Source: Gordonia liuliyuniae | Lineage (GTDB): Bacteria > Actinomycetota > Actinomycetes > Mycobacteriales > Mycobacteriaceae | Direction: 5' to 3' | Length of the DNA stretch: 64,000 bases | Assembly: GCF_021739025.1 (NCBI RefSeq) | Contig: NZ_JAKKOT010000001.1 | Location: 124,001 to 188,000, forward strand | Shown here: one piece after another, positions 1-64,000 of the stretch | Numbering within the stretch: the stretch's first letter is position 1 | Layout of the letters: each line of letters begins with the position of its first letter | The notes under the pieces: model-generated | The model's input: only the letters and a program-made list of their open reading frames with translations | Databases searched by the model: none | What the model was told of the DNA's origin: nothing | Program-made: the position numbers and the translations under genes

Positions 1-1593
1 CGTCATGTGGAACGGCACCTCCGCAATGACAGCGAACAACAGCAGTGGAGCGAGCATCGCCCGACGGGCGGCATTGACCAATTGAAAGGGCAACACAAAG
101 GTTCCTGTCATGGAACGGCGGTCGAAGAGGATCGAACGATTGTGTGCCGCGATGTGATAAATGCTGCGAAACCAGCGCGTCCGTTGTTCGCGGAGGTGTG
201 CATAGGTGCGCGGCGTCTCGCTGTAGTACACGGCTGTCGGATCAGCGACGGTGTAGTAGCCGGCCGAGTTCAGACGCAGGCAGATGTCGGTGTCCTCACC
301 GTTCATCCCCTGCACCATCGGCCCGACTCGCGTCAACGCGCTCCTCCGGTATACAGCGAACATGCCCGGCACCCCGAGTACCCCCTGGTATCCAGTGAGC
401 GACAGCTGGAAGAACCCATGCCGCACGTACACTTCGACGAGCCGTACTTTGTCGATCCACGTCTGCTCCGCTGCTGGCAAGGGCATGCCCCCGACAGACC
501 CGACCCGCGGATCGACGAAGTGTCGCATCGCACGCTGCAGACAGTTGGGACCGATGACTGTGTCCGCATCGATCCGAACGACGAATTCCTCGGTAATCCG
601 TGCAATACCCGTATTCAAGGCGATCGCCTTTCCCGGCTTCGGGCAGTCAGTCACCTCGCCGGTGAGGGACGTGCACGCCGCGATCGCTTCCCTCGCTACT
701 CGGGCAGTCGAGTCGCTGGACGCGTTGTCGACGACATAGAGACGGATGTCTCCGCCATAAGTCTGGGCTGCACGGTCGACTGAGGCGATCGTGTCGGCGA
801 TGTCGTGCGCCTCGTTGTGCGCAGGCACGATGACCGCAGCCCGCGGCGAGAACACGATCGAGTCCATCCGACGCAGTCGTCGCCAGCCGAAGGCTGCCGT
901 CACACATGCGAGTATTTGTTGCACGAGAAAGACACCCGGCCCGATTCCGCCGAGGATTGCAATCTGCTGTAGCGCATCGACTTCCGCACCGAGCAGTCGC
1001 AATGCGAGCGTCGCCCCGAACAGTGCGACGACGAGCGAGAACGCCAGGATCAGGTACGCCGAAAGCGGCGTGCGCGGGCCGAGAGGCGCAGGCCCGTCCG
1101 CAGGCAGTCGCGCCTGGCGCATGATCGTGTGCGGCAGGATCGCAAGAGCAACCAGCCCCGAGATCAACTGCAGTCCGAATACCGGCACCGACATGAGCCC
1201 GAGGTGATGCAACGCCCACCCGATCGCGTCGAGCCCCAAGCAGAACGCTGCGAACTTCCCGACCAGCGACGCCCCCAGCACGGCCCTCCGCCACACATTC
1301 GAATAGGCGAACGCCGCGTATGCAATAAAGAAGATGACGATGAAAAGCCTCGTGGGGACGGCTGCGTCGCCCCGATCCGCCGCGAACAGCACGATATCGT
1401 TCGGTCCAATGTCGAGTCCGCTCCGCACGCTGACGGTCCGCACGCACATCGCTACGATGCACAACGCCGCGAAGACCACCAGGAACCCGTTGGTGCCCGA
1501 CGCCGGACGATCGACTGCATAATCCACCGGCGCACTGTCGACGGATCGGAAGTAGTCGACCGCCGGCTCCCGTACCTCCCCGGCGCCAGTCAT
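1..1593 (-). CDS. Processive family 2 glycosyltransferase (cellulose/hyaluronan synthase-like), partial
   Basis: Membrane glycosyltransferase expected to polymerise and probably extrude a polysaccharide. The gene runs off the left edge; 531 codons are visible. The first ~235 residues are hydrophobic with about five or six membrane segments (e.g. ~37-57, ~81-100, ~105-155, ~180-200, ~211-232). The GT-A domain follows, with VPAHNEA at ~256, VVDNASSDS at ~287, DAD at 342-344, GED at ~432 and QRTRW at 470-474. These are the D, DxD, ED and QxxRW signatures of processive GT2 enzymes. The ATG overlaps the stop of the BcsB-like gene (ATGA), so translation is coupled. It is last in an operon with a UDP-sulfoquinovose synthase, so the sugar may be unusual; the polymer is not known. 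AT-rich codons (ATA, ATT, TTT) look commoner than in neighbouring genes, possibly from horizontal transfer (an impression, not a measurement). Confidence 0.9.
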   Translation of the reverse strand, partial: MTGAGEVREPAVDYFRSVDSAPVDYAVDRPASGTNGFLVVFAALCIVAMCVRTVSVRSGLDIGPNDIVLFAADRGDAAVPTRLFIVIFFIAYAAFAYSNVWRRAVLGASLVGKFAAFCLGLDAIGWALHHLGLMSVPVFGLQLISGLVALAILPHTIMRQARLPADGPAPLGPRTPLSAYLILAFSLVVALFGATLALRLLGAEVDALQQIAILGGIGPGVFLVQQILACVTAAFGWRRLRRMDSIVFSPRAAVIVPAHNEAHDIADTIASVDRAAQTYGGDIRLYVVDNASSDSTARVAREAIAACTSLTGEVTDCPKPGKAIALNTGIARITEEFVVRIDADTVIGPNCLQRAMRHFVDPRVGSVGGMPLPAAEQTWIDKVRLVEVYVRHGFFQLSLTGYQGVLGVPGMFAVYRRSALTRVGPMVQGMNGEDTDICLRLNSAGYYTVADPTAVYYSETPRTYAHLREQRTRWFRSIYHIAAHNRSILFDRRSMTGTFVLPFQLVNAARRAMLAPLLLFAVIAEVPFHMT

Positions 1594-3446
1594 CCCGGCG
1601 CGACCGCTCGCCGTGGAGCGTCATCGATCGGCAAACCGTCTGCGGTGAAAGCGACCGCACCGTTCCCGGTGATGACCTGTGCCGACTCTGTGCCGAACGG
1701 CGGCAAGGCCGTCGCCCCGTGACCGACGGGTACGACGACCAGGCCCGCGACCCGGTTGCCGACCGAACCGCAGGCGACAAGGACGCCATCGGCCATCGCG
1801 GTGACATCAGTACGCGGCGGGCTTCCGGATACGAGGCGTCCGTCGGCGACTGCAACCGGCGTCGACACTCTCCCGTCGGCACCGATCTGGATGAACGGTG
1901 TGCCAGGTTCGGGGGCACGCCCCCACAGGTAGTCGGGCGCCGCATCCACAGGCATGAACTGTGCGAGCACTGGCACCGCCGAATTCAACACTGCAACTGT
2001 GTCCTCGGCAGGTGTCGCGGACACGTACACGGCGAAGCCTGGCGCGAGTGTTCGGGGGATCGCAGTGAATCCCGCACCCGGATCGTCGCCGAGGGACAAC
2101 ACCGAATCGGGGTCCAGTGCCATCGAGTACGGAGTCTGTCGCACATCGCAGCCACCTAGGTCACGGTCGCGTTGCACCGTGAACGTCAGTGTGTTGTCGA
2201 TCCGTTGAGCTTCCGCAGGCAGCGCGATGGTCGTGACGGGGCGGTCCCTACGAACAGGTCGTGAATCTATGAGTCGGCCATTGAGTGAAGTATCAACGAT
2301 CCATGTGAGGTCCGGTGGGCTCGCAGGCAGGTGCCAACCGACTCGCGCCGACGCCGGGAGGTGACCGTCGGACAAGTCGGCCAGTGAGTACGAGACTCGC
2401 CAGGTGTGCGAATCGACGACCGTCGCAGTGGCGAGATCGGCGCCGAGGTCGCCCAGATCGACGTCGCCCAGCGTTCCCTGTTCAGATGGCACCCGACGCG
2501 GATCCCCACCGGTGCCGTCCGCAGTAGCCACGAGTGGACCCGTGATCTGTCGCGTCGCCTCTGTCGCCGATGGGCTGTGCACTGCGAGGGCGGGCATGTC
2601 ACCGATCGTGCCGACCGAAATCGGGTCGTCCGATGACGCGCTCCAGCCGAGTTCATTGAGCTGCTGGTCGGTGCCCACCATAATGAGGTCGCTTCGGTCA
2701 TCGGGCACGGAGTCGGTGTACGTCACTCTATGGCCGGACTGAGTGAGTCCGACGCCGAGTTGCGCGGCAACAGTCCGCCATGGATTCTCGCCGTTCGGTA
2801 CCACCACGGTGACAGTGTCGTCCCACGACGCGACGACGTCGCGCACCGTGCCGACCGGCTCGTCGAGTTCGGCTTCCACGACGGTGTCTGCTGCGATGTG
2901 GACGTTGGCCCCAGTGGAGTGGTCAGTTGAGCACGTCTGGTCGTGCAGCGAGCCGTCCAGCCGGAGTTGTACACGCACCTGCCCGTCCGCCACTGCCCCC
3001 TCGGGGACATCAACAGTCCGCTCGAGTTCGCCGTCCCCGTGGGAGAGCTCGCTCCGGTCGACCTGGTCGCCGTCGACGGTGACGGCGAGGAAGGCCATGG
3101 CGTCGTGCCCGACCTGTGTGCTGCCACGCAGGCGGATCCGTGTCTGCGATTGCCCGACGTCTACGGGGACACGGACCGTGAAGCTTGCCGACGGTGTGTC
3201 GTCGTTCAGCCACAGCCCGTCCGGGTGACCGCTGCCGTCGACGGTCCGCTGCATGTGTCGATCGGCGGACACGTGAAGACTGTCATCGTCTGCCGAGCGA
3301 GCGAACCACTCGGGTCGTGCCACTAGTAGCACGAGGAGCAACACACAAGCGACAGCGAGGATCCACCACGCGAACGGCGGCACCGTCCGCTGGTGCTCGC
3401 TGCGGTGGTACCCGCTCGACTCGTCGGGCGAACTATCGCCGTTCAC
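1590..3446 (-). CDS. BcsB-like cellulose synthase accessory protein
   Basis: Membrane-anchored extracytoplasmic protein resembling the BcsB subunit that works with BcsA-type synthases during polymer export. The N-terminus is charged and cytoplasmic, followed by one membrane anchor (about residues 24-44, WWILAVACVLLLVLLVA). A long beta-rich region of ~570 residues comes next, with carbohydrate-binding-like motifs (FTVRVPVDVGQSQTRIRLRG, then a second copy-like block after PDLTWIVD). I see no C-terminal membrane helix, unlike proteobacterial BcsB. I chose the GTG at 3446, which overlaps the sqdB stop as GTGA; an in-frame ATG at 3488 would instead overlap sqdB by 46 bases. The stop overlaps the glycosyltransferase ATG. 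The family call rests on pattern and context, so function is moderately certain. Confidence 0.75.
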   Translation of the reverse strand: MNGDSSPDESSGYHRSEHQRTVPPFAWWILAVACVLLLVLLVARPEWFARSADDDSLHVSADRHMQRTVDGSGHPDGLWLNDDTPSASFTVRVPVDVGQSQTRIRLRGSTQVGHDAMAFLAVTVDGDQVDRSELSHGDGELERTVDVPEGAVADGQVRVQLRLDGSLHDQTCSTDHSTGANVHIAADTVVEAELDEPVGTVRDVVASWDDTVTVVVPNGENPWRTVAAQLGVGLTQSGHRVTYTDSVPDDRSDLIMVGTDQQLNELGWSASSDDPISVGTIGDMPALAVHSPSATEATRQITGPLVATADGTGGDPRRVPSEQGTLGDVDLGDLGADLATATVVDSHTWRVSYSLADLSDGHLPASARVGWHLPASPPDLTWIVDTSLNGRLIDSRPVRRDRPVTTIALPAEAQRIDNTLTFTVQRDRDLGGCDVRQTPYSMALDPDSVLSLGDDPGAGFTAIPRTLAPGFAVYVSATPAEDTVAVLNSAVPVLAQFMPVDAAPDYLWGRAPEPGTPFIQIGADGRVSTPVAVADGRLVSGSPPRTDVTAMADGVLVACGSVGNRVAGLVVVPVGHGATALPPFGTESAQVITGNGAVAFTADGLPIDDAPRRAVAPG

Positions 3447-4639
3447 TGCGTCGTCGTCTCTCTGGCGGCGACGCGTTCTCGATTCCAACAGGACTCAGCG
3501 GGCACGTGGGCAGGCTTCACTCGGGCCGCATGGACACGGGCAAGTTCGATCTCCGCGACGAGCAGGTCGGACCGCAGCCCGATCGGGTCGAGACCGAGAT
3601 TGACGAGATGGTCATTGCGGGCTGATAGATCGTTCACCTCCGCTTCGCGACGAGGGTTCTCCACATGACTCACCACGGCCCCGCTGAGCTCGGCGACAAT
3701 GGCCGCGAGGTCTGACACCCGGTGGGTCTCAGTCATCTGATTCATCACGCGGACGCGGTCCCCGACGTCATCGCCCGACTCGACGGCCAGCGCGATGCAC
3801 TGCACACTGTCGTTGATGTTGATGAACGCCCTGGTCTGCCCTCCCGACCCGTGCACCGTCAACGGGAGGCCGACGGCTGCTTCGACAAGGAATCGGTTCA
3901 GGACCGTGCCGTAGTCGCCGTCGTAATCGAAGCGGTTCACCAGTCGCGAATCCAGCGAGGTCTCTGCCGTTTGACTGCCCCACACGATCCCCTGGTGCAG
4001 ATCGGTGATCCGCAGGCCGTCGTTGACCGCGTAGAACTGGAACAGAAGCTGATCGAGCGACTTCGTCAGGTGGTACACACTGCCCGGCTGCGTCGGATAG
4101 AGGATGTCCCGGACGTGTGTGTCGCCGTCACGGTCCGGATAGCTGACCGTCAGATACCCTTCGGGTAGGTCCATCGGCACCGTGTCGTAGCCGTACACGC
4201 CCATCGTGCCGAGGTGGACGACGTGTGCGTTCACCCCTACCTCGGTGACCGCGGCCAGGAGATTATGAGTCGCGTTCACGTTATTGTCGACCGTGTACCT
4301 CCTGTGCGTCGGCGACTTCATCGAGTAGGGCGCGGCTCGCTGCTCGGCGAAGTGCACGATAGCGTCCGGTCTGATGTCACCGAGTACCTGTACGAGACGC
4401 TCGTAGTCAGTTGCTACGTCCAATGGCTCGAAGCCGATCGACGTGCCCGTCACTTCTCGCCACGCAACCAGCCGCTCGGGCAAGGAATTGACCGGCGTCA
4501 ACGAGTCCACGCCGAGTTCGCGGTCGATCTCACGACGCACCAGACTGTCGACGATCGTGATCGCGTGACCGCGCAAGGCGAGACGGAGGCTGCTCGGCCA
4601 CCCGCAGAACCCGTCTCCGCCGAGCACAATGATTCGCAT
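3443..4639 (-). CDS. sqdB: UDP-sulfoquinovose synthase (SqdB/SQD1-type extended SDR)
   Basis: Expected to convert UDP-glucose plus sulfite to UDP-sulfoquinovose with bound NAD, in the cytoplasm. The 398-residue protein opens with the GGDGFCGW nucleotide-binding motif typical of this subfamily. It keeps DSLVRREID, HFAEQRAAPYSM (~97), LGTMG (143-147), YHLTK (Y189, K193), DLHQGIVWG (~213), LNRF with GLPLTVHG (~247-264) and GGQTRAFININD (~266). These match plant SQD1 along the whole length, as I remember it. The position after TMG is Val148, where the plant enzyme has Glu as I recall. The start ATG follows a GAGGAG site; a longer reading to 4813 has no such support. It is first in an operon with BcsB-like and GT2 genes. 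No SqdX/SQD2 lipid glycosyltransferase is visible, so the product may enter a polysaccharide rather than sulfolipid. Confidence 0.9.
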   Translation of the reverse strand: MRIIVLGGDGFCGWPSSLRLALRGHAITIVDSLVRREIDRELGVDSLTPVNSLPERLVAWREVTGTSIGFEPLDVATDYERLVQVLGDIRPDAIVHFAEQRAAPYSMKSPTHRRYTVDNNVNATHNLLAAVTEVGVNAHVVHLGTMGVYGYDTVPMDLPEGYLTVSYPDRDGDTHVRDILYPTQPGSVYHLTKSLDQLLFQFYAVNDGLRITDLHQGIVWGSQTAETSLDSRLVNRFDYDGDYGTVLNRFLVEAAVGLPLTVHGSGGQTRAFININDSVQCIALAVESGDDVGDRVRVMNQMTETHRVSDLAAIVAELSGAVVSHVENPRREAEVNDLSARNDHLVNLGLDPIGLRSDLLVAEIELARVHAARVKPAHVPAESCWNRERVAARETTTQ

Positions 4640-4800
4640 TCGAGGCTCCTCACATCGCTTTTCACCGAAGTCTGCGCCGGATCGAGCGGTCGCCGCTTCG
4701 CCCGCCGCGGGTGATTTCTTCAGCCGGACGCGGCTGATTGCGGCACAACCGAAGCAATCGGCCGATAGACCGGCTGCGATCCACGAGACGAGGTACACCG

Positions 4801-5784
4801 ATGTCTGCCGCACTCAGCGTTCTCGTCCCCGACCACCAACGGCGATCCGTCGACGAACTCCGCGATCGACTGGACTTATCGTCCGGTGATCGCGCTTCAA
4901 AGAAGTCGGCGTACTGGATCATGCTGGTTCTCGCGGCCGTCATCGCCATCTCGGGAGTCGTGTCCGATTCGACGGCGACCGTGATCGGCGCGATGATCGT
5001 GGCCCCGCTGTCGATTCCCATCCTCGGGATCGGACTCGGCGTCACATCGCACGACTCGCGTCTCGTGCTACGCAGCGCCGGCCTGCTGACCGCGGGCGTC
5101 GTCGTGGTCGTCGCACTCGGCTACGTGTTCACTCTGCTACTGCCAGACGCGACGGACGTGCTCACGAACTCGCAGGTGACCGGTCGGACCTCACCCACGC
5201 TGATGGATCTGACCGCCGCCCTCGCGACCGGTGTCGTCGCCTCGCTGGCACTCACGCGTCGCGACGTCGGAGACGTGCTGCCCGGCGTCGCCGTCGCGAT
5301 CTCCCTGGTCCCCCCGCTCGGCGTAGTCGGTGTGTGCCTCGGCTCCGACGCACCGGGGCTCGCCGTCGGAGCGTTCATACTGTTCGTCTCTAACGTCGTC
5401 GCTCTCGTGCTCACTGCAATGATCGTGTTGACGCTTGCTGGCTACCATAGGAAGCCAAAGACCACAGGCAGGCACCAGTGGCGCGCGTACGCGATCGTGG
5501 CGTCGGCGCTCGTCGCCGTCGCCGTTCCCATGACGATCAACTCGATGACTTCGCTGTGGTCGGCGCAGATCGCAGACGCCGCTAGCGGCTGGATGGGCCA
5601 GGTGCCAGGGGCTCAGGTCGCCGACGTCACCCTGCATGGCAGCACTGCGACTGTCTTCGTGCTCGGCCCCGCCGAACTCCCTCCCCTCGGCGACCTGCAG
5701 GAGTCAGTCGACGCCCTGGTCCCGTGGCATCCTCGCGTCGTCCTCGTCCACGTCGTGGGCGACCGGACGACCAGCGCACCGTGA
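4801..5784 (+). CDS. DUF389 family integral membrane protein
   Basis: Membrane protein of the DUF389 (TIGR00341-like) family, whose function is unknown. The 327-residue protein has a cytoplasmic N-terminal segment (VLVPDHQRRSVDELRDRL). A membrane domain follows with the family's conserved beginning (SKKSAYWIMLVLAAVIAISG, then TATVIGAMIVAPLSIPILGI at ~65) and about seven hydrophobic segments up to residue ~255. A soluble C-terminal domain ends with VVLVHVVGD. The ATG at 4801 has GAGG eight bases upstream; a longer in-frame reading from 4738 begins at a weak TTG. It stands alone, divergent from sqdB across a 160-base gap. Confidence 0.85.
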   Translation: MSAALSVLVPDHQRRSVDELRDRLDLSSGDRASKKSAYWIMLVLAAVIAISGVVSDSTATVIGAMIVAPLSIPILGIGLGVTSHDSRLVLRSAGLLTAGVVVVVALGYVFTLLLPDATDVLTNSQVTGRTSPTLMDLTAALATGVVASLALTRRDVGDVLPGVAVAISLVPPLGVVGVCLGSDAPGLAVGAFILFVSNVVALVLTAMIVLTLAGYHRKPKTTGRHQWRAYAIVASALVAVAVPMTINSMTSLWSAQIADAASGWMGQVPGAQVADVTLHGSTATVFVLGPAELPPLGDLQESVDALVPWHPRVVLVHVVGDRTTSAP

Positions 5785-5809
5785 ACCGCGGGAGCGCCTG
5801 CCGTGTGGT

Positions 5810-6298
5810 TCAGTCCGCGAAGACGTCTCGGAGGGTCGCCTCTTCGGCGTGCGACAGGTTGGTTGAGATGAGGGTGGGCGACTGACCCGCGAACTCCTCG
5901 TGGACGCGGTCGAGAGTTGCGTCGGAAGTGAGGACGAACAGCGCTGACGTTCCCGGCGTGACCTTGTCCCGAACCGATTCGATGAAGTCGTCATCGATGC
6001 CGACGTCGGTCAACGCTCCGGTGAGCGCTCCCATCGCAGCCCCCACTGCCGCACCGAGCAACGGCACCAAGAAGATCAGCCCGAACAACATGCCCCAGAA
6101 CGTTCCTCCCAGGGCCCCCGCAGCCGTCAGGTTGTCAGCCTGGCGGGTCTTCGGCTTCTTGGCAGCATCCGGCCACGAAACGGTCGCAGCGTCGTGCACC
6201 GTGATCAGTTCCTGCTTCTGCAGATCACGCAGGGTGGTGAGAGCCGTCTCTGCGCCGGTCGGCGTCGGAAATTTCCAAACAGTGAGTGTTCCGGCCAT
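5810..6298 (-). CDS. DUF1269 domain-containing membrane protein
   Basis: Small protein of 162 residues with a DUF1269 pattern. A soluble start (LTVWKFPTPTGAETALTTL) resembles a stress-adaptation module and is followed by a glycine-rich hydrophobic hairpin at ~75-105 (GTFWGMLFGLIFLVPLLGAA). A helical C-terminal region contains VGIDDDFIESVRDKVTPGTSALFVL. Such proteins are annotated only as membrane proteins of unknown function. The start ATG has AGAGAGGA seven bases upstream; an upstream in-frame start at 6376 was rejected because it lacks a site and encodes no family sequence. It is convergent with the DUF389 gene. Confidence 0.85.
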   Translation of the reverse strand: MAGTLTVWKFPTPTGAETALTTLRDLQKQELITVHDAATVSWPDAAKKPKTRQADNLTAAGALGGTFWGMLFGLIFLVPLLGAAVGAAMGALTGALTDVGIDDDFIESVRDKVTPGTSALFVLTSDATLDRVHEEFAGQSPTLISTNLSHAEEATLRDVFAD

Positions 6299-6431
6299 GG
6301 TGATTCCTCTCTGAAGCGGGTATCGGACCGTCCAGCCCGATACCTCGATCGTCCAGTCTGGTGGTCGACCGGGCACGACTTCTCACCCGCGACGGGCGAC
6401 CGCGCGCCTTGTGCGGACTACGATTCCTCGC

Positions 6432-7274
6432 ATGACTTCGGACCTGCCGGTCGGGACGATCCTCGTCCTGCGGCCCGGGACCAGTGGCGACCCGCTGAAG
6501 GTTCGGTTCGTCGATATGGACATCCGGTCGCGCGCCGCAATCCTGCAACTCGACCCGATCCTCGATCGTGAAGAGTTCAACGTGATGTTGCGGACCGACG
6601 CCGTGCAGATCGACCAGATCGATGAGCCTCTCGTCGACGTCCTGCGTCGCAGCGATGAGCCGCAGTTTCACCAGATCGCCATGCGGTTGGAGAACCTCGG
6701 CGTCACCGACTGGGATCTGTGGGCGTGGGGCCGGCCGGACGTCACCGATGTGATCGATCAGCGCGCAGACGCCACCGTCGTCGACCTCGGATCGTTCGGG
6801 ACGCCGGAAGAACAGCAGGCGACCGCACTGGCCGTCCTCGATCACCTGTGGGCACACCGCGATGAGCGCATCGGCCGTCTCGTGGTGATCGACGAAGCGC
6901 ACAACTTGTGTTCGCCGGCACCTACGACACCACTCGAACGCCTGCTCACCGAGCGGATCGTCCAGATCGCAGCGGAGGGTCGGAAGTACGGCATCTGGCT
7001 GCTGCTGTCGACGCAGCGTCCGTCCAAGGTTCATCCGAACGCGGTGTCGCAGTGCGACAATCTCGGATTGATGAAGATGAGTTCGGCGAGCGACCTCGCC
7101 GAACTCGGTGATGTGTTCGGCTACGCACCCGAGGCATTGCTGCAGCGGTCACCGACCTTCGGTCAGGGGCAGGTCCTGTTCGCGGGTGGTTTCACGACCG
7201 CACCCCAACTGGTCCAGATCGCGCCGCGGCTGACTCACGAGGGTGGTTCGGACGTAGCTGTCGCCCTGCGCTGA
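6432..7274 (+). CDS. HerA/DUF87-like ATPase, N-terminally truncated
   Basis: C-terminal half of a HerA/VirB4-type hexameric ATPase. Visible parts are an inter-domain segment (SRAAILQLDPILDREEFN at ~34-51), Walker B in LVVIDEAHN (150-158), and the arginine/sensor region LLLSTQRPSKVHP with SQCDNLGLMKMSS (191-218). Family members are roughly 500 residues and begin with a P-loop (GxxGxGKT); this one has 280 residues, no Walker A, and nothing matching in the upstream frames, where an opposite-strand gene lies. It is therefore probably a remnant, or a non-hydrolysing partner subunit. A TACGAT hexamer ends seven bases before the ATG, which would suit leaderless expression. A GTG at 6411 is an alternative start. 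Confidence 0.7.
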   Translation: MTSDLPVGTILVLRPGTSGDPLKVRFVDMDIRSRAAILQLDPILDREEFNVMLRTDAVQIDQIDEPLVDVLRRSDEPQFHQIAMRLENLGVTDWDLWAWGRPDVTDVIDQRADATVVDLGSFGTPEEQQATALAVLDHLWAHRDERIGRLVVIDEAHNLCSPAPTTPLERLLTERIVQIAAEGRKYGIWLLLSTQRPSKVHPNAVSQCDNLGLMKMSSASDLAELGDVFGYAPEALLQRSPTFGQGQVLFAGGFTTAPQLVQIAPRLTHEGGSDVAVALR

Positions 7275-7313
7275 CAAGCCGTCCGGCTGCGCCGACAGTC
7301 AGGTCCGCATCGG

Positions 7314-7970
7314 TCAGGCGGTTACACCGCCGATGCCCTTGCCGATCAGTACTGCGCCGATCACCAAAATCAGCACGGCCATCACGCTCTGACTGTTCTC
7401 CTGCAACCACGTCTTCAGCGAGTCCAACGGTGCCCGGAGCCGATCCGCCGCGAACTGGAAGCCGATCACCGGGACCGCCACCGTCGCACTCGCAATCGCG
7501 GTGTACACGATGACGGCGACCACATCACCCGATCCGCTGAGCCCCGCGCCGCCGATGGTGATGCCCGCAGCTGCGCAGAGCATCAGGTTCTTCGGGTTGA
7601 TCGCGGCCAGGACGAAACCGATGCCGGCACCGGGAAGCACCGTCATCTCGTCGATCGCCGACATCCACTTCGGTGTTGTCGCCTCCGCTGATCGGGATCT
7701 CCACTGGTGCACTCCGAACGCGACGAGCACGACGCCGAGCGCGAGTTTGATCCAGCCGCGCCCCGCCGGACTGCCGTCCATAGCCTGCCCCAGGAATACG
7801 AACAGCGTCGTGGCCGCTGCCACGCCGATCGTCCATCCGCAGGCGAAGCCGAGACTCGCCGTTCGGGCGTGCACGCCCATCAGCATCAGGATCGCCGCGA
7901 TGATCGGGACCGGCGACACCGCGACGCCGACGGCGAGCGGCAGCAGGTCGCCGACCACCGCGCCGAGCAC
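7314..7970 (-). CDS. Sap-like (GAP/SfLAP family) membrane protein
   Basis: Polytopic membrane protein of 218 residues resembling the sulfolipid-1-addressing/GAP family (PF11139), proposed in mycobacteria to help move lipids across the membrane. The hallmark start is present (LLPLAVGVAVSPVPIIAAILML). About six membrane segments follow, with a conserved INPKN motif in FVLAAINPKNLMLC (~117-130). It lies four bases after a small membrane protein gene and last in a four-gene minus-strand run that starts with an alkylsulfatase and a SulP transporter. A second member of the family lies at 14852-15580, on the other side of the locus. A role in handling the lipid part of sulfated lipids is inferred from context only. 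Confidence 0.85.
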   Translation of the reverse strand: MLGAVVGDLLPLAVGVAVSPVPIIAAILMLMGVHARTASLGFACGWTIGVAAATTLFVFLGQAMDGSPAGRGWIKLALGVVLVAFGVHQWRSRSAEATTPKWMSAIDEMTVLPGAGIGFVLAAINPKNLMLCAAAGITIGGAGLSGSGDVVAVIVYTAIASATVAVPVIGFQFAADRLRAPLDSLKTWLQENSQSVMAVLILVIGAVLIGKGIGGVTA

Positions 7971-7974
7971 CGCG

Positions 7975-8388
7975 CTAGTCCGTCCGCCAGGTCGTAACGG
8001 CCCAGATCACAACCAGGTCGAGCGCGATCACCAGGATCGACCACCACGGGTAGTAGGGCAGCCAGAGGAAGTTCGCCACGATCGAGACTCCGGCGATGAC
8101 GATCGCCGACACCCGCGCCCAGGTGGCCCCGGACATCAACCCGATCGCGATGAGCACTCCGAGCGCGCCGACGATCAGGTGGATCCAGCCCCACGAGGTC
8201 GTGTCGAGGGCATACGTGTACTCCGGTCCGACGACGAACAGGTCGTCTTCCAGCACCGCGGACAATCCTTGAAAGAAGGCGAGCAGGCCTGCGACGAACA
8301 GCAGGATCGCGGCGGCGAACGTGGTGGTGCCCGACACGCCTTGCCGGACGGGATTGGCCTCTCGGTCATCTGTTGTGTGTGTCATCAT
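7975..8388 (-). CDS. DUF7144-like four-helix membrane protein
   Basis: Protein of 137 residues with four predicted membrane helices (approximately 20-42, 64-84, 88-108, 112-131). The middle pattern YALDTTSWGWIHLIVGALGV, with a tryptophan-rich loop FLWLPYYPWWSI, matches a small actinobacterial membrane family of unknown function (DUF7144 as I recall). GAGAGGAAAG lies just before two consecutive ATGs at 8388 and 8385. It sits between the SulP transporter (29-base gap) and the Sap-like gene (4-base gap), so it is almost certainly co-transcribed with them. It may be an accessory subunit; nothing in the sequence shows a catalytic role. Confidence 0.8.
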   Translation of the reverse strand: MMTHTTDDREANPVRQGVSGTTTFAAAILLFVAGLLAFFQGLSAVLEDDLFVVGPEYTYALDTTSWGWIHLIVGALGVLIAIGLMSGATWARVSAIVIAGVSIVANFLWLPYYPWWSILVIALDLVVIWAVTTWRTD

Positions 8389-8417
8389 CTTTCCTCTCAC
8401 TCGTTGGTTCTCGGTCG

Positions 8418-10097
8418 TCATTCTTCGGTGCGTAGTTCGCTGGCGGCTTCGCGGTTGCTGGCGAAGACACGGTCGGATTCCTTGAGGACGCCGAGTGTCC
8501 GCAACCGCGGTCCGACGGCTTGCCTGAGTCGGCTGAATCCGAGAGTGATGTCGTTCGCGGCGAGCCAGTCGCGCAACCGTTCGAGGGCTTCGGCGGCTGT
8601 CACGTCGACGTCGGTGACCGCCTCCAGGTCGAACACGAGGTGCTTCACCGGCTTCTCCGCTGCGGCGATGGAGGCCTTCGCCGACCGGACGACGGTGTCG
8701 GCGTTCGCGAAGAACAACGGTGCAGCGGGCCGCAGCACGATCAGACCCGGTGCGGTGATCGTCTTGTCGGCTGCGGTGAAGCGCTTGCCCGGAGTCGGGT
8801 CCGACTCGTCGGCGTGCAAGACGTCGACCGCCGGATTCGACGCTCGGCGAGCGATGTTGACCACTGCCAGCACGAACGCTACGACGATCCCGGCGATCGA
8901 TCCGACGAAGATCGTTGTGGCGAAACAGACGGCAGCGATCGAGAACTCGAACCGCTCGACGCGCCACAGCCGGGCGAACTTCCCGATGCCGAGCAGCGGG
9001 ACGACAGCGACGGCGACGATCGCACCGATCGCCGGCGACGGGATGCTGGTGAGCAGACCCGTTCCGAACAACAGCAACACCAGCGTGACAACCGCCAGGA
9101 CGAATGACGGGAGTTGTGTACGCGACGCCGCCTGGTCCATCGCCGCCGTCCTCGACGTGGACGAACCCACGGAGAAGCCGCCGGTGAAGCCTGCCGCGAC
9201 GTTGCCCACCCCGAAGGCCGCCAGATCGCGGTCGGCGGAGACTTCGTAGCCGTGCTTCTCCGCGTACGAACGGGATACCAACAGCCCCTCGACTGTCGTG
9301 ACCATCGCCAAGGCGATTGCGGACGGAACTAACGCGAGCCATTGAGCGACGCTGAGGGAGGGCCAGGTGAAGATCGGCGGACCGCCCGGCACCTCGCCGA
9401 GCACCGACACCCCGTGATCATCGAGATGGGCCGCGGCGACGATCACGGTCGCACCGACGAGGACGATCAACGCCCATGGGACGCGCGGCAGCCGCGTGCG
9501 CCACGCGAGGAGCACGATCAGCGACACCCCTGCAATCAGCACCGACCATCCGTTCGCGTCGGGCAGACCGGTGATCAACCCGCCGAGTTTGCCGACGAAC
9601 TCGTCGCCCGGCTCCAGATGGACGCCGGCCATTTTCGCGGTCTGGGACACCAGGATGTCCAAAGCGAGACCGCCGACGAAGCCGGTCAGGATGGGCTCAG
9701 ACAGGTAGTTCGCAAGGAAGCCCAGCCGAAAGACAGACATCAGCAGAAGGACAACACCGCAGATGACCGCCTGTGCCATCGCCATCGCCGCATAGTCGTC
9801 CCCGGACACCGCAAGACCACCGATCGACGAGGCGACGAGCGCCGCGGCCGCGGCGTCCGGCGACGCGACCAACTGTCTCGAGGACACGACCAGCGCGTAC
9901 AACACCGTTGGGATGATCAGCGCGTACAGGCCCGCGATCGGCGGCAGCCCGGCGATCTGGGCGTAGCCGATGTTGAGCGGAATCGAGATCGTGACGAGCG
10001 TGATCCCAGCCATCGTCTCCCGCGCGATGTTGCGCTTGGTCAGCCCGGGTATCACCCGATAGCCACGAAACCTCGCTGCGACGAGCCCGGTGGACAC
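8418..10097 (-). CDS. SulP family anion transporter with STAS domain
   Basis: Sulfate/bicarbonate-type SLC26 transporter in the cytoplasmic membrane. The membrane domain spans roughly residues 20-410, with the family's early motifs ISIPLNIGYAQIAGLPPIAGLY (~35-56), SSRQLVASPDAAAAALVAS, and VGNVAAGFTGGFSVGSSTSRTA near 290-310. A C-terminal STAS domain begins around residue 440 (APGLIVLRPAAPLFFANAD), with VFDLEAVTDVDVTAAEAL matching the regulatory switch helix. The GTG at 10097 is preceded by GGAGG; an upstream in-frame GTG at 10124 has a poorer site. It lies 52 bases behind the alkylsulfatase, so sulfate released by that enzyme is the obvious substrate or counter-ion. The direction of transport is not known. 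Confidence 0.92.
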   Translation of the reverse strand: MSTGLVAARFRGYRVIPGLTKRNIARETMAGITLVTISIPLNIGYAQIAGLPPIAGLYALIIPTVLYALVVSSRQLVASPDAAAAALVASSIGGLAVSGDDYAAMAMAQAVICGVVLLLMSVFRLGFLANYLSEPILTGFVGGLALDILVSQTAKMAGVHLEPGDEFVGKLGGLITGLPDANGWSVLIAGVSLIVLLAWRTRLPRVPWALIVLVGATVIVAAAHLDDHGVSVLGEVPGGPPIFTWPSLSVAQWLALVPSAIALAMVTTVEGLLVSRSYAEKHGYEVSADRDLAAFGVGNVAAGFTGGFSVGSSTSRTAAMDQAASRTQLPSFVLAVVTLVLLLFGTGLLTSIPSPAIGAIVAVAVVPLLGIGKFARLWRVERFEFSIAAVCFATTIFVGSIAGIVVAFVLAVVNIARRASNPAVDVLHADESDPTPGKRFTAADKTITAPGLIVLRPAAPLFFANADTVVRSAKASIAAAEKPVKHLVFDLEAVTDVDVTAAEALERLRDWLAANDITLGFSRLRQAVGPRLRTLGVLKESDRVFASNREAASELRTEE

Positions 10098-10149
10098 CTG
10101 GCGCTCACCTCCGTCCTCGCTCACCTTCGCTTTCGCTCAGCTGTCGCCG

Positions 10150-12027
10150 TTACGGCAGCACGATGTTGAACGCCGGATCGGGTTCGTCGACGACCTCAAT
10201 CAATCGCGCGAAGGCACCGCGATCACCGGTGAACTCCACGCCCGGAGACGTGTCGTCACCGCCGAGCAGTGCGAGCAGGCGCGGCTTGGTCGTGGCCACG
10301 GTCACGTCGGCGGGGCCGTCCTTGTCGAGCCTGCGACGGTGGATCAGGACACCGTTGCTGAGCGCGAGGCGGTGCGTCTGATCGAGGTCGGTGAATGTGA
10401 CATCGAGCGACAGTCGTTCGCCCCATGCCTTCGGACCGTTGAGCGAGATCGCGACCGAATCGAAGATCTGCGCTGGTGTCAGTTGAGCGAGGATCTCCGG
10501 CGCGTTGGGATTGGTCGGCGTCCCGAAGTTGGCTCCACGCAGTTCGGTGGCGCCGGACAGATAGAAGTTGCGCCACGTCCCGTTCTCGACCGTGTACGCC
10601 AGCTGGTCGAGGGTGTCCGCGTACAGCGCGCGCCCGTCCGAGTGGTCGGGGTCGACGAACACGACATGATCCAGGAGCGTCGCCGCCCACCGGTAGTCAC
10701 CAGACTCGTATGCGGCCCGCGCTACGTCGACGGTCTTGTCGATCCCACCGATCGCGTCGACGTAGCGAGCCGACAGAGCCTCCGGCGGGTGCGGCCACAG
10801 TCGGGCCGGGTTGCCGTCGAACCACCCGATATATCGCTGATATATCGCTTTGATGTTGTGACTGACCGAACCGTAGTAGCCGCGCGCGTGCCACGCGTTC
10901 TCCAAGGCGGGCGGAATCTGCATCGTCTCCGCGATCTCAGCGCCCTGGAGACCCTGATTGATCATCCTCAGCGTCTGATCGTGCAGATAGCCGTAGAGAT
11001 CGCGTTGGAGCGTCAACATCTCGACAATGCGATGGACTCCCCAAGTCGGCCAGTGGTGCGGCGAGAACATCACGTCCACGCGGTCGCCGAAGATGTCGAT
11101 CGCCTCGTTCAAATAGCCCGACCAGCCATGCGGATCACGGACCACTGCGCCGCGCAGGGTGAGGAGATTGTGCAGGGTGTGCGTGGCGTTCTCCGCGATG
11201 CACAGCGCGCGGAATCGCGGCAAGTAGACGTGCATCTCCGCGGGGGCCTCCGTCCCCGGGGCCATCTGGAACTCCATCTCGACACCGTCGATCGTCAGCG
11301 TCTCACCAGTGGTGTGAATGTCGATGGTCGGCACCACGATGCCCGCGGCACCGGTGGACGGGGCCTGACCGAGTCCTGCTCCGACGTGGCCGGATGGTCC
11401 GTGCGCAAGGGCCGCGCCGTACATGTATCCGGCGCGCCGCCCCATCGCGGTGCCCGCGTAGACGTTCTCAGCGATGGCGTGCTCGACGAACCCCTCTGGA
11501 GCGATCACCGCCACATCACCACGCGCGACCGCCTCTTGGTCGGTAACGCCGAGGACGCCGCCGAAGTGGTCGATGTGGCAGTGGGTGTGGACGATCGCTT
11601 TGACCGGCCGCTCCCCGCGATGAGCGCGGTAGAGGTCCATAGCTGCCAGTGCCGTCTCACGCGAGGTGAGCGTATCGATGATGACGACGCCCTCATCGCC
11701 TTCGACGATCGACAGGTTCGAGAGGTCAAGTCCGCGGACCTGATAGATGCCCGGAACCACTTCGAAGAGGCCCTGCATGCTCGTCAGTCGAGATTGACGC
11801 CAGAGACTCGGGTGGACCGTGTCAGCTGCGTCTTCTGAGTCCAAGAAGTCGAACACGTCGTTGTCCCACACCACCGTGCCGTCTTCGCTGCGGACTACGC
11901 CCGGTTCGAGCTTGCCGATGAATCCGCGACCGGCGTCGTCGAAGTCTCTGGTGTCGGTGAAGGGCAGCGATTCGCGTGCTCGACGGTGGGCTGCGACGAC
12001 GAACTCACTCGCATCTGGTTGGGACAT
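10150..12027 (-). CDS. Alkyl/aryl-sulfatase of the SdsA1 metallo-beta-lactamase type
   Basis: Hydrolyses primary alkyl sulfates such as dodecyl sulfate to alcohol and sulfate. The 625-residue length and layout fit SdsA1: an N-terminal metallo-beta-lactamase domain, a dimerisation segment and a C-terminal SCP2-like lipid-binding domain. The zinc motif is HTHCHIDHFGG (147-157); further metal or substrate elements are APGTEAPAEMHVYLPRF (256-272), AENATHTLHNL (278-288) and FSPHHWPTWG (321-330). The dimer region holds YQRYIGWFDGNPARLWPHPP (~396). The C-terminus (~500-625) includes LSLDVTFTDLDQTHRLAL. GAGGAGGAACC lies just before ATG 12027. No signal peptide is visible, so it is probably cytoplasmic and needs substrate import. 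The divergent LuxR-type gene is the likely regulator. Confidence 0.95.
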   Translation of the reverse strand: MSQPDASEFVVAAHRRARESLPFTDTRDFDDAGRGFIGKLEPGVVRSEDGTVVWDNDVFDFLDSEDAADTVHPSLWRQSRLTSMQGLFEVVPGIYQVRGLDLSNLSIVEGDEGVVIIDTLTSRETALAAMDLYRAHRGERPVKAIVHTHCHIDHFGGVLGVTDQEAVARGDVAVIAPEGFVEHAIAENVYAGTAMGRRAGYMYGAALAHGPSGHVGAGLGQAPSTGAAGIVVPTIDIHTTGETLTIDGVEMEFQMAPGTEAPAEMHVYLPRFRALCIAENATHTLHNLLTLRGAVVRDPHGWSGYLNEAIDIFGDRVDVMFSPHHWPTWGVHRIVEMLTLQRDLYGYLHDQTLRMINQGLQGAEIAETMQIPPALENAWHARGYYGSVSHNIKAIYQRYIGWFDGNPARLWPHPPEALSARYVDAIGGIDKTVDVARAAYESGDYRWAATLLDHVVFVDPDHSDGRALYADTLDQLAYTVENGTWRNFYLSGATELRGANFGTPTNPNAPEILAQLTPAQIFDSVAISLNGPKAWGERLSLDVTFTDLDQTHRLALSNGVLIHRRRLDKDGPADVTVATTKPRLLALLGGDDTSPGVEFTGDRGAFARLIEVVDEPDPAFNIVLP

Positions 12028-12217
12028 CGGTTCCTCCTCGATTTGGAAACGCACTCGAGTCTGCAGTGGTCCGAAGTGGACCCGTGGAACAAGTGTTTCG
12101 GGTTCTGCGGCTCCGGTGCGAACGACCTCATTCTTTGCGGGTGAGTCGAATTCGCGAGTCGTTTCAACCCGCGAACACGCCTCGCACCAAGGGTCGATCC
12201 GCGTAAGGTCTCCGCGT

Positions 12218-14782
12218 ATGACCGACTTTCGCGCGTGGTCTTCCTCCCTCCAATTCCAGGCGCCACTGCAACAGCCGGGGCACCTTCCGCGCTCTCGAGT
12301 CACCGACGGAATCGACGACCGGATCGACACGTCACATGCGGTTCTCGTCGTCGCGCCGAGCGGTTACGGCAAGACGTCGGCGGTCGCCGAATGGGCGGAG
12401 AAGCGGTGCGAGCGCGTCGCCTGGGTGACGTTGAGCAGATTCGACACCGATGTCGACCGAATCCAAGCCGTCGTCCTGCGTGCGTTGCTGTCGCTCGTCG
12501 ATCACTTGTCGTATGACGGGTTGCAGGCATTGCTTCGCGCCGACCCGTTCAGCGGAGTGTCGCCCACCGACTTCGATCACGTCGCCGAGGCCTTCGCCGA
12601 CCTGGTCGAGCCCGTCTATCTGGTAATCGATGACGCGCACCGCGCCAAGGACGCTCTGGGCACCGGTCTCATCGGCGCGCTGATCGACGGCTCGTTTCCG
12701 AACCTGCACGTCGTAGTCGTCGGCACCAGCTACACAGAACTGGCGCTCAGCCGATTCTCGCTGACGCATCCGCGTGCGGTGATCCGTGCGGTCGACCTCG
12801 CCTTCGACATCGGCGAGGTCAGCCGGTTCGTCCGCCGCAATGACACCGCCCTGTCGCCCGATTTCATACTCGAGGCCACGAGGGGATGGCCTATCGCGGT
12901 CCGGGTCCTCGCGATGACGGGAGTCCGCCCCGACCTCGACGGCGACCACGGCGTCTTCCATTCCTACGTCCGTGACCACGTGTTGCCGTCCCTGCCGCCC
13001 GACCTCGCCGAGTTCGCGTTGGTGACCTCCGCGTGCCGGAGCATCACGCCGGCGCTCGCCGATCAGCTGACCGGGCGCACCGACAGCGCCGATCTGTTGG
13101 ACCGGTGCGTCGCTGCCGCGCTGTTCATCGACCGATACACGTCGTCGAACGGCGACGTGTATCGATGGCACGCCCTGTTCGCCGGCCACTGCCGCGACAT
13201 CCTGGTCGAGTCCCGTCCGGGCACCGCAGCCAGCACGCTCCGCGCCGCCGCGTCGTTCTTCGAGGACAGCAGCCCGCTGCACGCGGCCGAGTACTGGCTG
13301 AAGGCGGGCGAGCCGACGAACGCCGTGCGGGTCGTCCTCAGCCGGTGGGTCAACGCGGTGGTCGGCCCCGACGCGACCGCCCTCGACCGTCTCTGCGTCG
13401 CACTTCCCAGCCCCTGGGACGACGATCCCCGTGTGCTCCTCGTTCGCGCCTGCGTACACCAGTCCACCGGCGAATCGACGTACGCCAAGATGCTCTACAC
13501 CCGTGCCGTGGCGCGCGGACAAGACTTCGTGACTCCCCCTGACAGCGGCGACGACTACCCCATCATCCTCGAGCAGGCACGACTGTTCCTGGTCGACGAC
13601 CGCACCGAACTCGGCGAAGCCTGCGACACGGCGCGGCGCCGATTCGAGACGGTCACGGAGTCGACCCGAGACCGAGTGCCCATGCTGTACCTACTCGGCT
13701 GGACCGAGATGCGTCTTCGCAGGGCTCCTGCACGCGCGATAGAGCTGCTCGACGCCACGGTGGCCGAAGCCCAGGCGATCGGTGCGACCGGTCTGGCCCA
13801 CCACGGCCGAAACCATCTGGCGTTCAGCTACGTGTGGGCCGGGCACCTGCACGATGCCCGGCGAGTCGTCGAGGCAGCGGGAGCCGAATCCGGCGGCGAC
13901 CCATGGGGTCAGTATGTGGGTGGCGGAGCCTCGTTCACGCGTGGATACCTCGCATACTGGCGAAACGATCTGCTGTCTGCCTCTGCCGAATTCTCGAGCT
14001 TGATCCGCTCGTCGGACTCGCCTCTGCTGTTCGGCGGTGCAGCACGGATGATGCTCGCGCTGACCGCCGCTGCACGCCGCGAACCCGGCGAGTGCCGGAT
14101 CGCTCTCGACGAACTGTCGAGCATGCCGGGGCAGATGGATCAGGGCGTCTCGTGGCCCGCATTCCGCCATACCGCACTCGCCGTCTTGAACGAAGCCGCA
14201 GGGAATACTGCCCGGGCCATGCGGGTGGTCACGAAGTACGAACACACCGACAGCACACCGTTCGTGAGCGTGGTGCTCGCCGGTATCGCAGCGCGGGCCC
14301 GGCAGCTGCGCACAGCGGCACAGATGATGCACCGTTTGCAGCCTCAGTACCAGCAGATCTCGTACGTTCGAGTCGCAACGCTGCTCGCCGACGCCCAAGT
14401 GGCCCGACACGACGGAGACCAGGAGCAAGCACACGACCTTCTCGAACGATCGCTCGATGCCGCTTCTGGAGAAGACATCCGCCGACTCTTCGCGGGTGAC
14501 GGTGTCGAGCTGCGACAGTTTCTCACCGGGCATCTCTCGTGGGGCACACGACACGAAGACTTCCTCGCGTCGTGCCTCGCTCCACCGCCCAGGAAGGGTG
14601 TCCTGCACACCCTCTCCGAGCGGGAACTCGACGTGTTCACCCAGCTGCGCACCACCCGCACGATGCAGGAGATCGCCGAGAGCCTCGGTGTCTCGATCAA
14701 CACCGTGAAGACACATCAGCGCGCCATCTACCGGAAGCTCGATGTCCGGTCGCGGCGCGAGGCTGTCCGTGTGACCGACTGA
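12218..14782 (+). CDS. MalT-type LuxR family transcriptional regulator
   Basis: Large signal-transduction ATPase (STAND-like) activator of 854 residues. A P-loop, APSGYGKTSA, lies at ~46-55, with Walker B-like VYLVIDDAHRAKD at ~135. A central helical repeat region (~350-760) resembles the TPR-like MalT sensor. A C-terminal LuxR HTH (~795-850) has LSERELDVFTQL, MQEIAESLGVS and NTVKTHQRAIYRKL. Such regulators bind ATP plus an inducer, oligomerise and activate nearby promoters. It is divergent from the alkylsulfatase across 190 bases and upstream of Sap-like and SulP genes, so it plausibly senses a sulfated compound and drives both arms. TAAGGT ends eight bases before the ATG, suggesting a nearly leaderless message. 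Confidence 0.88.
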   Translation: MTDFRAWSSSLQFQAPLQQPGHLPRSRVTDGIDDRIDTSHAVLVVAPSGYGKTSAVAEWAEKRCERVAWVTLSRFDTDVDRIQAVVLRALLSLVDHLSYDGLQALLRADPFSGVSPTDFDHVAEAFADLVEPVYLVIDDAHRAKDALGTGLIGALIDGSFPNLHVVVVGTSYTELALSRFSLTHPRAVIRAVDLAFDIGEVSRFVRRNDTALSPDFILEATRGWPIAVRVLAMTGVRPDLDGDHGVFHSYVRDHVLPSLPPDLAEFALVTSACRSITPALADQLTGRTDSADLLDRCVAAALFIDRYTSSNGDVYRWHALFAGHCRDILVESRPGTAASTLRAAASFFEDSSPLHAAEYWLKAGEPTNAVRVVLSRWVNAVVGPDATALDRLCVALPSPWDDDPRVLLVRACVHQSTGESTYAKMLYTRAVARGQDFVTPPDSGDDYPIILEQARLFLVDDRTELGEACDTARRRFETVTESTRDRVPMLYLLGWTEMRLRRAPARAIELLDATVAEAQAIGATGLAHHGRNHLAFSYVWAGHLHDARRVVEAAGAESGGDPWGQYVGGGASFTRGYLAYWRNDLLSASAEFSSLIRSSDSPLLFGGAARMMLALTAAARREPGECRIALDELSSMPGQMDQGVSWPAFRHTALAVLNEAAGNTARAMRVVTKYEHTDSTPFVSVVLAGIAARARQLRTAAQMMHRLQPQYQQISYVRVATLLADAQVARHDGDQEQAHDLLERSLDAASGEDIRRLFAGDGVELRQFLTGHLSWGTRHEDFLASCLAPPPRKGVLHTLSERELDVFTQLRTTRTMQEIAESLGVSINTVKTHQRAIYRKLDVRSRREAVRVTD

Positions 14783-14851
14783 ACCCACCTCGCCGTCGCC
14801 ATCATCCGCAGAGGGTGAGACGTGGATTCGCGGACACCTCGGTAGCCGACG

Positions 14852-15580
14852 ATGACTGTCATGCTCGACGTCCTTTGGCGCATGCTGCCGGTCACCCTGA
14901 GCGTAATGGCGAGCCCGGTGGCGATCCTCGCGGTGCTGGGCATGCTGCAGTCGTCTCACCCACTTCTGGTGAACGTCTGCTATCTCGGAGGGTGGGTGGT
15001 GGCCACCTCCGGCTCACTCGTCTTCTGGCTTGCTGTGCTCTCGTATTTCGGCATCTCCGAGGCCCACACCGGCTCCGCTCTCGCGACTGCGCTGCACGCG
15101 AGCATCTCCGTGCTGTGCTTCGCCGGCGCGGTGTGGTCGTATCGGCGGGCGCGGGCAACGTTGACGCGCCTCGCCGCGGCCCGCACCCTCGACGAGTTCG
15201 CGGCCGCCGCGCCGCAATTGCCCGGCCTCGTTAAGGACTCTGTGGGATACGGCGCGCGGCGATCATTCGTCGTCGGGCTCGGTGTCTTTCTCCTCAACCC
15301 GACGAATGTGTCGCTAGTGGCCGCGACCGCGATCGACCTTCTCAACGCGCACGTCTCGTCAGTGCAAGTCGTCGGACTGAGTATCGGCTTCGTCGTGGCC
15401 GTGTCCCTGCCGCTGGCCCTGCCAGTCATCGCGGTCACGGCCGGACGCCGGGCGCCGGACCGGCTCATCACGCGAGTGCGCGGATGGGTCCTTCGGAACA
15501 ACGGGTTCATCCGTGCATCCATGCTGCTCGTCGTCGGATTCCTACAATTGACGCGCGCAGTGACGGGCGGTCCGCCATGA
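14852..15580 (+). CDS. Sap-like (GAP/SfLAP family) membrane protein, second copy
   Basis: Polytopic membrane protein of 242 residues, homologous in pattern to the protein at 7314-7970. It has an N-terminal helix with MLPVTLSVMASPVAILAVLGML, a positively charged cytoplasmic loop at ~95-125, and NPTNVSLVAATAIDLL (~152) in place of the INPKN motif. Five or six helices are expected. Its TGA overlaps the ATG of the following SulP gene (ATGA), so the two are translationally coupled and probably act together. The family is linked in mycobacteria to sulfolipid export; here the substrate is inferred from context only. An in-frame ATG at 14861 is a possible alternative start. Confidence 0.82.
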   Translation: MTVMLDVLWRMLPVTLSVMASPVAILAVLGMLQSSHPLLVNVCYLGGWVVATSGSLVFWLAVLSYFGISEAHTGSALATALHASISVLCFAGAVWSYRRARATLTRLAAARTLDEFAAAAPQLPGLVKDSVGYGARRSFVVGLGVFLLNPTNVSLVAATAIDLLNAHVSSVQVVGLSIGFVVAVSLPLALPVIAVTAGRRAPDRLITRVRGWVLRNNGFIRASMLLVVGFLQLTRAVTGGPP

Positions 15581-17268
15581 AACGCTCGCAGGAAGCCCGC
15601 GCCGCGGTACAGACCTACCTCCGCAGGTTCGGCACCCGCCGAACGATCGGATCGGACGTCAAGGCAGGTGTCGTGCTCGGCGTCGAGAGCGTGCCAGACG
15701 GGTTGGCTGCAGGCGTCCTCGCGGGCGTCAACCCGCTGCTCGGACTCAACGCCTACCTGGTCGGCACGGTCACCGGGGCGTTGACAACCGGGTCAGTGTT
15801 CATGACCGTTCAGGCGACCGGCGCCATGTCGGTCATCATCAGCGACGTGCCAGCCGCGCAGGGTCCGAACGCGGCCTCCGTCATCGCCACTCTGACTGTG
15901 CTCGCGGGCCTCATCATGTTGGGGCTCGGGGTGGCTGGCCTAGGGAGTCTGGTCCGGTTCATCCCGTCGGCCGTGCTCTACGGGTTCGTCAACGGAGTCG
16001 CGATCAACATCATCCTCGGACAGCTCGCCAACTTCACCGGATTCGCGGGCACCGGAGAGAATCGCGTCAGCCGAGCGGTCGACACCGCGGCCCACATCGG
16101 CCATTTCAGCTGGCCAACTGTGGCAGTGGGTGCGTCGACGATAGCGCTGATCTTCGCACTGGAAGCCCTCGGAGTGGGCCCACTGGGAATGGTCGTCGCG
16201 GTGGTCGTCGGATCGGGTCTCGCGTTCATCTTCCCGCAGGACGCGGTCGTCACGCTCGGCGACTCAGTCGACATCGGCCGCAGTCTTCCATCATTCGTCG
16301 CGCCGTCGTTGTCGGAGACGCCCGCACTGCTTGTGCCCGCGTTGTCGTTGGCGCTCGTCGGGCTAGTGCAGGGTGCGGCCGTCTCCGGGTCGACCCCGAA
16401 CCCGGACGGCCACTACCCGAACGCATCGGCGGACTTCCGCGGGCAGGGCTTGGCGAACATCGCCTCAGGCGTGCTCCAAGGCATGCCCGTAGGCGGATCG
16501 ATGTCAGCGACGTCGTTGGCCCGGTCGGCGGGCGCACGGAGCGCGTTCGCGAGCATGGTCGCCGGCCTCGTCATGGTGGCCACGATCCTGGTGTGCGGTC
16601 CGCTCATCGAAAACGTGGCAATGCCCGCACTCGCGGGCCTCCTAATCCTCGTCGGCGTCCGTACGCTGAAGCCCCACCAGTTCCGGATGATCTGGCAAGC
16701 GGGGCGAGTACAGGTCGCCGTGTTCTCGGTGACCCTCGCATTGACCATGACGATCCCCCTCCAGTACGCGGTGCTCTCGGGAGTGGGATTGGCCGTGATC
16801 CTGCACGTCGTACAGCAGTCCAACCGGGTGAGGGTCGTCCAGTGGACGTTCGACACACCCGATTCTCGACCACGGGAGACCACGCCTCCGTCCGCCCTCG
16901 AGCCCGGCGACGTCGTCGTTCTCTCACCGTACGGAACGCTCTTCTTCGCTTCAGCACAAGCGTTCCGATCTCAACTGCCGACGCCAGTCGCCGATGCGCG
17001 CGGCGCAGTCGCCATCATCCGTCTTCGAGGGACGGACGAATTGGGGGTCACGTTCCTCACCATGCTCGGCGAGTACGCGATCGAGCTTCATCGTGCACAC
17101 GCCACTCTGATGTTGAGCGGAGTCGGCGGCGGCCTCGACGATCAACTCACCGCGACTGGGGTTCGCGAGCAGATCGGCGACAACAACGTCTTCTTGAGCC
17201 GCAGCCGACTCGGCGACTCGGTGTTCGACGCGTTGGGTCGGGCGCGGGAACGCCGCCAAGAGGGCTGA
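15577..17268 (+). CDS. SulP family anion transporter with STAS domain, second copy
   Basis: SLC26-type anion transporter of 563 residues, clearly different in sequence from the copy at 8418-10097. The membrane domain is at ~25-400, including VLGVESVPDGLAAGVLAGVN (~28-47), which replaces the usual P-x-x-x-A-Y motif, and VNGVAINIILGQLANFTGF. The segment GMPVGGSMSATSLARSAGARS (~307-327) is the conserved loop after helix 8. A STAS domain follows (~440-555: VVLSPYGTLFFASAQAF, AIIRLRGTDELGVTFL), with Asp in place of the usual phosphorylatable Ser. It is co-translated with the Sap-like gene. The altered motifs suggest a subfamily with another anion specificity than its partner; this is inference. 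Confidence 0.88.
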   Translation: MKRSQEARAAVQTYLRRFGTRRTIGSDVKAGVVLGVESVPDGLAAGVLAGVNPLLGLNAYLVGTVTGALTTGSVFMTVQATGAMSVIISDVPAAQGPNAASVIATLTVLAGLIMLGLGVAGLGSLVRFIPSAVLYGFVNGVAINIILGQLANFTGFAGTGENRVSRAVDTAAHIGHFSWPTVAVGASTIALIFALEALGVGPLGMVVAVVVGSGLAFIFPQDAVVTLGDSVDIGRSLPSFVAPSLSETPALLVPALSLALVGLVQGAAVSGSTPNPDGHYPNASADFRGQGLANIASGVLQGMPVGGSMSATSLARSAGARSAFASMVAGLVMVATILVCGPLIENVAMPALAGLLILVGVRTLKPHQFRMIWQAGRVQVAVFSVTLALTMTIPLQYAVLSGVGLAVILHVVQQSNRVRVVQWTFDTPDSRPRETTPPSALEPGDVVVLSPYGTLFFASAQAFRSQLPTPVADARGAVAIIRLRGTDELGVTFLTMLGEYAIELHRAHATLMLSGVGGGLDDQLTATGVREQIGDNNVFLSRSRLGDSVFDALGRARERRQEG

Positions 17269-17304
17269 CCGTTCGCTGCCTCGGCGGCGGCCGAGACGTT
17301 GGCG

Positions 17305-17577
17305 TCAGTTGAGCAGTTTCGCCTTCGCGGCGGCGAACTCGTCATCGGTGAGGAGTCCCTGAGACCGCAGATCCGCTAGTCGCATCAGCTCACCCGTCAG
17401 GTCGGATGCGGGCGACGCGGAGCTCGGCGACTGGTATATCGGGGCGGGTTCGGGCGCCATCCTGTCGACAGCACGCTGCGCCTGGCGACTGTTGACTGCG
17501 TTTGCTGTCCCGGCGACCACCGCGGTACGGGCGGCCAGACCGATCAGGCCTGGGCGGCCTCCTCGTCGCAACATCAT
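17305..17577 (-). CDS. SHOCT domain small protein
   Basis: Protein of 90 residues. A short basic, hydrophobic start (RRGGRPGLIGLAARTAVVAG) could be a membrane-associated helix. It is followed by a proline- and serine-rich linker and a C-terminal SHOCT motif (ELMRLADLRSQGLLTDDEF, then AAAKAKLLN). SHOCT domains are oligomerisation or linker modules with no catalytic activity. Two adjacent ATGs (17577 and 17574) follow a GGGAGAACGAG stretch. It is convergent with the SulP gene and lies 34 bases after the DUF6325-like gene, so the two probably share a transcript and may work together. Confidence 0.85.
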   Translation of the reverse strand: MMLRRGGRPGLIGLAARTAVVAGTANAVNSRQAQRAVDRMAPEPAPIYQSPSSASPASDLTGELMRLADLRSQGLLTDDEFAAAKAKLLN

Positions 17578-17611
17578 GGTCTCGTTCTCCCGTCCTGCCG
17601 CTTCGCGTCGT

Positions 17612-18052
17612 TCACTCGGCCGCAGCCATTTCGGCGACGGCGTTCACCACATGTGCCGGAATACGCTCCACGGCGACCACCGAGGAGCCGTCCTCGTTCA
17701 GTGCGGCTGCGAGGTTTCTCGCCCAGACGAGCTCGAAGGCCACGATCGCCGCCGCCTGTCCCGCTGGCACATGCTCGAGCAGGTCGGTGACATCGTCATC
17801 ACCGATCAGCCCGGGCGCCGCGAGCGCGGTACCGGCGAGCGCGAACTCGGTGCGGTCCACCTCGTCCACCAGCACCGAACCACTCTCGGCTTTCGTGACG
17901 ACGACCGCATCGAGGAGCCGTATGACACCCGCATCAAGTTGCTCGGCCAACGCGTGGAACACGACTGTCGAGACCCGAGAGGCCCCCAACATGATGACGT
18001 TGATCTCGACCGGACCGAGTCCGCCCGCGCCCGCCAACGATTCGAAACCCAT
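17612..18052 (-). CDS. DUF6325-like protein (DUF1269-related)
   Basis: Protein of 146 residues, without membrane helices, resembling the small DUF6325 group often encoded beside SHOCT proteins. It opens with GPVEINVIMLGASRVSTVVFHALAEQLDAG, a ferredoxin-like start, then VIRLLDAVVVTKAESGSVLVDE. An acidic middle is followed by helical GQAAAIVAFELVWARNLAAAL and IPAHVVNAVAEMAA. The function is unknown; the pairing with a SHOCT protein suggests a membrane-associated or stress-related complex. A GGGGAGACG site supports the ATG at 18052; a 30-codon upstream extension encodes basic sequence unlike the family and was rejected. Confidence 0.75.
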   Translation of the reverse strand: MGFESLAGAGGLGPVEINVIMLGASRVSTVVFHALAEQLDAGVIRLLDAVVVTKAESGSVLVDEVDRTEFALAGTALAAPGLIGDDDVTDLLEHVPAGQAAAIVAFELVWARNLAAALNEDGSSVVAVERIPAHVVNAVAEMAAAE

Positions 18053-18191
18053 GACGTCTCCCCACTTTCGATGAACCTCCGGCCCGCCTCCCATTCGATG
18101 TTCGCACCGGGCGGCCAGTCGCAGTGGCCGCGTCACCCGCATCGGGCGAGACGCCGCAGGAGGTTCGGCAGCGCCGACTCATACTCGATTC

Positions 18192-19295
18192 ATGGCCGAC
18201 ACGCCCGTATCCGACCGCTCGTCTGCGCGGACGGTTCCACGCGGACTCGCGGTCCTTGTGGCGCTGGCTTCGATCACCGTCGTGACCGCCGGGATCAAGG
18301 TCACCGCGGGCATCGTCGGGCCGGTGTTCCTCGCGTTGATTCTGGTCATCGCGGTTCACCCGGCCGGCACGTATCTCCGCAGACACGGCTGGCCGCGTTG
18401 GTTGTCGGCGATCGTCGTCCTCGTCGCCCTATACGGAATACTCGTGGTGATCTTCGGATCGGTCGTCTTCTCGCTGGGCAGGCTCACGACCATCCTCCCC
18501 GACTATGCCGACAAGTTCGACGACCTCGTGGACGACGTCAAACAGTTCCTCCAAGATCACGGTGTCGCCACCGCGTCCGCGGACTCGATCCTCGGGAACA
18601 TCGACTCGCACACGCTCATCTCGGCTGCAGGCTCACTGCTGTCGTCTGCGGTCTCGCTGACGTCGACGCTCATCCTGATCATCTCGGTCGCGCTCTTCCT
18701 GGTCGTCGACTCACTCGGAGTGGACGACCGGACGGCCGTGCTCCGCCACGTGCGGCCGAACATCGCCGAAGCCATGATCGGTTTCACGAACGGAACACGC
18801 CGGTACCTCCTCGTCACCACACTGTTCGGGTTCATCGTCGCTGTCCTCGACGCCGGCGTCCTGTGGGCGATCGGGATCCCGCTGCCGTTGTTGTGGGGAC
18901 TGTTGTCGTTCATCACCAACTACATCCCGAACATCGGCTTCGTCCTCGGCGTCGTCCCGCCTGCTGTCCTCGGGCTCCTCGAAGGCGGCCCCGGGACCAT
19001 GCTCCTGGTCATCGTCGTCTACAGCGCGATCAACGTCGTCCTGCAGTCGTTCGTCCAGCCGAAGTTCGTCGGCGACGCCGTCGGCCTCTCTACGACCATC
19101 ACTTTCCTCTCACTCGTCGTGTGGGGTTGGATCCTCGGCCCGCTCGGCGCGATCCTCGCTGTCCCGCTGACGATCTTCGTCAAATCCCTTCTCGTGGACG
19201 TCGACCCACAGACCCGGTGGATGAACATCTTCATCGCCGATACGGTGTCCGCCACCCCGAGCGGCCCATCGAACGAAGGATCAGCCGATGCTTGA
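18192..19295 (+). CDS. AI-2E family transporter
   Basis: Integral membrane protein of 367 residues of the PerM/AI-2E exporter superfamily. Members act as exporters or ion antiporters; the name does not prove autoinducer-2 transport. Helices lie at ~20-60 and ~70-98, then a soluble amphipathic region (~98-140: LPDYADKFDDLVDDVKQFL), and a C-terminal bundle with the conserved PLPLLWGLLSFITNYIPNIG (~230-249) and VVLQSFVQPKFVGDAVGLST (~281-300). The last eight bases overlap the next gene, so the two are coupled. It is monocistronic upstream, divergent from the DUF6325-like gene across 139 bases. Confidence 0.92.
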   Translation: MADTPVSDRSSARTVPRGLAVLVALASITVVTAGIKVTAGIVGPVFLALILVIAVHPAGTYLRRHGWPRWLSAIVVLVALYGILVVIFGSVVFSLGRLTTILPDYADKFDDLVDDVKQFLQDHGVATASADSILGNIDSHTLISAAGSLLSSAVSLTSTLILIISVALFLVVDSLGVDDRTAVLRHVRPNIAEAMIGFTNGTRRYLLVTTLFGFIVAVLDAGVLWAIGIPLPLLWGLLSFITNYIPNIGFVLGVVPPAVLGLLEGGPGTMLLVIVVYSAINVVLQSFVQPKFVGDAVGLSTTITFLSLVVWGWILGPLGAILAVPLTIFVKSLLVDVDPQTRWMNIFIADTVSATPSGPSNEGSADA

Positions 19296-19887
19296 TGTGA
19301 ACGGATTGGTGGTCGTCGCCGTCGGCGCAGTGCTGTGCTTCTACGGAGTGCGCTCGGCTCACCTGGGCGTCCTTGCAGCCGGGTTCGGGGCCGGTTGGCT
19401 CATCGCGGCCCTGTTCAATCCCTCGACGACGACCCTGATCCTGTTCGGTCTGATCGGCGCTGTGTCGTCGTGGGTCGTCGTGTCCTTGATGTTCAAGTTC
19501 GCCACCTACCTCATCGGCGGGCTGGCTGGTGCTGTGGCCGGAGCCCGCATCGCCGACCTAGTGCAGCCCGGGGACAACTCGTGGTCGGCCAGCGCGATCA
19601 TCGTCGTCGCGGTCGCGATCTCCGCGGCGTTCGCCGCCGACAAGTACCGGGAGCGCGCCCTACTGTGGCTCACGTCGATCGGCGGCGCCGCGATGGTCCT
19701 TCACGGGCTCGGACGAGCCGTGGACGCATTGGATTGGTTGCGGTCGGCAGACTCCACTGCAGGCGAAGTGGCAGGCACTGCGGCATGGGTGGGACTGTCG
19801 CTCGCCGGGTGGATCGTCCAGCGACGGCTGTTCGCGGAGCGCCTCGGCGTCAAGCATCGAATCGGCCGTGCGAACCCAGATTCGTGA
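19288..19887 (+). CDS. TMEM198/DUF4203-like membrane protein
   Basis: Hydrophobic protein of 199 residues with about seven membrane segments. Glycine-rich helices (GVLAAGFGAGWLIAALF, IGGLAGAVAGARIADLV) resemble the TM7S3/TMEM198 fold, but I do not recognise a named family with confidence. Residues ~115-120 (DKYRERAL) form a charged loop. Its ATG lies inside the end of the AI-2E transporter gene (8-base overlap), which argues for a joint membrane role. No catalytic residues can be singled out. Confidence 0.75.
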   Translation: MLDVNGLVVVAVGAVLCFYGVRSAHLGVLAAGFGAGWLIAALFNPSTTTLILFGLIGAVSSWVVVSLMFKFATYLIGGLAGAVAGARIADLVQPGDNSWSASAIIVVAVAISAAFAADKYRERALLWLTSIGGAAMVLHGLGRAVDALDWLRSADSTAGEVAGTAAWVGLSLAGWIVQRRLFAERLGVKHRIGRANPDS

Positions 19888-19977
19888 CATGCGCTCCGCC
19901 GTGGCGGGGTCGGACGAATTCCCGTGTAACGCTCCCCCGTTCTGCGGCGATGCGCCGGGATCAGTACCGTAGTCGCC

Positions 19978-20634
19978 ATGGCAGACATCATGATCATCGG
20001 TGGACACGGCAAGATCGCACTGCTTCTCGCCCCTCTGCTGAATGCGCGCGGCGACGCCGTGACCTCGGTCATCCGTAATCCCGAGCACGCCGACGACATC
20101 CGTGCCGCGGGCGCCACTCCGCTGGTCCTGGACGTGGAGAGCGCCACCCGCGAGCAGCTCGCCGCTGCACTCGACGGATTCGACGCGGTCGTCTGGAGTG
20201 CGGGTGCGGGCGGTGGCAACCCCGATCGCACGTACGCGGTCGACCGCGACGCGGCGATCCGCACCATGGAGGCTGCGGGCGATGCCAACGTCGCCCGATT
20301 CGTCATGGTCTCGTACCTGGGCGCGCGGCCCGACCACGGTGTGCCCAGCGACAATTCGTTCTTCGCATACGCCGAGGCGAAGGCCGCGGCCGACACCGCA
20401 CTGCGTGAGACCAACCTTGGCTGGACCGTCCTCATGCCCGGCGCACTGACGATGGACGAACCGTCGGGCACCATCGACCCGGCCGCGATTCGAGCGGCGA
20501 ACCTGCCCGGAACCTCGCGCGCCAACGTCGCACTGGTCGCAGCCGCCGCACTGGCGACCCCGGAATCGATCCACCAGAACATCTCGTTCACCGACGGCAG
20601 CGTCCCGATCGAGGTCGCGCTCGGCGCACTCTGA
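19978..20634 (+). CDS. NAD(P)H-binding atypical SDR (YwnB-like)
   Basis: Cytoplasmic protein of 218 residues with the NAD(P)-binding pattern IIGGHGKIALLLAPLLNARG at 4-23, a variant of GxxGxxG. The acceptor segment is VTSVIRNPEHADDIRA, then DAVVWSAGAG at ~74-83. It has YAEAKAAADTAL (Y128, K132) as the SDR-like tyrosine-lysine pair. Length and pattern fit the PF13460 group of atypical SDRs, many of which bind NADPH without a known reaction. TACCGT ends seven bases before the ATG with no clear ribosome site, so the message may be leaderless. The substrate is unknown. Confidence 0.85.
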   Translation: MADIMIIGGHGKIALLLAPLLNARGDAVTSVIRNPEHADDIRAAGATPLVLDVESATREQLAAALDGFDAVVWSAGAGGGNPDRTYAVDRDAAIRTMEAAGDANVARFVMVSYLGARPDHGVPSDNSFFAYAEAKAAADTALRETNLGWTVLMPGALTMDEPSGTIDPAAIRAANLPGTSRANVALVAAAALATPESIHQNISFTDGSVPIEVALGAL

Positions 20635-20686
20635 CAACGTTGGCACTCGGCCACGAACCCGTCACTCACGCAGAGGGAGAGCGCAC

Positions 20687-21604
20687 ATGCAGGTCGGCGT
20701 CGTCTGGACCATCAACGCGAAGAGCTTGTCGATCGACAACGCGGTCGCGAACGCGAACGAACTGTGCGAGGAGGGATTCCGCCGCGTTTGGACCACACAG
20801 ATGCCGAACGAGCCGGACGCTCTCACTGTGATCGGCGTCGTCGGGCGCGAGGTCCCCGACATCGAATTCGGCACCAGCGTCCTGCCGATCCAGTCCCAGC
20901 ACCCGATGAAGCTCGCACAGCAGGCGGCAACGGTGAACCAGATCCTCGGAGGGCGCCTGACCCTGGGTCTCGGACTCAGTCACAAGGTCGTCACCGAAGG
21001 CATGTGGGGCGTGCCCTACGGTAAGCCGGTCCAGCGCACCGAAGAATATCTCGACGGTCTCCTCCCCCTCCTCAACGGCGAGAAGGCCAGCGCGGCAGGT
21101 GAACTCGTCACGACGCGCGGATCGCTCACCTTGCAGGCCCCCGCCCCGTCGGTCTACTTCGCCGCGCTCGGCCCCAAGATGCTGAACGTCGCAGGACGTC
21201 GAACCTCCGGCACGGTCACCTGGATGACCGGCCCGAAGACACTGCGCGACCACGTCATCCCCACGTTGCGTCAGGCCGCCGCCGACGCCGGGCGACCCGA
21301 CGGCGCCGTCCGTACCGTCGCGATGCTCCCCGTCTGTGTGACCGACGACGTCGACGCCGCCCGAGCCGAGGCCGGGCGCCAGTTCGCGATGTACGACGGG
21401 CTGCCGTCGTACAAGGCGATGCTCGACCGTGAAGGCTTCACCGGTCCGGCCGACGCCGCGATCGTCGGCGACGAGGCCACCGTCGCCGATCGCCTCGCCG
21501 AACTCGCGGCTTTCGGCGTCGACGAGTACGTCGGAATCTTGTTCGACCGCGATCCGGAGGTCCGCGCCCGCACCCGGGCCCTCCTGCGCACACTGGACGA
21601 GTAG
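20687..21604 (+). CDS. LLM class F420-dependent oxidoreductase
   Basis: TIM-barrel flavin/F420 oxidoreductase of the luciferase-like monooxygenase superfamily, 305 residues. Recognisable elements are GFRRVWTTQMPNEPDAL (~29-45), IEFGTSVLPIQSQHPMKLAQQA (~60-81), LGGRLTLGLGLSH (~88-100) and VYFAALGPKMLNVAGRRTSG (~157-176). The last is typical of the actinobacterial F420 subgroup (TIGR03564-like). A GAGGGAGAG site precedes the ATG. The substrate cannot be read from sequence. The rhodanese gene follows after 25 bases on the same strand, so the two probably share a transcript. Confidence 0.88.
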   Translation: MQVGVVWTINAKSLSIDNAVANANELCEEGFRRVWTTQMPNEPDALTVIGVVGREVPDIEFGTSVLPIQSQHPMKLAQQAATVNQILGGRLTLGLGLSHKVVTEGMWGVPYGKPVQRTEEYLDGLLPLLNGEKASAAGELVTTRGSLTLQAPAPSVYFAALGPKMLNVAGRRTSGTVTWMTGPKTLRDHVIPTLRQAAADAGRPDGAVRTVAMLPVCVTDDVDAARAEAGRQFAMYDGLPSYKAMLDREGFTGPADAAIVGDEATVADRLAELAAFGVDEYVGILFDRDPEVRARTRALLRTLDE

Positions 21605-21629
21605 CCACCGCCACACGCCGAGGAGAACC

Positions 21630-22451
21630 ATGTCGAACACACTCATCACCGTCGACGAACTCGCGGAGGCGATGCTCTCGTCTCGGCCGCCCGCGGTTCT
21701 CGACGTGCGCTGGCAGCTCGGACGCGACGACGGTGCGCAACAGTATCGGGAAGGCCATCTGCCCGGGTCGGTGTACGTCGATCTCGACACCGAGTTGGCG
21801 GCACCGGGCAGCCCCGAGCGCGGCCGCCATCCGCTGCCGGACGTCGCCGACCTGCAGGCGGCCGCGCGGCGCTGGGGTGTGGACGCGTTGGCCCCGGTCG
21901 TCGTCTACGACGACAACGGCGGCATGTCGGCGGCTCGCGCGTGGTGGCTGCTCCGGTGGGGCGGGGTCGCGGACGTGAAGATCCTCGACGGCGGGCTCGA
22001 CGCCTGGCGCGAGGCCGGAATGCGATTGTCGAAGGGCGACGCGAAGCCACGCACGGGCACCGTCGTGCTGACCGGAGGAGGTCTGCCCGCGGTCGACATC
22101 GACGACGTCACCGGCACCGATGCGCTCCTGCTGGACGCCCGCGCCGCCGAACGCTTCCGCGGCGACGTGGAGCCCATCGACCCGCGTCCCGGCCATATTC
22201 CGGGCGCGACCAATGCCCCGACGGCCGACAACCTGGTGGACGGGAGGTTCCGCACCGCGGACGAACTCCGTTCCCGCTTCACCGATCTCGGCGTCGACGG
22301 GCACCGCGACGTGATCGTCTACTGCGGGTCGGGCGTCACCGCTGCGCACCAGATCGCCGCGCTGGAGCACGCTGGTTTCCGCGCAGCGCTGTACCCCGGC
22401 TCGTATTCACAGTGGTCGTCGGACCCCGAGCGTGATGTCGAGGTCGGCTGA
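21630..22451 (+). CDS. Sulfurtransferase (thiosulfate/3-mercaptopyruvate type)
   Basis: Two-domain rhodanese of 273 residues. The N-terminal inactive domain has VLDVRWQLGRDDG and HLPGSVYVDLD (~44-54); the C-terminal domain has LLDARAAERFRG (~164-175), GHIPGATNAP, and the active-site loop VIVYCGSGVTA with Cys at ~232. The CGSGVTA form is usual in actinobacterial thiosulfate or mercaptopyruvate sulfurtransferases. It moves sulfane sulfur to cyanide or thiol acceptors in the cytoplasm. ATG 21630 follows GAGGAGAACC; longer readings to 21429 run inside the LLM gene. It is convergent with the DUF4334-like gene, only four bases apart. Confidence 0.92.
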   Translation: MSNTLITVDELAEAMLSSRPPAVLDVRWQLGRDDGAQQYREGHLPGSVYVDLDTELAAPGSPERGRHPLPDVADLQAAARRWGVDALAPVVVYDDNGGMSAARAWWLLRWGGVADVKILDGGLDAWREAGMRLSKGDAKPRTGTVVLTGGGLPAVDIDDVTGTDALLLDARAAERFRGDVEPIDPRPGHIPGATNAPTADNLVDGRFRTADELRSRFTDLGVDGHRDVIVYCGSGVTAAHQIAALEHAGFRAALYPGSYSQWSSDPERDVEVG

Positions 22452-22455
22452 GAGG

Positions 22456-22980
22456 TCAGTCGCGCTCTAGCAGGAAGAAGTAGGGTCGCGGGGAATTCCG
22501 CAGGTCCATCGCGCCCAGGAGAGTGTCGTCGTCCAGCCTCCGGAAGTGGTCGATGATGGCGAGCTGGTCGTAGACCATCGCGGCACTGACCTTGCCCCGG
22601 TATTCGACGTTGCGGAGGCGGGCGCGATGCCTGCGCGTGCGCACTGCCTTGAACGCGGTGGTGATGCCCGGGATCTTCGGCCGCGGCATGCGGGTGCCGA
22701 GCGTGTTGAGCAGGTTCATCGGAACCGAACCGGGGTTCACCGGGTACAGGTCGCCCGGCTCACCGAACATCAGCGGGTGCACCTGATCGGCGCTGTCGAA
22801 CCGCTTGCCGTACCAGCCCGAGACGGCGAGCAGGCCGTCCAGCGGATGGCCGGTCGGAACTTCGGAACCGTGCCACTGACCAAGGATCTCGTCGATGGTG
22901 ACGGACGGCAGCGAATCGTAGAGTTCGCATGCCGCGTCGGACGAGAGGCCCGCCTGGAGTTCGAGAACGGTGAGAGTCAT
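22456..22980 (-). CDS. DUF4334/GXWXG domain protein
   Basis: Protein of 174 residues. The N-terminal GXWXG-like part has VTIDEILGQWHGSEVPTGHP (~27-46) and LLAVSGWYGKRFDSADQVHP (~50-69). The C-terminal DUF4334 part has LRNVEYRGKVSAAMVYDQLA followed by IDHFRRLDDDTLLGAMD (~118-155) and PRPYFFLLER. This lipocalin-like two-domain pattern is common in mycobacteria and has no proven reaction; hydrophobic ligand binding is likely from fold. The ATG overlaps the stop of the MpaB-like oxygenase gene (ATGA), so the two are co-translated. Confidence 0.85.
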   Translation of the reverse strand: MTLTVLELQAGLSSDAACELYDSLPSVTIDEILGQWHGSEVPTGHPLDGLLAVSGWYGKRFDSADQVHPLMFGEPGDLYPVNPGSVPMNLLNTLGTRMPRPKIPGITTAFKAVRTRRHRARLRNVEYRGKVSAAMVYDQLAIIDHFRRLDDDTLLGAMDLRNSPRPYFFLLERD

Positions 22981-23867
22981 CGTGCGCCGACCTTCCGTTC
23001 GGTGGGGTACGAATCCAGGTGCTTGACGGGACAACCGCTGGGGAACGTGCCCATCGCCTCGACCCGATAGCCGTCCGGGTACGACTTGACGCGGTGGCTG
23101 TCCGACGCGCCCTTCGGCTTGCGCCGCGGAGGCAGCATCCGAACGAACGCGGCCCGCGCGCGCATCGCGCGACGGCTGGCGGCGACGACCGGTCGGGGAG
23201 GCTTCGCATACTGGAAGGCGTCGAGCAACCGGTCGTCCATCAGTGCGCGCGAGAACACGCGCACGGCAGGCCGCGACGGCTTCGGATAGAACGTCGCCAT
23301 CAGGCCCAACGTCATGTCGGCGACGTGGCGTCCACCCTCGTCGTACGCGAAGTGCGCAGCCTCGTAGTCGTCGAGGAGCGTCACGAACCCGTCGTACGTC
23401 TCGGGAACGTCTTTGATGTTCATGTGCCGCGCGAGTTCGCGGTAGTAGTTGGTGGACGCGACGACCTCGTCGTAAGTGAACTTCCGCCACCCGTAGTCGT
23501 CGACCCACCGTTTCGGAACGACGACGAAGGTCGCGAGGACGTACAGCATGTCGTCGTTCGTGATGTCGTACGCGCGATGCATCTGGTTGATGCGACGCAG
23601 CGCCGCCTTCGCATCCGGCGTCGAGAAGCCCTGTTGCAGGGGGATCTCCAGCAGGATCGCCGTGTCGTCGTATCGCTTCTGCGTGTCGTCGAAGCCGCCG
23701 GTGTCGGCGAGGAGTCGTCCGATGCTCGGGACTGCGTACGTGCGGAACAGCGCGAAGCTCAGCGACTGGTTCATGTCCCACGGAAAGTCGAACAGCGACA
23801 TGTTCCGGTAGATCTCCATGAAGTCACGGTGTGGGTCCAGTCCCGCATTGCGGTCGGGGTCGAACAT
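22977..23867 (-). CDS. Oxygenase MpaB family protein (DUF2236)
   Basis: Protein of 296 residues of the MpaB/DUF2236 family, which includes haem-dependent oxygenases such as the latex-clearing protein Lcp. The family core is visible: DFPWDMNQSLSFALFRTYAVP (~28-48), INQMHRAYDITNDDMLYVLATFVV (~93-116), YGWRKFTYDEVVASTNYYRELA (~124-145) and YEAAHFAYDEGGRHVADMTLG (~171-191). It has no Tat or Sec signal and is shorter than Lcp, so it is probably cytoplasmic with an unknown substrate. It is co-translated with the DUF4334-like gene and divergent from a TetR gene; the palindrome at 23914-23929 lies between. Confidence 0.87.
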   Translation of the reverse strand: MFDPDRNAGLDPHRDFMEIYRNMSLFDFPWDMNQSLSFALFRTYAVPSIGRLLADTGGFDDTQKRYDDTAILLEIPLQQGFSTPDAKAALRRINQMHRAYDITNDDMLYVLATFVVVPKRWVDDYGWRKFTYDEVVASTNYYRELARHMNIKDVPETYDGFVTLLDDYEAAHFAYDEGGRHVADMTLGLMATFYPKPSRPAVRVFSRALMDDRLLDAFQYAKPPRPVVAASRRAMRARAAFVRMLPPRRKPKGASDSHRVKSYPDGYRVEAMGTFPSGCPVKHLDSYPTERKVGAR

Positions 23868-23913
23868 GTCCGGGCCGTCCTTTCAGTGCGCCTGTGCAAC
23901 GCCTCTCCTTTAG

Positions 23914-23929
23914 CATAAGTGGGCTTATG
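23914..23929. promoter_or_regulatory. Candidate TetR operator (CATAAG-TGGG-CTTATG)
   Basis: Perfect 6-bp inverted repeat with a 4-base spacer, AT-rich in GC-rich DNA, in the 109-base gap between the divergent MpaB-like and TetR genes. It lies 47 bases upstream of each start codon. Position and symmetry suit a TetR dimer controlling both genes; binding is not shown. Confidence 0.6.
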
Positions 23930-23976
23930 TAGATCGGCAAGGGGTTCGAGCAACACCACGTGACAGAATCTCCCCC

Positions 23977-24546
23977 ATGGAATCCGACGCCGACCCCGAC
24001 AAGCTTCGCCGCCGCTTCCTCCGCGCGGGCATGACGGTGCTGGCCCGTGACGGCTACTCCGGGTTCAAACAGGCTGCGGTCTGCACCGAGGCCGGCGTCA
24101 CGACCGGCGCCTTCTACCACTCGTTCCGGAACTGGAAGTCCTTCGAGTCGGCCCTCATCGCGCACTGGCGCCTGGAGGCGACAGACCTCCTCGTCGAGTC
24201 CGCACGCAACGTCACCGACCCGCACGACCGGATCGATGCACTCATGCAGATCGCCCTGAACCTTCCGCACGACACCGAGCGCGCCATCCGCAGTTGGGCG
24301 GCCGTCGACTCCGCCGTCCATGCGGCCCTCACCGAGGTCGAGACCGCGCGACGCGACGCGATCGCGGAGATGGGCGTCGAACTGTTCGGCCGGGAACTCG
24401 CCGAACGCCTGGCGGCCACCTCGATGCTGCTGCTGACCGGTTTCGAGAACTCGGCGAACCCGTCAATCGACGATTTCGCGTGGGCCATGCGCACCACGAC
24501 GGCGACTGCGCTCGCCCTTCTCGACGAGCGTCAGGCGTCGGAGTAG
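23977..24546 (+). CDS. TetR family transcriptional regulator
   Basis: Repressor of 189 residues with an N-terminal TetR HTH (~8-55: RRRFLRAGMTVLARDGYSGF, AVCTEAGVTTGAFYHSF, NWKSFESALIAHW). The helical ligand-binding domain (~60-185) resembles the mycobacterial group with DAIAEMGVELFG. It is divergent from the MpaB-DUF4334 pair and probably represses that pair and itself through the palindrome at 23914-23929. Its last 16 bases overlap the end of the convergent SDR gene. GACAGAAT lies just before the ATG, with no Shine-Dalgarno, suggesting leaderless expression. Confidence 0.9.
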   Translation: MESDADPDKLRRRFLRAGMTVLARDGYSGFKQAAVCTEAGVTTGAFYHSFRNWKSFESALIAHWRLEATDLLVESARNVTDPHDRIDALMQIALNLPHDTERAIRSWAAVDSAVHAALTEVETARRDAIAEMGVELFGRELAERLAATSMLLLTGFENSANPSIDDFAWAMRTTTATALALLDERQASE

Positions 24547-25400
24547 TCGGCGACCCGGCCTCGCTTCGGCGCCTGATACATGGTCCACGCCATCCGTGGG
24601 ATCAGCCGTCCGGGCAGCCGTGCCGGCCAGTCGTCCGGTCGTAGGAGCGCTTCGGTGCCGCCGTCGACGGTGACGACGCTGCCGACCATGAAGTCGGCGG
24701 CAGGCGACAGCATCGTCATCACCCATTCGCCGAGTTGCTCGGGCGTGCCGAATTCGCGGATCGGCACCGGGAACGACCGCACCTGCGACGACGTTGAACT
24801 AGCCAACTGCCCTTGAAGCAGCGGAGTCATCACCGGGCCGGGCGCGATCACGTTCATCCGAATTCCGGCGCCCGCCCACTCATCGGCCACCGCACGCCTA
24901 CGAACCCATCGCGCCACGGCGATCTTCGACGCCGCATACGACGCCGGGCCGGCGAGTGGCCCGCGGCGACGCAGGATTCGGGCCGCACCCTCGGTGTCGC
25001 CGCCGACGAGGCGCCGGATGGCACCACGCGGCACCAATGGCGTCGACGTCGTCGAATTCGATCCGAAGACAACGACTTTCGCGTTACCCGCGGCGGCGAG
25101 GCGAGGTCGCAGCGCGGTGACGAATTCCGTGACACCGAGGACATTGACCTCGACGATCGCTCGCTCACGGCCACGCTTGGGCCCCACGCCCGCAGCGAGG
25201 ACGACGCCGTCGAGCGGCCCGTCGACACGCGCGAGCACCTGACCGGCTGCATCGGCGCGGCCGGCGCTCGTCGAGAGATCGGCTGTCACGTCAGTGTCGG
25301 CAAGATCGACGCCGATCACCGTCTGTCCACTGTCGACCAATCGCTGCGCCACGGCCGCTCCCATGCCGGACGCAGCACCGGTCACCACATACGTTCCCAT
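24531..25400 (-). CDS. SDR family oxidoreductase
   Basis: Classical short-chain dehydrogenase of 289 residues. Cofactor motif TGAASGMGAAVAQRL (7-21), acidic residue GVDLAD at ~35 favouring NAD(H), LAAGVG (~69), and catalytic S-Y-K in FGSNSTTSTP (~112) and SYAASKIAVARWV (Y~154, K~158). After this comes IAPGPVMTPLLQGQLAS, then MVGSVVTVDGGTEALLRPDDW. The segment between the Ser and Tyr is extended by ~25 residues (GGDTEGAARILRRRGPLAG), as in hydroxysteroid dehydrogenase-like actinobacterial SDRs. GAGGG precedes the ATG. A palindrome of KstR type lies directly upstream. The TetR gene upstream is on the same strand, 19 bases away. Confidence 0.9.
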   Translation of the reverse strand: MGTYVVTGAASGMGAAVAQRLVDSGQTVIGVDLADTDVTADLSTSAGRADAAGQVLARVDGPLDGVVLAAGVGPKRGRERAIVEVNVLGVTEFVTALRPRLAAAGNAKVVVFGSNSTTSTPLVPRGAIRRLVGGDTEGAARILRRRGPLAGPASYAASKIAVARWVRRRAVADEWAGAGIRMNVIAPGPVMTPLLQGQLASSTSSQVRSFPVPIREFGTPEQLGEWVMTMLSPAADFMVGSVVTVDGGTEALLRPDDWPARLPGRLIPRMAWTMYQAPKRGRVADYSDA

Positions 25401-25408
25401 CCCTCAAC

Positions 25409-25422
25409 TAGAACATGTTTCA
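25409..25422. promoter_or_regulatory. KstR-like palindromic motif upstream of the SDR gene
   Basis: Sequence TAGAACATGTTTCA fits the pattern TnnAACnnGTTnnA that I recall for the steroid-catabolism repressor KstR. It lies 9-22 bases upstream of the SDR start codon, overlapping the stop codon of the preceding TetR gene. One copy was noticed in the window; a match of six fixed bases could arise by chance. Confidence 0.4.
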
Positions 25423-26067
25423 GCTTTCCGTGGGGGCAGTCAGCGCCGGAAACCAGATATCGGCCAAGATTTCCGCGGCCGAGTCGAGGTCGAACTCGAT
25501 CGTGCCCTGCACGTGCGCGCGCGTGAAATAGCGTTCTAGTTGTGCCACAAGGAGTTCCACCCGAAATCTCGCCTCCCCACGACGCCCTGCTGGCCACCGC
25601 GCGAGATACTCCGGCATCGAATCGGTGAGGGCGATGATCGATTCCCTGCCGACCTTTCGGAAGCTGGGCTCGACGGCGAGCGCCTCATCCCATGTGGGCA
25701 GGATGTCCCGGTTGCGGACGAACCAGTCGAGCGCCCGCCGGACCCACGCCGTGAACTCGTCCCGTCGACCGCCGCTCAGCACATCGTCGAGGTCGCCGTA
25801 GACGGCTCGCGCCCGCTGCTGCATGGTCTCGGCCCCGACCCGCGCCAGCACGTCGCTCTTGTTCGCGAAATGCAGATAGAACGTCGCCCGACTACATCCC
25901 ACCTCTCGCGTGATGTCGTCGACGGTGACTGTGGCGTAACCGTTTTCGATGAACAATCGCTTCGCCGACGCGAGCAGGGCCGCACGGGTCCGAGCCTTCT
26001 GCTGATCACGCAGTGTGCCCTTGTCCCGAGCGCGCGGCTCAGTCTCCCCAGGGTCGTCGTCGAGCAT
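25420..26067 (-). CDS. TetR family transcriptional regulator
   Basis: Regulator of 215 residues. The TetR HTH is at ~20-70 (RTRAALLASAKRLFIENGYA, VTVDDITREVGCSRATFYLHF, NKSDVLARVG). The C-terminal domain is longer than in the neighbouring TetR and includes WVRRALDWFVRNRDILPTWDEAL and LTDSMPEYLARW, as in regulators of lipid metabolism. The ATG at 26067 is preferred; an in-frame reading to 26277 would add 70 basic residues unlike the family. The SDR gene follows 19 bases downstream, so the pair is an operon in which this protein may control itself and the SDR. Confidence 0.88.
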   Translation of the reverse strand: MLDDDPGETEPRARDKGTLRDQQKARTRAALLASAKRLFIENGYATVTVDDITREVGCSRATFYLHFANKSDVLARVGAETMQQRARAVYGDLDDVLSGGRRDEFTAWVRRALDWFVRNRDILPTWDEALAVEPSFRKVGRESIIALTDSMPEYLARWPAGRRGEARFRVELLVAQLERYFTRAHVQGTIEFDLDSAAEILADIWFPALTAPTES

Positions 26068-26220
26068 CCGCCCATCATGCCTTCGACCGCCGTATGTGAC
26101 AATTCTCTGTTCGCTAGACAGCGCTTCAGTCAAAAATCTATCCTTAGGTGCACATTCTTTGGGGCGGACCCGCCGCGCGACACGTTGCGTTCGCGGCGAC
26201 CGGTGCCGGTGGGCAGGGCT

Positions 26221-26257
26221 CACGCACGGCGACGGGGCGGGAGCGTCGCCGTGCGTG
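26221..26257 (-). terminator. Perfect 14-bp stem-loop after the amidohydrolase gene
   Basis: Arms 26221-26234 and 26244-26257 are perfectly complementary (CACGCACGGCGACG) around a 9-base loop, 16 bases after the amidohydrolase stop. There is no T-run, as is common for actinobacterial terminators. Confidence 0.6.
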
Positions 26258-26273
26258 CTGCGAAAGGCAGCCT

Positions 26274-27392
26274 TCAATCGACCCGGTAGATGCGCTGCGC
26301 GTTCTTCGCGAACAGCTGCGCGAGCAGATGGTCTCCGCGGTCGCCGACTACGTCCAGCAGAGCGCCGACGACGACGTCGATGGTCGCGTTCGGCCGATCG
26401 ACCGGCATATCGGAGCCGAAGACGACGCGGTCGGGCCCGAAACGGTCCACGACATGCAGGACCAGCGGGCCGATCATCTCGGCGAGGATATCGCGGCCGC
26501 CGATGTTGCCGGACGTCTCACGGCCGTAGCCGAGGAGTCCCAGCGCTAGCCCCGACACCTTGACCACGATGTTCGATCGGGCCGCGAGCATCGCGATCCG
26601 ATCACGCCACAGACTCAGAATCTCGGCGCGGGCGGCGGCCGTCATCCCGGTCTCCGAGCCGACCGGGCCGAACACGCCGACCGGAAGGCCGAGGTGTTCG
26701 ACCACGATCGTCGTCGTCGGGAACCGCCGCGCCAACAGGTCCAGTTCGCCGAGTTGATGCGAGTACGCGAACGAATGGAATGCCAGGTCGTGGCGTTCTA
26801 TCGCTTCGAAGCCGCGGAGGAAGGTCGACGAGCTGAGGCCTCCTGAGCGCCTACTCGCGTGGACGACCTGCGGGTCGGGGTGGCTCGCCCACTTGCAGCG
26901 GACGCCGCGCACGAGTCCGGTGTACCGCAACTGGTCGTCGAGGTCGTCGGCGAAGCCGGGAGCGCCGGGGTCGCCGGACACGACGAACCCGCCCAGTCGC
27001 GGGGCGCGAGACCGCCCGAACGGCAGGCCGGTCACGTACCGGGTCTCAGCGAAAGAGGTGTCGCTCTTCGTCGCGCCCGATCCGCCCCAGTGCGCCTCCA
27101 CTCCGATGACCGCGTCGATTCCGACGCCGGCGACTCGTCGCACCCCGCTGGCCTCAGCACCGTACTGGCGCGGCTCGTACGGTGTCCGCACGATGCTCGG
27201 GTCGATCATCAGCCGTGTCTCTGATCGGTGCGACGGCAGACCGGACAGCCAGAGCGCCGCACGCGGGAATCTGTTGATCACGGGCATGGCCGCGACGCGC
27301 GAGAAACGAGACAGCGCCCACGTCGACCGCATCGGGTCGTAGAAGTGGACGTGCGCGTCGACGATGCCGGGGATCACTCCGCTCAACGTCAC
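26274..27392 (-). CDS. Amidohydrolase family protein (PF04909-type)
   Basis: TIM-barrel metal-dependent hydrolase or decarboxylase of about 372 residues. The first metal motif is GIVDAHVHFYDP (~9-20). Later elements are GVDAVIGVEAHWGG-type near ~105, GVRCKWASHPDP (~165), TTTIVVEHLGLPVGVFGP (~228-245) with the metal His, and FGPDRVVFGSDMPVDRPN (~318-335) carrying the catalytic Asp. I chose the GTG at 27392, just before the first motif; the longer reading to 27503 adds cysteine-rich noncoding-like sequence and covers the palindromes upstream. Related enzymes open lactones or decarboxylate aromatic acids; the substrate is unknown. It diverges from the globin-reductase gene across 176 bases. Confidence 0.85.
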   Translation of the reverse strand: MTLSGVIPGIVDAHVHFYDPMRSTWALSRFSRVAAMPVINRFPRAALWLSGLPSHRSETRLMIDPSIVRTPYEPRQYGAEASGVRRVAGVGIDAVIGVEAHWGGSGATKSDTSFAETRYVTGLPFGRSRAPRLGGFVVSGDPGAPGFADDLDDQLRYTGLVRGVRCKWASHPDPQVVHASRRSGGLSSSTFLRGFEAIERHDLAFHSFAYSHQLGELDLLARRFPTTTIVVEHLGLPVGVFGPVGSETGMTAAARAEILSLWRDRIAMLAARSNIVVKVSGLALGLLGYGRETSGNIGGRDILAEMIGPLVLHVVDRFGPDRVVFGSDMPVDRPNATIDVVVGALLDVVGDRGDHLLAQLFAKNAQRIYRVD

Positions 27393-27430
27393 GATCTCAC
27401 AGTGCCACACGGGTCCTGCTCGGGTGAACA

Positions 27431-27451
27431 ATGCAGTGCCACACACTGCAT
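27431..27451. promoter_or_regulatory. Palindrome ATGCAGTG-N5-CACTGCAT
   Basis: Perfect 8-bp arms with a 5-base spacer, in the divergent gap between the amidohydrolase and globin-reductase genes. Part of it (CAGTGCCACAC) is also present as a direct repeat at 27400-27410. Likely a regulator-binding site; the protein is unknown. Confidence 0.5.
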
Positions 27452-27463
27452 CTGGGTACCGAG

Positions 27464-27477
27464 GCACGAATTCGTGC
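27464..27477. promoter_or_regulatory. Palindrome GCACGAATTCGTGC
   Basis: Perfect 14-bp palindrome without spacer, second of three symmetric elements in this 176-base divergent gap. It lies 92 bases upstream of the globin-reductase start codon. Confidence 0.45.
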
Positions 27478-27511
27478 TGACACGAACGGAAATGCCCGAG
27501 CACTGTCAGGT

Positions 27512-27528
27512 CCGAGGACTACCCTCGG
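27512..27528. promoter_or_regulatory. Palindrome CCGAGG-N5-CCTCGG
   Basis: Perfect 6-bp arms with a 5-base spacer, 41 bases upstream of the GTG of the globin-reductase gene, where an operator or 5'-UTR hairpin would act on it. Confidence 0.4.
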
Positions 27529-27568
27529 GTAACAAACATCTCCCACGCCCTGAGGAGGACGTCGCCCG

Positions 27569-28756
27569 GTGAACTCGCCAGCTCAGCCCGTGCTGTCAGA
27601 ACTCAGGCGAATGATCGCGGCGAACCCCGACCGTTTCGCCGCAGGCGTGTTCACTCGGCTCTTCTCGACCACGCCTGCGCTACGCGATCTGTTCCCCGTC
27701 GAGATGGGCTCGTTGCGTACGACATTCGCGCAAGTCATCGACTATGTGCTCGACGCCATCTCGGCGGAGGACGGCCACGAGGATCTGATCGAGTTCCTCG
27801 CCCAGCTCGGTCGCGACCACCGCAAGTACGGTGTCACGAGCGAACACTACTGGTTGATGTACGACGCACTGATGACCGAGTTCTCGCGGATGCTCGGGGC
27901 GCGTTGGACACAGGAGGTCTACGACGCCGTCTCGCACGGCACGATGCTGATCACGGGTGTCATGCGCGGTGCGGCCGAGAGCGCGCCAGGGCCTGCGGTG
28001 TGGCACGCGAAGGTCGTGCAGAAGTTCGTGATCAGCAGGGAGCGCGCCGTCGTGCGGCTGATCGCCGACGCAGACGCGCCGCGGTTCCACGCCGGCCAGT
28101 ACACCGAGGTCCAGATCCCGCAGTGGCCGCACCTGTGGCGCAACCTGTCACCCGCGACGCCGCCGAATGAACGCGGCGAACTCGAGTTCCACCTGCACGC
28201 CATCCCCGGCGGATACCTGAGCGGGGCCATCGTCAGGCAGACTGAGCCGGGCGACGTGTGGACCTTCGGCCAGGTGCACGGCACCATGCAGGTGACCGGT
28301 GACCGCCCGGTCCTCATGGTGGCGGGCGGTTCCGGGCTCGCGCCGCTGCGCGCGATCCTCCTCGACATGGCGCGACGCGTCGACAATCCGGAGACCCGGC
28401 TGTTCTACGGTGCGCGCCATCCGGGAGAGCTGTACGAACTCGGTGTGCTGCAACAGCTTGCGCGGACCAACCCGTGGCTGCACGTGACGGCCGTCGCCGA
28501 GACCGAGACCGACCCGTGGTGGATCGACGGCGCTCCCGATCCTCGCCAGTGGGGTTTCGACCTCCGCTTCGGTCGCGTCGGCGACGTCGCGGTCGAGTAT
28601 CCGCGCACGCTGTCGCGCCACTCCCTGGAGCCACGCAACTGGATCGACCACCAGATCCTGCTCTCCGGCCCCGCCCCGATGGTGTTCCACACGCAGCTCA
28701 AGCTGCGTTCGACGGGCGTCGACCCTGCGAACATCTCCCACGATCCGCTCAACTGA
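27569..28756 (+). CDS. Globin domain - FAD/NAD(P)H reductase fusion (flavohaemoprotein-like)
   Basis: Cytoplasmic flavohaemoprotein-type enzyme of 395 residues, expected to use NAD(P)H and O2 to oxidise nitric oxide or another small substrate. Globin domain ~5-140: FTRLFSTTPALRDLFP (~29-44) and the proximal-His region HRKYGVTSEHYWLMYDAL (~88-105). FAD domain ~145-240: AGQYTEVQIP (~178), then WRNLSPATPP, where the usual RxYS motif has Leu for Tyr. NAD(P) domain ~245-395: VLMVAGGSGLAPLRAILLDM (~250-269), FYGARHPGELYE, and LSGPAPMV (~375). GGAGG precedes the GTG start. Ordinary flavohaemoglobins have the same layout; this looks like the actinobacterial type II branch, which may not be a true NO dioxygenase. 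Confidence 0.88.
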   Translation: MNSPAQPVLSELRRMIAANPDRFAAGVFTRLFSTTPALRDLFPVEMGSLRTTFAQVIDYVLDAISAEDGHEDLIEFLAQLGRDHRKYGVTSEHYWLMYDALMTEFSRMLGARWTQEVYDAVSHGTMLITGVMRGAAESAPGPAVWHAKVVQKFVISRERAVVRLIADADAPRFHAGQYTEVQIPQWPHLWRNLSPATPPNERGELEFHLHAIPGGYLSGAIVRQTEPGDVWTFGQVHGTMQVTGDRPVLMVAGGSGLAPLRAILLDMARRVDNPETRLFYGARHPGELYELGVLQQLARTNPWLHVTAVAETETDPWWIDGAPDPRQWGFDLRFGRVGDVAVEYPRTLSRHSLEPRNWIDHQILLSGPAPMVFHTQLKLRSTGVDPANISHDPLN

Positions 28757-28765
28757 CGCGCCGCA

Positions 28766-28804
28766 GTTCGGCCCCGTCGCCGCTGAGCGGGGACGGGGCC
28801 GAAC
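28766..28804. terminator. Bidirectional stem-loop between convergent genes
   Basis: A perfect 13-bp outer stem (28766-28778 with 28792-28804, GTTCGGCCCCGTC) plus an inner 4-bp CCGC/GCGG stem lies between the convergent globin-reductase and MmpS-like genes. Confidence 0.75.
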
Positions 28805-28819
28805 ACGGTGCGGCGGGGG

Positions 28820-29293
28820 CTATCCGACGCTTCCCGAACAGGACGCAGTCGCGAACGGACCGTTCGCCGTCTGCGTGTACTTCACCTGCCCGTCGACGAC
28901 GATCTCGCACTTGGACGTCGCGCCGTCGGGCTCGTCGTTGGTGACGGAGAGAGATGCGTGCTTCGCGAATCCGGTGACGACGACGGTCTTCTCCCACGGC
29001 AACGACGCGTTCGTGTCTTGCGCCATGTTGAAGTCCTTGTCAGTCCATGTGATCGACGTCGACCCGGTGCCGGTGACCCGGTAGACGACGGTGACCTCCC
29101 GCTTGGACTCCTTGTCGACGGAGTCGACGGCGCTGCCGACGATGGCGAAGCAGCCGCCGATGACCGCGACGAACAAGAGGATGATGCCGCCGACGATCCA
29201 CGGCCAGATCTTCCGCTTCTTCGGGGGCTGATACGGATAGGGCTGTTGGTATGGGTTGGGAGTACCGCCCGCGGGCGGAGGAGGAGTCGACAC
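28820..29293 (-). CDS. MmpS-like transport accessory protein
   Basis: Membrane-anchored extracytoplasmic protein of 157 residues. It has a proline/tyrosine-rich cytoplasmic start (PNPYQQPYPYQPPKKRK), one membrane helix (~30-52, WPWIVGGIILLFVAVIGGCF), then a beta-sandwich-like domain: EVTVVYRVTGTGSTSITWTD (~66-85), LPWEKTVVVTG (~98), DGATSKCEIVVDGQ (~123) and a final Cys. This is the MmpS fold (PF05423), normally the partner of an MmpL lipid/siderophore exporter. No MmpL gene is next to it here, so it is either an orphan or a free-standing relative; DUF-type MmpS-like proteins are common in Gordonia and Rhodococcus. Confidence 0.82.
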   Translation of the reverse strand: MSTPPPPAGGTPNPYQQPYPYQPPKKRKIWPWIVGGIILLFVAVIGGCFAIVGSAVDSVDKESKREVTVVYRVTGTGSTSITWTDKDFNMAQDTNASLPWEKTVVVTGFAKHASLSVTNDEPDGATSKCEIVVDGQVKYTQTANGPFATASCSGSVG

Positions 29294-29423
29294 TGCGGAG
29301 AGTCTCCTTGTTAGACAACGGAATCAGGCAACGGAACGTTAGTCGAGCCAGGTGACTCCGCGTTGTCGATCTCTCCGATTTCGGCCGTTTGGACTAAACC
29401 GAGCGGCCCGATCTCCCGCTACG

Positions 29424-30107
29424 TCAGCGGATCGGCTTCTTGTACCGGTCGAGATAGGTGATCTCTTCGACGGGTGGGCGCTGCGCGGACCGGAACGATG
29501 TGCCGGTCGTGTAGGCGACGGGGATCAACCCGGCCTGCGTCATGTGCGGCGGGATGCCGAGGAGTTCGGCTGCGTCGGCCTCCTCGTTGAGGTGCAGCGT
29601 TGTGAAGCAGCTGCCGAGTCCGCGGCTGCGCAGCGCGAGCTGCAGACTCCATGTCGCGGGCAGAATCGACCCCATCATGCCTGCCGCCGCGGCGGTGTTC
29701 GGCTCGCTGCTCAGCTGGTCGAGGCGACCGATGATCAGCGGGATCACGATCACCGGCACCTCACCGAGGTGCTCGGCAAGATAGTTCGCCGACGTCGCCA
29801 CCCGTCCTGACTGACTTCCCGGCTCGGCGTTGGCCGCACTCGTCGCCAGATATTCGGCTCCGCCTCGGCGATAGATCTCGGCGAGCTGCTGTTTGGTGGA
29901 GTCGTCGCGGACGACGAGCCACCGCCAGCCCTGGTTGTTCGATCCGGTAGGCGCCTGGACTGCGAGTTCCAAACACTCCAGGAGGACATCGTCCGGTACG
30001 GCGCGGGTCAGGTCGAGTCGCTTGCGCACGGATCGGGTCGTCGACAGCAGCGCGTCGGTTTGCGTCAGGTCGAAGTCGGCGGAGTCGAAACGGTCGATGG
30101 AGGTCAT
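29424..30107 (-). CDS. Nitroreductase family protein
   Basis: FMN-dependent nitroreductase-fold oxidoreductase of 227 residues. The FMN phosphate/ring motif is STTRSVRKRLDL (~22-33), followed by CLELAVQAPTGSNNQGWRWLVV (~45-66). Later come SILPATWSLQLALRSRGLGSCFTTL (~147-171) and IPVAYTTG. The YFLATSAAN-type helix is replaced by EYLATSAANAEPG. Such enzymes reduce nitro groups, quinones or act in ring modification; the substrate is unknown. The ATG at 30107 fits the family start; a longer frame to 30266 does not. It is divergent from the EthD gene. Confidence 0.9.
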   Translation of the reverse strand: MTSIDRFDSADFDLTQTDALLSTTRSVRKRLDLTRAVPDDVLLECLELAVQAPTGSNNQGWRWLVVRDDSTKQQLAEIYRRGGAEYLATSAANAEPGSQSGRVATSANYLAEHLGEVPVIVIPLIIGRLDQLSSEPNTAAAAGMMGSILPATWSLQLALRSRGLGSCFTTLHLNEEADAAELLGIPPHMTQAGLIPVAYTTGTSFRSAQRPPVEEITYLDRYKKPIR

Positions 30108-30264
30108 ATATCGATGGTATCGACGCGAGCAAGGCCCGGCAGGCCGTCGAGGTGGGGCTACGAATCCGCTTCGGACCCCACGCCCCTCCACTAGGCTGAC
30201 ACGCAGTGCCAAAAGTCGACTTCGCATGATCGCCGACGCACTCCCCAACCGAGATCGGAGCGCC

Positions 30265-30579
30265 ATGTACCGCTTGACCGTCCTCTACAACCAGCCGACC
30301 GACCCGGCGGCATTCGACGAGTACTACTTCAACACGCACATCCCGCTGGCCAGCAAGCTTCCCGGGTTGCGCAGCGTCTCGGTGTCGAAGTCGGAGTCGC
30401 TCGACGGATCCACTCCGGACATCTACCTGATCACGACGTTGGACTTCGACTCGAAGGAAGCCCTCGGCGCGGGACTCGGCTCCGAAGCGGGCAAGGCGAC
30501 CGCAGCCGACGTCGCGAACTTCGCGACCGGCGGGGTGACGATGCTCGGCGCCGAGGTCGTCGTCGAGAACTTCAGCTAG
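30265..30579 (+). CDS. EthD domain-containing protein
   Basis: Small ferredoxin-like dimeric alpha+beta protein of 104 residues: MYRLTVLYNQPTDPAAFDEY (1-20) and YFNTHIPLASKLPGL (~21-35), the EthD start. Then comes SVSKSESLDG, DIYLITTLDFDSKEAL and FATGGVTMLGAEVVVENF. EthD is required with a P450 for ether-fuel degradation in Rhodococcus/Gordonia; most homologues have no assigned reaction. GATCGGAG precedes the ATG. It is followed by a long perfect stem-loop and is convergent with hspR. Confidence 0.9.
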   Translation: MYRLTVLYNQPTDPAAFDEYYFNTHIPLASKLPGLRSVSVSKSESLDGSTPDIYLITTLDFDSKEALGAGLGSEAGKATAADVANFATGGVTMLGAEVVVENFS

Positions 30580-30599
30580 TCACACGGCATCCTCGCTAG

Positions 30600-30663
30600 A
30601 CGCTGCAGGCGTCGCTTCCCGCTACTGGTCCGGACTATTAGCGGGAAGCGACGCCTGCAGCGT
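30600..30663. terminator. Perfect 24-bp inverted repeat between ethD-like and hspR genes
   Basis: Arms 30600-30623 and 30640-30663 are fully complementary over 24 bases (beginning ACGCTGCAGGCGTCGC) around a 16-base loop. It lies between convergent genes, 21 bases from one stop and 12 from the other, so a bidirectional terminator is the simplest reading. The stem is unusually long and perfect. Confidence 0.75.
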
Positions 30664-30674
30664 GAAATCGTCTC

Positions 30675-31103
30675 TCAGCGCCTGCGTTTGCGCGGCTGCC
30701 AGACGACCAGAGCATTGGTGTGCGGGACAGGGACGAGTTCGGCACCCGGGCGAACCGCGCTGCGCATCGCATCGATCTCGTTCTGCATCTCCAACACGCG
30801 AGCGCGCAGCGCATCGACCTGGTCGGTCAGCTCGATGATCCGCTTCACGCCCGCGAGGTTCACGCCCTCGTCCTGCGAGAGTCGCTGGACCTCGCGGAGC
30901 AGGTCGACGTCGCGCGACGAGTAGCGGCGGCCGCCGCCGCGCGTGCGCTGCGGCGTGACGATGCCGAGCCGGTCGTAGGTGCGCAGAGTCTGCGCGTGCA
31001 TGCCGGCCAGCTCCGCCGCCACCGAGATCAGATAGGTGGCGGCAGCCTCGCCGGGGACGCCGTGCGGCTTCCCTGCGTTACCTTGTGCCTTCTCCGTAGC
31101 CAT
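30675..31103 (-). CDS. hspR: Heat-shock transcriptional repressor HspR (MerR family)
   Basis: Repressor of the dnaK regulon, 142 residues. The MerR-type winged helix starts at ~22 (TYLISVAAELAGMHAQTLRTYDRLG-like segment) with IVTPQRTRGGGRRYSSRDVDLL at ~48-69. A coiled coil follows (~80-115: GVNLAGVKRIIELTDQVDAL, RARVLEMQNEIDAMR). It ends in a basic tail (WQPRKRRR). HspR binds HAIR repeats and uses DnaK as co-repressor; two such repeats are upstream of dnaK here. The gene starts six bases after the dnaJ stop, the usual last place in a dnaK-grpE-dnaJ-hspR operon, giving autoregulation. Confidence 0.96.
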   Translation of the reverse strand: MATEKAQGNAGKPHGVPGEAAATYLISVAAELAGMHAQTLRTYDRLGIVTPQRTRGGGRRYSSRDVDLLREVQRLSQDEGVNLAGVKRIIELTDQVDALRARVLEMQNEIDAMRSAVRPGAELVPVPHTNALVVWQPRKRRR

Positions 31104-31109
31104 CGTGCA

Positions 31110-32300
31110 TCACCGCGCCCATCCGTCTCGTGGATCGAACCCGCTCGCCTTCTCGGCAGTCGCGTACGTCTTCAACGCTTCGGTCGCGGCGTCGTCGAGC
31201 TTCGCCGGAACCGAGACCTTCACAGTGACCAACAGATCACCCGAGCCGCCCGAACGCTTCGGAACCCCCCGGCCCTTCAGCCGCAGAGTACGCCCGTCCG
31301 ACGTGCCCGCCGGGATCTTGACACCAACCGAGCCGTCCAACGTCGGAACCGACACCGTCGCCCCGAGAGCGACCTCGGAGAACGACACCGGCAGCTCGAC
31401 CTTCAGGTCGTTGCCGTTGCGGGTGAAGACCTTGTCGGCCAGCACGTGGACGGTCACGTACAGGTCGCCCGACGGCGCGCCGCGTCGTCCGGCCTCGCCT
31501 TGGCCGGCGAGCCGGATGCGTTGCCCGTCTTCGACGCCCTGCGGGACGCGGACGTTGATGGTGCGGGGCCGCACCGTGACGCCCGAGCCGGAGCAGTCCG
31601 GGCACGGATCGTCGATCTTGGTGCCGGTGCCCTGGCAGTCGGGACACGGCTCCGAGAACCCGAAGTGTCCCTGGTTGCGCGTTACGAAACCCGAACCGCT
31701 GCACGACGTACACGTTCGCGGACTGGTGCCCGGCTTGGCGCCGCTGCCATGACAGTTGGTGCACGGCGACGGGCTCGTGACCCGCAACTGCACCGTGGTG
31801 CCTTGGACAGCGTCCCGGAACGCGAGCGTCGTCTCGGTCTCCAGGTCGTTGCCGCGACGTTGCCGTGGGGACGTGGCCGCCCCTCGGGTGCGGCCGCCGC
31901 CTCCGAAGAGGCCGCCGAACATGTCACCGAGGTCGGCTCCGCCTGCGCCGCCGCCGCCGAACAGGTCGCCGATGTCGAAGCCACCCGCGCCGCCGCCAGC
32001 GCCGCCGAAGCCACCGGGAAAACCCCCGCCGCCTCCGCCGTCGGCCCGGAACCGGCCGCTCGCCATGAGATTCCGCATCTCGTCGTACTCTTTGCGCTTC
32101 TCGTCGTCGGCGAGCACGCTGTGGGCTTCCGACACTCGTTTGAAGCGCTCCTCGGCTGCGGTGTCTCCGGGATTCGCATCGGGATGCAGTTCGCGAGCCA
32201 GCTTTCGGTAGGCCTTCTTGATCTGCTCCGCCGCGGCGTCGGAAGAAACGCCGAGGTCTGCGTAGAAATCGCGTTCCAGCCATTCACGCTGTGGTGCCAT
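31110..32300 (-). CDS. dnaJ: Chaperone DnaJ
   Basis: Hsp40 co-chaperone of 396 residues that stimulates DnaK ATPase and delivers unfolded proteins. J domain ~10-75: [20 protein letters not shown], the HPD motif in [12 protein letters not shown] (~38-40). A glycine/phenylalanine-rich linker follows (~90-140). The zinc domain has four CxxCxGxG repeats: [24 protein letters not shown] and CPDCSGSG (~165-240). The C-terminal substrate-binding domains include [39 protein letters not shown] and [18 protein letters not shown]. The start ATG follows AGGAGGTGACG. It is separated from grpE by 178 bases holding palindromic repeats. Confidence 0.97.
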
Positions 32301-32430
32301 CAGACGTCACCTCCTGGAATTAAGTCTGTTGTCGTATGTCGTGGTTTCGACTCGCTTCGCTCGCTCGACCAGCGGCGGACGGGTCTGTAGTTGTGGGGCT
32401 CCGGTCGGTCGGCGGATGCGGAGTCCCTCG

Positions 32431-32470
32431 CTGATCGAGCGGAGCCGAGATCTCGACTCCGCTCGATCAG
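32431..32470. repeat. REP-like palindrome in the grpE-dnaJ spacer
   Basis: Perfect 14-bp inverted repeat (CTGATCGAGCGGAG, 32431-32444, with 32457-32470) and 12-base loop inside the 178-base grpE-dnaJ spacer. About 80 bases further along, the spacer also contains TTTCGACTCGCTTCGCTCGC, which resembles palindromic extragenic repeats of actinobacteria. It may form an mRNA hairpin that tunes expression between the two genes. Confidence 0.6.
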
Positions 32471-32478
32471 CATGGCGA

Positions 32479-33024
32479 TCATGCAGGATCGGTGACGGTG
32501 ACCGTCGCGGTGCGGATCACCTTGTCGCCGAGCCGGTATCCGGCGCGGTAGACGAGCCCGACGACGGGCGTGTCACTGCTGCCCTCATGCTGGATCGCTT
32601 CGTGAACCTCCGGATCGAATGCGTCGCCCGGCTCTCCGAACTTGACGAGTTGCTCGCCCGCCAGGATGCCGGCCAGCTTGTCGGCGAAGGCGCGTAGCGG
32701 CCCCTCGTCGAGGTCGCCGTGCTCGCGGGCGCGGTCCAGGTCGTCGAGGATCGGGAGCAGCTTCTCGACGAGAACCTGCTTGCCGCGAGCCACCGACTGC
32801 AACGCGTCCTCGGCGCTGCGGCGACGGAAGTTGGCGAACTGCGCCCGCTCCCGCTGCAGCGCTTCGGTCAGTTCCGTGACCTGTTGGGCCTCGGGGGCCG
32901 CATCGGCCGGGGCCGCTGCAGCATCTGCAGCGGTGTCGGCGTCATCGGTCTCGGCGACCGTCACGTCGACGACCTCCTCGACGAACTCGTCCGGTTCCGT
33001 GGAGCCGGTCTCGGGGCTGGTCAC
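32479..33024 (-). CDS. grpE: Nucleotide exchange factor GrpE
   Basis: ADP-release factor for DnaK, 181 residues. The N-terminus is long, acidic and disordered (~1-50, rich in D, E and A). A dimerising helix is at ~50-100 ([40 protein letters not shown]). The C-terminal beta-wing has [20 protein letters not shown] and [20 protein letters not shown] (~132-172), all hallmark GrpE sequence. The GTG start at 33024 overlaps the dnaK TGA (GTGA), so translation is coupled to dnaK. Confidence 0.96.
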
Positions 33025-34862
33025 TTGTTGTCACCTTCCGCGGGGTCGTCCACGACCTCGGCGTCGACGACGTCATCAGCTCCGTCAGCGGCTGTGCCTG
33101 CAGCGTCGCCCTCGGCCTGAGCGTTGGCGTAGATCGCCTGCCCCATGGCCTGCGACTCCTCCGACAGCTTCTCGATCGCGGTGCGGATCGCAGCCGAATC
33201 GGTGCCCTTCAAAGCCTCGTTGGCGTCGGTGATAGCAGCCTCGACCTTGGTCTTGACGTCGGCCGGGACCTTGTCCTCGTTCTCCTTGAGGAACTTCTCG
33301 GTCTGGTTGACCAGCGACTCCGCCTGGTTGCGGGTCTCCGCCTCCTCGCGACGAGCACGATCCTCTTCTGCGTGAGCCTCAGCGTCCTTGACCATGCGGT
33401 CGATCTCGTCCTTGGAGAGACCCGAACCGTCCTGGATACGGATGCTGTTCTCTGTTCCGGTGCCCTTGTCCTTCGCGGTGACGTGCACGATGCCGTTGGC
33501 GTCGATGTCGAAGGTCACCTCGATCTGCGGGACGCCCTGCGGTGCAGGAGCGATGCCGCCGAGCTCGAAGGAGCCGAGGAGCTTGTTGTGCGAAGCGATC
33601 TCGCGCTCACCCTGGAACACCTGGATCTGCACGGACGGCTGGTTGTCCTCCGCCGTCGTGTAGGTCTCCGAACGCTTGGTCGGGATCGTGGTGTTGCGCT
33701 CGATGAGCTTGTGCATCACGCCGCCCTTGGTCTCGATGCCGAGAGACAGGGGCGTCACGTCGAGCAGCAGCACGTCCTTGACCTCGCCGCGCAGCACGCC
33801 GGCCTGCAGGGCGGCGCCGACGGCGACGACCTCGTCCGGGTTGACGCCCTTGTTGGGGTCCTGGCCGCCGGTCAACTCCTTGACCAGTTCGGTGACTGCG
33901 GGCATACGTGTCGAACCGCCGACGAGCACCACGTGGTCGATGTCGCCGACCGCGATGCCCGCGTCCTTGATGACGGCCTGGAACGGGGTGCGCGTGCGCT
34001 CGAGGAGATCACTGGTGATCTTCTGGAACTCGCTGCGCGAGAGCTGCTCGTCGAGGAACAGCGGGTTCTTGTCGGCGTCCACCGTGATGTACGGCAGGTT
34101 GATCGACGTGCTCTGCGACGACGACAACTCGATCTTGGCCTTCTCGGCAGCCTCGCGGAGGCGCTGGTTGGCCATCTTGTCCTTGGTCAGGTCGATGCCG
34201 TTGACCGCCTTGAACTTGTCGACGAGCCATTCGACGATGCGCTCGTCCCAGTCGTCGCCACCGAGGTTGTTGTCGCCCGAGGTCGCGCGGACTTCGACGA
34301 CACCGTCGCCGATCTCCAGCAACGAGACGTCGAACGTGCCGCCACCGAGGTCGAAGACGAGGATGGTCTGTTCCTTCTCGCCCTTGTCCAGGCCGTAGGC
34401 CAGCGCTGCCGCGGTCGGCTCGTTGACGATGCGCAGCACGTTCATACCTGCGATCTGGCCGGCTTCCTTGGTCGCCTGGCGCTGTGCGTCGTTGAAGTAG
34501 GCGGGGACCGTGATGACGGCGTCGGAGACGTCCTCACCCAGGTATGCTTCGGCGTCGCGCTTGAGCTTCATCAGCGTGCGGGCGCTGATCTCCTGCGGGG
34601 TGTACTTCTTGTCGTCGATCTCGACGGCCCAGTCGCCTTCGCCCATGTGGCGCTTGACGGAGCGGATCGTGCGATCGACGTTGGTGACCGCCTGGTTTTT
34701 GGCGGGCTGTCCGACGAGGACTTCGCCGTTACGGGCGAACGCGACGACGGACGGGGTGGTGCGGGAGCCTTCGGCGTTCGCGATGACGGTGGGCTCGCCG
34801 CCTTCTAGAACGGACACCACGGAGTTGGTGGTGCCGAGGTCGATTCCGACAGCACGGGACAT
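33021..34862 (-). CDS. dnaK: Molecular chaperone DnaK
   Basis: Hsp70 chaperone of 613 residues. ATPase domain ~1-360: [20 protein letters not shown] at 4-23, phosphate loops [20 protein letters not shown] and [21 protein letters not shown] (~170-190), then [17 protein letters not shown] (~310). Linker [20 protein letters not shown] (~366-385), substrate-binding domain ~390-510, helical lid after that, and an acidic tail [14 protein letters not shown]. The ATG at 34862 is preceded by AAGGAGGAAC; an in-frame upstream reading to 35003 would run through the promoter and was rejected. First gene of the dnaK-grpE-dnaJ-hspR operon, controlled by HspR at the HAIR sites upstream. Confidence 0.98.
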
Positions 34863-34953
34863 ATGTGTTCCTCCTTGTAGGCGGCTTCGGGAAGCCGGTT
34901 CGTGTATGGGCCTGTTGGCCTGTGGTTGATGAAACCTCAGCGCCTTCGACTCA

Positions 34954-34982
34954 GGTCTACCGTGCGGCTCAGCCTGCGTCAA
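34954..34982 (-). promoter_or_regulatory. Putative sigma70-type dnaK promoter
   Basis: Read on the minus strand, TTGACG (34982-34977) and TAGACC (34959-34954) are 17 bases apart, about 90 bases upstream of the dnaK start. The first HAIR site abuts the -35 element, a suitable place for repression. The -10 match is weak. The whole 34863-35206 gap (344 bases) holds only regulatory sequence. Confidence 0.5.
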
Positions 34983-34987
34983 ATCAT

Positions 34988-35008
34988 CTTGAGTCTCATT
35001 CACTCAGG
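34988..35008. promoter_or_regulatory. HAIR operator 1 (HspR binding site)
   Basis: CTTGAGT-N7-ACTCAGG matches the HspR-associated inverted repeat CTTGAGT-N7-ACTCAAG at 13 of 14 positions. It lies just upstream of the putative -35 of dnaK, with hspR at the end of the same operon. Confidence 0.9.
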
Positions 35009-35055
35009 TTTCTCGATCTGTTCAACCGGGTACCCGCCGGATTCATTCCACCTAG

Positions 35056-35074
35056 TTGAGCCAATACCGCTCAA
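35056..35074. promoter_or_regulatory. HAIR-like operator 2
   Basis: TTGAG-N9-CTCAA keeps the core and spacing of the HspR site, though the outer bases differ. It is 61 bases from HAIR 1 (centre to centre ~67), allowing cooperative binding; it also lies upstream of the divergent crotonase gene. Confidence 0.6.
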
Positions 35075-35130
35075 ATGCGGGAGACGCTGGTCACAGATCG
35101 ACGACTTTCCACGCATCCGCGGGCTCGAGC

Positions 35131-35164
35131 GACATCCGCGGCCTCCCTGAACGCCGCGGATGTC
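35131..35164. promoter_or_regulatory. 12-bp inverted repeat upstream of the crotonase gene
   Basis: GACATCCGCGGC (35131-35142) is repeated perfectly inverted at 35153-35164 with a 10-base spacer, 43 bases before the crotonase ATG. A TACCGT hexamer follows, six bases before the ATG, so the repeat sits where an operator would lie for a leaderless promoter. Confidence 0.55.
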
Positions 35165-35206
35165 AACGAACACAGCGGATGCGTCAGCTGCGTATACCGT
35201 CAACCC

Positions 35207-36001
35207 ATGAGCAACATCAGCTACGAGGTGCGCGACCAAGTGGCGCACGTCCGGCTCGACCGCCCCGACAAGCACAACGGCCTCACCCTCGACATGCTCG
35301 ACGACCTCGCGGCCACTGCCGACCGCGTCAGCAAGGACCGCAGTGTGCGCGCCGTCGTCCTCGCAGGCGAAGGAGAGTCGTTCTCGTCCGGGCTCGACTT
35401 CGCGTCCGCGGGCAAGGAACGCACCCGGATCATGCGGAACCTGATCCCGAAACGATCGTCCGCGGCGAACAGCTTCCAGAACGCCGGATGGGCCTGGCGA
35501 AGCGTCCCGGTCCCGGTGATCGCAGTGCTGCACGGCCACTGTTACGGCGGCGGACTCCAGATCGCGCTCGGCGCCGACTTCCGGTTCGCCGCGACGACGA
35601 CCGACCTGTCGATCATGGAAGCCAAGTGGGGTCTCATCCCCGACATGTCACTGTCGGCGAGCATTGCCCAACTGACGAGCATCGACGTCGCCAAGCGACT
35701 GACGATGACCGGCGAGACATTCGACGCGCACCAGGCGCTCGGATGGGGACTGGTCAGCGGTGTGTCCGACGACCCACACGGCGACGCAGACGTACTGATC
35801 GACCGGATCAAACAGCGTTCGCCCGATGCTGTGGCCGCGTCGAAGTCGCTGTTCGAGAACACCTGGTACAACGGCTCACGCCTCTCGTTCCCCGTGGAGC
35901 AGGCTTTGCAGATCCGACTCCTCCGCGGGCGCAACGCCGCCATCGCGCGCACGGCCGGACTCGCGAAGCAGAAGCCGCAGTTCGTCGAACGACAGCTGTA
36001 G
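35207..36001 (+). CDS. Enoyl-CoA hydratase/isomerase family protein
   Basis: Crotonase-fold acyl-CoA enzyme of 264 residues. It has VRLDRPDKHNGLTLDMLDDL (~14-33), the first oxyanion-hole region VLAGEGESFSSGLDF (~54-68), VPVIAVLHGHCYGGGLQIALGADFRFA (~101-127) and IMEAKWGLIPDMSLSASIAQL (~136-156). The second catalytic glutamate position is in MEAKWGL. This subgroup is annotated crotonase/enoyl-CoA hydratase in mycobacteria; the exact acyl substrate is unknown. It ends two bases before the histidine kinase gene, so it is the first gene of an operon with a two-component system. Confidence 0.9.
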   Translation: MSNISYEVRDQVAHVRLDRPDKHNGLTLDMLDDLAATADRVSKDRSVRAVVLAGEGESFSSGLDFASAGKERTRIMRNLIPKRSSAANSFQNAGWAWRSVPVPVIAVLHGHCYGGGLQIALGADFRFAATTTDLSIMEAKWGLIPDMSLSASIAQLTSIDVAKRLTMTGETFDAHQALGWGLVSGVSDDPHGDADVLIDRIKQRSPDAVAASKSLFENTWYNGSRLSFPVEQALQIRLLRGRNAAIARTAGLAKQKPQFVERQL

Positions 36002-36003
36002 GC

Positions 36004-37164
36004 ATGGCCGCGAGCTGGCGCGAGATCGAAGACCGGGACCCGGCCGGTCCGCTGTGGCGGGCGGCTCAGATCTTCCGACTGCTCTCGTTCGTCTACGCGC
36101 TCGGCTTCCAGATCGTCATCAACGGCGACCTCACCCACCCTCGGATCACCTGGATCTTGTTCTCGGTCCTGACCGCCGCAAACATCTGGTGGACGGTCGG
36201 CTACCTCGTCGGGTTCGGGCGACGCCCCTGGTTCGTCGCCGTCGAAGTGATCGTCTCCGCGAGCATGATGCTGTCCACATCGCTCGTCACCGACGATTCC
36301 TGGATTTCGCACAATCAGACGTGGCCGACGACATTGTGGATGACGAACGCCGCGCTGTCGGCGGCGATCGTCGGCGGTCCGCTGTGGGGTGCGGTCGCCG
36401 GGTTCGCCGTCGCGGGCGCCAACTATTACGTCAAAGGCCACATCGACGTGAACTTCGGACGCAACGCGACGACCATCCTGCTCGTCTCCGCGGCCGCGGC
36501 TGTCGGGATGGCCGCGGCCCGCGCCCGGACCGTCCACGAGGAACTGACCGAAGCGATCGGCCTGGCGGCACGGTCGGCCGAACGCGAACGGCTCTCCCGC
36601 GAAGTGCACGACGGCGTACTCCAAGTACTCGCGCTCATCGCCAAGAGAGGTCGCGAGATCGGTGGGGAGACAGCCGAACTCGCTGAACTGTCCGCCGAAC
36701 AGGAGCGTAGGCTCCGAGCGCTCATCGCCGACACCGCCGAACCGTCGCCCGCCTTGACCCCGACGTCACGAGACCTCGCCGCGGCGCTCCGATCGGCCGC
36801 CGCGCCCCGCGCCAACGTGAGCGCCCCCGCTCACCCGGTGACCGTCGACGCCGAGATCGCCGACGAACTGCTCGCCGCCGTCGACAACATCCTCGACAAC
36901 GTCGCCCACCACGCCGGACCCGACGCACAGGCGTACATCCTCCTGGAAGACCTCGGCGACACCGTCGTCGTCTCCGTGCGCGACGACGGAATCGGCATCG
37001 AAGACGGGCGTCTCGCCGCCGCCGAAGCCGAAGGCCGCATGGGCATCTCCGCGTCGATCATCGGACGTGTCGAGAACATCGGCGGCACTGCGCGCCTGGA
37101 GTCCGCGCCCGGAGCCGGGACAGAATGGGAACTGTCCGCACCCCGCACGAAGGGCACGCCGTGA
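36004..37164 (+). CDS. MacS-type sensor histidine kinase (NarL partner)
   Basis: Membrane sensor kinase of 386 residues. An N-terminal domain of about five or six helices (~18-175: IFRLLSFVYALGFQIVING, ILFSVLTAANIWWTVGYLVG and others) is followed by a HisKA_3 dimerisation segment with the phosphoacceptor His in SREVHDGVLQVLALIAKRG (~198-216). The HATPase domain (~270-380) has AVDNILDNVAHHAGPDAQ, VVSVRDDGIGIEDGR and MGISASIIGRVENIGGTARL. Sequence and layout fit the actinobacterial MacS group. Its TGA overlaps the GTG of the response regulator (GTGA). The signal is unknown; the preceding crotonase suggests lipid metabolism. Confidence 0.9.
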   Translation: MAASWREIEDRDPAGPLWRAAQIFRLLSFVYALGFQIVINGDLTHPRITWILFSVLTAANIWWTVGYLVGFGRRPWFVAVEVIVSASMMLSTSLVTDDSWISHNQTWPTTLWMTNAALSAAIVGGPLWGAVAGFAVAGANYYVKGHIDVNFGRNATTILLVSAAAAVGMAAARARTVHEELTEAIGLAARSAERERLSREVHDGVLQVLALIAKRGREIGGETAELAELSAEQERRLRALIADTAEPSPALTPTSRDLAAALRSAAAPRANVSAPAHPVTVDAEIADELLAAVDNILDNVAHHAGPDAQAYILLEDLGDTVVVSVRDDGIGIEDGRLAAAEAEGRMGISASIIGRVENIGGTARLESAPGAGTEWELSAPRTKGTP

Positions 37165-37805
37165 GTGAACTGAGAGTCATGGTCGTCGACGACCACCCGA
37201 TGTGGCGCGACGGCGTCGCGCGCGACCTCACCGACATCGGGTTCGACGTCGTCGCCACCGCCGACAGCGTCGCATCGGCGACCGCCCGCGCGGGCGCCGT
37301 CCGACCCGACGTGGTCCTGATGGACATGAACCTGCCCGACGGCACCGGCGCGCAGGCGACCGCTGGCGTCCTCGCCGCACACCCCGGAGCGCGCGTGCTG
37401 ATTCTGTCGGCGTCGGACGAACGCGACGACGTGCTCGACGCCATCAAAGCCGGTGCCACCGGCTATCTCGTGAAGAGCGCCCAGCAGTCCGAGCTGGTCG
37501 CGGCCGTCCGTGCGACCGGTGACGGGCAGACCGTGTTCACGCCGGGCCTCGCCGGACTCGTCCTCGGCGAGTACCGTCGCATGTCGCAGGGACCGGAGAA
37601 CGACGCGCCCGTCCTCACCGGACGCGAGACCGAAGTGCTGCGGTACGTCGCGAAAGGCATGTCGTCCCGCCAGATCGCGACGCGCCTCGAGATCAGCCCG
37701 CGCACCGTCGAGAACCATGTCGGATCGTCACTGCGGAAACTCCAGCTCGGCAACCGCGTCGAATTGGCGCGGTACGCGATCGAGCACGGGTTGGACGCCG
37801 AGTGA
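37161..37805 (+). CDS. NarL/LuxR-family response regulator
   Basis: DNA-binding response regulator of 214 residues, partner of the kinase encoded upstream. The receiver domain (~4-120) has VMVVDDHPMWRDGVA, the phosphorylated Asp in VVLMDMNLPDGTGA (~54), ILSASDERDD and GATGYLVKSAQQSELV (Lys ~106). The LuxR HTH (~148-210) has LTGRETEVLRYVAKGMSSRQ, IATRLEISPRTVENHVGSSL and RKLQLGNRVELARYAI. The start codon is the GTG overlapping the kinase stop; an earlier in-frame start at 37125 lies inside the kinase gene and is unlikely. Confidence 0.93.
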   Translation: MSELRVMVVDDHPMWRDGVARDLTDIGFDVVATADSVASATARAGAVRPDVVLMDMNLPDGTGAQATAGVLAAHPGARVLILSASDERDDVLDAIKAGATGYLVKSAQQSELVAAVRATGDGQTVFTPGLAGLVLGEYRRMSQGPENDAPVLTGRETEVLRYVAKGMSSRQIATRLEISPRTVENHVGSSLRKLQLGNRVELARYAIEHGLDAE

Positions 37806-37906
37806 GGCCCGCTCCGGTCGCGCCTGAGTACCCGCAGGGAAGTCCTCATGCTCACTAGGTAGTTCCACGCATGTTTTCACCGTCGGCCAGGTCAAGAGTG
37901 GAAACC

Positions 37907-39643
37907 ATGAACGAGACACCGCACAACCAACCGCCCGCGGGCTCCGACCCGACGCCCGTCAACCGACTCACCGCCCCGCTCCCACCGACCTACCCCATTT
38001 CTGGTCAGCCGTTCGTGCAGTACCAGTCCAACGGCTACGCGCCGTTCCCCGCTCCCGGGCCCCGCGCCTCGTCTCCGACGTTCAGCCAGCGCGTCGCCAA
38101 AGCCGCCGAGAGCGGACTCATCGGCAAGATCCTCGCCGGAGTCGGTGTCGCCATCACCCTCTCCGGCATCGTCATGCTCCTGGTCCTGGCCGCGCAAGCC
38201 GGTTTGCTGCGCCCGGAGATCCGAGTCGCCGGCGGCGCTGTCCTCACCGGGCTCCTCGCCGGTCTCGGCGTCTGGATCGGCCGAACGCCCGCCCGCCGAG
38301 CGGGTGCCGTCGCACTCGTCGCCACCGGCATCGCAGGCCTCCTGTTCGACGTCATGGCGATGAGCACCATTTACCACTGGTTGCCCGACGTCGCAGCCCT
38401 CGCAGTCGCGGGCGTCGTCGCAGGCGTCGGACTCGGCATCGCGCACCGCTGGCACAGCCAGGCGTTGACGTTGATGGTCTCGATTCCGATGCTGGTCCTC
38501 GCCCCCGTCGTCACCGACGGCGTCGATGCGATCCTCGTCGGATTCATGCTCGTCTACGCGGCGGCGACCGTGTGGATCCAGGTGGGACGAGACTGGCCCG
38601 CCGTCTTCATCGTCAACACAGCCGCAGTCATGGTCCCGACCCTCGTCCTCACACAGACCTCCGACCAGTCGTGGCCGACGGCCTGCCTCGCGTTCGCCGG
38701 AGTCGTCATCGCCGTCGGCGCGTCGATCCTGTTGATCCGCAGCGCGAAGAACCCCGAGATCGTCGCCGTGACGTCCGCACTCGCAGCAGCACCGCTGATG
38801 TTCGCCGTCTACCCGCTCGGGACCGCGGCGACGGCCGTCCTCGCCGCGGGCGCCGCGCTCTACCTCGCCGCGGCGTTCTCCACGACCCGCCTCGTCGGCC
38901 GCGAGACGCGGATCGTGTGGCTCGTCGCCGCGAACCTGCACCTGCTGGTCGCGACCGGTTACGTCCTCGACGCCGACTACCGCCCGTCCGTCCTCATGAT
39001 CGTCGGCCTCCTGCTCGCCGTCGCCGCCCCGTTCGCAGGCGATCTCGCCCTCACCGTTCGGATCCTCGGCACCGTCTTCACCGGCCTCGGCATTCTCGTC
39101 CTCACCGGTGACGGCGCGCTGCGCCAATTGGTCGCCGCTGATCCACTGACCGGCGACGGCACGCACGCCTCGCTGCTGGTCGGCGGACTGATGGGACTGG
39201 CAGCCACCGCGCTGATCACCTGGTCGTGGGTCGACGCCTACCCGGAAGCAGCCCATCGAGTCACCGTCACCGGCGCCATGATCGGCCTGTGGATGGCCAC
39301 CACCGTCACACTCAGCGCTGCGCACCTGCTCTCAACCGACGCCGACGCGGCCTTCCGCGGCGGGCACGCCGCCGCCACCATCACGTGGGGCACGGCGGCC
39401 GCAGCCGGGCTGCTGTGGGCGCGCCGACTCCACGGCACCGACCGCGCAGTGGTCCTCACCGCAGGCCTGGCCGTCATGGCCGCCGCGATCGCAAAACTGT
39501 TCGTCTTCGACCTCGCCGCCCTCGACGGAGTCTTCCGCGTCATCGCGTTCATCGTCGTCGGCCTCATCCTTCTGGCGCTCGGCGTCTCGTACGCGCAAAA
39601 GCTCAGCGGGAGCGAGACCTCCGACGCGGCGCCCGTCGCCTGA
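37907..39643 (+). CDS. DUF2339 domain-containing polytopic membrane protein
   Basis: Hydrophobic protein of 578 residues with a proline-rich N-terminus (NQPPAGSDPTPVNRLTAPLP, ~5-24). About 15 or more membrane helices then run almost without break from ~60 to 565, each rich in Ala, Val, Leu and Gly. The block SGLIGKILAGVGVAITLSGIV, then LLRPEIRVAGGAVLTGLLAG, is typical of the start of DUF2339 proteins. The family has no established function. ATG 37907 follows GTGGAAACC; an upstream ATG at 37871 is possible. Followed by a strong stem-loop. Confidence 0.85.
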   Translation: MNETPHNQPPAGSDPTPVNRLTAPLPPTYPISGQPFVQYQSNGYAPFPAPGPRASSPTFSQRVAKAAESGLIGKILAGVGVAITLSGIVMLLVLAAQAGLLRPEIRVAGGAVLTGLLAGLGVWIGRTPARRAGAVALVATGIAGLLFDVMAMSTIYHWLPDVAALAVAGVVAGVGLGIAHRWHSQALTLMVSIPMLVLAPVVTDGVDAILVGFMLVYAAATVWIQVGRDWPAVFIVNTAAVMVPTLVLTQTSDQSWPTACLAFAGVVIAVGASILLIRSAKNPEIVAVTSALAAAPLMFAVYPLGTAATAVLAAGAALYLAAAFSTTRLVGRETRIVWLVAANLHLLVATGYVLDADYRPSVLMIVGLLLAVAAPFAGDLALTVRILGTVFTGLGILVLTGDGALRQLVAADPLTGDGTHASLLVGGLMGLAATALITWSWVDAYPEAAHRVTVTGAMIGLWMATTVTLSAAHLLSTDADAAFRGGHAAATITWGTAAAAGLLWARRLHGTDRAVVLTAGLAVMAAAIAKLFVFDLAALDGVFRVIAFIVVGLILLALGVSYAQKLSGSETSDAAPVA

Positions 39644-39650
39644 CAGTACC

Positions 39651-39692
39651 GACGAAGCGGGCCGGATCCATCAGGATCCGGCCCGCTTCGTC
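39651..39692. terminator. Bidirectional terminator, perfect 19-bp stem
   Basis: GACGAAGCGGGCCGGATCC (39651-39669) pairs perfectly with 39674-39692 around a 4-base loop (ATCA), between the convergent DUF2339 and alcohol dehydrogenase genes, eight bases from each. Confidence 0.85.
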
Positions 39693-39700
39693 ATGTGGAG

Positions 39701-40822
39701 CTACCAGTCGGCTTCGTCGTAGACGATCATGCCGCGGATGTTGCGGCCGGCGAGCATGTCGTCGTACGCCGTGTTGATGTCTTCGAGGCGGTACGTCGTA
39801 GTCACCAGATCCGTCAGATTCAAGACACCCGATCGGTACTCGTTGAGCAGTTTCGGGATCTGCGTGCGCGGGCCCGCGCCGCCGAAGATCGCACCCTGCA
39901 CCCGTTTCTGCAGCAGCGTCAGTTCGAAGAGGCTCATCGGGACCTGCGAGACCATCTCACCCATTCCGACGACCATCACCTGTCCGCCCTTACCCGTCAG
40001 CGCGAGCGCGGGTGCGACGAACTCGCCCGTCATCTCACCGACCGTGAGGATCACGCTGTTGGCCAGCCTCCCCCACGTCATCTCGCCGACCGGCCCGAGC
40101 GCGTCCTCCACGCTTTCGAAAGTGTGTGTGGCGCCGAGCTTCTCGGCCATGTCGCGCTTGAACTTGACCGGGTCGACCGCGACGACGAACCGAGCACCCG
40201 CGGCTTTCGCACCCTGCACCGCGTTGATGCCGACACCGCCGACGCCGACCACCACGACAGTGTCGCCGACCTTCGTGCCGCCAATCTCCGACGCAGACCC
40301 CCAACCCGTCGCGATGCCGCAGCCCAGGAGCGCGGCCTCTTTCAACGGGATGTCTCCCTCGATCTTCACCAGCGACGCTTCGTGCACAGTGATGTGCGGG
40401 GAGAACGTGCCGAGCAGACACATCTGCGCCAGACCCGTATCACCCTGGGTCACGCGATGCGACTTGTCCGCGATCGACAGACCCGACAACAGTCCGGCAC
40501 CCTCGTCGCACAAGTTCTGTGCGCCTCGCGAACACGGCTCGCAGACACCGCACGCCGGGATGAACGCGGTCACCACATGGTCGCCCTCGGCGAACCGGGT
40601 GACGCCCGGGCCGACCTTGGTGACCACGCCGGACCCCTCGTGTCCGCCGACGACCGGGAACGGGACAGGCGATTGACCGGTCCGCAGGTGATGGTCGGAG
40701 TGGCACAACCCCGACGCCACCAGACGGACCTGTACCTCGCCTGCGACAGGATCGCCGAGTTCAACCTCCTCGATCTTCCATTCTTCTCCGACGCCGTGCA
40801 GAACCGCGGCTTTCGTCTTCAT
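39701..40822 (-). CDS. NDMA-dependent alcohol dehydrogenase
   Basis: Zinc-containing medium-chain alcohol dehydrogenase of 373 residues with tightly bound NAD(H), of the nicotinoprotein type assayed with N,N-dimethyl-4-nitrosoaniline. Catalytic zinc ligands in GLCHSDHHL (~37-45) and GGHEGSGVV (~58-66). The structural zinc loop is PACGVCEPCSRGAQNLCDEG (~88-107). The Rossmann motif VVVGVGGVGINAVQGAKAAG is at ~193-212. Other family marks are LLSGLSIAD and MCLLGTFSPHITVHEAS. It likely oxidises primary alcohols; mycothiol or an unknown acceptor re-oxidises the cofactor. ATG 40822 is preferred over the TTG one codon upstream. Confidence 0.94.
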   Translation of the reverse strand: MKTKAAVLHGVGEEWKIEEVELGDPVAGEVQVRLVASGLCHSDHHLRTGQSPVPFPVVGGHEGSGVVTKVGPGVTRFAEGDHVVTAFIPACGVCEPCSRGAQNLCDEGAGLLSGLSIADKSHRVTQGDTGLAQMCLLGTFSPHITVHEASLVKIEGDIPLKEAALLGCGIATGWGSASEIGGTKVGDTVVVVGVGGVGINAVQGAKAAGARFVVAVDPVKFKRDMAEKLGATHTFESVEDALGPVGEMTWGRLANSVILTVGEMTGEFVAPALALTGKGGQVMVVGMGEMVSQVPMSLFELTLLQKRVQGAIFGGAGPRTQIPKLLNEYRSGVLNLTDLVTTTYRLEDINTAYDDMLAGRNIRGMIVYDEADW

Positions 40823-41036
40823 CAACGACTCACTCTCGTTCTAGTAATCGACTACCCGGATCGTGTCGCGCGGCGAGGTGACGAGCACTGTGACCGCAGT
40901 CTCATCCTGCACGGACGTGTACCCCGGCGGGCGAATTCGTCGGAATCGGTCACCACCTGCGCTATCACCTGAACGGAGGGCTGCGGCAGCACCGCGAAAT
41001 GGAAAAATGCACGTCCCGCCACGTAGCATCCCCGCT

Positions 41037-43208
41037 GTGACGAAAGCCGGATCGATCAGCGGACCCCAGTCGCACCCGACACCGAACGAGGATGCGGCCG
41101 CCGGAACGAACTCGGGATACCGCCTCGACCTCGACGGTCTGCGTGGCATCGCGATCTTCCTCGTCGCGATCTTTCACGTCTGGTTCGGCCGGGTGTCCGG
41201 CGGCGTCGACGTCTTCCTCACCCTCTCCGGCTACTTCTTCGTAGCGTCACTGCTCAAGCACGTCATCAGGACGAATCCGTCCGACCAGAGCTGGTCGGTG
41301 GCGATCAACCCGTGGCCGCGACTGTCGAGAATGCTCCGCCGCCTCGTTCCGGCACTGTTCCTGCTCCTCGCCGCGGTCGCCGCCCTGACCTGGTGGCTGA
41401 TGCCGTCGACGCGGTGGGCGCCACTCGGCAAAGAACTCGTCGCCTCGGCCTTCTACTACCAGAACTATCATCTGGCGTTCGCCTCCCAGGACTACGGCGC
41501 AGCCGACTCCGCAGTCAGCCCGCTCCAGCACCTGTGGTCGATGGCGATGCAGGGCCAGTTCTTCTTCATCACGATCGTCTGTGCGCTCGCCCTCGGCGGC
41601 CTGTTGAAGCTCGGCGCCCGATTCTGGCCGGTGTTGGGCAGGCCCAAGGTGATCACCGGCGTCGTCGGAGGCAGCCTCGCATTCGTCGCGCTGGTGTCCT
41701 TCGCGTGGGCCAACTATCGGCACGGAATCAACCAGCCGTTCAACTATTACGACACGATCGCCCGCGTGTGGGAGCCGATCACCGGCGGACTGCTCGCCAT
41801 CTGGATGCCGCGGATCAAGCTGGCCGACTGGCTGCGAACGGTGCTCACCGCGGCCGCCGTCGTCCTCATCGCATCATCGGGTATCTGGATCACCGGCGTC
41901 GAGCAGTACCCGGCGTACATGGCGCTCGTGCCCGCAGGCTCCACGCTGCTGCTGATCTGGCTCGGCTCGTCGGCCACCGCACCCCGCCGGATCCCGGGCA
42001 ACGACCTGTCCCCCGGCGGCCGCGTCCTCGCCCACCCGTGGATCGTCTGGCTCGGCTCCATCGCCTACGCCCTCTACCTGTGGCACTGGCCGCTGCTGAT
42101 CTTCTACATGGCGTGGCGTTTCAAGGACGACGTCTCGTTCATCGAAGGCACCGCGATCCTCATCGCGTCGGTGATCATCGCGTGGGTCACGACCAAGTTC
42201 GTCGAAGCGCCGTTGCGCGCCGGCCGCGGCGACGGATTCTCCACGCGGTACCGCAAGATCATGGCCGTCGGGCTGGTCGTCGCCACCCTGTTCGCGCTCG
42301 GCAGCGCCGGGTACTGGGAGTACCGCGCCGACCACCGGTACGTCGACACCACGAACCTCAACCCGCGCGACTACCCGGGGGCACGCGCGTTCCTCAGCGA
42401 CTTCCCGACACCCGCCATCGAGGCGGTCCCGTCACCGGAGGCCGCCGAAGGCGATTGGCCGATCAACCACCGCCCCCACTTCTCCAACTTCGGCGACCCC
42501 TCCATCAAGGTCGGCGTCTACGGCGACCCGAAGGCCACACGGACGATCGCCGTCGTCGGCGGATCGCACTCCGAGCATTGGATGACGGCTCTCGACGTGA
42601 TCGGCAAGAAGCGTGGCTTCCGCGTCACCACCTATATGAAGGCCGGGTGCGCGATGAGCACCGAAGCCGCCGTCGAGTTCAACGGCCGACTGCTCACCGA
42701 ATGCAACGACTGGTCGCAACGGGTCGCCGACCGACTGGACGAGGACAAGCCGGACGTCGTGTTCACGACCGCCTCGCGGCCCGCCGACGACGGCCCCGGC
42801 GACGTTACGCCGAAGGGCTACCTCGACTACTTCAGTTTGTTCCGCGATCGCGGCCAGAAGGTGATCGCCGTCCGTGACACCCCGTGGACGCACGGTCCGA
42901 TGGTCCCCCGCGATTGCATCGCAGCAGGTGAGAGTCCGGACGTGTGCGGTGTCTCGCGCGAACGCGCGCTCTCGGACGTCAGCCCGATCGACGCGATCGC
43001 CGACGACTTCCCGAACATCACGTTCCTCGACTACAGCGACGCGTTCTGCCGGGACGGCTACTGCCCGGCAGTGGTGGGCAACATACTCGTCTGGCACGAC
43101 ACCCACCATCTGACGACTGCCTTCGTCCGCAGCCTGATCCCGTACCTGGACGCCGACATCGGACAGGCGACCCAGTGGTGGCCGCTCCAGCCGCCCATGT
43201 TCCGGTAG
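41037..43208 (+). CDS. OafA/YrhL-type acyltransferase with C-terminal SGNH-like domain
   Basis: Membrane acyltransferase of 723 residues that O-acylates a surface glycan or lipid. The Acyl_transf_3 domain (~25-400, ten or eleven helices) starts with YRLDLDGLRGIAIFLVAIFH (motif RLDLDGLRG plus catalytic His) and VSGGVDVFLTLSGYFF. Later AYALYLWHWPLLIFYMAWRF (~345) is conserved. A periplasmic SGNH-like domain (~460-720) has VVGGSHSEHWMTAL (block I Ser), and DTHHLTTAFVRSLIPYLD with the C-terminal D-x-x-H. I prefer the GTG at 41037, because TAGCAT ends seven bases before it (leaderless); an in-frame ATG at 41007 is an alternative. The glycan is unknown. Confidence 0.88.
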   Translation: MTKAGSISGPQSHPTPNEDAAAGTNSGYRLDLDGLRGIAIFLVAIFHVWFGRVSGGVDVFLTLSGYFFVASLLKHVIRTNPSDQSWSVAINPWPRLSRMLRRLVPALFLLLAAVAALTWWLMPSTRWAPLGKELVASAFYYQNYHLAFASQDYGAADSAVSPLQHLWSMAMQGQFFFITIVCALALGGLLKLGARFWPVLGRPKVITGVVGGSLAFVALVSFAWANYRHGINQPFNYYDTIARVWEPITGGLLAIWMPRIKLADWLRTVLTAAAVVLIASSGIWITGVEQYPAYMALVPAGSTLLLIWLGSSATAPRRIPGNDLSPGGRVLAHPWIVWLGSIAYALYLWHWPLLIFYMAWRFKDDVSFIEGTAILIASVIIAWVTTKFVEAPLRAGRGDGFSTRYRKIMAVGLVVATLFALGSAGYWEYRADHRYVDTTNLNPRDYPGARAFLSDFPTPAIEAVPSPEAAEGDWPINHRPHFSNFGDPSIKVGVYGDPKATRTIAVVGGSHSEHWMTALDVIGKKRGFRVTTYMKAGCAMSTEAAVEFNGRLLTECNDWSQRVADRLDEDKPDVVFTTASRPADDGPGDVTPKGYLDYFSLFRDRGQKVIAVRDTPWTHGPMVPRDCIAAGESPDVCGVSRERALSDVSPIDAIADDFPNITFLDYSDAFCRDGYCPAVVGNILVWHDTHHLTTAFVRSLIPYLDADIGQATQWWPLQPPMFR

Positions 43209-43236
43209 GCGGCTCCAGCGGCGGACAGGTGAGCAT

Positions 43237-43812
43237 TCAGGAGGGCATTTTCAGACGGCACCGCACCGAGGCTGTCGGCGACGTCCCGTCCGCCGCGACG
43301 AGCACCACGTCGTAGCGGCCCGCCGCCCGGCAGTCGAGGAGCGCCCTGACCGGCGACGCCGACCGCAGGACGTACGGCCCGAGCGCGTCACTGCGAGCCT
43401 GGTCGAACTCGAACGTGGCAGGTTCCGGCGACGTCCCGCCGGCCAGCACGATCGACGCCGACGTGCCGTCTCTCTCGGCGACGGTGATCAGCACTCCCCC
43501 GTCGTCGTCCAAGAGAGACGCGCCGACAGCGAGCGCGGAAACGACGCCTGCCGCACCGCCGTCGACGTCGAAGGTGCGCAGACAGCCCGTCGCACCGATC
43601 CCGTCACGGACCGCCTCCGACACCGACCCGACGCCGCGCCGATCAGCAGGGACTGCGCCGACATGGATCACGGCGGCGATCGCCGAGACCGGGAAGCGGG
43701 CGTCGTGCAACGCTGCGTACGCCGCCCGCACCGGGACTACCGAGGGTACGGCGACGCCTGCGGTCACCGCGAGACCGGCCACGTCCAATCCGGGTGTTCC
43801 GGTCGTCACCAT
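43237..43812 (-). CDS. KAS III/thiolase-fold-like protein lacking the catalytic cysteine
   Basis: Protein of 191 residues that I cannot name securely. It resembles half of a beta-ketoacyl synthase III: VRAAYAALHDARFPVSAIAAVIHVG (~28-52), then GATGCLRTFDVDGGAAGVVSALAVG (~73-97), which mirrors the FabH segment around the active-site Cys. At the expected Cys position the sequence reads DGGAAG, so no nucleophile is present. Then follow LITVAERDG and ASIVLAGG (a FabH-like turn), but the second half with the His/Asn pair is missing. Probably a decayed or non-catalytic thiolase-fold protein. It is convergent with the acyltransferase gene. Confidence 0.6.
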   Translation of the reverse strand: MVTTGTPGLDVAGLAVTAGVAVPSVVPVRAAYAALHDARFPVSAIAAVIHVGAVPADRRGVGSVSEAVRDGIGATGCLRTFDVDGGAAGVVSALAVGASLLDDDGGVLITVAERDGTSASIVLAGGTSPEPATFEFDQARSDALGPYVLRSASPVRALLDCRAAGRYDVVLVAADGTSPTASVRCRLKMPS

Positions 43813-43873
43813 GCGCTCACGCTATTCCGGCTGCGCCGGACGCCTATTCGCTTGAATGACGCCGCACTCGACG

Positions 43874-44518
43874 TCAGCGCGCACGCAGTGAATCGACGAC
43901 GGCGCGGGGCCGCGAACCGAGGGATTCACGCAGGTGGTTGCGGAGCACGCTGAAGATCGAACAGTGACCGCAGGGGGCGATCACGCCCGTCGCGTCCAGC
44001 CCGTACGCGTCGCACAGCATCACGGCACGGCCCACGTGAAAGTTCTGGGTGACGATCAACGCTGATCGAATCCCGAAGCGGTCGGCGGCACGCTCACAGG
44101 TGGCGGCCGTGTTGAGCCCGAGACCGTCGTCGACGATCGCTGTCGGCGGAATGCCTGCGCTCTCCAGATAGGCGCGCATCACCCGGACTTCGTTGCCTGC
44201 ATCGTCGGCATCGTTGCCCGACACGAGAATCCGGTCGGCGCGCCGCTCGCGGTACAGGTCGACTGCGACGTCGAGGCGGGCACGAACGTAGTCGCCCGGC
44301 TGTCCGTCGTCGACTTTCGAGCCGAGGACGATCACCGTGTGCGGTGCGCCGTCGGGGACCTCGTCGGAGCCGACCACCCGGCCGCGCGAAGCGACGGCCA
44401 CCCACGCTGACGTGACCGCGACCAGCACTTCCACGACGACGACCGCCAGTAACACGAGGAGTCCGAACCGGCGTCGACTGAGCACCCGTTCACGGTAGTG
44501 GGCGCCGCTGCGGGGCAC
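43874..44518 (-). CDS. SanA/YdcF family protein (DUF218)
   Basis: Membrane-anchored protein of 214 residues. One N-terminal helix (~17-40: RFGLLVLLAVVVVEVLVAVT), then a DUF218 domain: HTVIVLGSKVDDGQPGDYVR (~63-82), RADRILVSGNDADDAGNEVR (~97-116), GLNTAATCERAADRF and VTQNFHVGRAVMLCDAYGLD (~151-170). SanA-type proteins affect envelope permeability in other bacteria; the reaction is not established. The GTG at 44518 is used; a GTG at 44485 immediately before the helix is equally possible. It is divergent from the WS/DGAT gene. Confidence 0.85.
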   Translation of the reverse strand: MPRSGAHYRERVLSRRRFGLLVLLAVVVVEVLVAVTSAWVAVASRGRVVGSDEVPDGAPHTVIVLGSKVDDGQPGDYVRARLDVAVDLYRERRADRILVSGNDADDAGNEVRVMRAYLESAGIPPTAIVDDGLGLNTAATCERAADRFGIRSALIVTQNFHVGRAVMLCDAYGLDATGVIAPCGHCSIFSVLRNHLRESLGSRPRAVVDSLRAR

Positions 44519-44621
44519 TCAATCGTGCGGGACCGGCTGCCCGAATCAGACTTTGTGCGTCGTGTCACAATTGGGGCCGATCGTGCGTGGTGGGCGCACG
44601 CGTGAGGGAGGGAGACCCGAC

Positions 44622-46046
44622 ATGCAGTACATGCCGGTCACCGATTCGATGTTCTTGATCGCGGAGACCCGCGATCAGCCGATGCACGTCGGTGGACTGC
44701 AGTTGTTCGTCCCGCGCGAGGGACAGACCCCCGACGATCTCGCTGAGGAGATGGCGGAGAAGTTCCACGTCCCGAGCGGCGACGTCTCGTCGATGTTTTT
44801 GAAACGCCCGGCGACTCCCGCCCAGATCGCCGGCTACACGGCGTGGTCGTACGACGATGACATCGACATGGACTACCACGTGCGCCGCGCCATCCTGCCT
44901 CGGCCGGGCGCCATCCGCGACCTGCTGCAATACGTGTCCCTCAACCACGGGGGCCTCCTCGATCGGCGTCGCCCGATGTGGGAGTCCCACATCATCGAAG
45001 GCTTGGCCGACGGTCGGATCGCGGTGTACACGAAGATCCACCATTCGGTGGTGGACGGCGTGACCTCGCTGCGGCTGCTGCAGCGGTGTCTGTCGACGGA
45101 CCCCGACGACCGGTCGGGCACCGCGGTCTGGGACGAACGGCCGAAGCGCCGGCGCCGTGCGGAGAAGGACGCGCAGAAGCAGACCGAGAAGGCCGAACCC
45201 AAAGCGAAGGGCCTGCTGTCGTCCATCACGGGCGCCGTCGCGCAGGTCGTCGACGTCGCCGACCAGGTGGTCGGGCTGGCGCCGGCCGCGGCGAAGATCG
45301 CCGTCGCCGGTGTCACCGACAAGGATTACGTCGCGCCGCTGAAGCAGGCCCCGAGCACCATCCTCAACGTGTCAATCGGATCGGCGCGACGCTTCGCTGC
45401 GCAAGACTGGCCGATCGAACGACTCCGTGCCGTCGGAAAAGCCCAGGGCATGACATTGAACGACGTGATGGTCGCAATGTGCTCCGGCGCTCTGCGCACG
45501 TATCTGGCCGACCAGGACGCGCTGCCCGACGAGTCGCTGATCGCCGTGCAACCGGTGTCCTTGCACAGCGACGGTGATTCGGACGGCAACTCGATCACCG
45601 CGATCGCCGTGCGGATGGCGACCGATCTCGCCGACCCCGCCGAACGAGTCGCCGCGATCAAGGCGTCGACCGACAGCGCGAAGGCCGCAGTTCGCGGCCT
45701 CCGTCCCCTGCAGGCTCTGGCGCTCGGCGCGGCGATCGTCTGGCCGCTCGCATTCACCACGATTCCTGGGTTCGTCCAGTACACGCCGTCCGGCTTCAAC
45801 CTGATGATCTCGAGCGTCCCCGGCCCCGAAGAGCAGTTGTACTGGAACGGCGCCCGGCTCGACGGCTGCTACCCGGTGTCGATTCCCCTCGAGGGGATGG
45901 CGTTGAACATCACGATCGCCACGATCTCCGGCAAAGCCAACTTCGGTGTCACCGGCGCGCGCGCCGAACTCCCCAGTCTTCAGCGCATCCTCGACCATCT
46001 GGAGACGACCCTCGCCGAGCTGGAGGCTCTGCCGCCGAAGGCCTAG
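44622..46046 (+). CDS. Wax ester synthase/acyl-CoA:diacylglycerol acyltransferase (WS/DGAT)
   Basis: Membrane-associated acyltransferase of 474 residues that makes triacylglycerol or wax esters from acyl-CoA. The start MPVTDSMFLIAETRDQPMHV is the family pattern. The catalytic motif HHSVVDG is at 140-146. It has PLNxxI-like tolerance at ~245 (KQAPSTILNVSIGSARRFAA), LNDVMVAMCSGALRTYL (~283-299), and the ISSVPGPEEQLYWNGARLDG block (~402-421). A charged linker (~180-205, RPKRRRRAEKDAQKQTEKAE) is an insertion within the usual domain. GAGGGAGGGAGACC precedes the ATG. Storage lipid formation is typical of Gordonia, Rhodococcus and mycobacteria. Substrate preference is not visible. Confidence 0.94.
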   Translation: MQYMPVTDSMFLIAETRDQPMHVGGLQLFVPREGQTPDDLAEEMAEKFHVPSGDVSSMFLKRPATPAQIAGYTAWSYDDDIDMDYHVRRAILPRPGAIRDLLQYVSLNHGGLLDRRRPMWESHIIEGLADGRIAVYTKIHHSVVDGVTSLRLLQRCLSTDPDDRSGTAVWDERPKRRRRAEKDAQKQTEKAEPKAKGLLSSITGAVAQVVDVADQVVGLAPAAAKIAVAGVTDKDYVAPLKQAPSTILNVSIGSARRFAAQDWPIERLRAVGKAQGMTLNDVMVAMCSGALRTYLADQDALPDESLIAVQPVSLHSDGDSDGNSITAIAVRMATDLADPAERVAAIKASTDSAKAAVRGLRPLQALALGAAIVWPLAFTTIPGFVQYTPSGFNLMISSVPGPEEQLYWNGARLDGCYPVSIPLEGMALNITIATISGKANFGVTGARAELPSLQRILDHLETTLAELEALPPKA

Positions 46047-46063
46047 TCGCGGCCCGGCTCGAC

Positions 46064-46100
46064 GAACGGAGTCGGACCCGTCGAGGGTCCGACTCCGTTC
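46064..46100. terminator. Bidirectional terminator, perfect 16-bp stem
   Basis: GAACGGAGTCGGACCC (46064-46079) pairs perfectly with 46085-46100 around a 5-base loop, between the convergent WS/DGAT and secreted-repeat-protein genes, 17 and 14 bases from the stops. Confidence 0.85.
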
Positions 46101-46114
46101 ATCTCAGCCGAGGG

Positions 46115-47587
46115 TCACGCGGCGGCCGATGCGGCATCTTCTTCGGTAGCTGGGGTCTCGTCGGCTGGGGTCTCGTCGGCTGGGGTCTCGTCGGCTGGGG
46201 TCTCGTCGGCTGGGGTCTCGTCGGCTGGGGTCTCGTCGGCTGGAGTCTCGTCGGCTGGAGTCTCGTCGGCTGGAGTCTCGTCGGCTGGAGTCTCAGCCTC
46301 GGGGGTCTCGTCGGCTGGGGTCTCTTGGGCTGGGGCCTCTTCAACGACTGTCTCGTCCTCCGACGGAGCCGTCTCTGTCTCGGTGGGGGTTGTCTCGGTC
46401 TCGGTGGGGGTTGTCCCTGTCTCGGTGGGGGTTGTGTCGGTGGGAGCCTCGACAGTTCCGTCCGACTCGGCCGGAGTATTCACCGTGACTTCTTCGGTGC
46501 CGACCGCGGCGCCGGGGGCCGCGGCGGCGGGGGCCTCGGCGTCTGCGGCCTCCGTCGGAGCACTCTTCGCTGCGACAACCGTGGACTTCGCGGTGGTCAC
46601 CGTGCCCTTCGCGCCGAACAGGTCCGTCTCGATCTTCGGTCCGTCGTCGGACATCACGATGCGGATGAGGTCATCGGTGAACTTCGGGATGATGTTCGCG
46701 CCCAGGAGTTCCATGATCTCTTTCGAGATCGGCAGCTCGATGCCCAGCGACTCCTGGACTGCGCTGAAGTCCGCGAGCACCTTCAGCGGGTTGCCGAGAG
46801 CCAGCGAGAGAGGGTTCTTGATGGCGTAGACGACTGGGCCGTCGCCCTCCTGTGACTTCTGGAAGATGAATAGCACGCTGGTGCACGACGAGAGGTTGGC
46901 GCCGGTCGTCGGGTCCGTCACGGTCGCCGAGCCGTAGACCGCGGTACAGATCGACTGGGCCTCGTTCAAGTCGCCGTTGCCCGATGCTGCCGCGACACCG
47001 CCGAGTGCGATAGCGGTGGCGTCGTTCCCGAGGCCGACGGCCAGCGCGATGCCACCGGGCAACGCCTTCGCGTTCGCCTGGGCGTCACCGATTCCGGCCG
47101 CCAGCGCGAACCCGCCGAGATTCGCATGGGCCAGGCCGGTGGCACCCAGACCGCCGATGCCGATCGCGCCGCTCAGAACGTAGTCGGCGATCGCCGTTCC
47201 GGTACCGCCCACGCCCATGGCAGACGCGAAGCCGCTACCGGAGATCGTCGCGCTGCCCGGGAACAACAGGCTCGGGTTCCACTGTGAGCCGAGATCGAGG
47301 GGCAGCGCGATGGCCTTGTTCAGATCGCCCAGCTTGATGCCGAGGTCGGGTGCGAGGAGGCCGAGGATGGCGTCGGCGCCCTGGGCGATCACGGACGGAG
47401 TTGCGGTGGAGCAGTCGACGGACCATTTGAGGACGGTGTCGCTGGTCCGCCCCTCGCCCGGGTCGCACGAGTAGGTGGGCAGAGCGGTCGTCTCGGCTGC
47501 GGATGCCGGGGCCGCCATGCCGCCTGCGATCAGGGTCGCCGAGGCGAATGTCGCCAGGAGTCCCTTATGGAGTGTCGACTTCTCCAC
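46115..47587 (-). CDS. Secreted protein with glycine-rich middle and PADET-repeat tail
   Basis: Exported protein of 490 residues in no family I recognise. A Sec signal is clear: LHKGLLATFASATLIAGGMA (~6-25) with likely cleavage after ASA at ~31. The mature part has a cysteine-containing N-domain (YSCDPGEGRTSD, SVDCSTATPSVIAQGADAIL), a glycine/alanine-rich stretch of ~110 residues (~100-215), then CTAVYGSATV, SSCTSVLFIFQKSQEGDGPV, FTDDLIRIVMSDDGPKIETD and LFGAKGTV (~225-335). The tail is low-complexity (A, P, T, E) and ends in PADET repeats, possibly a wall-spanning or glycosylated stalk. GTG 47587 follows AAGGAGTTGAC. A decayed paralogue lies just upstream. The absence of a C-terminal anchor suggests a loosely attached or released protein. 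Confidence 0.75.
   Translation of the reverse strand: MEKSTLHKGLLATFASATLIAGGMAAPASAAETTALPTYSCDPGEGRTSDTVLKWSVDCSTATPSVIAQGADAILGLLAPDLGIKLGDLNKAIALPLDLGSQWNPSLLFPGSATISGSGFASAMGVGGTGTAIADYVLSGAIGIGGLGATGLAHANLGGFALAAGIGDAQANAKALPGGIALAVGLGNDATAIALGGVAAASGNGDLNEAQSICTAVYGSATVTDPTTGANLSSCTSVLFIFQKSQEGDGPVVYAIKNPLSLALGNPLKVLADFSAVQESLGIELPISKEIMELLGANIIPKFTDDLIRIVMSDDGPKIETDLFGAKGTVTTAKSTVVAAKSAPTEAADAEAPAAAAPGAAVGTEEVTVNTPAESDGTVEAPTDTTPTETGTTPTETETTPTETETAPSEDETVVEEAPAQETPADETPEAETPADETPADETPADETPADETPADETPADETPADETPADETPADETPATEEDAASAAA
46156..46320 (-). repeat. 15-bp coding tandem repeat (11 units, PADET)
   Basis: Eleven head-to-tail 15-base units (plus-strand unit TCTCGTCGGCTGGGG). Units 1-5 are identical, 6-9 share one G-to-A change, the tenth (46291-46305) is degenerate and the last again matches. 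They encode PADET. The near-identity suggests recent slippage and a variable number between strains. Confidence 0.95.
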
Positions 47588-47696
47588 GTCAACTCCTTCT
47601 TCTATGTGGTTCCTGTCCGGAACACGGAGATCGCGAGAAATGGCCACGACCGGTTCCGACGCTAAGCCGAGGAGTTACTCGCGAGTAGGGAATCGC

Positions 47697-48646
47697 TCAA
47701 CCGGAGTGTTCTACGGCACATTTTCGCCGGGGAATGCGATAGATCATGCCGATGCAGGATGTGACGTTCCGCTCGGACCGCCTGTGATCATCGTTCAGCA
47801 CGGCTCGGAACACGAGGGTCAACGGCACCACGAAACAACAGAACGGAGCCGTCTCGGCCTCAGCCTCGGCGACAGGGGCCTCTGCGGCGGGAGCCTCTAC
47901 CTCGATCGCGTCCTCCGACTCGGCCGGAGCGCCTGCCGTCACGTCACCCGCGGTGACCGCGTCGTCAGTGACCGCGTCGGCAGCGACTGCGTCATCGTCC
48001 GCAGCCTGGGGCGACGTGTGCTTCGCCGCGAGAGCAGTCGGCGTCGCAGTGGTCGCCGCGTCCTTCGCGCCGAACAGGTCCGTCTCGATCTTCGGTCCGT
48101 CGTCGGACATCACGATGCGGATGAGGTCGTCGGTGAACGTCGGCATGAAGCCGACGCCGAGGAGATCGGTGACCGCCTTCGGGAACGGCAGTTCCAACCC
48201 CAGTTGCTCGGCCATGCCGATCACCGGCAACAGTTCAGCGAGCGGTGACGCAAGCGCGAGGGAGAACGGGTTCTTGACGGCGTACACCACCGGGCCGTCG
48301 CCCTGCTGCGATTGTTGGAAGATGAACAGGACACTGGTGCAGGATGAGAGATTGTCGCCGCCGTCGCTGACCGACGCGGTCCCGTACAACGCAGTGCACA
48401 CGGTGCTCGCTGACGACTGCCCGGCGAGGAGCCGGAAATCGTCGCATCGCCGGTGAGAATGCCGAGCACCCCGATTGCGAACGCCTTGTTGAGATCGCTC
48501 AGCTTGAGGCCGAGGTCGGGCGCCACCAGCGCGATGAGCGCATCCGCGCCTTGCGCGATGAGCGAAGGGCTGGCTGCCGTGCAGTCGACAGAACCACCGA
48601 GGAGCCACTCGGTTTTCGTCAGGACATCCGCATTCACGGCACGCAT
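47697..48646 (-). pseudogene. Frameshifted paralogue of the 46115-47587 secreted protein
   Basis: Remnant of a second copy of the upstream-related secreted protein. The first part is in one frame (48646 to about 48427: SVDCTAASPSLIAQGADALI, LVAPDLGLKLSDLNKAF, GDATISGS). It then continues in another frame (CTALYGTASVSD, LSSCTSVLFIFQQSQQGDGP, FTDDLIRIVMSDDGPKIETD, LFGAKDAAT). The break removes the whole glycine-rich middle and changes frame. No signal peptide precedes the first part. The C-terminus loses the PADET tail and runs into unrelated sequence ending at 47697. Alanine/valine-rich linker sequence (VAADAVTDDAVTAGDVTAGA) remains. A sequencing error alone would not explain the missing middle. 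Confidence 0.75.
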
Positions 48647-48775
48647 GCGCCTCGTCAAGGTGAGAACTGTGCCACCGTCGCCGCGGTCGCCTCTCGCACC
48701 CATGCGCCCTTGTCCGACGTCACACGAACTCCACCGTGTGTGAACTTGGCCCACACCCTACTGGCGAGTAACATT

Positions 48776-48789
48776 AGGTTTGGAAACCT
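48776..48789. promoter_or_regulatory. Palindrome AGGTTT-GG-AAACCT upstream of etfD
   Basis: Perfect 6-bp inverted repeat with 2-base spacer, 155 bases upstream of the etfD start, in the gap to the divergent pseudogene. It resembles an iron-regulator (DtxR/IdeR) half-site pattern, but the spacing is one base off. Function unknown. Confidence 0.35.
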
Positions 48790-48944
48790 GGAAGCCGTTG
48801 CAACCTGCGAAGTTAGGTAATCCTTGGCGGCGCACGACGGGGGCGAAGCCTTACGGTTACCAGGAGAAAAACGTCGACTTAGACGCGGGCATCGGCCGCT
48901 CACGTCGAGTCTTGGTACGACCTGAAGAAAGGCCGGTACTTCCA

Positions 48945-51900
48945 ATGACGACGACCACGATCGTGATCGGATCGATCGCCGCGTTCATCAGCCTGGTGTG
49001 TTGGGCACTGTTCCTGCGGGGCGTGTTCACCATGATCCGCTCCATAGCGCAAGGCCAGAAGGTCGACGCGCAGCGCTTCGCGCACCCGGGCAAGCGCCTG
49101 ATGACGATGCTGAAAGAGTTCGTCGCACACACGCGGATGGTCAAATTCCGCACCGTGGGCTGGGCTCACTGGCTCGTGATGTTCGGCTTCCTGATCGGTG
49201 CGATCTTCTGGTTCGAAGCCTACGGGCAGATCTTCGACCCCGAATTCCACTGGCCGGTGATCGGCGCCTGGAACATCTACATCTTCGCCGACGAGGTTCT
49301 CGGGCTGGGAACGGTGATCGGCATCTCGGTGATGATGATCATCCGCCAGCTCAATCACCCGCGTCGCCCCGGTCGCCTCTCACGCTTCTCTGGTTCGCGT
49401 TTCGGCGCCGCGTACTTCGTCGAGCTCGTCGTCCTCATCGAGGGCCTCGGCATGATCTTCGTGAAGACCTTCAAGATCTCATCGGGCATCGAGGACCCGC
49501 CGATCTGGACCTCGTTCTTCACCCACTACTTCGCGCAACTCTTCGATGGCTGGTCCGTGTACTGGGTGACCGCCGCCGCGGTCATAAAACTGATGTCCGG
49601 CATGATCTGGCTGGCCGTGGTCGGCCTCAACATCGACTGGGGTGTGGCGTGGCACCGTTTCGCCGCGTTCCCCAACATCTTCTTCAAGCGTGAGTCCGAC
49701 GGCGGCGTCGCCCTCGGCGCCGCGAAGCCGATGATGAGTCAGGGCAAGGTCCTCGACATGGAGACCGCCGACCCCGACGTCGACGCTTTCGGCGCAGGCA
49801 AGGTCGAGGACTTCTCGTGGAAGGGCTGGCTGGACTTCACCACCTGCACCGAGTGCGGTCGCTGCCAGTCGCAGTGTCCGGCCTGGAACACCGGTAAGCC
49901 GCTGTCGCCGAAGCTGATGATCATGGCGCTGCGCGACCACGGCCAGGCGAAAGCCCCGTACCTGTTCGCAGGCGGCAGCAAAGACACGGGCGGCGACGAG
50001 GTCGGCATCGTCGACAAGGACGGCAACGTCGATCAGGCGAAGCTCGACGCGGTTCCGGCCGCGGCACTCGCCGAGGCCGACCGCAAGCTGGTCGGCGACT
50101 CCCTCGGCGGAGACCCGGCAGGCGCTGTCATCGACGCCGAAGCGCTCTGGTCGTGCACCACGTGTGGTGCGTGTGTCGAGCAGTGCCCGGTCGACATCGA
50201 GCACGTCGACCACTTCATCGACATGCGTCGCTACCAGGTCCTGATCGAATCGGACTTCCCGACCGAGCTGGCCGGCATGTTCAAGAATCTCGAGAACAAG
50301 GGCAACCCGTGGGGGCAGAACTCCTCGCAGCGGACCGCTTGGATCGACGAGATGGACATCGACATCCCGGTCTACGGCAAGGACGTCGAATCGTTCGAAG
50401 GCTACGAGTACCTCTTCTGGGTCGGCTGCGCCGGCGCGTACGAGGACCGTGCGAAGAAGACCACGAAGGCCGTAGCCGAACTGCTCGACATCGCTGCCGT
50501 CGACTTCCTGGTCCTCGGTCAGGGCGAGACCTGCACTGGCGACTCCGCTCGCCGCGCGGGCAACGAGTTCCTGTTCCAGATGCTGGCGCAGCAGAACATC
50601 GAGACGTTCAACGAGCTGTTCGCGACCGCACCGACCCAGCGCAAGAAGATCGTCGTGACCTGTGCGCACTGCTTCAACGCACTCGGGAACGAGTACCCGC
50701 AGGTCGGCGGCGAGTACGAGGTGGTTCACCACACGCAGCTGCTGAACCGCCTCGTCCGAGAGAAGCGGCTCGTTCCGGTCTCCCCGGTCGGCGGCCAGGC
50801 CATCACGTACCACGACCCCTGCTACCTGGGTCGGCACAACAAGGTCTACGACGCTCCGCGTGAACTGATGGACGCCGCGGGCGGTCAGCTGACCGAGATG
50901 CCGCGTCACGGTGAACGCTCGATGTGCTGTGGCGCCGGCGGTGCGCGCATGTGGATGGAAGAGCAGATCGGTAAGCGCATCAACGTCGACCGCGTCGACG
51001 AGGCGCTCGACACGCTCTCCACGACACAGGCTCCGGCTGGCGACGGTGCCACGAAGAAGATCGCGACCGGCTGCCCGTTCTGCCGCGTCATGCTGACCGA
51101 CGGTGTGACCGCACAGACCAGCGGCACCGAGGAAGAGGGCAAGGTCGAGGTCGTCGACGTCGCGCAGATGATCCTCGAGGGGGTGCTCCGCGGACGCGAA
51201 ACCGTCGAACGCGGTGGCAAGTTCCTGCACCCGATCCAGTCCGAACCGGCTCCCGAGCCCGAACCGGTGCCGGCAGCGAAGGTCGAAGCGCCTGCCGCCG
51301 CGGCTCCGGCCGACGCCAAACCCGCGGTGGGTCTTGCACCCAAGGGCGGCGGACTCAAGAAGCCCGGCGGATTGAAGAAGCCGGGCGGGGCGCCCAAGCC
51401 AGGCGGGGCAGCAGCACCTGCGGCCGAGGCGACCGAAGCCGCACCGGCCAAGGGGCTGGCCATGGGCGGCGGGCTCAAGAAGCCCGGCGGTTTGAAGAAG
51501 CCGGGTGGAGCGCCCAAGCCGGGAGGTGCAGCAGCACCGGCCGCTCCTGCGGCCGAGACCGCAGCGCCCGCCGCAACCGAGGCTTCGGAAGGCAAGGCCA
51601 AGGGATTCGGCATGGCAGGAGGGTTGAAGAAGCCCGGCGCCAAGAAGCCGGGAGCACCCAAGCCTGCCGCAGCTGCACCGGAGCCGGAAGCTGCTGCTGA
51701 AGCCTCGACCGAGGCACCGACCGCCACATCGGAGGCTCCCGCAGAGCCCTCGGTGACCGGAGGGACCGAGGGCAAGGCCAAGGGATTCGGCATGGCGGGC
51801 GGGATCAAGAAGCCCGGCGCCAAGAAGCCGGGAGCACCCAAGCCAGCCGCAGCGGCTCCGGAGCCGGAACCTCCTGCCGAGCCCCAGCCTGAAGTCCAAG

Positions 51901-52073
51901 CCGAGTCTGAAGCCCCCGAGCCTGAAGCCCCGGAACCTGAGGCTCCGGAACCTGAGTCGACCGAAGCATCGGCCGCTCCGGCATCGGATGACCGGACGAT
52001 CACCGAGACCGGTACCGCGAAGGCGAAAGGCTTCGGCCTAGCGGCCGGGAAGAAGCGCCCCGGCGCAAAGTAG
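48945..52073 (+). CDS. etfD: EtfD-type membrane Fe-S oxidoreductase (Rv0338c family)
   Basis: Membrane iron-sulfur protein of 1042 residues, homologous to M. tuberculosis Rv0338c/EtfD, which takes electrons from electron-transfer flavoprotein during fatty-acid beta-oxidation. N-terminal haem-type membrane domain with about five or six helices (~5-235). Two 4Fe-4S motifs: CTECGRCQSQCP (C301, C304, C307, C311) and CTTCGACVEQCP (~403-414). Two CCG-type domains follow: WVGCAGAY with CAHCFNALGNEYP, and DPCYLGRHNKVYDAPRELM with SMCCGAGGARMWMEEQ (~655). After ~765 comes a ~275-residue tail of A, P, E and K with repeated GLKKPGG and AKGFGMAGG modules. ATG 48945 is preferred to an in-frame reading from 48780. 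M. tuberculosis EtfD is ~880 residues, so the tail is expanded. Confidence 0.93.
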   Translation: MTTTTIVIGSIAAFISLVCWALFLRGVFTMIRSIAQGQKVDAQRFAHPGKRLMTMLKEFVAHTRMVKFRTVGWAHWLVMFGFLIGAIFWFEAYGQIFDPEFHWPVIGAWNIYIFADEVLGLGTVIGISVMMIIRQLNHPRRPGRLSRFSGSRFGAAYFVELVVLIEGLGMIFVKTFKISSGIEDPPIWTSFFTHYFAQLFDGWSVYWVTAAAVIKLMSGMIWLAVVGLNIDWGVAWHRFAAFPNIFFKRESDGGVALGAAKPMMSQGKVLDMETADPDVDAFGAGKVEDFSWKGWLDFTTCTECGRCQSQCPAWNTGKPLSPKLMIMALRDHGQAKAPYLFAGGSKDTGGDEVGIVDKDGNVDQAKLDAVPAAALAEADRKLVGDSLGGDPAGAVIDAEALWSCTTCGACVEQCPVDIEHVDHFIDMRRYQVLIESDFPTELAGMFKNLENKGNPWGQNSSQRTAWIDEMDIDIPVYGKDVESFEGYEYLFWVGCAGAYEDRAKKTTKAVAELLDIAAVDFLVLGQGETCTGDSARRAGNEFLFQMLAQQNIETFNELFATAPTQRKKIVVTCAHCFNALGNEYPQVGGEYEVVHHTQLLNRLVREKRLVPVSPVGGQAITYHDPCYLGRHNKVYDAPRELMDAAGGQLTEMPRHGERSMCCGAGGARMWMEEQIGKRINVDRVDEALDTLSTTQAPAGDGATKKIATGCPFCRVMLTDGVTAQTSGTEEEGKVEVVDVAQMILEGVLRGRETVERGGKFLHPIQSEPAPEPEPVPAAKVEAPAAAAPADAKPAVGLAPKGGGLKKPGGLKKPGGAPKPGGAAAPAAEATEAAPAKGLAMGGGLKKPGGLKKPGGAPKPGGAAAPAAPAAETAAPAATEASEGKAKGFGMAGGLKKPGAKKPGAPKPAAAAPEPEAAAEASTEAPTATSEAPAEPSVTGGTEGKAKGFGMAGGIKKPGAKKPGAPKPAAAAPEPEPPAEPQPEVQAESEAPEPEAPEPEAPEPESTEASAAPASDDRTITETGTAKAKGFGLAAGKKRPGAK

Positions 52074-52091
52074 CCCGAACCGCTGACGACG

Positions 52092-52137
52092 TTGGCACTC
52101 GAACTGTTCCCCAGGAGCGGTTCGAGTGCCAAGGTTT
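52092..52137. terminator. REP-like hairpin copy 1 with T-run, after etfD
   Basis: TTGGCACTCGAAC (52092-52104) pairs with 52120-52132; an inner GTTCC/GGAGC stem extends it. TTTTT follows on the plus strand, so it ends etfD transcription, and it also lies downstream of the convergent gene at 52138. A near copy is at 53104-53148. Confidence 0.8.
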
Positions 52138-53058
52138 TTAGTCGACGGATTCTCGTGACTCGATCGCAGCAGCCAACTCCCGGATGACTGACTCTTCCTC
52201 GAACCTGAGTCGCTTCCAGGGAAAGCTCAGCGGCAATAATCCCACGAGTCCGAGCATGTTGGCGGTCCGCAGGTCACGGTCCCACCGGTCGTAGCGGCGG
52301 TGGAACATCCACCCGTGAACAGACACAACTATGCCAAGTTCGGGCCAAACGAAGTCCATGCGAACGCCGTTGATCCACTGCTGCTGGACCCATCCGGTGA
52401 TTCGATGCTTCGTGAGCATGCGGACGAACAAGCGCTCGGCCTCAGACTCCGAATCGTCCTCGGCCGCAGCGACGAGGACGCGTGCCTGCCGCATCCCATG
52501 AGCGCCGGAGTTCCGGTCGAGACTGGCCCTCAGCTCGCGGACCCGAATGCGCTCAGTCTGCACCGCGCGGTCGATGATCGTGATCGCTTCGTCGATCGCC
52601 AGCACAGATGCGAGTTGTAGGAGTGTCAGCGCCTTGCGGGTCACCGAGACGCCTCGTGTGACCATGACGTCCTCAGCAGGAAGACTCCGCCGCTTGCAGT
52701 CCGTCTCCACGGCGCATTGGGCCGCACCGTGCGCCGATCGTGGAACCGACAGCGTAATGACGTCTGGCAGATCCGGAAGGAAGCCAAGGAGCCATGCGGC
52801 GGCCGTCCGGTCGGCCACCCCGCCCGTCGCGGCCACGGCGATGCGGATCCTCGCCATATCGGTCATCTGATGCTCGGCCGAGAGGTAGACGCCCCGTGCG
52901 TGAGGAATCCACAGGCCTGCAGTCAGTTTGCCGCGCACTTCGCCTGCGCTCATCCGCAGGTCGCAAGCTTGGGCCGCAGTGATCACCCCGTCGTGGGTCG
53001 CCAGATGCTCGGCGACCCTCACGCAGACGCGTGCGGCGCCCTCGTTGTTCTCCCCCAC
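52138..53058 (-). CDS. AbiEi-antitoxin-like / DUF559 nuclease-fold protein
   Basis: Protein of 306 residues with the two-part layout of actinobacterial 'type IV toxin-antitoxin AbiEi family antitoxin domain' proteins. N-terminal winged helix (~8-60: HDGVITAAQACDLRMSAGEV, GLWIPHARGVYLSAE) and a middle domain (~65-190) with LTLLQLASVLAIDEAITIID. A C-terminal DUF559-like, Vsr/PD-(D/E)xK-type fold has VRMDFVWPELGIVVSVHGWMF (~240-258) and RRYDRWDRDLRTANML. The usual catalytic VEVDG is VSVHG here, so nuclease activity is doubtful. No AbiEii toxin gene is adjacent. It starts with GTG at 53058. Closely similar hairpins flank it. Confidence 0.75.
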   Translation of the reverse strand: MGENNEGAARVCVRVAEHLATHDGVITAAQACDLRMSAGEVRGKLTAGLWIPHARGVYLSAEHQMTDMARIRIAVAATGGVADRTAAAWLLGFLPDLPDVITLSVPRSAHGAAQCAVETDCKRRSLPAEDVMVTRGVSVTRKALTLLQLASVLAIDEAITIIDRAVQTERIRVRELRASLDRNSGAHGMRQARVLVAAAEDDSESEAERLFVRMLTKHRITGWVQQQWINGVRMDFVWPELGIVVSVHGWMFHRRYDRWDRDLRTANMLGLVGLLPLSFPWKRLRFEEESVIRELAAAIESRESVD

Positions 53059-53103
53059 ATTCGGTTAGACGCACGCGCACACCGTTCGGTTCCGTTCACC
53101 GCA

Positions 53104-53148
53104 TCGTTGGCACTCGAACCGTTCGCCAGGAACAGTTCGAGTGCCAAC
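53104..53148. terminator. REP-like hairpin copy 2, after the exonuclease gene
   Basis: CGTTGGCACTCGAAC (53104-53118) pairs with 53134-53148; inner GTTC/GAAC pairing extends the stem. The core 41 bases differ from the copy at 52092 at only four positions, all in the loop region. It lies eight bases after the stop of the minus-strand exonuclease gene. Confidence 0.75.
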
Positions 53149-53156
53149 GTGTCAGA

Positions 53157-54026
53157 TCACTCCCGGTACCGCACGATCAGCGGCGCATGGTCGGACAATC
53201 GCGCGTCCGACGACGGCTCCTTGTCCACCCACACGGCTTCCGCGCGCCGCGCGAGCGACGGGGTCGCCAGCTGATGGTCCACCCGCCAGCCGACGTCCTT
53301 GACGAACGACTGTCCCGCCCAACTCCACCAGGTGAGCGGCCCCGGCTCGTCGCCGTGCAGCGTCCGCACCACGTCGATCAGCCGCCGCGGCGACAGCAGC
53401 GACGAGAACCATTCGCGCTCCTCCGGCAGGAACCCCTCCATCTTGCGGGCGGGCCGCCAGTTGGTCACGTCGTGCCGGGTGTGTGCGACGTTGAGGTCGC
53501 CCACGAGCAGGAACTCGCGACCGTCCCGCGCGGCTGCGAGCCGGTTGCGGTCGAGTTCCCGGGCGAAACCCGCGAGGAACGCCATCTTCCGCTCGTATTT
53601 GGCTCCGCCGTCTGCCTCCGCACGCATGCCGCCGGGCCGCTGCATGTCCGCAGGCAGACCACCCTTCGGCAGGTAGAGGCACGCGACTGTGAGCGGGCGG
53701 TCGGACAGATCCACCTCGATGTATCGGCCGTGAGACGCATAGGCGCCCAGGCCCCGAGCCCTCGGCGGCGTCACCGCCCACGAGCGGACCGCTGCAGGGT
53801 GATGCCGCGTCAACAGCGCGACGCCGTTCCGGCCGGGGATCGAGCCGACGTCGATCGACGCCGCATAGCCCGGGAACTCGCCGACCTCCGACAACGGACA
53901 CCTCAACTCTTGGAGCCCGACGACGTCGGGGGACCTGTCGGCGAGCCAGCCGTCGAATCCGCGTCGGCGAGAAGCCCGGATGCCGTTGACGTTGAACGAG
54001 GCGACGGTGAACGAGGTGGAAGTCAC
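53157..54026 (-). CDS. xthA: Exodeoxyribonuclease III / AP endonuclease
   Basis: Mg-dependent endonuclease-exonuclease-phosphatase enzyme of 289 residues that repairs abasic sites and 3' blocks. Family motifs in order: VASFNVNGIRA (~7-17), LQELRCP with metal Glu (~37), GVALLTRHHP (~66), GRYIEVDL, VACLYLPKGG (~108), LLVGDLNVAHTRHD (~171-184), and a C-terminal WRVDHQLATP plus SDHAPLIVRYR (~278-287) with catalytic Asp-His. The GTG at 54026 starts directly before the fold; a longer reading to 54128 would overlap the divergent aminotransferase gene. The two genes start 58 bases apart. Confidence 0.93.
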   Translation of the reverse strand: MTSTSFTVASFNVNGIRASRRRGFDGWLADRSPDVVGLQELRCPLSEVGEFPGYAASIDVGSIPGRNGVALLTRHHPAAVRSWAVTPPRARGLGAYASHGRYIEVDLSDRPLTVACLYLPKGGLPADMQRPGGMRAEADGGAKYERKMAFLAGFARELDRNRLAAARDGREFLLVGDLNVAHTRHDVTNWRPARKMEGFLPEEREWFSSLLSPRRLIDVVRTLHGDEPGPLTWWSWAGQSFVKDVGWRVDHQLATPSLARRAEAVWVDKEPSSDARLSDHAPLIVRYRE

Positions 54027-54084
54027 GCCTGCCAGTGTCCCCGCCGAATTCAATTCGGTTGCATCCGACTGACAGAATGTACCC

Positions 54085-55338
54085 ATGAGTCGCCCCCACG
54101 TGTCGCACCAGAACCTCAATCTCCGCACGCTCGAGCAGTCCGAGAAACTGCAGAACGTCTGCTACGAGATCCGCGGTCCGGTACACGCGGAGGCGGCGCG
54201 ACTCGAGGCTGAGGGCCACCGCATCCTCAAGCTCAACATCGGCAATCCCGCCCTGTTCGGGTTCGAGGCCCCGGACGTCATCCTGCGCGACATGATCCAC
54301 ACGCTGCCGTTCTCGCAGGGTTACTCGGAGTCGGCAGGCGTCCTGTCGGCCCGCCGTGCCGTGGTGACCCGCTACGAGCTGATCCCGGATTTCCCGTACT
54401 TCGACGTCGACGACGTACTGCTCGGCAACGGCGTGTCCGAGCTGATCACGATGACGATGCAGGCCCTGCTCAACAATGGCGACGAAGTGCTCATCCCGTC
54501 GCCCGACTATCCGCTGTGGACGGCGATGACCTCCCTCTCGGGCGGCACCCCGGTGCACTACGAGTGCGACGAGGGCAACGGCTGGAATCCGAGCATCGAG
54601 GACATCGAATCGAAGATCACCGCACGCACCAAGGCGATCGTCGTGATCAACCCGAACAACCCGACGGGCGCCGTCTACTCGCGTGATGTGCTTGAACGTC
54701 TCGTCGAGGTGGCCCGCAAGAATTCGCTGCTGATCCTCGCCGACGAGATCTACGACAAGATCCTCTACGACGACGCCGAACACATCAACGTTGCGTCGTT
54801 GGCTCCGGACCTGCTGACGTTCACGTTCAACGGGTTGTCGAAGGCGTACCGAGTCTGCGGCTACCGTGCGGGCTGGGTCGTCATGACCGGCCCGAAGGAC
54901 CACGCGAGGGGCTTTATCGAGGGCATGGGCATCCTGGCGTCGACGCGTCTGTGCGCGAACGTCCCGGCCCAGCATGCGATCCAGGTGGCGCTCGGCGGTT
55001 ATCAGAGCATCGACGCCCTGGTGAAGCCCGGCGGCCGCCTGTTGGAGCAGCGCAACGTGACATGGGAGAAGCTCAACGACATCCCGGGCGTCAGCTGTGT
55101 GAAGCCGATGGGCGCGTTGTACGCGTTCCCGAAGCTCGACCCCGAGGTGCACGAGATCCACGACGACGAGAAGTTCGTCCAGGATCTGCTCCTGCAGGAG
55201 AAGATCCTGGTGGTGCAGGGGTCGGGGTTCAACCTCCGCGACACGAACCACTTCCGGATCGTCACGCTGCCGTGGACGCGCGACCTGTCGGAGGCGATCG
55301 ACCGCATCGGCAACTTCCTGTCGTCGTACCGACAGTGA
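54085..55338 (+). CDS. PLP-dependent aminotransferase (AspC/AlaA-like, Rv0337c family)
   Basis: Class I/II aminotransferase of 417 residues. N-terminal NIGNPALFGFEAPD (~51-64), YSESAGVLSARRAVV (~80-94), LIPSPDYPLW with the ring-stacking Tyr (~136-145), VVINPNNPTGAVY (~186-198), LLILADEIYDKI (Asp220, Tyr223), PLP lysine in NGLSKAYRVCGYRAGW (Lys253), and FRIVTLPW near the end (Arg binding the substrate carboxylate). The family in E. coli is AlaA, glutamate-pyruvate transaminase; in mycobacteria it is labelled AspC. CAGAAT ends six bases before the ATG, indicating leaderless expression. The neighbour in M. tuberculosis (Rv0338c homologue) is also near here, supporting orthology. Confidence 0.93.
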   Translation: MSRPHVSHQNLNLRTLEQSEKLQNVCYEIRGPVHAEAARLEAEGHRILKLNIGNPALFGFEAPDVILRDMIHTLPFSQGYSESAGVLSARRAVVTRYELIPDFPYFDVDDVLLGNGVSELITMTMQALLNNGDEVLIPSPDYPLWTAMTSLSGGTPVHYECDEGNGWNPSIEDIESKITARTKAIVVINPNNPTGAVYSRDVLERLVEVARKNSLLILADEIYDKILYDDAEHINVASLAPDLLTFTFNGLSKAYRVCGYRAGWVVMTGPKDHARGFIEGMGILASTRLCANVPAQHAIQVALGGYQSIDALVKPGGRLLEQRNVTWEKLNDIPGVSCVKPMGALYAFPKLDPEVHEIHDDEKFVQDLLLQEKILVVQGSGFNLRDTNHFRIVTLPWTRDLSEAIDRIGNFLSSYRQ

Positions 55339-55427
55339 CCTGCACAGAAACCCCAGCTGACGGGGTCTAGCGCGTATCTGTTACCGGTGGTACCGTGTCA
55401 ATGAACAATGGCACGATCGGAGACGAT

Positions 55428-57209
55428 ATGACCGACTGGCACCGTACGGACATCACCGCGGGTGACGTTCGCCTGGCGACCTATCAGTACGGCGACACTG
55501 CGCACGGTGACACCGCGGCTGACGTCCGCCCGGCCGTGGTTCTCGTGCACGGCTGGCCCGACACGCACCACCTGTGGGATCGCATCGCTCCCCGACTCGC
55601 CGAGCACTACCGTGTCTTCGCCTACGACACTCGCGGATTCGGCGAGAGCGATCGACCGGACGACGTCCCCTCGTACCGTCTCGCAGGGCTCGCGCAAGAC
55701 CTGTTCGCGGTCATCTCGGCGGTCACCGACGGCGGCAGCGCGCACGTCGTCGCCCACGACTGGGGGTCGGTGCAGACATGGGAGGCCGTCACGACGCCGG
55801 GCGCCGAGACATCCATCTCGTCGTTCACGTCGGTCTCGGGGCCGAACCTCGACTTCTTGGGTGAGTGGGCCCGCGCCCAACTCGCGTCGCCGACTCCGCG
55901 CAGCATCTCGCGTGCACTCTCGCAGGTCGCGTCGTCGGCGTACACCGGGTTCTTCCAGATCCCCGGGGTCTCGGACGCGTTCTTCCGAACGCTCGGCACC
56001 GAGAAACTGTGGACCGAGTTCCTGCACGTCATCGAGGGCACGCCCCGCGAGAACGTCTCGTTCGCGCCGACGCTCCGCGAGGACATGATCTCCGGGCTCA
56101 AGCTGTATCGCGCCAACATCCGCGGCAAGCTCGCCCGCCCGGAGCCGCGGCCGACGTCGGTACCCGTTCTCGAAGTCGTGAACGACCGCGACATCGCCCT
56201 GCGACCCGCGATCTACGACCGCACCTACACGCACGCGGCGAAACTGTGGCGCAAGTCGTCCACCACCGGACACTGGCTGCCTTACACGAATCCCGACTAC
56301 CTCGCGACGACGGCGATCGAGTTCATCGACTCCATCGAGAACGGCACCTCACGCGCCCCGAACACGATCGACCGCGCGCGCCTACTGGGAGCGCCACTCG
56401 CATTGACAGGCAAGCTGGCGGTCATCACCGGCGCGGGCAGCGGCATCGGCCGCGAGACGGCGTACGCGTTGGCCGCGCTCGGCTGCGAAGTGGTTCTCGC
56501 CGACATCGACACGGCGGCGGCCGACGAGACCGCCACCGAGTGCAAGTCCATGGGGGTGCTGACGAACGTCTACGAATTGGACGTCTCCAAGACGGCTGCG
56601 GTGAACGAGTTCGCCGAGAACATCCGGGCCCGGCACGGCGTCCCCGACATCGTCGTCAACAACGCGGGCATCGGATTGGGCGGCAGCGCGCTGGACGCGT
56701 CCGACGATCAGATCGACCGGCTCATCGACATCAACCTGCGGGGTGTGATCAGCGGCAGTCGCGCGTTCGCCAAGCAGATGGTCGCCCGCGGCGCCGGCGG
56801 ACACATCGTGAATCTGGCGTCGGCGGCGGCATTCACCCCGTCCCGCGAACTCGGCCTCTACTCGGCCAGCAAGGCGGGCGTGCTGATGTTCTCGGAGAGT
56901 CTGCGCGCCGAACTCGCGCCCGATCGGATCGGTGTCAGCGCGATCTGCCCGGGCATCGTCAACACCAACATCACGTCGGCCACCGAGTATGCGGGTGTCG
57001 ACGATCAGGACGCCATGCGCCGCAAGGTGACCGGGTTCTACGAGAAGCGGAACTACACGCCCGACAAGGTGGCCCGCGAGATCGTCGCAGCCGTGGTCTC
57101 CAACAAGGCCGTCGTGCCGGTCACACCGGAAGCCAAGTTCGGGTACCGCGTGTACCGATTCGTCCCGTGGGCGTCGCGCATCGCGGCACGCCAGAAGCTG
57201 ACCGGATAG
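55428..57209 (+). CDS. ephD: EphD-like fusion of alpha/beta hydrolase and short-chain dehydrogenase
   Basis: Bifunctional cytoplasmic enzyme of 593 residues. The first half (~1-300) is an epoxide-hydrolase-like alpha/beta hydrolase: VVLVHGWPDTHHLWDR (~33-48), YDTRGFGESDRP (~64-75), nucleophile Asp in VVAHDWGSVQTWEA (~101-114), and GHWLPYTNPD with the catalytic His (~282). The second half is a classical SDR: VITGAGSGIGRETAYAL (~334-350), VLADIDTAAA, NNAGIGLGG (~410), LASAAAFTP and YSASKAGVLMFSES (Tyr~477, Lys~481). M. tuberculosis EphD (Rv2214c) has the same layout and length. I use the ATG after CGGAGACG; GTG 55395 and ATG 55401 are upstream options. It heads an operon with a PF10118 protein and a ferredoxin reductase. 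Confidence 0.9.
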   Translation: MTDWHRTDITAGDVRLATYQYGDTAHGDTAADVRPAVVLVHGWPDTHHLWDRIAPRLAEHYRVFAYDTRGFGESDRPDDVPSYRLAGLAQDLFAVISAVTDGGSAHVVAHDWGSVQTWEAVTTPGAETSISSFTSVSGPNLDFLGEWARAQLASPTPRSISRALSQVASSAYTGFFQIPGVSDAFFRTLGTEKLWTEFLHVIEGTPRENVSFAPTLREDMISGLKLYRANIRGKLARPEPRPTSVPVLEVVNDRDIALRPAIYDRTYTHAAKLWRKSSTTGHWLPYTNPDYLATTAIEFIDSIENGTSRAPNTIDRARLLGAPLALTGKLAVITGAGSGIGRETAYALAALGCEVVLADIDTAAADETATECKSMGVLTNVYELDVSKTAAVNEFAENIRARHGVPDIVVNNAGIGLGGSALDASDDQIDRLIDINLRGVISGSRAFAKQMVARGAGGHIVNLASAAAFTPSRELGLYSASKAGVLMFSESLRAELAPDRIGVSAICPGIVNTNITSATEYAGVDDQDAMRRKVTGFYEKRNYTPDKVAREIVAAVVSNKAVVPVTPEAKFGYRVYRFVPWASRIAARQKLTG

Positions 57210-57219
57210 GAGCCTTGTA

Positions 57220-58134
57220 ATGACGAGCACGCACGCCGCACGTCCCACCGCCGACACCGATCCCGGCGAGGTGGAGCTGCACGCCCGCAACGTCGAATTC
57301 GATCTGTCGAACAGTCCGCTGCACTGGATCCCGACCAGCCCGGTCGCGTCCAATCTGATCACCTCGTTGAACCTGCTCCTTCCCGAGGGCGAGCGTTGGT
57401 TCGTGACGACGTTCAACGAAGCGCTGCCGATGGTGAAGGACGCCAAGCTCGCGGAGGACATCCGCGGCTTCGTCGGCCAGGAGGCCATGCACGCGGAAGC
57501 CCACGACAAGGCCGTCCACACCTGGCTGGAGGACCGTGGTGTCGACGCCACCGCCTACCTGAAGCAGATGGAGTGGGTGTTCCAGCGGGTCCTCGGGCCG
57601 CGGGAGGGACAGACTCCCGCCGCCACACAGAAGCACCTCGTCGAGCGTCTCTGGTTGATCGCCGCGATCGAGCACTACACGGCGCTCCTCGGCGACTTCG
57701 CTTTGAACAGTTCGTGGGTGCGGGTCGGCGCCGATCCCGACTTGACGGACTTGTACATGTGGCACGGTGCCGAAGAGGTGGAGCATCGTTCGGTCGCGCA
57801 CGAGGCCGCCGCCTATTTCGGCGACAGTCCGATCCGACGTGCTCGTGCGATGTCGCTCGCGCTGCCGTTCTTGTTGATCCTGCTTATTCGCAGCTTCCTG
57901 TTCGTCAACAGCCAAGACCCGACGTTCACCCGGATGAGCCTGCCGAAACGTTCGGCGACGTACTTGAAGGACTACTTCGTCCAGTCCCGGAAGGGCACGC
58001 TCCCGAAGCTCGGTCGTCTGGTCCTGTCGACGGTCACCTACTTCAAGCCCGGCTTCCACCCGTCCCATATCGGCGACACCGCTCAAGCTGTCGCCTACCT
58101 GGCATCGTCACCGGGTGCTCGGCGCGCGGGATGA
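57220..58134 (+). CDS. PF10118 'metal-dependent hydrolase' (ferritin-like, probable di-iron protein)
   Basis: Protein of 304 residues. The core is a four-helix bundle with acidic/His pairs: FVGQEAMHAEAHDKAVHTWL (~88-107), WLIAAIEHYTALLGDFAL (~145-162), and MWHGAEEVEHRSVAHEAAAY (~178-197). The EAMHAEAHDK and EEVEHR motifs are typical of di-iron oxygenase-like folds, although the family is labelled a predicted metal-dependent hydrolase. One hydrophobic helix at ~205-222 (MSLALPFLLILLIRSFLFV) may anchor it to the membrane. It starts 10 bases after ephD and its stop overlaps the ferredoxin reductase ATG. With a reductase partner, oxygenation or desaturation is a reasonable hypothesis. Confidence 0.85.
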   Translation: MTSTHAARPTADTDPGEVELHARNVEFDLSNSPLHWIPTSPVASNLITSLNLLLPEGERWFVTTFNEALPMVKDAKLAEDIRGFVGQEAMHAEAHDKAVHTWLEDRGVDATAYLKQMEWVFQRVLGPREGQTPAATQKHLVERLWLIAAIEHYTALLGDFALNSSWVRVGADPDLTDLYMWHGAEEVEHRSVAHEAAAYFGDSPIRRARAMSLALPFLLILLIRSFLFVNSQDPTFTRMSLPKRSATYLKDYFVQSRKGTLPKLGRLVLSTVTYFKPGFHPSHIGDTAQAVAYLASSPGARRAG

Positions 58135-59261
58135 CGACGATGACCGGCTCCAAACATCTCCATGAGACGGGTCTGGTGGTCGAGCCGCCACACCTCAAGG
58201 GTCGATGGCAGCGCGATCCGCTCATGCGTTTCCTCTCCGGGCTCGGCCGGGTATGGTTCCCGGCCTGGGCCCCGGTCACCCGATTGCGCGCGGTCACCGA
58301 GCGAGACGGTGTACAGCAACTCGAGATCGTCGGCCGGGAGGTCGTCGCGCACGATGAGAACGTGATCGCGTTGACGTTCGCCGCGGCCGACCGCGCGGTG
58401 CTGCCGGAGTGGCGCGCGGGAGCCCACCTGGATCTGGTGCTGCCATCGGGACGCATGCGCGAGTACTCGTTGTGCGGCGACCCCGGTGACCGCACGACAT
58501 ACCGCATCGCCGTCCGTCGGATCCCCGACGGAGGTGGCGGATCGGTGGAGGTGCACGACGACCTACACGTCGGCGACACCGTCTCGATCATGGGTCCGCG
58601 CAACGCTTTCCCGCTCGCCTTGCCGGGGTACGGATCGCCTGTCGGCCGGCTCCGTTTCGTCGCTGCGGGCATCGGCATCACGCCGATCCTGCCGATGGTC
58701 GCGATCGCCGACCGGCTCGGACTCGACTGGACGATGATCTACACCGGCCGCACGCTCGACTCGATCCCGTTCCGCGAGGAACTCGCCCGCTACGGCGACC
58801 GCGTGCAGATCCGCACCGACGACGAGCACGGCCTTCCGACGATGGACGATCTGATCGGCGAGGTCGGCGACGGCGGCGGCGCGCTGTACTGCTGCGGCCC
58901 GACCCCGATGTTGGAGGGGTTGCGCACGCGTCTCGTCGACCGCGGCGACATCGAACTGCACTACGAGCGGTTCTCGCCACCGCCCATCGAGAACGGGACC
59001 GAGTTCGCGATCAGGCTCGCGTCGACCGGTGAGACGGAGACGGTGGCCGCTGACGAGTCGGTGTTGACCGCGCTTCGGCGGCTGCGTCCCAGCACGCCGT
59101 ACTCGTGCCAGCAGGGGTTCTGCGGGACGTGCAAGCTGCGCGTCGCCGACGGCACCGTCGATCACCGTGACGGCAGTCTGATGGACACCGAGCGCGCGTC
59201 CGGCTACTTCCTGCCGTGCGTCTCGCGCTGCGATTCGGAGTCGCTGACGATCGACGTGTAG
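58131..59261 (+). CDS. PDR-type ferredoxin:NAD(P)H reductase with 2Fe-2S domain
   Basis: Electron-transfer flavoprotein reductase of 376 residues. FMN/FAD-binding barrel at ~55-160: WRAGAHLDLVLPSGRMREYS (~95-114), where REYSLCG is the flavin RxYS motif. The NAD domain (~165-270) has LRFVAAGIGITPILPM (~172-187) and LYCCGPTPMLEGLR (~252-265). The C-terminal plant-type 2Fe-2S ferredoxin (~285-376) has cluster cysteines in SCQQGFCGTCKLRV (~324, 329, 332) and LPCVSRC (~362). This order is that of phthalate dioxygenase reductase and VanB. ATG overlaps the previous stop (ATGA). Its likely electron acceptor is the PF10118 protein or the pathway of EphD. Confidence 0.93.
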   Translation: MTTMTGSKHLHETGLVVEPPHLKGRWQRDPLMRFLSGLGRVWFPAWAPVTRLRAVTERDGVQQLEIVGREVVAHDENVIALTFAAADRAVLPEWRAGAHLDLVLPSGRMREYSLCGDPGDRTTYRIAVRRIPDGGGGSVEVHDDLHVGDTVSIMGPRNAFPLALPGYGSPVGRLRFVAAGIGITPILPMVAIADRLGLDWTMIYTGRTLDSIPFREELARYGDRVQIRTDDEHGLPTMDDLIGEVGDGGGALYCCGPTPMLEGLRTRLVDRGDIELHYERFSPPPIENGTEFAIRLASTGETETVAADESVLTALRRLRPSTPYSCQQGFCGTCKLRVADGTVDHRDGSLMDTERASGYFLPCVSRCDSESLTIDV

Positions 59262-59317
59262 GGCATCTCACCGGAGTCTGCACGCCTCGAGCCTCGGGGT
59301 TTGGAAGAATCATGTGA

Positions 59318-60079
59318 ATGACCGAGTATCGGATCGACGATCTTGCGCAAGCTGCCGGCACGACGACGCGGAACGTCCGCGGCTACCAGGACCGTGGACT
59401 GATTCCGCGGCCGGAGCGACGCGGGCGGATCGCGATCTACGGTGACGAGCACTTGTCTCGGCTGCATGTCATCAACGACCTGCTGGGCCGCGGTTTCACG
59501 ATGACGCACATCGCCGAGTTCTTCGAGCGTATGGAGCAGGGCGAGGATCTCGCCGAAGTCCTCGGTCTTCGGGAGCTCGTCACGGCGCCGTGGTCGCGGA
59601 CGCCGTCAGAGACTGTCTCGGTGGAAGAACTGTACGAGCTGCTCGGGACCGATGACGCGGGACTGCTGGAGCGAATGCGCGCATCGGGACTCATCGAGCC
59701 GATCGGCGACGGTGCGCTGCCGGAGCAGTACACGATCACCGACACCGAGAGCATCGACGGCTACGTGCGGCTGATGGCGAACGGCATGCCGTTGTCGTAT
59801 GTGCTCGACCTGCAGGAGAAGCTCGACGAAGACATGCAGCGCGCTGCCCACACGCTCGTCTCGGCGGGTCGTAGCGCGATCACCGAGGGCAGGTTCGACG
59901 GCTGGATTCCCGAGGTCGGCGAAGAGTCGGAGTGGGCGTCTGACTTCCTCAGCGAGCTGCGGCGCACCGGTCGCGTCACCGCCCACAACACCTTGTACCG
60001 CGCCCTGGACCGGGAGCTGTCCCGTCAGCTCGACGACTATCTCGCCGTCGCCCGCGACCGCAAGCACCACCGCGACTGA
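59318..60079 (+). CDS. MerR family transcriptional regulator
   Basis: Regulator of 253 residues. MerR HTH at 2-70: YRIDDLAQAAGTTTRNVRGY, QDRGLIPRPERRGRIAIYGD, and HLSRLHVINDLLGRGFTMTH. The helical region (~70-110) is followed by a long C-terminal domain (~115-253: LYELLGTDDAGLLERMRASG, YVRLMANGMPLSYVLDLQEK) larger than in metal-sensing MerR proteins, suggesting an organic effector. It lies 56 bases after the EphD-PF10118-reductase operon on the same strand and may control it; no operator is evident. GAAGAAT lies ten bases before ATG, so expression may be leaderless. Confidence 0.88.
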   Translation: MTEYRIDDLAQAAGTTTRNVRGYQDRGLIPRPERRGRIAIYGDEHLSRLHVINDLLGRGFTMTHIAEFFERMEQGEDLAEVLGLRELVTAPWSRTPSETVSVEELYELLGTDDAGLLERMRASGLIEPIGDGALPEQYTITDTESIDGYVRLMANGMPLSYVLDLQEKLDEDMQRAAHTLVSAGRSAITEGRFDGWIPEVGEESEWASDFLSELRRTGRVTAHNTLYRALDRELSRQLDDYLAVARDRKHHRD

Positions 60080-60088
60080 CGATCAGCG

Positions 60089-61282
60089 CTATCCGACGAC
60101 GATCGGAGGCAGTCCTGGAATCGGGTTCGGGATGGTGCGCTTGCGTGGCTTCGGTTGCGGTTTCGGGCCGGGCTCAGGCTGTTCTTCGGTCGTCTGCTGC
60201 GGCTTCTTCGTCGACGTCGACGTTGGCTTCGGCGGCGGCGGAGGTGTCGTGTACTTGAGCATCTTCGCGCGGGCGGACTTCACTTCTTTCGGGTCTGCCG
60301 TGTTCGGGATATGTTCGGGCGCAACCGATTCCTCACCTGAGGTGGTCTGCGTTCGGGACACGTCACTCAGCTCGTCCATGCTGGGGCCGGTGTGTTCGTG
60401 GATGTTCATGGCGACAGCCGTCCCGACGCCACCGAGCCCGAGGACGACGACGATCGCCGCAGCCGCGGTGATCCGCCAGCGTCGTCGCTGTTCGGCGGCG
60501 CGTCGTTGTTCGGCTGCTTCCGCGTCTGCGTCGTACCGGCCGCCGTCCGAGTTCTCGTCGGCCGTCGCGTCAGTGTCGTACTGGACGTTCCCGTATTCGT
60601 CGAGCCCATAGTCGGCGGGGTCGATGCCGGATGCGCTGAAGGAGAGCGGTCCGTCACCGGATGGTTCCGCACCCCACGCGAGTGCCGCGGGTGCGACCGC
60701 GACGCGGTCGAGGGTGTTGGTCGGATCGTCGTCGCCGCCGAATGTGGTGGGGAACGGATCGCCGGGTGCGAGGGTGGTGAAGCCTCGTTCGGTGAGCGCC
60801 TCCCACAGGCCGGGCCACTGGTCGGTTCCGGGCCCGAGAAGGATCGCGTCGACGGGTGCGGTGTCGGCGAGTTCGACGATCATGCCGTGGACGCGATTCA
60901 CTTCGGGCACAGTCGCTTCGACGATGTCGCCGCGGGTCACGGAGACGAATCGCAGCGATCCGGCGCCCATGAGGAGAATGCTGTCGCGGTCGCCGATCGT
61001 GCCGCGGGCTTGCGCGACGAGTTCGGTCAGTTCGTCGAACACCGCGGGATCGGCGGCCTCTGGCACCTTGCCGTTCTCAACAAATTCTGCGGCGATCCGC
61101 ATGTCGAGGACGCTCGGCACGATCCGGTGTTCGGTCCGTGCCGACACGATGCGCCTACGGCCGTCGACGCGGCCGGTCCAGATACCGGACGGCCCGAACG
61201 TGATGGCGAGTACGGCTCCGGTCGGGGCTTCGGGGACGTTGAATCCGGCGAGCCAGGGCGGTGTGTCGTACTGATCGGCCAT
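60089..61282 (-). CDS. Membrane-anchored protein with cytoplasmic N-domain and Pro-rich exported tail
   Basis: Protein of 397 residues in no family I can name. The N-terminal domain (~1-200) alternates strands and helices, with GAVLAITFGPSGIWTGRVDG (~22-41), RDSILLMGAGSLRFVSV (~98) and DAILLGPGTDQWPGLWEAL (~144). These recall the phosphate loops of an actin/Hsp70-like ATPase, but weakly. An acidic linker, a Q/R-rich charged segment (DAEAAEQRRAAEQRRRWR, ~250) and one membrane helix (~272-292, TAAAAIVVVLGLGGVGTAVA) follow. The external C-terminus is Thr/Pro/Lys-rich (YTTPPPPPKPTSTSTKKPQQ), probably spanning the wall. It starts three bases after the dcd stop, so it is co-transcribed with dcd. 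Confidence 0.7.
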   Translation of the reverse strand: MADQYDTPPWLAGFNVPEAPTGAVLAITFGPSGIWTGRVDGRRRIVSARTEHRIVPSVLDMRIAAEFVENGKVPEAADPAVFDELTELVAQARGTIGDRDSILLMGAGSLRFVSVTRGDIVEATVPEVNRVHGMIVELADTAPVDAILLGPGTDQWPGLWEALTERGFTTLAPGDPFPTTFGGDDDPTNTLDRVAVAPAALAWGAEPSGDGPLSFSASGIDPADYGLDEYGNVQYDTDATADENSDGGRYDADAEAAEQRRAAEQRRRWRITAAAAIVVVLGLGGVGTAVAMNIHEHTGPSMDELSDVSRTQTTSGEESVAPEHIPNTADPKEVKSARAKMLKYTTPPPPPKPTSTSTKKPQQTTEEQPEPGPKPQPKPRKRTIPNPIPGLPPIVVG

Positions 61283-61285
61283 CGG

Positions 61286-61852
61286 TCAGCTCGGAAAGTT
61301 CAAATACGCTTTGGAGGGGGTCGGACCACGCTGCCCTTGGTACTTGGAGCCGACGGCCGCGCTCCCGTACGGGGACTGGGCCGGACTCGAGAGGCGGAAC
61401 AGGCAGAGCTGTCCGATCTTCATTCCGGGCCACAACGTGATCGGCAGGTTCGCGACGTTCGACAGTTCCAGCGTGATGTGGCCGGAGAAGCCGGGATCGA
61501 TGAATCCCGCGGTCGAGTGGGTCAGCAGGCCGAGACGGCCGAGCGACGACTTGCCTTCCAGGCGGCCCGCGAGATCGTCTGGCAGCGAGCACACTTCGAG
61601 GGTGGATCCGAGGACGAACTCCCCCGGGTGCAGCACGAACGGTTCCCCTTCGGTGGGCTCGACGAGGGTCGTGAGCTCGTCTTGCCGCTTCGCGGGGTCG
61701 ATGTGCGTGTACTTCGTGTTGTTGAATACGCGGAAGAGCCCGTCAAGGCGAACGTCGACGCTCGACGGCTGCACGAGGGTCGAGTCGAACGGCTCGATGC
61801 CGAGGCGGCCTCCCTCGATCTCGGCACGGATGTCGCGGTCTGATAACAGCAC
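61286..61852 (-). CDS. dcd: dCTP deaminase
   Basis: Trimeric nucleotide enzyme of 188 residues that makes dUMP/dUTP from dCTP for thymidylate synthesis. Full family pattern: [20 protein letters not shown] (2-21), [16 protein letters not shown] (~29-44), [31 protein letters not shown] (~102-121, catalytic Glu and Ser/Arg), [17 protein letters not shown], and [14 protein letters not shown] (~170-183). The KYQGQRGPT end is the bifunctional dCTP deaminase/dUTPase-like form seen in actinobacteria (Rv0321). The start is GTG at 61852 (GTG CTG TTA), matching the usual 189-residue length; a reading to 61918 is too long. tRNA-Gly lies divergently upstream. Confidence 0.97.
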
Positions 61853-62010
61853 GCAGATGAGGTTACTGCAGATAGGTACAGTTTTCGGCATCGGCGGCAC
61901 ACCGGTGGCAAGCCTCACCCCCGATGGAAACGACGATCCAGGCGCACCGACGGCACGGACCCGACCGACGGTTTGTTATGGTGATGCTCGCGTCGTTCGA
62001 GGTGCGCAGT

Positions 62011-62084
62011 GCCGATGTAGTTTAGTGGTAGAACATCAGCTTCCCAAGCTGAGAGTGCGGGTTCGATTCCCGTCATCGGCTCCA
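62011..62084 (+). tRNA. tRNA-Gly (anticodon CCC), CCA encoded
   Basis: Acceptor arm GCCGATG pairs with CATCGGC (62074-62080). The anticodon stem TCAGC/GCTGA closes loop TTCCCAA, giving anticodon CCC. The T arm contains GGGTTCGATTCCC. T62081 is the discriminator and CCA is encoded at 62082-62084. The 3' end is the likely attachment site of the integrase that follows. Confidence 0.95.
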
Positions 62085-62207
62085 CGACATGCAGGTCAGA
62101 CGCTTAAATGTGCGATAATCGGCTCATGTCAACATTCCGTGTCAACACCGACACCCCGATACCCCAGGTCGTACGGGGTGCAATGACCCGCACAAAGTCA
62201 ACAACTA
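62085..62207. other. Intergenic attachment-region candidate between tRNA-Gly and integrase
   Basis: 123 bases with no gene. It has three copies of GTCAACA (62128-62134, 62141-62147, 62197-62203), in the position and spacing of integrase arm-type sites. The segment ATCGGCTC at ~62117 repeats the tRNA 3' end, a possible relic of the core site. The matching right attachment site would lie beyond the window. Confidence 0.45.
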
Positions 62208-63287
62208 ATGGCCTCCATCAGATCGCGCACCAAGAGCGACGGCACCGCATCCCACATGGTGCTGTGGCGGCACAACGGTAAGCAACGCTCTGCGACATTC
62301 ATCGACATCAAGCCGGCCGAACGGTTCCGCGCCAACGTCGACAAGCTCGGCCCGACCGAAGCACTGTCGATCCTCGGCGTCACCGATAGCGGCGAGCTCA
62401 CGCTGCACGAGTGGCTGACCGAGCACATCGACAGTCTGCCCGGCATCATCGAAGGCACCCGCCGCTCCTACCGGCGGTACCGGGACGCCGACCTCGCGAC
62501 ACTCGGACGTCTCCCTCTGTCGGCGATCACCGCGGCCACAGTATCCCGGTGGTTGATCGAGCTGGAGTCGGCAGACCCGAGACCGTCGGGGAAGACGATC
62601 CAGAACAAGCACGCTTTCCTGTCTGGGGCGTTGAAGGCTGCTGCGGTGGCGGGGAAGATCGAACGGAATCCGTGCGACGGTCAGCGGATCTCGAGGACCG
62701 AGAAACGCGAGATGGTGTTCCTGTCGCGCCCGGAGTTCGATCTGATTCACGGGGCGATGACGCGCGAGCCGTGGGCGGACCTCGCGTTGTGGCTGGTGTC
62801 GACGGGGATGCGGTTCGGTGAGGCGACCGCGCTCGCCCCGTCTGCGATCGATCTGGATACGGGGACGTGCCGGGTGTCGCATGCGTGGAAGCAGGGGAAG
62901 TCTGGCCGGGAGTTGGGGCCGCCGAAGTCGCGGCGGTCGGTGCGGACGATCAACTTGCCTCCGCAAGCGGTGGAGGTCGCACGCCGCAGGATCGGCGATG
63001 GCGGCGACTTCGTGTTCGTGAACTCGGCTGGCTCGGCGGTGAAGCAGCAGAACTTCTTCAATGATGGGTGGGGGCCGGCGCGGAAGGTGTTGGCCGCGAA
63101 GGCTCCGAGGATTCATGATCTGCGGCATACGTGTGCGTCGTGGATGATCGGTGCGAATGTGCAGATTGCGGTGGTGTCGCGGCATCTGGGGCATGAGGAC
63201 ATTACGACGACGGTGAATACGTATTCGCATGTGGATCGTGAGTCTGGTGCGGCTGCGGCTGCGGCGATTGGGAGGATGCTCGGCTGA
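62208..63287 (+). CDS. int: Tyrosine-type site-specific integrase
   Basis: Phage/island integrase of 359 residues. N-terminal arm-binding domain (~1-60), core-binding SAM-like domain (~65-150: LTLHEWLTEHIDSLPGIIEG, ITAATVSRWLIEL), and catalytic domain (~165-359). Catalytic residues: Arg in STGMRFGEATAL (~205), Lys region in WKQGKSGRELGPPKS (~229), H-x-x-R in RIHDLRHTCASWM (~300-312), His in HLGHEDITTT (~328) and the nucleophile Tyr in VNTYSHVDRES (~339). It lies 124 bases behind tRNA-Gly in the same orientation, as in actinobacterial integrative elements that use tRNA 3' ends. The codon usage of the second half is richer in T/A third positions than its neighbours. Confidence 0.94.
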   Translation: MASIRSRTKSDGTASHMVLWRHNGKQRSATFIDIKPAERFRANVDKLGPTEALSILGVTDSGELTLHEWLTEHIDSLPGIIEGTRRSYRRYRDADLATLGRLPLSAITAATVSRWLIELESADPRPSGKTIQNKHAFLSGALKAAAVAGKIERNPCDGQRISRTEKREMVFLSRPEFDLIHGAMTREPWADLALWLVSTGMRFGEATALAPSAIDLDTGTCRVSHAWKQGKSGRELGPPKSRRSVRTINLPPQAVEVARRRIGDGGDFVFVNSAGSAVKQQNFFNDGWGPARKVLAAKAPRIHDLRHTCASWMIGANVQIAVVSRHLGHEDITTTVNTYSHVDRESGAAAAAAIGRMLG

Positions 63288-63321
63288 TGTTCCCCCGTTC
63301 GGGTGAATCACGTCTAGTCAC

Positions 63322-63337
63322 TAGACACTAGTGTCTA
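63322..63337. repeat. 16-bp palindrome at the left flank of the IS3-like element
   Basis: TAGACACTAGTGTCTA is a perfect palindrome without spacer, between the integrase gene and the transposase. Its right half (TGTCTAC...) may be the start of the insertion sequence, since GTCTACG and CGTAGAC form a pair 23 bases apart just downstream. It could also be the target site. Confidence 0.45.
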
Positions 63338-63402
63338 CGGCCTCTGGGGTGTCATGGTTGGCGTAGACAGCAGAACCCCAACACGGAAGGATCCTGCTGG
63401 AT

Positions 63403-63717
63403 ATGACCACCTCACCGCCGCGAAGGCCTCGACGTTCCTTCACCGATGAGTTCAAAGCAGATGCTGTCGCCATGGTTCTCGAGCTCGGCCGCTCCCGCGC
63501 CGACGTTGCCCGCGATCTCGATCTGAGCGAGTCGAGCCTGGGGCGGTGGGTCGCCAAGTCAGCCGGCACCGCAGGCACGGGCACCGGCTCACACCGCCGC
63601 ACCCCCGACCCGGACAGCGACGACGTGTTCGAGATGCGCAAGGAGATCGCCCGCTTGCGTGACGAGAACACCTTCCTGAAGAAAGCCGCGGCCTTCTTCG
63701 CGAAGGAACAGCCGTGA
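63403..63717 (+). CDS. IS3-family transposase OrfA
   Basis: DNA-binding subunit of 104 residues. HTH at ~12-55 (SFTDEFKADAVAMVLELGRS, VARDLDLSESSLGRWVAKS) and a leucine-zipper-like helix at ~78-100 (MRKEIARLRDENTFLKKAAA) ending FFAKEQP, the standard OrfA ending. Its stop overlaps the GTG of OrfB (GTGA). IS3 elements usually make OrfAB by a -1 frameshift; no clear A-rich slip site is visible near the junction, so translational coupling may act instead. Confidence 0.93.
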   Translation: MTTSPPRRPRRSFTDEFKADAVAMVLELGRSRADVARDLDLSESSLGRWVAKSAGTAGTGTGSHRRTPDPDSDDVFEMRKEIARLRDENTFLKKAAAFFAKEQP

Positions 63718-64000
63718 CCAGCAAATACAAGCTGATCCACGCCGAAGAAGGCCACCACGAGATCACCGTCATGTGCCGACTGCTCGCCGTGGAACGCACC
63801 GGCTACCACGCCTGGCGGGCCAACCTCGACACGCCGCCGGAGACTACCTCGAGAGTTGCGCGACGCAGCATCCTCGCGGAACCGATCACCGCACTGTGGG
63901 AGCGGTCCCGTCGCGTCTACGGGGTCCGCCGCATCCACGCCGACCTGGCGGCAGAGGGCACACACGTGTCGCTGTGGCTGGTCGCGAAGATCATGCATGA
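63714..64000 (+). CDS. IS3-family transposase OrfB, partial
   Basis: First 95 codons of the catalytic subunit, cut by the right edge. Start VTSKYKLIHAEEGHHEITV, then the HTH_21 region VMCRLLAVERTGYHAWRA and the conserved SRRVYGVRRIHADLAAEG (~70-87). The DDE domain lies beyond the window. The GTG start overlaps the OrfA stop. Confidence 0.9.
   Translation, partial: MTSKYKLIHAEEGHHEITVMCRLLAVERTGYHAWRANLDTPPETTSRVARRSILAEPITALWERSRRVYGVRRIHADLAAEGTHVSLWLVAKIMH

Follow-up and report, generated by a model that had tools for sequence, protein, structure and literature searches.

Gene content and layout of the locus

Within a 64-kb stretch of the Gordonia liuliyuniae genome (the window), two divergently transcribed arms face one another across a single promoter region. 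The minus-strand arm is compact and encodes a type III alkylsulfatase (10150-12027, 625 amino acids), the SLC26/SulP anion transporter SulP1 (8418-10124), a small DUF7144 membrane protein with four TM-like segments as judged by hydropathy (7975-8385) and SfLAP1 (7314-7970), a helical membrane protein of the Sap/GAP family carrying an NPKN motif. The plus-strand arm encodes a LuxR-family regulator (12218-14782), SfLAP2 (14852-15580), a divergent member of the Sap/GAP family in which NPTN takes the place of NPKN, and the SulP/SLC26 transporter SulP2 (15577-17268). All of these parts belong to known families. The seven genes named in a preliminary description of this DNA are present where it placed them, with the correction that an ATG at 15577, overlapping the stop codon of SfLAP2 (ATGA), is a more likely start for SulP2 than 15484. 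Linked genes encode a DUF389 membrane protein (4738-5784, plus strand), a DUF1269 protein (5810-6376, minus strand), a DUF6325 protein (17612-18142, minus strand) and an AI-2E family transporter (18192-19295, plus strand); we know of no role in sulfur metabolism for these four or for DUF7144.

The divergent intergenic region (12028-12217) holds a 19-bp element (12127-12145, minus strand, CTCACCCGCAAAGAATGAG) that is identical in G. zhenghanii. Its 16-bp core is exact in two of 104 loci, this one (L001) and that of G. zhenghanii (L025). Since the element occurs once in the window and once in the genome when up to three mismatches are allowed, it gave no sign of an operator common to other sites, a reading that we set aside. 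One promoter was predicted against a mean of 1.0 in shuffled sequence, which is the shuffle level, and the six predicted terminators are near it (3.5, SD 1.8). The regulator combines an N-terminal AAA ATPase with a GerE domain; the preliminary description of a single MalT-type regulator thus holds for the architecture but not for MalT itself, as its score of 133.9 bits against the MalT equivalog model (PRK04841, NCBIfam) falls far below the cut-off of 537.

In the 4.04-Mb genome, the only two PF11139 matches above the cut-off are both at the locus, a third being under it, and so are two of the three SulP genes, the third appearing as a match in two pieces. The genome contains no match to a type I sulfatase.

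Signatures of the alkylsulfatase and the transporters

The alkylsulfatase carries a metallo-beta-lactamase domain followed by Alkyl_sulf_dimr and Alkyl_sulf_C, and aligns over most of its length with PSdsA (4nur), SdsA1 (2cfu) and the sec-alkylsulfatases 4av7 and 2yhe, which we take to be Pisa1. It shares the stretch THTLHN with PSdsA, whereas 4av7 has PPAMHN. By hydropathy it has neither a hydrophobic N-terminus nor a TM-like segment, and the lack of an export signal on this measure suggests a cytosolic site of action.

SulP1 and SulP2 each contain both the Sulfate_transp and the STAS domain, which places them in the SulP/SLC26 family; on the narrower TIGR00815 sulP model both (356.3 and 209.9 bits, respectively) are under the cut-off of 380.45. 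As the preliminary description had it, they differ in motif. At the position of E347, the proton-coupling glutamate of AtSULTR4;1, SulP1 and 41 of 43 SulP1-type rows have Glu, as expected for an H+-coupled symporter, whereas SulP2 and all 16 SulP2-type rows (in two cases from a genome that another row already represents) have Gln. The position of R393 is Arg in SulP1 and Ala in SulP2. Replacement of Arg393 by alanine is reported to cost AtSULTR4;1 nearly all of its transport (PMC8298490). By analogy, SulP2, with its natural alanine, may not be a sulfate carrier, or may bind sulfate in another manner.

Both SfLAP proteins exceed the PF11139 gathering cut-off of 35 bits (SfLAP1, 159.8; SfLAP2, 61.2), and the NPKN motif separates their types, being present in 81 of 82 SfLAP1 matches versus none of eight SfLAP2-type matches (one of them partial). 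The predicted structure of SfLAP1 has a mean pLDDT of 86.3, and comparison with the PDB (Foldseek, VIA-align) gave no match above unrelated helical transporters, a result that says nothing on the novelty of the fold. A plasmid search with SfLAP1 returned five records, all below 60% identity, four of which are annotated as GAP family protein at the match. The Sap/GAP family is thought to move cell-envelope lipids, and its known members lie in a glycolipid or sulfolipid gene context. GAP proteins are described as part of the LysE superfamily, with transport from in to out, by a mechanism termed largely unknown (PMC4608589).

Recurrence of the neighbourhood

We examined 80 SfLAP1-type loci, found by searching with nine aligned SfLAP1 proteins that for the most part were themselves encoded beside an alkylsulfatase; the set is rich in Rhodococcus, and some genomes contribute two loci. 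Thirty-eight genes of the window beyond 20.6 kb served as controls under the same thresholds as the real queries. Within 3 kb of SfLAP1 we found SulP at 32 loci, formylglycine-generating enzyme (FGE) at 16, alkylsulfatase at 12 and type I arylsulfatase at four (FGE and arylsulfatase became queries after their recurrence had been noticed), versus at most one locus for each control gene. An ABC ATPase, a large-family query, rose from one locus at 3 kb to 19 at 10 kb, so the 3-kb counts are the cleaner ones. Within 10 kb, DUF7144 recurs at 30 loci, AI-2E at 17, DUF6325 at 16, LuxR at 15 and DUF389 at nine; in a separate set of 20 regions from relatives, a DUF389 homologue directly adjoins the alkylsulfatase in six. 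One or other sulfatase system lies within 10 kb at 36 of the 80 loci, and of the 38 loci with SulP in that span, 16 lack both a sulfatase and an FGE gene there. Thus, the sulfatase is an optional part of SulP-SfLAP1 loci, and the same transporters are common to two unrelated sulfatase systems, alkylsulfatase and type I/FGE.

Compact same-strand sets occur in Agromyces (SulP1-SfLAP1-alkylsulfatase-AI2E-SulP2), Geodermatophilus (alkylsulfatase-SfLAP1-SulP), Actinomadura (alkylsulfatase-SfLAP1), Rhodococcus (SulP2-alkylsulfatase-SulP1-SfLAP1) and Microbacterium (split SulP1-SfLAP1-SfLAP2-arylsulfatase). Seven of 61 genomes have a SulP2-type match, and in six of these, G. liuliyuniae included, it lies within 3.5 kb of an alkylsulfatase. 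On the SfLAP1 tree the sulfatase systems at 3 kb change state at least 15 times, a count made with no shuffled control, and the association of SulP with sulfatase gave a median p of 0.06 in a sign test, which is merely suggestive. The mirror-symmetric order that the preliminary description emphasised is present here and in G. zhenghanii, but is not kept in a Gordonia MAG (L005/L046), where SfLAP2-SulP2 lies downstream of SulP1 with the gene content kept; we therefore rejected mirror symmetry as a conserved design.

Linkage was weaker in an even class-wide genome sample, which was not drawn via SfLAP1 proteins near alkylsulfatases. Here an alkylsulfatase had an SfLAP gene within about 12 kb at four of 39 places, G. 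liuliyuniae included, and SulP lay within 3 kb at no fewer than 10 of 98 SfLAP places. Among those SulP-bearing genomes listed, only G166 and G. liuliyuniae had an alkylsulfatase, the one sulfatase type queried, within about 12 kb, and at most SfLAP places no alkylsulfatase and none of the listed SulP genes lay nearby. The neighbourhood search proposed in the preliminary description bore out a real and recurrent sulfatase-SulP-Sap linkage, one that takes in an additional, unrelated sulfatase system. Its own counter-argument, that Sap-SulP pairs might be common without sulfur genes, applies in part, at the 16 of 38 loci and at most class-sample places; elsewhere, two sulfatase systems recur beside SfLAP1.

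Interpretation and relation to known systems

Our tentative preference, which we hold at somewhat less than even confidence, is for a module that combines cytosolic desulfation of organic sulfate esters with anion handling. We infer its substrates, transport directions, cytosolic location and regulation as follows. SulP1, of the H+-coupled type, would import an anion, possibly sulfate or one of its esters; the alkylsulfatase would hydrolyse the ester in the cytosol; sulfate or another anion would leave or be exchanged through SulP2, which lacks the proton-coupling Glu and here also the anion-site Arg, through the two LysE-superfamily SfLAPs, or through both; and the divergently transcribed LuxR-ATPase regulator would control both arms. 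It is possible, though unlikely, that the SfLAP1 clade transports small anions, sulfate or sulfate esters, in concert with SulP proteins and sulfatases and as paired NPKN and non-NPKN forms, in which case the "sulfolipid-addressing" name would hide an inorganic or small-organic anion function.

The recurrence data could also be read, with slightly less confidence, as a modular envelope/anion-stress island of actinobacteria in which the SulP-SfLAP pair moves some other anion or a lipid and the sulfatase is an interchangeable passenger. The DUF7144, AI-2E, DUF6325, LuxR and DUF389 genes that recur around SfLAP1, the SulP-bearing loci at which sulfatase and FGE genes are both missing and the few alkylsulfatases among the class-sample matches listed are consistent with such an island, and the alanine of SulP2, given the loss of transport in R393A, slightly weakens the desulfation reading and slightly raises this one. 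The recurrence of two unrelated sulfatase systems beside SfLAP1 and their repeated changes of state on its tree argue against a mere passenger.

Sulfur scavenging in sulfate starvation, with the alkylsulfatase freeing sulfate for assimilation, SulP1 importing sulfate and SulP2 and the SfLAPs serving other roles, is improbable. Rhodococcus IGTS8 is reported to be rich in sulfatases on dibenzothiophene in place of sulfate (PMC8557817), and in Gordonia NB4-1Y an alkyl sulfatase, which may or may not be orthologous, is more strongly expressed when 6:2 FTSA supplies the sulfur, an increase that the authors of that work say may be linked to sulfate starvation (PMC7661421). However, this explanation does not account for the retention of two types of SulP and a pair of LysE-superfamily proteins beside a sulfatase, and we recognised no assimilation or ABC sulfate-uptake gene among the neighbours scanned. 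That the locus imports, cleaves and exports sulfated lipids, as the preliminary description put forward, with the Sap-like proteins moving sulfolipids, now seems very unlikely. This idea draws on the name of PF11139, which derives from the sulfolipid-1-addressing protein, and on the single PF13469 sulfotransferase match in the genome, which is on another contig; but the Sap label applies at the level of the family, whose transport mechanism is itself obscure, the SfLAP1 clade also lies beside type I sulfatases and FGE, and the scan of the locus genes and their neighbours revealed no recognisable gene for lipid assembly. Least probable of all is anionic-surfactant catabolism like that of the Psychrobacter SLF module: the alkylsulfatase is full-length and PSdsA-like, but the genes for alcohol and aldehyde dehydrogenases and for a CoA ligase that are described for that module (PMC10779009) had no recognisable counterpart in the scanned locus and its surroundings, where the sole short-chain dehydrogenase match is at 24531-25400.

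If the desulfation module is real, the poorly understood Sap/GAP transporter family gains a part in sulfate chemistry that can be put to the test, and the locus shows how actinobacteria that desulfate compounds intracellularly may handle the freed sulfate. Two SulP types with different proton-coupling residues at one locus also form a natural pair for comparing importer and exchanger. The sulfatase-SulP-SfLAP cluster, as a combination, did not feature among the titles listed from the open-licence literature.

Collectively, the locus resembles several known systems in part. With the SLF module of Psychrobacter plasmid pP62BP1 (slfRCHSL) it shares an alkylsulfatase and a dedicated regulator gene in a compact cluster. 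The partners differ: that module has a regulator of the AraC/XylS type and also encodes dehydrogenases and a CoA ligase, whereas here a LuxR-ATPase regulator accompanies transporters of the SulP and SfLAP families, and neither "permease" nor "transporter" occurs in the main text of the paper on the module (PMC10779009). PSdsA, SdsA1 and the sec-alkylsulfatases have near whole-length homology and the metallo-beta-lactamase motif in common with our enzyme, which differs in lacking a hydrophobic N-terminus and in its transporter context. Compared with AtSULTR4;1 and other SulP/SLC26 transporters, SulP1 keeps both key residues and SulP2 neither. Of pks2, papA and mmpL8, which accompany Sap at the sulfolipid-1 locus, none could be recognised in our scan of the locus genes and their neighbours. 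Both SfLAPs nevertheless belong with the GAP/Sap proteins (TC 2.A.116) by their Pfam scores, and here they stand in the company of a sulfatase and SulP transporters rather than of glycolipid or sulfolipid genes.

Gene content and flanks of the locus

All seven genes that the preliminary description had placed around the gap at 12028-12217 were found, with Pfam support and in the outward order that it gave. The minus arm comprises the alkylsulfatase (10150-12027; Alkyl_sulf_dimr, Alkyl_sulf_C and Lactamase_B), SulP1 (8418-10124; Sulfate_transp and STAS), DUF7144 (7975-8385, its start derived from the 136-residue product) and SfLAP1 (7314-7970; PF11139), with intergenic gaps of 25, 32 and 4 nt as calculated from the coordinates. 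On the plus strand, a LuxR regulator (12218-14782; AAA_16 and GerE) is followed by SfLAP2 (14852-15580; PF11139) and SulP2 (Sulfate_transp and STAS), whose ATG at 15577 overlaps the SfLAP2 stop as ATGA. The regulator, which had been called MalT-type, scores far below the MalT equivalog cut-off. At the closest named locus, that of Gordonia zhenghanii (L025), all seven genes are present at 71-88% identity. The longest block within the gap that is identical in this species spans 22 bp and contains a 19-bp stretch occurring once in the window and once in the genome; this stretch would be compatible with a single control point for both arms.

DUF389, DUF1269, DUF6325, AI-2E and an epimerase/BcsB-like pair flank the locus and recur elsewhere. 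Besides the locus, Pfam scans covered 19 called genes in window 7-35003, with 22546-23070 and 23977-24546 among those left out. At 1590-4813 lie genes for an NAD-dependent epimerase and for a protein with weak, sub-cutoff similarity to BcsB. Their homologues in the relative G036 (L009) adjoin a family 2 glycosyltransferase, DUF389 and the alkylsulfatase, an arrangement that L013 shares and that suggests a link between an exopolysaccharide gene set and the alkylsulfatase. The gene at 6411-7274 had no Pfam match and by eye resembles the C-terminal region of HerA-type ATPases (VVIDEAHN). Downstream (20687-22451) are a luciferase-like monooxygenase and a rhodanese-domain gene, possibly sulfur-related.

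Recurrence and limits of the linkage

SfLAP1 and SfLAP2 are the only above-cutoff PF11139 matches in the window's 4.04 Mb genome (G000, where the window is C3:124001-188000), and two of its three SulP genes are at the locus; a third, sub-cutoff SfLAP match (G000:C7:310658-311284) and the third SulP gene (G000:C7:444396-445418) lie away from it. Across 61 genomes (the window's own and 60 relatives), the alkylsulfatase query matched 30 places in 22 genomes (E 1e-80) and PF11139 34 places in 24 (E 1e-8). Comparison by hand showed an SfLAP no more than 10 kb away from 9 of the 30 alkylsulfatase matches (8 genomes), and SulP2-type matches (E 1e-60; 7/61 genomes) within 3.5 kb of an alkylsulfatase in 6/7. 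Twenty regions of relatives were fetched, L006 and L007 being chosen for SulP1; the simple gene caller used on them overlooked the L017 alkylsulfatase.

With an alignment of nine SfLAP1 proteins we drew the best 80 of 438 loci from genome contigs. This selection cannot be called blind, since an alkylsulfatase already adjoined the majority of those nine; the loci bear 22 genus-level names taken from record titles (one a family name), with Rhodococcus heavily represented. Neighbours were counted by tblastn (40% query coverage, E 1e-8) around the best SfLAP1 match. Within 3 kb (and 10 kb), SulP was found at 32 (38) of the 80 loci, alkylsulfatase at 12 (21), type I arylsulfatase at 4 (7), formylglycine-generating enzyme (FGE) at 16 (16), one or more of the last three, all sulfatase-system genes, at 28 (36), DUF7144 at 14 (30), AI-2E at 11 (17), DUF6325 at 8 (16), DUF389 at 6 (9) and LuxR at 3 (15). 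The maximum for 38 control genes from the window was 1 (4), with a mean of 0.03 (0.45). The proposed linkage of sulfatase, SulP and Sap-like genes is recurrent. FGE and arylsulfatase became queries only after their recurrence was noticed; Pfam confirmed one of each, and 14/14 FGE proteins of a blastp cluster carry a two-cysteine motif of the kind typical of FGE.

Gene orders, Pfam-checked for some members, include SulP1-SfLAP1-alkylsulfatase-AI2E-SulP2 in Agromyces bauzanensis (L092; genes all on the plus strand, another SfLAP1 and DUF6325 lying upstream), SulP2-alkylsulfatase-SulP1-SfLAP1 in Rhodococcus sp. HNM0569 (L052), alkylsulfatase-SfLAP1-SulP in Geodermatophilus (L082), alkylsulfatase-SfLAP1 in Actinomadura (L072) and, in Microbacterium, SulP1 (two frames)-SfLAP1-SfLAP2-arylsulfatase (L077) and alkylsulfatase-SulP1-SfLAP1-FGE (L084). 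Two unrelated sulfatase families therefore adjoin the same transporters, and their common denominator is the product, sulfate.

Gordonia lacunae (L044, 6062-9799) has a tandem alkylsulfatase pair adjoining SfLAP1 and SulP. SulP1 is split over two frames in L007 (G035:C1:3957881-3959562) and L077 (8489-9959), by real decay or sequencing error. Six Rhodococcus loci (L047, L055, L056, L059, L073, L081) combine SfLAP1, FGE and a membrane-like protein labelled YihY by eye, for which Pfam gave no match in the one member checked; in L081 a multicopper-oxidase-like gene (by eye) adjoins FGE.

For the preliminary description, Sap-SulP pairs that commonly stand without sulfur genes would speak against its reading, and this is partly the case: of the 38 loci that have SulP no more than 10 kb from SfLAP1, 16 lack sulfatase and FGE over that span, and 28 of the 80 loci had neither SulP nor sulfatase/FGE at that distance. 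Across 148 genomes sampled evenly from the class, Alkyl_sulf_dimr (39 places) and SfLAP (98 places) were no more than about 12 kb apart at four places (G000, G091, G116, G166; by hand). SulP lay within 3 kb at at least 10 of the 98 SfLAP places (G000 twice, G067, G087, G101, G165, G166, G172, G176, G192; by hand), against a rough chance expectation of about 0.1 (180 SulP matches, summed by hand, 148 genomes, about 5.5 Mb per genome assumed); most SfLAP places of this sample lay close to neither a SulP among those listed nor an alkylsulfatase. SulP with SfLAP is thus the broader unit, which a sulfatase joins in some loci only. SulP flanks SfLAP on either side at G172:C214:21700-24689 and G192:C1:4816982-4820188, the left SulP on the opposite strand. 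The minimum number of changes on a quick SfLAP1 tree (81 rows), counted without a shuffled control, was 15 for the presence within 3 kb of any sulfatase gene, 8 for that of alkylsulfatase and 20 for that of SulP. SulP and sulfatase were also compared across independent pairs by a sign test, which was not significant (median p 0.06).

Transporter types and the alkylsulfatase

The two SulP proteins differ in motif, as had been noticed. In alignments with AtSULTR4;1 (7lhv), the positions of the proton-coupling E347 and of R393 are occupied by Glu and Arg in SulP1 and by Gln and Ala in SulP2. With rows typed by the better match, Glu occupies the E347 position in 41 of 43 SulP1-type rows (one repeating a genome, L005 = L046), one exception being the frame-split L007; the R393 position holds Lys or Arg in 35, Gln in 7 and is uncovered in 1. 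All 16 SulP2-type rows (two repeating a genome, L005 = L046 and L013 = L026) have Gln at E347, and at R393 the nine closest have Ala/Gly, the remainder Arg (6) or Gln (1). In AtSULTR4;1 the change Arg393->Ala abolishes nearly all transport (PMC8298490), which makes it less likely that SulP2 simply carries sulfate. NPKN occurs in 81/82 SfLAP1 matches and in 0/8 SfLAP2-type matches, of which the partial L046 perhaps ends short of the motif. SfLAP2-type genes directly adjoin SfLAP1 recurrently in Rhodococcus, Williamsia and Microbacterium, and a paired transporter is therefore possible.

The alkylsulfatase aligns near full-length with PSdsA (4nur), SdsA1 (2cfu) and the sec-alkylsulfatases 4av7 and 2yhe, which we take to be Pisa1. 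It carries THCHIDH and, like PSdsA, THTLHN, where 4av7 has PPAMHN. It has no TM-like segment and low hydropathy in its first 60 residues (maximum 0.23), which argues for a probably cytosolic enzyme. Cysteine-type type I sulfatases are described as typically cytosolic (PMC3920027), which fits their location beside the same transporters. PF00884 had zero matches in the window's genome.

Possible functions and the nearest described cluster

The locus is real and recurrent, and its earlier interpretation, import, cleavage and export of sulfated lipids under one regulator, is matched in part only. We tentatively rank cytosolic desulfation with paired anion transporters as the likeliest mechanism. 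A broader island for envelope or anion stress, in which the sulfatase is optional, is somewhat less probable and draws its main support from the flanking DUF389, DUF1269, DUF6325, AI-2E, epimerase and BcsB-like genes. Sulfur scavenging appears unlikely, sulfated-lipid export, the last step of the earlier interpretation, more so, and surfactant catabolism least likely of all.

We found the sulfatase-SulP-SfLAP cluster to be the subject of no title among the literature matches listed, from a search whose scope covered few subscription papers. The nearest described cluster is the SLF module (PMC10779009), in which dehydrogenases and a CoA ligase take the place that transporters have in the Gordonia locus.
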